Of a stretch of DNA of 20,775 nt, positions 1-20,775 are shown in pieces; the stretch's first letter is position 1; each line of letters begins with the position of its first letter. Origin of the DNA: a virus; IMG/VR virus record IMGVR_UViG_3300006735_000335, positions 1-20,775 of that record. One strand, written 5' to 3'. The notes beneath the pieces are model-generated. The model was not told the DNA's origin and did not search any database. It worked only from the letters and a program-made list of their open reading frames with translations. Both the position numbers and the translations under genes were made by a program.

Positions 1-1
1 A

Positions 2-166
2 AAAGCTAATACTAACAATTACGCTGACAACAATAGAACTATGGATTTTCTAAGCGGTATATATAGATTGACGGGATTTACTCATAGAATAAAAACATCT
101 GAAGCATATTCTGAGTTTAATCTTTTCAAAGACATACAAGCGGAGTTAAGTAATGCAGAAAATTAG
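2..166 (+). CDS. C-terminal end of a probable baseplate hub-type protein (5' partial)
   Basis: An open frame enters from the left edge and stops at TAG 164-166, giving the last 54 residues of a protein that begins outside the window. The residues include GIYRLTGFTHRI followed by FNLFKDIQAEL. The pattern of an aromatic beta strand, then a Thr-His pair, then another strand ending near the C-terminus resembles the tail ends of phage hub proteins (T4 gp27 / gpD type), which sit just upstream of spike genes. That family assignment is inference from a short fragment and from its position before a gp5/gpV-like spike gene. The last 14 bases overlap the next gene. A LysM-type or gp53-like baseplate protein is an alternative. 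Reality of the frame is likely; the function is uncertain. Confidence 0.5.
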   Translation, partial: KANTNNYADNNRTMDFLSGIYRLTGFTHRIKTSEAYSEFNLFKDIQAELSNAEN

Positions 167-353
167 ATTAGATTCCTCAGATTCAGACGAGTTTTTACTC
201 TCAAGAATACCTTCTACAGAGCAAGAAAAGTCAGTTACGGTACGAGATACAAAAAATAGTAATAACATATCAAATGCATATAGCGCATCTCACCTAAATT
301 CAAGACAAAAAGAAAGAAGAAGACAATACAAAATTAGAAAGGGTGATGTATGA
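153..353 (+). CDS. Small basic-tailed protein of unknown function (66 aa)
   Basis: A 66-residue frame starts at ATG 153, preceded by GGAG at 142-145 with seven bases between, a good ribosome binding site. It overlaps the previous gene by 14 bases and the next by four (ATGA), which argues that it is translated as part of the tail operon. The first half is acidic and Ser/Thr-rich. The C-terminal 20 residues are strongly basic (KERRRQYKIRK). It has no signal peptide, membrane segment or Cys, and no PAAR-type spike-tip pattern. I do not recognise the family. Its place between a hub-like protein and the spike suggests a small baseplate component or assembly factor, but nothing in the sequence proves this. 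Confidence 0.6.
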   Translation: MQKIRLDSSDSDEFLLSRIPSTEQEKSVTVRDTKNSNNISNAYSASHLNSRQKERRRQYKIRKGDV

Positions 354-1558
354 AAATTCTAAAAGGCACTGTGGATACAAAAAAGAGTTTAGGTTTAACT
401 CCCGTGCTGGTTGTATGGCCTGATAAGTCTTTAAGACCTGAAGATCCTAATGATAAAACAGGAACAGTAAACGTAAAATATGTATCCCCTTACGGGGGTG
501 GCCCCACTGCCGCTCAGATTATGATACCTGAGAAAAATACACAGATTCTGTACTGTTTAGCTGATAATGATGATGATAATAATTATTATTATCTTGGTTC
601 TATTATTGATCCTGAGTATGATTCGGTACAGGAACAAGCAATTACTGGGCCTTTAGTTGCCCCTAATCCAAATGACGCAACAACAATAAGACCTTTGGTT
701 ATGCCTCATGATGATCATGACTATGCCTTCAATAGCCAGTCTACATCTTATGGTATTAGAACACCTAGAGGAAATCAAATGGTCATCAGAGAAGGCTTGG
801 ATTTAAATAGAGACCATAAAGGGATTTATCTACAAAGCTCAAAAGGTCATAAGATTGAACTATCAGACTCTAAAAACACTAGTATGCTTAGACTCGCAGG
901 AGCAGGTGAAAGAGCGGGACTAGAAATAACAGGGTATGATGAGCATATTATGCAAGGTAAGTCTCCGCATTCTGTGTACTTACACGCATCAAATAATACA
1001 GATATTCTTGCAACTAATGGTGGTTTGGGCTTGACCGTTGTTGATGGAAAAAACATAGACATAATAAATACTTCAACAGGAAGTAAAACTTCCACATTAC
1101 CTCCTCAGTTTGCTGCAAGAGAATCAGGTAATATAAATATTACGACTGCTGCGGGAGACATTAGGATTAGAAGCCAAGGAAACGGGGTTTTTATTGATTG
1201 TTTAGATAATGGAGACCCCACAACAACACCAGCATCCTTCCAGGTTAGGAGTAATAATAAAATTCATTTATATTCAGACAAAGGAATTGACATAAAATCT
1301 GGTGGTGACGTAAATATAGTAGGGAGGAATGTAAATATAGAGTCTAGGGCAACAGGAAGAATAGACCTTAACCCCTTACCTCCAGGAACAGTGGGCGCAA
1401 AAATGGGAATAAGAAAAACAAATGACGAGATTGCAAGTGAGTCCATTTCTCCTACAGGACAGTTCCCTTTCTTTGGGCTAGGACCAGAATATGCAAACTA
1501 CTTCATAGAAAATTACAGCTATGGTAGAAACACAGATACAAGATTAACAGACGTTTAA
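350..1558 (+). CDS. Baseplate central spike, gp5/gpV-like (OB-fold plus beta-helical needle)
   Basis: This 402-aa protein looks like the membrane-piercing spike at the tip of a contractile tail tube. The N-terminal part (about residues 1-95) fits the OB-fold domain of gp5/gpV/VgrG proteins, with VSPYGGGPTAAQIMIP near residue 44 and a YYYLGSI strand near residue 79. The C-terminal part (about 260-350) consists of short alternating hydrophobic/polar strands with Gly/Asp turns, for example GDIRIRSQGNGVFID and GIDIKSGGDVNIVGRNVNI, the pattern expected of an intertwined trimeric beta-helix. T4 gp5 is longer (575 aa) and carries a lysozyme domain between these parts; none is seen here. The start overlaps the upstream stop by four bases and has AGAAAGGG at 336-343 ahead of it. 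It probably threads on the hub protein whose end lies upstream. Confidence 0.82.
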   Translation: MKILKGTVDTKKSLGLTPVLVVWPDKSLRPEDPNDKTGTVNVKYVSPYGGGPTAAQIMIPEKNTQILYCLADNDDDNNYYYLGSIIDPEYDSVQEQAITGPLVAPNPNDATTIRPLVMPHDDHDYAFNSQSTSYGIRTPRGNQMVIREGLDLNRDHKGIYLQSSKGHKIELSDSKNTSMLRLAGAGERAGLEITGYDEHIMQGKSPHSVYLHASNNTDILATNGGLGLTVVDGKNIDIINTSTGSKTSTLPPQFAARESGNINITTAAGDIRIRSQGNGVFIDCLDNGDPTTTPASFQVRSNNKIHLYSDKGIDIKSGGDVNIVGRNVNIESRATGRIDLNPLPPGTVGAKMGIRKTNDEIASESISPTGQFPFFGLGPEYANYFIENYSYGRNTDTRLTDV

Positions 1559-1562
1559 AGGA
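1557..1562 (+). promoter_or_regulatory. Ribosome binding site for the 889-aa LamG-type protein
   Basis: AAAGGA begins within the stop codon of the spike gene and lies six bases before ATG 1569. It fixes the start of the next gene in the largest gap of the cluster (10 bases). Confidence 0.6.
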
Positions 1563-1568
1563 ATAACC

Positions 1569-4238
1569 ATGGCTATATTTAACCCAGAATTTTTTACTAA
1601 TCCTGCTGCCTCATTAAACTCTTCATTTGGTATACCTACATGTATACTAAATTTTGCTGGAGATGCCTTAGCGTTACTATCGAGCAAATCCCTAATTAGT
1701 TTATCCAATGCTGCTGACCAAGGAAAAGAAGGTGCTTTTAATTCCATTGCAGAGGCTGTAAAAAAATTGTACAATGCTACAGGCTTTCTTGAAGTTGATA
1801 GCGCAGGTAATGTAGTCTTAAAATCAGAAGCGTCAGAAGATGGTTTAGATTTAAGCTTTTTAGATACTTTAGATGCTATCAACAGAGACTTAGCCTTAGC
1901 GGAAGATTTAGTTCTACAGGGAGTTGATTATGTAAATGATGTCCTTAATTGTTTAAGTGATTTTAGTTTGTGGTTGGGTAGCACTAGAGGTGACTCAAAA
2001 ACCTCTAGCCCTGGAGGTCTAGCCAATGGTGGGTCTAGTGGTTATGTTCAAAACTCTTCTAATGCAGATAAAGTTCTAACTGTTCAAGTGGTTACTGAAG
2101 CTACTGAATTTATTCAAAAATGTAACGAATTACAAGCAAGAATTGCAACTGTGTTATCAGATAGGCAAACCTTAATTCAACGTGAGGCTGATGATGAAGC
2201 TCCCATATTTAGGTTAGTTTATGGTCCTCCTGTTTCAAAACAAGGATTGTTTATTTTATCAGAAGACGGTCTATATTACGATTCTCAAGATAGGATGTAT
2301 AATGGAAAAGACCTACCTGATACCTCTGATATAGGTGTGGTTATACCCTCTGAAAGTTGGAAGATGAACTATCCTGCTAACTTAGGAGGAAAAGGAACAA
2401 TAGTTTCTCTGTCTGATATAAATCAATACGTTGATACGTTATTTGATATCAATAAGATTGATGAATCGAAAGACTTAAAAGAGTTTTATGATAATGATCA
2501 CTTTTTGCAAGTTATAGAAGCGCAAAAACAAAAACAAGTATTAGATACTTCAGCACAGATTACTGAGTTATACGCTTCAGGATACTCAAATGATTCAGCT
2601 TTATTAGTTAATTACAGGCAAAGCCTCTATGGGATTCTGGGATCTTACGATGATAAGCTAAACAAAAGAAAAAAACAAATCGAAGTTGCAGTTAAAGCTT
2701 CTACTGAGTTTGGAGTATCTTCAAACTTTGCGGTGGGAGAAATACCAATTAATGATTTCTCGTATCTAAGTTCAGTGAATTTAAGTGTATCTTTAGAGCA
2801 GCAGCAAAGACTAGCGTTTGAGGCAGGAGATGTTGAAGAGGTGGTTCTTCCCATAAAACCAATTTTTGTCAGGTCTTTTGGTAGTGAAAGCAATAGGTTT
2901 GTTTTACCCTTCAGTGTTGCTGAGGTTGGAAAGGGGGCAATTGTAACCACAGGGTCTGTTTCCTCAACAACAATTCCTACTTTATCCATAACTGATTCAA
3001 TAGTAACTGATAAATTGTTTGCTGCGTACAACTTTTTGAAGGCAGCAGGAACTCCCCCAGACTCGGAAAAGTTCGCAAGTTTAAACTGTGCCAGCTTAGG
3101 CATATCGGACAATGCTCAACTCATAGGCAGAAACAGCACCCTCTTTACATCTGGTTTAGGTATTCCCTTTTTAGCGGGAATGGTTAAATTTAATAACTTT
3201 GCACAAGAGGTTAGAGACTATAGAAGCGTTTGTAGGTTGCCTGATACTACTGATTTTCAAAACTTTATGTATAACAAAAACGGTGGTTCTTTTGAGTGCT
3301 GGTTGCACATGCCAGGATATGGGACATCATCTAACCTGTATGAGAGAGGCGAACGAAATACTTTAAACTTAAATGCCGAAACAGCCGAATGGGTTGATTA
3401 TAATTACTACAAAATTCTTTTAGGTAATGAAAATGTTGGGGGTAGTTTAGCTGCAAATGTTAGCTCTGTGGTTACTGCTGGGGGCACTGATTCAGTTAGA
3501 GGCATGTTAATGGGTTTCTCTAGAGATCCTGCCATTACGTTTGACGAGAAGGTTTTTGGTGGATCTGACACTAAGATTGGATTGGATGCAGGTATAGAAG
3601 CCTCAGCAACAACGGCTTCAAGTTGTTTCTTCATAGCCCCAACGATGTCCGTTAATAAAAACCAAGCAACCTTTGTTCCCCAAATAGATTCCTGCTCTGG
3701 GGAGTCTTATGCAAAATTAGCTCTTTATGATACTGTTACTGTGAATGGTGTAAAGTTTGCTGATGTGGCAAATGAATTCATGCATCTAGCTGTTTCGTTT
3801 GATGTATCTTCAGATAAGTGTAGAGTTTACTTAGACTCAAATCTTATGACAACTTCAAGCTTGTCAAAAGTGTTTGGTACAGCAAAGTCTCAAATACCTA
3901 GACTCCCTACGTTTACCCAACCCGAAACCTCAGAAGTTAGCAGTTTCTATTACGCTGATACTACAGTTAGACAGAAACAAGGCGTGAGCTTTTTCGATAA
4001 CGGCCCTAGAAATAACTCTTTCTTTACTCCTTGGCTATTAGGTGGAGGATGGACAGACGGTATACCTGTGGCTGCTGACACAAGCGCAGGAGGATTCATG
4101 GGGACAGGTCATGGCTACAGCAGTGGGCTAAACGGCTATGTTGGAAGTGTTAAGTTTTATGCAAAACCTCTATCTAATTCTGAGGTAAAAACTAATTACA
4201 ATGCCCAAAAGGGATTTTTTAAGAACATAGTAACATGA
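1569..4238 (+). CDS. Virion structural protein with C-terminal LamG/concanavalin-like domain (889 aa)
   Basis: This is a large protein encoded between the spike and the baseplate wedge genes. The N-terminal region (about 1-210) is rich in Ala/Leu/Asp helices, and segments near 177-210 and 358-378 look like coiled coil. From about residue 572 to the end it has the layout of a LamG/concanavalin A-like jelly roll. GGSFECWLHMPGYG opens it, LAVSFDVSSDKCRVYLDS is the typical 'observer' strand pair, and GLNGYVGSVKFYAKPLS followed by FFKNI closes it. Such domains in phages usually bind glycans or serve as structural adaptors. The first part matches no family I recognise. By position it could be a baseplate or short-fibre component. 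It ends in a four-base ATGA overlap with the gp25-like gene, so it belongs to the same operon. The LamG call is fairly secure; the role is inferred. Confidence 0.7.
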   Translation: MAIFNPEFFTNPAASLNSSFGIPTCILNFAGDALALLSSKSLISLSNAADQGKEGAFNSIAEAVKKLYNATGFLEVDSAGNVVLKSEASEDGLDLSFLDTLDAINRDLALAEDLVLQGVDYVNDVLNCLSDFSLWLGSTRGDSKTSSPGGLANGGSSGYVQNSSNADKVLTVQVVTEATEFIQKCNELQARIATVLSDRQTLIQREADDEAPIFRLVYGPPVSKQGLFILSEDGLYYDSQDRMYNGKDLPDTSDIGVVIPSESWKMNYPANLGGKGTIVSLSDINQYVDTLFDINKIDESKDLKEFYDNDHFLQVIEAQKQKQVLDTSAQITELYASGYSNDSALLVNYRQSLYGILGSYDDKLNKRKKQIEVAVKASTEFGVSSNFAVGEIPINDFSYLSSVNLSVSLEQQQRLAFEAGDVEEVVLPIKPIFVRSFGSESNRFVLPFSVAEVGKGAIVTTGSVSSTTIPTLSITDSIVTDKLFAAYNFLKAAGTPPDSEKFASLNCASLGISDNAQLIGRNSTLFTSGLGIPFLAGMVKFNNFAQEVRDYRSVCRLPDTTDFQNFMYNKNGGSFECWLHMPGYGTSSNLYERGERNTLNLNAETAEWVDYNYYKILLGNENVGGSLAANVSSVVTAGGTDSVRGMLMGFSRDPAITFDEKVFGGSDTKIGLDAGIEASATTASSCFFIAPTMSVNKNQATFVPQIDSCSGESYAKLALYDTVTVNGVKFADVANEFMHLAVSFDVSSDKCRVYLDSNLMTTSSLSKVFGTAKSQIPRLPTFTQPETSEVSSFYYADTTVRQKQGVSFFDNGPRNNSFFTPWLLGGGWTDGIPVAADTSAGGFMGTGHGYSSGLNGYVGSVKFYAKPLSNSEVKTNYNAQKGFFKNIVT

Positions 4239-4693
4239 CAACAACAATTTTTGGAAAGACCCCAGACCCTAAAATAAAAGCTGATATAATTAATACATCA
4301 GACTCTCCAGAAACCTTTGGAGTTAAGTTTCCTTTATTTGATAAAGATAATCCAAACAAGGGTATCTTTGCAACAACTAAAGGTTTTACTTTATTGAAAA
4401 GTGAGGTATCTCAATTCATTAGAACGGAGCGTGGTGAAAGAGTTATGCTTCCTAATTTTGGTTTATCACTTAAGAAGTTTTTATTTGAGCCAATAACTCA
4501 AGATTTAATTGATGCAATCACTGAAGAGATTTATTTTGGTTTTGCTGCCTACTTACCAAAGGTTACTGTGAGAGACGTTAGAATAGAAGAAGGTGACAAT
4601 GTTCATGGTTTGGGTTTGCCAGGAATAAGAATACAAGTGTTGGTTTCACCTTCTAACTCAACACAAACAGGAACCGTGGAGATTACCCTATGA
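4235..4693 (+). CDS. Baseplate wedge protein, gp25/gpW family
   Basis: This 152-aa protein matches the gp25/gpW family, the small sheath-initiating wedge component shared by T4, P2 and related contractile machines. The core reads ERVMLPNFGLSLKKFLFEP (residues 68-86), which corresponds to the family's 'G.R...P.FG..L..LLFEP' signature. It follows a segment in which helices precede a strand (SEVSQFIRTERG) and leads into ITQDLIDAITEEI. The length is slightly above the usual 110-140 aa owing to an N-terminal extension of about 30 residues. The start overlaps the preceding stop as ATGA with only a weak upstream purine run, so translation is probably coupled. It is followed immediately by a gp6/gpJ-like gene, the canonical order in contractile tails. 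Confidence 0.92.
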   Translation: MTTTIFGKTPDPKIKADIINTSDSPETFGVKFPLFDKDNPNKGIFATTKGFTLLKSEVSQFIRTERGERVMLPNFGLSLKKFLFEPITQDLIDAITEEIYFGFAAYLPKVTVRDVRIEEGDNVHGLGLPGIRIQVLVSPSNSTQTGTVEITL

Positions 4694-6300
4694 GCACTAG
4701 AACTTACGAAGAAGCAACAAAAATTCCTTTTACCACAGCAGAGTCTGATTTTCAAAAGTTGCTTGAAACAGGCGATGATTTTGCTAATAAAAAGGAATTA
4801 ATTGATTACGCAGCGACTGATTTTGTAACCCTTAGAGATTCTTTGCTTTCTTATATGAAAGCTGTTTACCCTAACGACTATCAAAACTTCTCTGAGTCTG
4901 ATTTTGGTGTTATGTTTACTGAGCTTGTAGCATATATGGGTTCTGTACTATCCTTTAAGGCAGATGCATTGGCAAATGAAAACTTTCTTTCAACAGCTAA
5001 AAATAGAAACAATGTCAGGAAGCTTTTGGGGTTAATTGGTATTAGATTAAAAGGCCCTACTTCTGCGGGAGCAAATGCTCAGTTAGTTTTAAATGACTCA
5101 ACAAGCAGTAACCTCACGATTACAGCCACCAACCGAGTGTTTTCTTTGACATCACCTATGGATGGCGGTACTTTGCAGTTTACTTTATATAAAACTAGTG
5201 CTGGCAAAGTGGTTGACATGGGTTCAAATACAGCAAACTTATCCTTAGCTACTTCAGAGTCCACCGACCCTACTACGGCTCAAACATGGACGAACTTAGC
5301 TCTCCTTGAGGGCGCTTTAGTCCAAGAAACAGGAGTTTTTAACAGCACTCAAGTATTTAAAACAATTCAACTAACACAAGGCCCAGTAATAGAGAACAGT
5401 GTACAGGTTTTTGTTAATGACACTGGGGCTCTTGGAGGCTCTTACACTCAAGTAGATAATGTTCTTTCTGCTTCTGGACCTACAGATAAGCTTTTTGATG
5501 TTACTTATGATGATAACTTCAACGGTACTGTTCGATTTGGTGATGGTGTAGTTGGTTCTTCGCCCCCTAACTCTTCTGCTTACAGAGTTTTGTACAGAGT
5601 GGGTGGAGGAACAAGAGGAAATCTTCTTGGTGCTACCATTAATGCTCCAATTACAACCAGCGAAGGTGCAGCAACAGTTACAAATACTAGTGTTGCGACA
5701 GGAGGACTAGATGCTGAGACTATTGAAAACGCAAAAAGATACGGTCCACTTGCTTTCAAGCAACAGGATCGTTTAGTAACCTTACAAGATTATCAATCAT
5801 ACGTTTCTAGATACTCTAGCCCTACAGGTGGGCAATCCATTGGAACCGCAGCAACCCGCAAAGCCTACTCTTCCGCTAACATGGTTGATTTATATGTTTT
5901 GCAAAAAGCAAACGACCTTCAATTACAGAAAGCAACTGTTGAATATAAAGTAAATCTTCTTGAGTCTATACAAACCAAAAAGATGCTAACCGATGAGGTT
6001 AATGTTGTTGATGGCTTAATTAGAACTTTAGATTTAGTAACCACAATCTTTTGTGATGAGTCTTTTAGAGACATGGAAGAAAAAATAAAAGTATCGGTTG
6101 CTACAATAATAAGAAATCATTTTTCTTATAGTAATTTTGGTTTTGGTAAATCATTTACTCCACAAGACTTAAACAGATTAATCTATGATATAACTGAGGT
6201 TAGGTACTCAACAGTAGATAACGTCAAAGACCCTGTGGTCGTAAACTTCAATGAAGTAATCCAGTTAAATAACTTAACAATTAATGTAACATTCATATAA
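4690..6300 (+). CDS. Baseplate wedge protein, gp6/gpJ-like (baseplate J family)
   Basis: This 536-aa protein has the hallmarks of baseplate J / T4 gp6 proteins, which form the ring connecting the wedges around the hub. Evidence includes NENFLSTAKNRNNVRKLLGL near residue 97, matching the 'E.fl.TA....n...la..lG' segment. There is also a beta-rich middle with FGDGVVGSSPPNSSAYRVLY and VGGGTRGNLLGATINAP, then DAETIENAKRYGPLAFKQQD near 340 followed by RLVTLQDYQSYV. The C-terminal segment NFGFGKSFTPQDLNRLIYDI resembles the final conserved region. It is longer than P2 gpJ (302 aa) and shorter than T4 gp6 (660 aa). GGAG at 4677-4680 precedes the start, which overlaps the gp25-like stop by four bases. 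The stop overlaps the next start by one base (TAATG). Confidence 0.92.
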   Translation: MSTRTYEEATKIPFTTAESDFQKLLETGDDFANKKELIDYAATDFVTLRDSLLSYMKAVYPNDYQNFSESDFGVMFTELVAYMGSVLSFKADALANENFLSTAKNRNNVRKLLGLIGIRLKGPTSAGANAQLVLNDSTSSNLTITATNRVFSLTSPMDGGTLQFTLYKTSAGKVVDMGSNTANLSLATSESTDPTTAQTWTNLALLEGALVQETGVFNSTQVFKTIQLTQGPVIENSVQVFVNDTGALGGSYTQVDNVLSASGPTDKLFDVTYDDNFNGTVRFGDGVVGSSPPNSSAYRVLYRVGGGTRGNLLGATINAPITTSEGAATVTNTSVATGGLDAETIENAKRYGPLAFKQQDRLVTLQDYQSYVSRYSSPTGGQSIGTAATRKAYSSANMVDLYVLQKANDLQLQKATVEYKVNLLESIQTKKMLTDEVNVVDGLIRTLDLVTTIFCDESFRDMEEKIKVSVATIIRNHFSYSNFGFGKSFTPQDLNRLIYDITEVRYSTVDNVKDPVVVNFNEVIQLNNLTINVTFI

Positions 6301-9300
6301 TGGCTAGGAATTTTTACAAAAGAAATTTTGTTGACGCAGTAAAAATCATTACTCCAAATCTATATTTGGATGATGATTACGATATTAGTGGAGTTCAAGT
6401 AAAGGATACTGATCTACTAATCAATAGTCACATTCTTTCTGCTAAAAATATACAGGAAACCCTGAAGCTTAGTTCTTCTGCATTAACAGGATCTAACCTT
6501 TATAGCTCAATAAACAACATTGATGGCTTCTCACAGTTTTTTGTAAAGCAAAATAAGTTAACGAATATAACCCCAGAGAAGTTTCAAAGAAAAATTCTTA
6601 GACCTATGGGTCAGAAGCTTTCAAGCTTTCAAAGCTCTTCTGATTTTGGTGACTATGTAAGCGGAACATTGTTACCTAAAATATACCTCAATAACACTAA
6701 TATAAAAACTGACACTTCGTCTTACTTCGGTGGCACTCAATTAGAAACAACAGAATATGTAATTAGTAATCTAAACTGGTTGTATTTCTTAAATACGAGT
6801 GCTCCTGCGGGTGGGTCTTTTGCTCCCTCAACGCTTGTTGCATCCTCCATTGTAAATACTCTTTGGAATAATAAACCTTATAGACTTAATGATGCAATAA
6901 AAGACTATCAAACCTATCTGTGGGAGAACTTTGAAGGCTCTTCGGTTCCTTTTGAGTTAATTCCTGATAAGTTCAAGTCTGATACAGGGACATATACTAG
7001 TGGTACTCAAAACTTAAATAAGTTACACACACTTATTGATGTAATTTACTCACCTCTAGCCATAGATCAAGAAGATAAGAGGGTTGAAGAAGCTTTCCAA
7101 ACGTATGTATCTGCAACAACTTTGCTGACCAGCACTGAAGAGGCTGGGCCTTTCCACAAATTCCTTAAAGGGGCATCTTTGGGCATGTACGATGTCAACG
7201 CTCAAGTCGAGGGACTAGGCGATTTAGCTTCGATAGACGATTGCCCAGAAGAATACCTGCCTTTATTGGCTAATTTAATTGGCTGGAAATTGTATGGTAG
7301 GAATGCGGAGTCCTGGAGAAACCAGCTAAAAAATGCACCTAGTATTTATAGAAAAAAGGGTACGAAGCAAGGCATAATAGATTCTTTAAACTCTGTTATC
7401 CCACAGAACCCAATTAATTCAAGTGGTGCTATCACTGAACTTTATGAGTCTTATCTTCCAAATTTAATTTACTATTGCTTGGCAACAGGATCAAATCTTT
7501 TTGATTTCGATACTTATACTCAGGAAGTAGCCTTCTCTCACGGAGCGGATGTCTATAGCCCAACAGATAAGGATTACAATATTCGTGTTGCTGTTGATAA
7601 TATTTTAAGATATTTAGTCGAGGAGAAGGCTGATAATTTTATTGTGCAAAATGAAGCCTTTAGAGTTACACGGCTAGTCACAGGAAAGGCTTGGTTTGGA
7701 CCCGTTATTGAAATTGCTGCCAATGTATGGACAACAGCAGTATACGGAGATCAGGGTGAAGTTCTTTATGATCCAAAGAGCGCCGTAGACGTTGATATTC
7801 TTGCTGACCCTAACTTTGTATTTAATTACAGAAACAGAGATTTTGTTCTTCCACCTTGGGAAGAAGAGAAGTTTTACTCTAATTGTGTAATAGATGATTC
7901 TCTTCTCGCTACACTAAAAACCCTACTGAAGAGCTTTTGTGTTAAGGTTACTTTAATAGATTCTCTTATCGAATATGCTAGGGATTTTGTTATCAAGGGT
8001 AGCACTAACACTGATTTATACATCGGAAACTCCTTTATATTCTATACCTCTGGGCAGCACTATCCTCCAAATCAGGCAGAGGTTTTTGGTCAATACAAAG
8101 AGGACTTATACGACTACTTAACCCTGTGGAATGGTAAATCATCCTTATTTGATTTTACTGTAAGTGGAGGAAACTTTGATGCGGATGTTTTTCAAGATGC
8201 ATCAGGAAGACACACAACAAATGATATCCTACAGTCACTAAGGATTGTAGACGATATGGCTCCTGCAAAGGCGATACCTAGGGTTAGGTTTACTAAAGCC
8301 GCAGCAGAGAGTGCTTCTGGAGCGGACTTCGCATGTCCTTCGGTTAGAGTTGGTTTCACAAACTACGGAACTTCAAATGCAGAGGTTTGTGGTGTTTATA
8401 GTAGAGGACGATACGGAGGACACGGTAGTGAAATTTACCCTGACTTCACGGATAACCTTAAGAGAACCTGGACATCCCACAAAGATAAATCAACATTCAA
8501 ACGATCACAGTTTAATTATCGAGGAGGTCAGTCCCTTTACGCCAGTTCAATTTTTGCTACCGATCAAGTTGTTCCTGTGGCGAGTGGAGTAGGTAGATTC
8601 TCCTTAAGAAGAAGAAACTTTTACAACGCCCTAGATCAAAAAGAATGGTTTAACCGATCAGGAAACAACATGCCTAGTTTCTACAATGCTTTAGGTAATG
8701 TGACAACTTCTAATGCCATCTTTGATTTTGTAAAACTAGGTTTCACTCCAAGCTCTATGGGGTTTGCGCCACCAACACCAGAAAACCTGTCAGGAGTCTA
8801 CAGGCTTGATTGTAGCGGAAGCCTGTCTACCATACCCGATGTTTATTTTGGAGTTGCCTCAAAAAATACTTTCTTATGTAGATCTCACGACACACTTAAC
8901 TTCTCGTCTTGTGATAATTATGTTAGAAGAGATAGAATTCCAGAAGAAGTTAAGCTGTTCTTCGATATTCACGAAGAAAAAAAGAGGAGCATAGCTAGAA
9001 ACATAGTAACTTCTAATCGTAATGCTTTAGCTGCATCAGCAAGTTGGGTAAACTTTGAAAATAGCTTTGCTAATACTATTGAAGATACGGGGTATGAAAA
9101 GTATTATTCTCAAACCTTAAATAGACGTTCTATAAATCAAAAAGGAACAAACTATATTTACAATACTTATGCCACTTACTTTAGTGGAACTAATAACGCT
9201 GGGCTGCCTGAAAATTTAGCTGTCAATTATAGAAAGGGTGGTGCTAATATTCTATCCCATACATACGGACCAATTTACAGAAACTCAGCATTTAATTATG

Positions 9301-12300
9301 ATGGGTCAGCATTAGAGGTAAGCTCTCAGTTTATAAACAAAAGCATTATTGATCCCTTCTTAATTAACTTAGCTGCCAGTGCATCAGTAATATCAAACAA
9401 GATTGGTTTGAACACCGTTAACTCTGAAACGAGCCTTAATCTTGGAGGAGCAGCAGAGCACTCTACAAAGCACATCTTAAGCGGTATTAACTTCATAGAC
9501 ACATCCACCGCTACGTTAACTCCCACAAATCAGTTCGGTATTTTTGATTTAGTTCCTCAAGACTCAGGGCTTGTGGGGAGACCATCATACTTAGAAAACA
9601 ATAGGACTGTTTTGATGAGGTCTAGAAGCCATGGATTACCTAGACTGAGGTATGGATTAAGAGGTTCTGATGAGAAAAACGTCTTGGTTCCTGAATCGGA
9701 GTACAGTCTAACTTTAAATTACTTGACAGGTCGAGATAACTCCAGCTTCATAGGTGGTGGAAGTGTTGGAGTTTTACTACACACTAAGAGAGAGATTGAT
9801 AGTGATGGTTCTGGTGTATGTTTTGTTTGGAATAAAAATAGTGAGTGGGAGCAAGTATATGTTTCAGACTTGCAATCAGATACTTCTAGAGAGTTAATTT
9901 TAAATAAGTATGTGCATTTCTTCTCAGACGAGATCAGAAATGAGGGTGAAAGAATAGGAGCTTGTGGAGACGATGAAAGCTTAAATGGTTTACAGGCGAT
10001 AACAGCAGAATCTTTCTCCCAGGCATCTATTAAGTTTCACACAATAAACGCAAAGACAACTACGACTAGTAAGTACGCTACAAACTTTGTGGCATCTCTA
10101 AGTAGTGTATACAATGGTGAAAGCGTTCAAGTGCATAAAGCATCAATTAGTGACGCTAACAGATCGCAAAACTATTTCGTTAATGTTTTAGCAGCACCCA
10201 CGACAACTTTCTCAGATAGGTTTGTTTTAGTAGACTCTATTGATATGGTTAACGAAACTTTAAATAATGCAGCAAAAGTTCCATACAAAGCAACAATACC
10301 CGATACATCAAAGTCAGGAGAAACATACGAGTCTGTGACCATACTACGTCCTAATGGACTAGAGTTACAGGGTTTACCTGACATACAACAACCACTTAAT
10401 GATAGTAACTTAATGGTTCCTAGCGACAATGAGTTATCGTTAGCTGCTACGAATCAGTCCTACTTGTTTAATGTTCCTCCAGACTTGGCTTTAAATTACA
10501 GAACCACCTCTCTGCCTTTTTACTTATCTCTATATCCTCCTGGTGGGGGCTTGCTTTGGAATAATATTGGACAGTATTACACATATCCATACACAGGAAT
10601 GCAAAACGAGTATTACACAAACAGTAAAAGAGGTTGGAATTCTGATTTCTTCAGGGCTTCACTCCTGAATGCAGGGTTGAGTATTTATCAAATTAGAGAT
10701 TGGTTTAGAACAGAATACCTAGGGTCTCGTAGTATTAATTTAGGATCAAGGCCATTCTTGCCAACTGAAACCCCAGACAAACAGTACAGAACATTTGGCT
10801 CCGTAAATAGATGGTGTGATTTAATTTGGGATACGCAACAAAGTTTGAAGTTTAATAGTGGTGTTGTTGAGACCGATAGAAATAAAGATCGTTATGGGTT
10901 CCTTCAACCAACAAAAATTATCTTCGATGATACTACAAATGTTGGATTAAGAAACGGTATTGTACCTCCTGATACAATGAAGAATCCCTTAGGCTATACA
11001 GTCCAAGAGGATACGTTGGCTCCAATAGGGACAGACAGCACAATAAATCAATTACTTCCCGTTGGAACTCCAATACAAAGTACTTTTCATAGTAGGCGTT
11101 TTAACAACGAGTATGATGCTTCTCCTCATCAAACCGATCAATTTTTAAATGAGGTCATAGAAAGACCTTTAGGTAAATATTCAACAGGTACAATGTTAGA
11201 CGCTTACCCAGGACTAATTAACGACTTGAATGTTATTAACAAGGTAAACTATGGACTAAGCTTAGAGCAAAACTTTGGTGGAGATAGCTCTTTGGTTCGT
11301 GATTTCAACTTAGATAAGCACAGACCTGTTCCAGGTTATTATCAAGATGTACCAGCAAGGGATCTTTTAAACGAGCAAACATATTCTTTCTCTGTTTACT
11401 TAGCAAGACCTCACGATATTACTTCAATGGAAGGACCTCTTGCTGAACCTCCTTTGGATGATTATTCCGATAAAGCCACTTCTGCAATGATTACCTTGGC
11501 ACCTTTAGATTCTAATAGCAGTTACGTCAGACTAAATATTAATTTAAATACTGAAGCATCCTCTATACAGAAAGGCGGTAGAGGTTCGGACTTAGCTGAT
11601 TCCATTGCTGCTACCTGTGAAAAGGTGCCTTATACGGTTGACGGTCAGACCTTAACATGGTACAAACTAAAGGTTACCTTAACTTACGATGCTACTGAAA
11701 AATCAGATACTTATGATCTTGATCAAGACCTTTGGGATGAGTGTTTATCACAAGATAGTAGACTCGCCAATGACGGGCTAAGGTGTTCGGTTTTTGCTTA
11801 TAATGATCAATATGATAATGCATTACCTACGGCGGCAGGAAATGAGGTAATTGATATATCCTCCAGAGTCATGCTTTGGGGACCTTCTTTAGTAAAAGGA
11901 ACAGCGGCTGGGTATTGGGAGAGAGCTACAGAACTGCTTCCACACCCTACAATTCCTGCACAAGAAATAGAAACAATTGTATATAACGTAGTAGGAAATA
12001 TTTTAGATATAGGTGATCCTACTAGAAAACGCACACTTTTCCAAGATGATGATTTTAATTTGTCTTACATTTCAGAGGACACTGAGAAGTTAGAGAAACT
12101 CACCGTAGCCATTCCAAGTCCAGGAAGCCTTGTATCTCCAACAACTTTATACACTAAACCTTTCCTGTATGACAATAAACAAAAATTACATTCAGGGCCT
12201 ATTTACTATGATTTAGCAAGAAAATTATTGCGTGGTGATATTTATGCAGCAGATGGTGATCAAACCAATCAGGATAAATTTTTAACAGTTAGTGGTGGAG

Positions 12301-12566
12301 GCAAAGGCACCTTTATTACAAAGGAGATTGAATCAACCTTTAGAATTAAACCTCGACAACTTTTACATCTGTTTAGGTACTTTAATAACTTGGGGCAGGT
12401 AGATAAAGGCGAGGGTTTCTTAACTAGAGTACCTTCCGACTCAGCAGCAATGCACAATGTAAGCGGTGGGAGTCGAGTTGCTTATAGGTCTCACCCAGAT
12501 AACGATACCATAGGAACATCGTCAACAGATTACCACAGCTTTTCTAACATAAATATTATAGGATAA
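6300..12566 (+). CDS. Giant baseplate wedge protein with P2 gpI-type domain (2088 aa)
   Basis: At 2088 residues this is the largest gene. Residues about 304-367 carry the phage tail protein I signature: EEYLPLLANLIGWKLYG, then ESWRNQLKNAPSIYRKKGTK and IIDSLNSVI. This matches the 'lp.LA..lgvd.W...w....kr..i..a...yr.KGT' core of P2 gpI, which links wedge to fibre. P2 gpI is about 180 aa and T4 gp7 about 1030 aa, so most of this protein is extra. A second recognisable part at about 1690-1880 runs from TYSFSVYLARP to RVMLWGPSLVKG and resembles the carbohydrate-binding-type jelly roll common in phage fibres. The last 70 residues (FRIKPRQLLHLFRYFNN onward) look like a separate C-terminal module. 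The middle is Ser/Asn/Tyr-rich and unassigned. It lies in canonical position after gp25- and gp6-like genes. The start is in a TAATG overlap with no strong ribosome site. Confidence 0.82.
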   Translation: MARNFYKRNFVDAVKIITPNLYLDDDYDISGVQVKDTDLLINSHILSAKNIQETLKLSSSALTGSNLYSSINNIDGFSQFFVKQNKLTNITPEKFQRKILRPMGQKLSSFQSSSDFGDYVSGTLLPKIYLNNTNIKTDTSSYFGGTQLETTEYVISNLNWLYFLNTSAPAGGSFAPSTLVASSIVNTLWNNKPYRLNDAIKDYQTYLWENFEGSSVPFELIPDKFKSDTGTYTSGTQNLNKLHTLIDVIYSPLAIDQEDKRVEEAFQTYVSATTLLTSTEEAGPFHKFLKGASLGMYDVNAQVEGLGDLASIDDCPEEYLPLLANLIGWKLYGRNAESWRNQLKNAPSIYRKKGTKQGIIDSLNSVIPQNPINSSGAITELYESYLPNLIYYCLATGSNLFDFDTYTQEVAFSHGADVYSPTDKDYNIRVAVDNILRYLVEEKADNFIVQNEAFRVTRLVTGKAWFGPVIEIAANVWTTAVYGDQGEVLYDPKSAVDVDILADPNFVFNYRNRDFVLPPWEEEKFYSNCVIDDSLLATLKTLLKSFCVKVTLIDSLIEYARDFVIKGSTNTDLYIGNSFIFYTSGQHYPPNQAEVFGQYKEDLYDYLTLWNGKSSLFDFTVSGGNFDADVFQDASGRHTTNDILQSLRIVDDMAPAKAIPRVRFTKAAAESASGADFACPSVRVGFTNYGTSNAEVCGVYSRGRYGGHGSEIYPDFTDNLKRTWTSHKDKSTFKRSQFNYRGGQSLYASSIFATDQVVPVASGVGRFSLRRRNFYNALDQKEWFNRSGNNMPSFYNALGNVTTSNAIFDFVKLGFTPSSMGFAPPTPENLSGVYRLDCSGSLSTIPDVYFGVASKNTFLCRSHDTLNFSSCDNYVRRDRIPEEVKLFFDIHEEKKRSIARNIVTSNRNALAASASWVNFENSFANTIEDTGYEKYYSQTLNRRSINQKGTNYIYNTYATYFSGTNNAGLPENLAVNYRKGGANILSHTYGPIYRNSAFNYDGSALEVSSQFINKSIIDPFLINLAASASVISNKIGLNTVNSETSLNLGGAAEHSTKHILSGINFIDTSTATLTPTNQFGIFDLVPQDSGLVGRPSYLENNRTVLMRSRSHGLPRLRYGLRGSDEKNVLVPESEYSLTLNYLTGRDNSSFIGGGSVGVLLHTKREIDSDGSGVCFVWNKNSEWEQVYVSDLQSDTSRELILNKYVHFFSDEIRNEGERIGACGDDESLNGLQAITAESFSQASIKFHTINAKTTTTSKYATNFVASLSSVYNGESVQVHKASISDANRSQNYFVNVLAAPTTTFSDRFVLVDSIDMVNETLNNAAKVPYKATIPDTSKSGETYESVTILRPNGLELQGLPDIQQPLNDSNLMVPSDNELSLAATNQSYLFNVPPDLALNYRTTSLPFYLSLYPPGGGLLWNNIGQYYTYPYTGMQNEYYTNSKRGWNSDFFRASLLNAGLSIYQIRDWFRTEYLGSRSINLGSRPFLPTETPDKQYRTFGSVNRWCDLIWDTQQSLKFNSGVVETDRNKDRYGFLQPTKIIFDDTTNVGLRNGIVPPDTMKNPLGYTVQEDTLAPIGTDSTINQLLPVGTPIQSTFHSRRFNNEYDASPHQTDQFLNEVIERPLGKYSTGTMLDAYPGLINDLNVINKVNYGLSLEQNFGGDSSLVRDFNLDKHRPVPGYYQDVPARDLLNEQTYSFSVYLARPHDITSMEGPLAEPPLDDYSDKATSAMITLAPLDSNSSYVRLNINLNTEASSIQKGGRGSDLADSIAATCEKVPYTVDGQTLTWYKLKVTLTYDATEKSDTYDLDQDLWDECLSQDSRLANDGLRCSVFAYNDQYDNALPTAAGNEVIDISSRVMLWGPSLVKGTAAGYWERATELLPHPTIPAQEIETIVYNVVGNILDIGDPTRKRTLFQDDDFNLSYISEDTEKLEKLTVAIPSPGSLVSPTTLYTKPFLYDNKQKLHSGPIYYDLARKLLRGDIYAADGDQTNQDKFLTVSGGGKGTFITKEIESTFRIKPRQLLHLFRYFNNLGQVDKGEGFLTRVPSDSAAMHNVSGGSRVAYRSHPDNDTIGTSSTDYHSFSNINIIG

Positions 12567-14527
12567 TGAGAGGATCAGTAGAAATTTATAGCGGTTATGG
12601 AACCGAGAACCAAGAACTAGTTCTTAAAGAAGATAATTTAGTTGTTGATGGGGCTGGTGAAGCAATCTGTGATATGCTAACCACAGCCTCTGGATCTATA
12701 TCTGGTGTGTCTAACTCAAGTAGCACGTTAACCGATGCATCTAATTTTACTATTAGAGCTTTTTCCATGGGCAAAGGTCAGAAATCCTATCAACGACACG
12801 GACACTTTTTTCCCAAAGATTCCTCCTCTTATACTTTTCCTACAGTAGGCGACTATCACGGGTATGTTAATCTAGTCAGAAAAGATACTAGAGTTAGAGT
12901 TGTGTCTTATGTGGACGAAAATATCACATGGACTGTAAAATCTTTTGACCCTGTAAACGATCCAGGATTAGCTCCCCGTCCTGTTGATACCTCTCTTGAG
13001 CGTGATACTAGAACTGCTATCGACAGAACTTTAGATCAAGCACATAAGATGAATGGGGATTACATGGCAGGTAGGGCACACGCTTTTGGACACAACCTTA
13101 ATAGGATTATGTCTAACACAAACCCAAACTTAATGTCTTATACTGTAGATCCTCTAGATGCAAACTTAGGTGATGATTTTTGGACCTCTGCGAACTTATC
13201 TAACTTTAATGTTTCTTCTCTGCATAGCGGCCCTTTTTACGGAACCTCTGCCTTACATCTGTCTGGAAGTAATAACAGCAACCACTTAATTAGACAGAGG
13301 GCTTATCTGTCACCTTACGGTAGAGCAAAAAGATACTTTCATGAGAACTTAGACCATACCTTTAGTGTATACACTCGAATGCCTGATGATATAGACAAGG
13401 CCCCAGCGACTCTTGTTATGAATATACGGGCAACAACTCAAGCAGGAACGGTAAAAGCTAATAATGTAGGAACATTCACTAAAACTGGAGGAGCTTCAGG
13501 TATACCAGCACACTTTGTTTTTAGCACAGGAACAAATGGTATAAAAGGTGACGTTGAAACCTTAGAGGTAGGCTCTACTAGTTCTCATGTTGGGTGGCAA
13601 AGGCTTCATCTTAGACTAGAGGGTTTAGGGTCTGGAGGTGTTAACACTGTTGGAAATAGATTAAACTATGTTGATCCTGTGGTTTATTTTACAGGGTCAA
13701 CGAATACATCAAGAAAAGAGATGTATCATTATGGGTATCAGCTTGAAGAGAGCTTCGGTCCAACCGAGTATCAGTCCGTATCAGGTATCAGACCTACCCT
13801 TAACGAAGGTGGTATAAGTGGGGATACTTTCCTCGGCTGTTATCCTGATGTTAGCGGAACTAGGTGGGCAATTTTAAATTCCATTAGTGGAGTTGATTCC
13901 ACAAACTCCACTGATAAGGTGATTATTAGTGGTATTTATCCAGATGTAACCAATGATGGAGCAGCCTATAGAACCTTTTTTAACTGTTCCGCAGTCAGAG
14001 CCATGGATCAAAATGGTTTTATCAAAGTTCATGATGCTTCTACTCCTTTAGGAATGAGGTTTGATGATGAGCATGGTAATGATGGATCAGCTATTTATAC
14101 TAGTGGGGTAAAGAATCTACAAACTTCAGGTATGAAGATGTCTGTGGGTACTCTAGGATCTCCTGGAGACTTTTCCTCAACAGGAGAAGTCTCATATACT
14201 TGTACAATTTCTTCTGGAGATCTGGGTTTAGCTAACCTATACGGAGGAGTATTTAAATTAGGGTTATGGACAATAGATTTGCCTAATACCATGCAAGGAA
14301 ATTATGGACATTATCATGATGGAAAGTTTAGCCCTATAAATAAGGTAAAATATCCTGCCCAGCCACCTTTCAACTTTAAAGCTGGCTTTAATAGAATAGT
14401 ATATAAATTATTCTGTGAGAAGAGTCTGACGCTAAACTTAGGTAGAGTAAAAGATAATGGTAGTGATTCAGGCTCACTATTAGGACATCAAGATCTAACA
14501 GTTGTTTGGAAGTTAAAATTCATATGA
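12566..14527 (+). CDS. Tail fibre / baseplate-appended protein with carbohydrate-binding-like insert (653 aa)
   Basis: The first ~60 residues (MRGSVEIYSGYG, then EDNLVVDGAGEAICDML) and the last ~90 (YGGVFKLGLWTID to LTVVWKLKFI) resemble the two ends of the attachment domain found whole in the next two genes. The rest therefore looks like an insertion within that fold. Within the insert, about residues 262-405 show HTFSVYTRMP, a strand near WQRLHLRLEG and MYHYGYQLEESFGPTEYQ. This matches the 'y.fSvy.k ... W.r...t ... y.wGaQLEeG..ptsY' layout of carbohydrate-binding-type modules in phage fibres. A second beta-rich stretch follows (SAVRAMDQNGFIKVHD). It has no catalytic motif, signal peptide or collagen-type repeat that I can see. 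Start and stop overlap the neighbours by one and four bases. Most likely it is a receptor-binding or fibre-linking protein; the exact role is unproven. Confidence 0.7.
   Translation: MRGSVEIYSGYGTENQELVLKEDNLVVDGAGEAICDMLTTASGSISGVSNSSSTLTDASNFTIRAFSMGKGQKSYQRHGHFFPKDSSSYTFPTVGDYHGYVNLVRKDTRVRVVSYVDENITWTVKSFDPVNDPGLAPRPVDTSLERDTRTAIDRTLDQAHKMNGDYMAGRAHAFGHNLNRIMSNTNPNLMSYTVDPLDANLGDDFWTSANLSNFNVSSLHSGPFYGTSALHLSGSNNSNHLIRQRAYLSPYGRAKRYFHENLDHTFSVYTRMPDDIDKAPATLVMNIRATTQAGTVKANNVGTFTKTGGASGIPAHFVFSTGTNGIKGDVETLEVGSTSSHVGWQRLHLRLEGLGSGGVNTVGNRLNYVDPVVYFTGSTNTSRKEMYHYGYQLEESFGPTEYQSVSGIRPTLNEGGISGDTFLGCYPDVSGTRWAILNSISGVDSTNSTDKVIISGIYPDVTNDGAAYRTFFNCSAVRAMDQNGFIKVHDASTPLGMRFDDEHGNDGSAIYTSGVKNLQTSGMKMSVGTLGSPGDFSSTGEVSYTCTISSGDLGLANLYGGVFKLGLWTIDLPNTMQGNYGHYHDGKFSPINKVKYPAQPPFNFKAGFNRIVYKLFCEKSLTLNLGRVKDNGSDSGSLLGHQDLTVVWKLKFI
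13886..13912. repeat. Short inverted repeat inside the 653-aa fibre gene
   Basis: AGTGGAGTT at 13886-13894 is the exact reverse complement of AACTCCACT at 13904-13912, with a nine-base spacer. It lies within coding sequence and is not followed by a T-run, so it is not a convincing terminator. It may be chance or an mRNA hairpin. Confidence 0.35.
14166..14193. repeat. Strong intragenic hairpin (12-bp arms, 4-base loop)
   Basis: GAGACTTTTCCT (14166-14177) pairs with AGGAGAAGTCTC (14182-14193) across the loop CAAC. Eleven pairs are Watson-Crick and one would be a G-U wobble in RNA. It sits inside the 653-aa fibre gene, about 330 bases before the sulfatase start. No T-tract follows, so intrinsic termination is unlikely; effects on mRNA stability or translation are possible but unproven. 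Confidence 0.45.
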
Positions 14528-17500
14528 GAGGTATCGTAACAATAAAAAAAGTTTTCTCTGATGGAAGAGAAGAAGTAGTAGCCACTGATGACAATGTAAT
14601 TAGTGTTGGCTTGGCCGAATCTTTTGTTAATCTTTTTTCCAATAATCTTGCTGGAAACACTTCAAATGTTCTTGCTGGGTATTTTCAGGTGGGAGATGGA
14701 GATCACTTAATAGATGGTATTGATGGAGACACCAAGAAATATGTTTACTCCTTAGCTAATCCTTTTGTAGAATCTGATTACGGAGCATCAACCACAGCGG
14801 AGATAGATGTTCACAATCAAGTGTACGGAATTAAAGGGAACTTTGTTCCTGATGGGCCTACGGTTACTCTTCGTGGAGCATTCGTTAATTTACCTGATGA
14901 GTTTAGCACCAAAGTAACTGATGATTCTGTTTATTACAGATTAAACATAGGTGAGAAGGTAGCAAACGGAAAAAGCTTAAATGAGTTTGGTTTGTTTAGC
15001 CGTAACCCTGCTGGCAATAAAAAAGAACGCTCTGTTATGATTGCATACAAATCTTTAGATGCCCCCATAACTAAGAGTGAATTATTTTCTGTTGTAATTG
15101 ATTGGCAACTTAAGTTTATTGATGAAGTTGAAGAGATTGGCACAACTACTCCTTTAGAGAGTGACGCTCCAGGGGAAGGCTTTAATGTTGTTTTAATTAT
15201 GGCTGATGATTTAGGCATTGATCAACTGGGGATGTACGATGATATGAATTTCTACGATCTCTCTAGTCCTCAGAATGCAAATGCTATCCCGCAAAATAGT
15301 CACGAACAGCCCACAAACGGTAGCAGTATCTATCCGCAGTGCCCAATTTTAAGCTCCTTAGCATCAAAAGGTATAACCTTTAAAAATGCACATGCCAATG
15401 CTATGTGTACACCAACCAGAGCTAACATCCTTACAGGGAAACACGCATTTAGTAGTCCTAAGTTTGCTTGGGAAGATGAAAATGGTGATATACTTTACAA
15501 AGGGATGTGGGGAACAGGCATTGGTAGTGTGGCAACACAAAACTTTCAAAAACTAAGAGGTGGGATTAAAGGATTAGGGAGAAGGTATGTGTATAAAAAC
15601 GAAGAGGGTGATCCAACCTTCCCTGAGTTAGATATTTTAGGTGGGGATGCAACTGATCAGGAGCGGGATACTTGGTATTCTACATGGACTAACAAAGAAT
15701 TTATAGTACCTAACGGATATCCAAATGCGGGATTCGTGGTACAACCTAACTTTACTATTCTTCCTGATATACTTAGAGACACCGACTACGTTCCTAATGC
15801 TTATAAAAGTGCCATGTGTGGAAAATGGCACTTAGCTGAGTGGGATGGGTTATATGTTTATAGTGAGGAAGGTGTTAAAGCAAAAGGAAATGGGTGGAAA
15901 CATATCAGAACTGTAGGCAGGTTTGATAAGGTTAGAGCCATGTTCCACAATTTAAATAAAACTCCAATCCCTGGGCATAATGGAGATACTCCCAACCTTA
16001 CCTATACAGGAGCATGGACTGATGGCTTAGGAGGTGAACACCAAAGGTATTATGATCTTTCGGACACCAATATGGGGTACGTTAATTATTTCCAGTATAA
16101 GTATGATGACTACACTTCTGATGCAAGCACCCTCATAACGGTTTCAGACACAGGCTACACTACATTTAAGTTTAATGCCAGCGCCCAAGCTGCTGGTTCC
16201 ACAGGGGCCGATAACCCATACTTCCAAGGAGATGCTAGTTCTTACGCAACAAATAAAACTTTTGCAGATGCCAGCAGTTTATTTGATACATTAGAAGAGC
16301 CTTTTTTCTTGTATGTTCCACTTAACACTCCACACAGTCCATACACTTACCCACCTTCGGGTTACTCCTATAGTAATTTTTATAATAATAACCACGCTCA
16401 GAAGCAGTACACCTCTGGGGTAGGTGATACAATATCAAACTATAGTTGGATTAATCAAAATGCCATGATAGAAAACATGGACTTCATGTTAGGTGAGTTT
16501 TTAGAGAAGATTAACCCAGCAAGAAGTCGCAGAACCCTGTTTGTCTTCATGGGAGATAACGGATCAGATGGTAGTATAATGCAGAGCTACTATAATTTTT
16601 CAAAGCAAATGGGCAATACTGCTAGTGGGATTGGAAAGTTCTATAGGCTAGGATTATTTCCAGAGGAGTTTACTAACGCAGATAAGTTAGGGTTTGATGA
16701 TGCGAACGGTATAGGTGGACAATACCAATACCTAGACGTATCAGCAGGTAGAGGAGGTAACGATAATAGTCCAAGTAGATTTAAGTCTTCTGTTTATGAC
16801 AGAGGAACTACTATTCCGTTTATTGTTAGCTCTTCTTTTATCCCATCTAACCTTCAAGGAAGTTCTTGTAGTGCCTTTGTTGACACTGTTGATTTGTATT
16901 CTACAATAACAGATATTGCAGGTATTAAATCTCAGGATTTACCAAAGAATCAAAAATATTTCAATGATGGAATATCGTTTATGCCTTTGTTGAGAGGTCA
17001 AGTTAATGCATCTAGTCACGGAAGACAGTTTAGTTATTGTGAAGTTTTTAGACCTTATGGAAACTCAGCAGGGGGTGTAACGAACACTGGAACCCACTCT
17101 GGTCAAATTGGTGATTACAGAGCTACTAATGCCGATAATTATCCTTGGACTGAAGCAAATAACTACGGCCTAACCACAGAAGCTGATGCTAGTGGTGTAG
17201 GAAATCCAACAATACCTTTCGAAAGAAGGCGCGGATTCTTATTACGTCAAACAAGAACTCAGTTCGGTAATCAACAAATACCTGATTACATGTTTGATGA
17301 GGCGGGTTTAGATAGATCAACAGCAGTATATGGAGATGTTCCAGAGTTGAGCGGAGGCTGCTGGAGATTGGTTAGACCCACTAGTGGTCCTTATTATGAT
17401 GAATTATATCATACTAGAAATACCAACTTCTCAGGCATTGATCTTTTAGAAGTGATTGATCAAATCCCAGAATCATTGAAAGGAAAAACGGATTCAGGGT

Positions 17501-17757
17501 TAGCAGGACACTTAACCGTTGAGATGTTAAAGATCGCTGGAGCCGCAGGAATACAAAACTTAAATAATAAATGGTGGATTTTAGCCAGAATATACACAAA
17601 AATGTCACAGTCGCTAAGTAACTACTTACGATTCCGCACTCCGCTGACAACTACAGTAAATACAGGGTACGAAGATTCTCCTGAAGATGAGGCAAGACTA
17701 GCAATACCGTCACCGAGAGAGACTGGAAATCGTAGCTCTGATTTAGGAGAACTTTAA
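14524..17757 (+). CDS. Virion-associated sulfatase fused to a baseplate-attachment domain (1077 aa)
   Basis: Residues 1-199 form an attachment domain homologous to the next gene product, sharing NEFGLFSRNPAG and ending in DWQLKFI. Residues about 221-900 form a type I (formylglycine) sulfatase. NVVLIMADDLG supplies the metal ligands Asp228 and Asp229. CTPTRANILTGK places the modified Cys at 295 and Arg at 299. GKWHL gives Lys434 and His436, NTPHSP gives His604, and FMGDNG gives Asp678 and Asn679. Lys754 precedes YDRGTTIPFIV, and VDTVDLYSTITDIAG matches the conserved helix. The family hydrolyses sulfate esters; related phosphonate or phosphate esterases share CxPxR, so the substrate is unknown. 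There is no signal peptide. I chose ATG 14524, which overlaps the upstream stop as ATGA and aligns with the paralogous MRG start. An in-frame ATG at 14506 would add six residues. Display on the tail is inferred from fusion and context. Confidence 0.9.
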   Translation: MRGIVTIKKVFSDGREEVVATDDNVISVGLAESFVNLFSNNLAGNTSNVLAGYFQVGDGDHLIDGIDGDTKKYVYSLANPFVESDYGASTTAEIDVHNQVYGIKGNFVPDGPTVTLRGAFVNLPDEFSTKVTDDSVYYRLNIGEKVANGKSLNEFGLFSRNPAGNKKERSVMIAYKSLDAPITKSELFSVVIDWQLKFIDEVEEIGTTTPLESDAPGEGFNVVLIMADDLGIDQLGMYDDMNFYDLSSPQNANAIPQNSHEQPTNGSSIYPQCPILSSLASKGITFKNAHANAMCTPTRANILTGKHAFSSPKFAWEDENGDILYKGMWGTGIGSVATQNFQKLRGGIKGLGRRYVYKNEEGDPTFPELDILGGDATDQERDTWYSTWTNKEFIVPNGYPNAGFVVQPNFTILPDILRDTDYVPNAYKSAMCGKWHLAEWDGLYVYSEEGVKAKGNGWKHIRTVGRFDKVRAMFHNLNKTPIPGHNGDTPNLTYTGAWTDGLGGEHQRYYDLSDTNMGYVNYFQYKYDDYTSDASTLITVSDTGYTTFKFNASAQAAGSTGADNPYFQGDASSYATNKTFADASSLFDTLEEPFFLYVPLNTPHSPYTYPPSGYSYSNFYNNNHAQKQYTSGVGDTISNYSWINQNAMIENMDFMLGEFLEKINPARSRRTLFVFMGDNGSDGSIMQSYYNFSKQMGNTASGIGKFYRLGLFPEEFTNADKLGFDDANGIGGQYQYLDVSAGRGGNDNSPSRFKSSVYDRGTTIPFIVSSSFIPSNLQGSSCSAFVDTVDLYSTITDIAGIKSQDLPKNQKYFNDGISFMPLLRGQVNASSHGRQFSYCEVFRPYGNSAGGVTNTGTHSGQIGDYRATNADNYPWTEANNYGLTTEADASGVGNPTIPFERRRGFLLRQTRTQFGNQQIPDYMFDEAGLDRSTAVYGDVPELSGGCWRLVRPTSGPYYDELYHTRNTNFSGIDLLEVIDQIPESLKGKTDSGLAGHLTVEMLKIAGAAGIQNLNNKWWILARIYTKMSQSLSNYLRFRTPLTTTVNTGYEDSPEDEARLAIPSPRETGNRSSDLGEL
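17745..17750 (+). promoter_or_regulatory. Ribosome binding site for the 191-aa attachment-domain protein
   Basis: AGGAGA lies nine bases before ATG 17760, within the last codons of the sulfatase gene. It is the best-matched Shine-Dalgarno of the fibre block, suggesting independent and efficient initiation of the small downstream protein. Confidence 0.65.
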
Positions 17758-17759
17758 TC

Positions 17760-18335
17760 ATGGAAAAAGTAAAAGCAAAAGGAAATTTAGAAGTTTGGAA
17801 AGTTTATGATGATGGAACCGAAGAGTTACATTTTTCTGAACAAAACGTAATTACCTCTGGGATGGGCGTGGGCCTAGCACACCTTTTTTCAGGATCAGGC
17901 TCAGGAGACATTGGTGATTTTCAAATAGTTAATTTCCAGTTAGGTACTGCTGGAGACGTAAATAACTATGGTGTTTCTTCTTTTAAGTTAAACACAGCAG
18001 TATCAAAAGCAAATATACAAACAACAGGCAGTGAGCTATTAGTTGAAGATCTTTTTCCAATCGAAAATGGTGTAGTTTTAGGATCAACAAAACCGTTTGT
18101 TAGAATACCTTTTTCTAACATTCAAAAAGTAACAGCAACTTCTGTTAGATTTAATTTAATCGTAGACAAAAACTCTGCGGTGGACCAGACCATAAATGAG
18201 ATTGGTCTTTTTATGAGAAACCCCAGAGGATCGGCATCTGACCCACATCCCATATTAGTTGCTTACCGACCATTCACTAGTTTAACCAAAACTAGCACCT
18301 TTTCACTACTATTTAAGTGGACTATTAGTTTTTAA
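17760..18335 (+). CDS. Free-standing attachment-domain protein (191 aa), paralogue of the sulfatase N-terminus
   Basis: The whole protein corresponds to residues 1-199 of the sulfatase fusion. Shared features in order are a GNLEVWKVYDDGTEEL start (compare GIVTIKKVFSDGREEV), a QNVITSGMGVGLAHLFSG segment and a Gly/Asp-rich region near residue 60. These are followed by VRFNLIVDK, INEIGLFMRNPRG, LVAYRPF and a final FKWTISF. It has no catalytic motif, signal peptide or membrane segment. The layout suggests a beta-sandwich adaptor of the baseplate or fibre base. It follows the sulfatase by two bases and has its own strong ribosome site. It ends in TAA, with one AAA codon between it and the next ATG in the same frame, so it abuts the beta-helix fibre. 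It probably links that adhesin to the baseplate or fills equivalent sites; this is inference. Confidence 0.75.
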   Translation: MEKVKAKGNLEVWKVYDDGTEELHFSEQNVITSGMGVGLAHLFSGSGSGDIGDFQIVNFQLGTAGDVNNYGVSSFKLNTAVSKANIQTTGSELLVEDLFPIENGVVLGSTKPFVRIPFSNIQKVTATSVRFNLIVDKNSAVDQTINEIGLFMRNPRGSASDPHPILVAYRPFTSLTKTSTFSLLFKWTISF

Positions 18336-18338
18336 AAA

Positions 18339-20775
18339 ATGCCATTTGACCCAACAGACCTTTATTCAGCAAGCGCAGGAACAAAGCTTTCTAATTATTT
18401 TAACCCTTTTGTTACGAAGTTTGATAGCCAATCGTTCTACAATTTTGAACAAGACAACGAGCCCCTCTTTGATTTAGAGGAGAGGACACATTATCTTTGG
18501 GAGAAAGCAACAGGTTTTGCTACCTCCTCCCTGGCTGGAATGCCTTTAGTTGTTTCTGGTTCTTTAGCAACGGATAACCCTAATGTTTTCACAAGTGTTC
18601 AAGACGCTATTGATGCTCTACCTAACGTAATTATAACACCTACACTAATTGAAGTTGCCGCATCAGGTGAATTGGGAGGGTTAGATCTACAAAACATTGA
18701 AGTTAAGGGTGATGGGGTTTTAGAAATCATTAACCGTGGGCATGCCAAAATTTATACAGGTGCTGGAAACCATAACTTTACCTCAGTAGTTGAAACAAGC
18801 TCTATCGGTTATGGTCATGGTAGTAACACGGGATTAAACTTAAGAGGTGTTATTAATAATTTATCATCTATTGATCTCTCGACAACTATCACTAATACTG
18901 CTGTTGCAAGTTTGTATGGCAAAGGAGCAGATGTTTTCTGCGTAAGTTCCTTGTTTACAAACAATAGATACCATAGAACCTTCGTTCAGTACATGAACTT
19001 GCAACCCACAACAGGCAGAAGAAATGACATAGTTACTTGTGGGTTTATTGGTGAGTCATCAAATACAATTGAATTTTTAAAGCATACAGGATTGTTTAAC
19101 CTTCCTGGATTTGAAAGAGCCACTTACGGAATCTCAACTAATAACATTAGCGATCCAACAATTGTTGAAGGGTACGATGTATCTTGCTTCAGGTCTGACG
19201 TTCTTAGGGCTGATAACAAGCGTTTCCCTAATGGAAATGTTGCTTTCATTAACAGAAATGGAAGTATGACAAACTCAGGAACTTTCGACCAAGTGGGTGG
19301 AAATACTTACGCAAACACATTATCCTCCATAAGCGTTGAGAATTGCAACGGACCTATTTACATTCGAGGTTTCTGTGTTGATGGCGTTCGAGGTGCTGAT
19401 ACTGCATACGGAAACTCACCTTATCATGCTAGAACAGGCATCTCTGTTAAGAACTCTAATATTGATCTTGAGAACTGTGCAGCAATGAGATCCATAGAAA
19501 ACGGAGCGGAGTTTATTAACTCAGATGTTACGTTGAGTCGAGGATTCTTTGCATACAGAAACTATGAGATTGTTAGTTCCGCTAGGGCGGGATATGAAAC
19601 AGCAGGGATTAGAGCTTCGAATAGCCGAATAAATCTAAAACCATCTCTGTACTATGCCTCAGGCGTTGATTATAACTTTAACACGCAAGCGCACACCTAT
19701 GGTGCCATTTTAGATAACTGCGTTGTTACTGGAGGTCAAAGTAGACCAACAGCAAATAGTTTTGAAACAACTCTAGGTTTTTCTTATAATGACATTGGTA
19801 TTAAAGCAGACAACACCATTTTTGATGTTAGTGGAAATTTAGATGTCTACAACAATAATAAAGGTTTAGTTTTAAATAATAGTAGGGTTTCATCCGATAG
19901 GCTGACTGTAGAAAACAACAATGATGAAGGTATCTTAGCTAATAACTCTCAAATTATTTACAATAATACCTATACAAGGAACACCTACATTAATGATGTA
20001 AGTGGTGCTAGAACTGCTCAGACACTTCTACAGAGAAATGGAGTCCACATGCATCTAATGAACTCCAGTAAGTTCTCTCATGATTTAGCTGTAAGCTCCT
20101 CTAACATAGGAGTTAAGTTCGGTCTTTTAAAGTTCCACGATTCTCATGGAACAGTAAACCCAGGAACAAACGCAACTAGGTTTAATATTCCAGGTGTATT
20201 GATTGATAACTCAGAAGCTAACATTATTAATGCAAGATTGTCTACAAGCGCATTAGCCTACAACCAGACAGGAGTATTAGGTGGCTGCATCCATGCTAAT
20301 AATGGTTCTCAAGTTAACTTTATGGGATCTGTTTCAGGAACAACAATCCTAGCAGGGCCAGCAAATGATAACACAATTAGAGCCACAGCCGCATACGCCG
20401 ACAACGGATCTAAATTAAGCTTTAGGGGTCCTACAGTAATTGGACAATTTGGAAATGGTGTTGTCGCTAACAATAACTCCACTGCTGAATTTTGCCCACA
20501 CAAAAAAGGCAATGCTGAATTAGACATTGAAGGCTTTAATTTAACTAGCCCTTACAATCATACATCCGTAGAGATTCACACTAATTTCCACAGTTGTATT
20601 GTTGCAAATAATAATTCTCAAGTTATCTTGGAGGATTTAGGTCATCCCAACTCATATGTTTCTGCTGCTGGAGGAGGTTCGCTATTCGCAAATTCTGATT
20701 CGCCAGCCACACTAGCCAGTTATACTAGCGCAGGTTCCATGCAGTTTTATCCTAACCCATCTAAAACAACTTTAG
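18339..20775 (+). CDS. Parallel beta-helix tail fibre / tailspike (3' partial, at least 812 aa)
   Basis: The frame opens at ATG 18339 and stays open to the right edge, so at least 812 residues are present and the C-terminus is missing. Residues 1-75 look like a particle-binding head, with LFDLEERTHYLWEKATGF at 43-60 then GMPLVVSG. VFTSVQDAIDALP (83-95) and the following Ile/Val strands are the usual entry into a pectate-lyase-like right-handed beta-helix. From about residue 366 to 770 a repeated rung motif appears, roughly G-I/V-x-A-x-N-x-S followed by an alternating strand. Examples are GIRASNSRINL, GIKADNTIFDV, GILANNSQIIY and CIVANNNSQVIL, implying Asn/Ser ladders. A depolymerase active site cannot be assigned from sequence. 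There is no Shine-Dalgarno before the start; it lies three bases after the previous stop and in the same frame. It is probably the receptor-binding or glycan-cleaving spike. Confidence 0.85.
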   Translation, partial: MPFDPTDLYSASAGTKLSNYFNPFVTKFDSQSFYNFEQDNEPLFDLEERTHYLWEKATGFATSSLAGMPLVVSGSLATDNPNVFTSVQDAIDALPNVIITPTLIEVAASGELGGLDLQNIEVKGDGVLEIINRGHAKIYTGAGNHNFTSVVETSSIGYGHGSNTGLNLRGVINNLSSIDLSTTITNTAVASLYGKGADVFCVSSLFTNNRYHRTFVQYMNLQPTTGRRNDIVTCGFIGESSNTIEFLKHTGLFNLPGFERATYGISTNNISDPTIVEGYDVSCFRSDVLRADNKRFPNGNVAFINRNGSMTNSGTFDQVGGNTYANTLSSISVENCNGPIYIRGFCVDGVRGADTAYGNSPYHARTGISVKNSNIDLENCAAMRSIENGAEFINSDVTLSRGFFAYRNYEIVSSARAGYETAGIRASNSRINLKPSLYYASGVDYNFNTQAHTYGAILDNCVVTGGQSRPTANSFETTLGFSYNDIGIKADNTIFDVSGNLDVYNNNKGLVLNNSRVSSDRLTVENNNDEGILANNSQIIYNNTYTRNTYINDVSGARTAQTLLQRNGVHMHLMNSSKFSHDLAVSSSNIGVKFGLLKFHDSHGTVNPGTNATRFNIPGVLIDNSEANIINARLSTSALAYNQTGVLGGCIHANNGSQVNFMGSVSGTTILAGPANDNTIRATAAYADNGSKLSFRGPTVIGQFGNGVVANNNSTAEFCPHKKGNAELDIEGFNLTSPYNHTSVEIHTNFHSCIVANNNSQVILEDLGHPNSYVSAAGGGSLFANSDSPATLASYTSAGSMQFYPNPSKTTL

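Follow-up and report, generated by a model that had tools for sequence, protein, structure and literature searches.

A conserved gene fusion places a predicted formylglycine-type sulfatase in the tail module of T4-superfamily phages

Lyases, glycosidases, deacetylases and esterases are the kinds of enzyme with which phages are known to attack surface sugars. The stretch of DNA analysed here (an IMG/VR viral fragment of 20,775 bases, hereafter the window) carries among its tail genes one that a first-pass annotation, made from the letters alone, had read as a sulfatase built into the tail apparatus, raising the questions of whether the product really is a sulfatase, whether it travels on the virion and what it might do there. 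Start, length (1,077 residues) and coordinates of the reading frame all proved to be as that annotation gave them, and the gene and its surroundings are laid out as follows.

4235–4693, + strand: gp25-like baseplate wedge protein
4690–6300, + strand: baseplate J/gp6-like wedge protein, with 31 relatives in IMG/VR
6300–12566, + strand: 2,088-residue tail protein with a Tail_P2_I-like segment
12566–14527, + strand: fib1, a protein of fibre type; its first ~43 residues are similar to the N-terminal domain of the sulfatase protein
14524–17757, + strand: fusion of a tail-type domain with an S1 formylglycine-type sulfatase, 1,077 residues
14524–15120, + strand: N-terminal domain of the fusion, residues 1–199, paralogous to 17760–18335 and to the start of 12566–14527; PHROG 5417 (unknown function)
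15166–17661, + strand: sulfatase domain, about residues 215–1046, with an alkaline-phosphatase-superfamily fold that includes the C-terminal subdomain
17760–18335, + strand: fib2, a stand-alone copy of the N-terminal domain
18339–20775, + strand: long repetitive protein, beta-helix-like as judged from its sequence, cut by the window end; conserved as a neighbour wherever a relative extends this far

The baseplate setting was borne out, with the gp25-like and baseplate J/gp6-like genes and the Tail_P2_I segment all lying upstream of the sulfatase gene, whose ATG overlaps the stop codon of fib1 (ATGA). Two further proteins precede this block: one of 402 residues (350–1558) that matches baseplate hub and tail lysozyme families weakly and is probably the tail spike tip, and one of 889 residues (1569–4238), conserved before the gp25-like gene in relatives, that has a weak LamG-like segment below the cut-off and is possibly a further glycan-binding part.

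The fusion begins with the domain of about 199 residues that had been described as common to the neighbouring fibre genes, and the comparisons agree: fib2 is 28% identical to it (E = 2e-16), while the first ~43 residues of fib1 match its profile (E = 2e-4; hhalign 92.6%), so that paralogues flank the sulfatase gene on both sides. A search of the PDB with this domain gave zero matches and, because it has no relative of known structure, we infer its role, which is probably attachment, from the paralogues and the gene order. The absence of a signal peptide also held, as neither a signal-peptide-like N-terminus nor an N-terminal hydrophobic stretch was seen in the protein.

What follows this domain belongs to the Pfam Sulfatase family, against which a HMMER check had been proposed: the match to PF00884 lies far above chance, scoring 86.8 bits where the cut-off is 25 (E = 2.2e-24). 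A phmmer search retrieves solved sulfatases, a PDB profile search returns solved sulfatases throughout (E down to 1e-21) and NCBIfam gives sulfatase-family matches, all of them sub-threshold. The top profile and fold matches disagree on the S1 subfamily (S1_16, S1_19, 4-sulfatase). All nine residues that the first-pass annotation had named as the active site stand exactly where it put them, and their predicted roles, with those of their neighbours, are these.

15205–15210, + strand: Asp228-Asp229, predicted metal ligands
15406–15420, + strand: C295-T-P-T-R299, predicted formylglycine site and its arginine; AMCTPTRANILTG, an exact PS00523 match
15823–15831, + strand: Lys434-Trp-His436, predicted formylglycine-binding residues
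16333–16335, + strand: His604, predicted sulfate binding
16555–16560, + strand: Asp678-Asn679, predicted metal ligands; Asn as in classical sulfatases, where phosphonate monoester hydrolases (PMHs) have His
16783–16785, + strand: Lys754, predicted sulfate binding

In the second signature region, GKWH is kept in all rows of the phage alignment; the literal PS00149 pattern is matched by the most distant relative (L158) only and not by the window protein, and the PROSITE sulfatase patterns have been described as no longer fully correct (PMC5066984). The catalytic columns of the phage proteins coincide with those of 109 bacterial sulfatases. On this evidence, an intact sulfatase is very probably what the gene encodes.

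Membership of the alkaline phosphatase superfamily is also compatible with a phosphodiesterase or a phosphonate/phosphate monoester hydrolase whose targets would be surface polymers resembling teichoic acids or phosphoglycans, a reading that gains from a weak NCBIfam match to PehA (phosphoric/sulfuric ester hydrolase) and from the promiscuity of formylglycine enzymes (PMC12421950). The residues speak against it. The sulfatases PAS and ASA share the set Asp-Asp-Asp-Asn, Arg, Lys, His, His, Lys, from which PMH departs at four positions (Table 2, PMC4014121), and the window protein reproduces that set with zero exceptions (D228, D229, D678, N679; R299, K434, H436, H604, K754). Asn or His as the fourth ligand marks the divide between sulfatase and PMH (PMC12421950); in place of the PMH features—His as fourth metal ligand, Tyr and Thr at the Lys and His positions (Tyr105 and Thr107)—the phage protein has Asn679, Lys434 and His436, alongside the second Asp. 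These comparisons support a predicted active site of classical sulfatase type rather than PMH type, and leave the phosphoesterase reading very improbable.

Relatives were gathered through the baseplate J protein (31 in IMG/VR) and, for others, through sulfatase alignments; all are incomplete metagenomic fragments. They hold 10 distinct homologues besides the window protein and, in every contig long enough, the order is fib1, the fusion of N-terminal domain and sulfatase, fib2 and the beta-helix-like gene, with zero counter-examples; contigs that end early inside the sulfatase gene have the N-terminal part only. Fusion in 10 other distinct homologues, with an identical copy in a second contig, rules out chance or a single-assembly artefact.

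None of the nine catalytic residues varies across the 12 aligned rows (11 distinct sequences), nor do Pro297, Thr298 and Arg299, while the sulfatase core of the window protein is only 34–43% identical to the other rows. Estimates of dN/dS for three pairs run from 0.06 to 0.20, of which the direction alone is safe as dS is saturated in two, and purifying selection on the active site across this phage lineage is thus supported. Such constancy bears on whether the fold has been reused as a lectin-like receptor-binding module, which would bind a sulfated glycan with no turnover and no need of maturation. A tail context would suit a binder, as would the dependence of formylglycine on a host enzyme when none is encoded on the contigs, but a pure binder is expected to drop its nucleophile and metal ligands in some lineage, whereas here the nine residues and CxPxR with its arginine are invariant at that low identity; we regard the lectin-like reading as improbable.

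Within the main clade, identity is 34–39% for the sulfatase, 41–46% for fib1 and 61–67% for baseplate J, so divergence of the sulfatase equals or exceeds that of fib1 and far outpaces that of baseplate J, a pattern to be expected if the protein faces the host. The most distant relative, L158 (48% in baseplate J), keeps the gene order. Between its N-terminal domain and sulfatase lies an insertion of ~470–500 residues (L158:6477–7976, residues ~206–705) with an alpha/beta-hydrolase-like look (VVAFDY...NVIVAGNGFGSTLAGYLA) but with Gly at the position of the nucleophile Ser, and without a match in Pfam or the PDB. Two other members (L043:9424–13593 and L044:10001–14068) have an insertion of ~300 residues inside the sulfatase, in the loop after the Lys/His motif and following GKWHLANWEDEVIYSEE, which has no match in Pfam and may reshape the substrate cleft.

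Structure prediction recovered the alkaline-phosphatase-superfamily core that the first-pass annotation had implied. AlphaFold run without bacterial sulfatases in the alignment gave a pLDDT of 31; once 109 bacterial sulfatases were included, it folded the core (pTM 0.77) in a model that depends on those homologues and so agrees with the sequence homology without being independent of it. Compared with solved carrageenan, 4-S and arylsulfatases, this model scores Z 28–32 over about 400 residues, matching across residues ~218–1046. The fold thus extends to about residue 1046, well beyond the Pfam match, and the span of the match indicates that the C-terminal 200 residues form the usual sulfatase subdomain. 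Significant matches in a viral structure library were giant-virus proteins, with no phage among them.

Is the enzyme, then, part of the particle? An auxiliary, non-virion enzyme might instead be made during infection or released at lysis, freeing sulfate or sugars for the host or loosening envelope or matrix; many auxiliary genes occur in marine phages, and sulfatases are typical of algal-polysaccharide degraders. Against this stand the lack of a signal peptide, the joining of the enzyme to a domain that recurs in the tail genes beside it, and the ATGA overlap with fib1 together with a conserved place within the tail module, whereas the sulfatases of other viral contigs (L163 and L164) are separate genes with a hydrophobic start. 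We therefore rate the auxiliary role as unlikely, though less so than the lectin-like one, and predict with good confidence that the sulfatase is a virion component.

Activity would require maturation. The formylglycine-generating enzyme (FGE) family PF03781 was found in none of 12 related contigs, nor in the Pfam scan of the sulfatase protein, and radical-SAM maturase families were absent from the contigs searched, all of which are incomplete. With no such maturase detected on any contig, the host would have to supply the formylglycine. The cysteine is converted while the chain is still unfolded, with [CS]xPxR as the directing motif (PMC5066984), so a cytosolic host FGE could act before virion assembly.

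Conserved catalytic residues in a tail-module fusion suggest that these phages desulfate the sugar coat of the cells they infect, and the best reading of the locus, which we favour without regarding it as secure, is a sulfatase that is matured by the host, travels on the virion and attacks a sulfated glycan of a surface or matrix. The protein would be synthesised in the host cytoplasm, where a host FGE would turn Cys295 into formylglycine, and would be docked to the baseplate or fibre assembly by its N-terminal domain, departing with the tail when the cell lyses. On meeting another cell, it would bind sulfate-bearing residues of a glycan in the surface or matrix, where the formylglycine hydrate and the metal coordinated by D228, D229, D678 and N679 would hydrolyse the sulfate ester, either clearing a way through the layer for the fibre and beta-helix-like proteins encoded next to it or making binding reversible. 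A part for the enzyme in infection, through action on a sulfated glycan, is somewhat favoured by this evidence, and the data fit a host-surface glycan and an environmental matrix glycan alike as target. More tentatively, the FGE of the previous host might decide whether a virion carries an active or a dead sulfatase, with desulfation of a bacterial surface or marine gel as an entry step: a host-licensed tail enzyme that, if true, would be a phage–host glycan interaction without precedent in the literature searched.

The carriers are uncultured T4-superfamily myoviruses without a named close relative. On a 75 kb contig (G003), the tail module with the sulfatase is bracketed by bona fide T4-type genes, the contig encoding a T4-superfamily tail sheath, major head protein, portal, head protease, terminase and helicase. 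The closest records are remote: major capsid and portal proteins are about 34% identical to those of a 595 kb uncultured genome (LR756511.1) and otherwise about 30% identical to others. Although its baseplate genes make that genome the nearest record to share this set, it has no PF00884 match. From their T4/cyanophage-like affinity and from dataset numbers that we take to denote a marine origin, the carriers are apparently marine. A search for hosts found no tRNAs on the larger contigs and no genome with the phage gene among the GTDB matches listed.

A contaminating bacterial gene is ruled out, as phage tail genes bracket the sulfatase on all contigs. In a tree with bacterial sulfatases, for which the bacterial sample was restricted to loci chosen by two motifs, the phage proteins group into a single clade (SH-aLRT 100); its stem is long, and no bacterial sister has support. 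The two-motif scan of 84,980 GTDB genomes kept 80 loci, all ordinary bacterial sulfatases of low identity (best E 6e-12) and none as close to the window protein as its phage homologues. One old acquisition of the sulfatase by phages would be the simplest reading of these sequences.

Compared with known S1 sulfatases (PF00884; PAS 1HDH, S1_16 9FO1 and the S1_19 carrageenan sulfatases 9HH2/6B0J), the phage protein shares the fold, CxPxR and the metal- and sulfate-binding residues, but is only about 12–25% identical to the solved members, lacks a signal peptide, is fused to a tail-type domain, carries long insertions in some relatives and belongs to that separate, long-stemmed clade. Its likeness to phage tail depolymerases, tailspikes and tail-borne deacetylases or esterases lies in the inferred use, virion-borne modification of surface glycans, whereas the predicted chemistry is sulfate-ester hydrolysis through a host-made formylglycine and the fold is not a beta-helix trimer. 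With the FGE-sulfatase-domain proteins of phage diversity-generating retroelements (PF03781) it has only the word 'sulfatase' and a tail role in common, as that fold, absent here, is a maturase/C-type lectin and not a sulfatase (PMC12724379, PMC11318856).

The lack of a described precedent, as the first-pass annotation had surmised, is matched by our searches. A full-text literature search, outside which lie subscription papers and preprints, so that absence is not proof, turned up no sulfatase carried on a tail; where phage papers use the word 'sulfatase', they mean the FGE-fold retroelement target (PMC12724379, PMC11318856), an FGE gene of Pseudoalteromonas phages (PMC10232697) or host genes. 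In INPHARED, tblastn with the window protein gave no match and with one homologue (L037) only fecal scaffolds (E at least 0.003); no verified phage sulfatase was found there, the other matches being unverified fecal scaffolds and Salmonella and Acinetobacter records. One candidate, the sulfatase of 'Campylobacter phage A11a' (MG065691.1, L165), was rejected as identical to E. coli yidJ within a 52.5% GC stretch of E. coli chromosome, apparently contamination; A18a (MG065686.1) has the same yidJ match. If true, a tail-borne sulfatase conserved in a phage lineage would add sulfate removal to the phage glycan enzymes, would imply that this group meets a real barrier in sulfated surface or matrix glycans and would be a tail enzyme whose activity depends on a host-made modification.

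Other PF00884-type genes occur on IMG/VR contigs, in PHROG 19870 (unknown function) and on L163 and L164; these are separate genes with a hydrophobic, secretion-like start and no fusion to a tail domain. On the two GC-rich contigs (L163:7224–8480 and L164:7086–8456), the stand-alone sulfatases lie beside long repetitive, possibly tail-related genes; that of L163 retains the main active-site motifs and, if the contigs are phage, the pair represents an independent kind of phage sulfatase.
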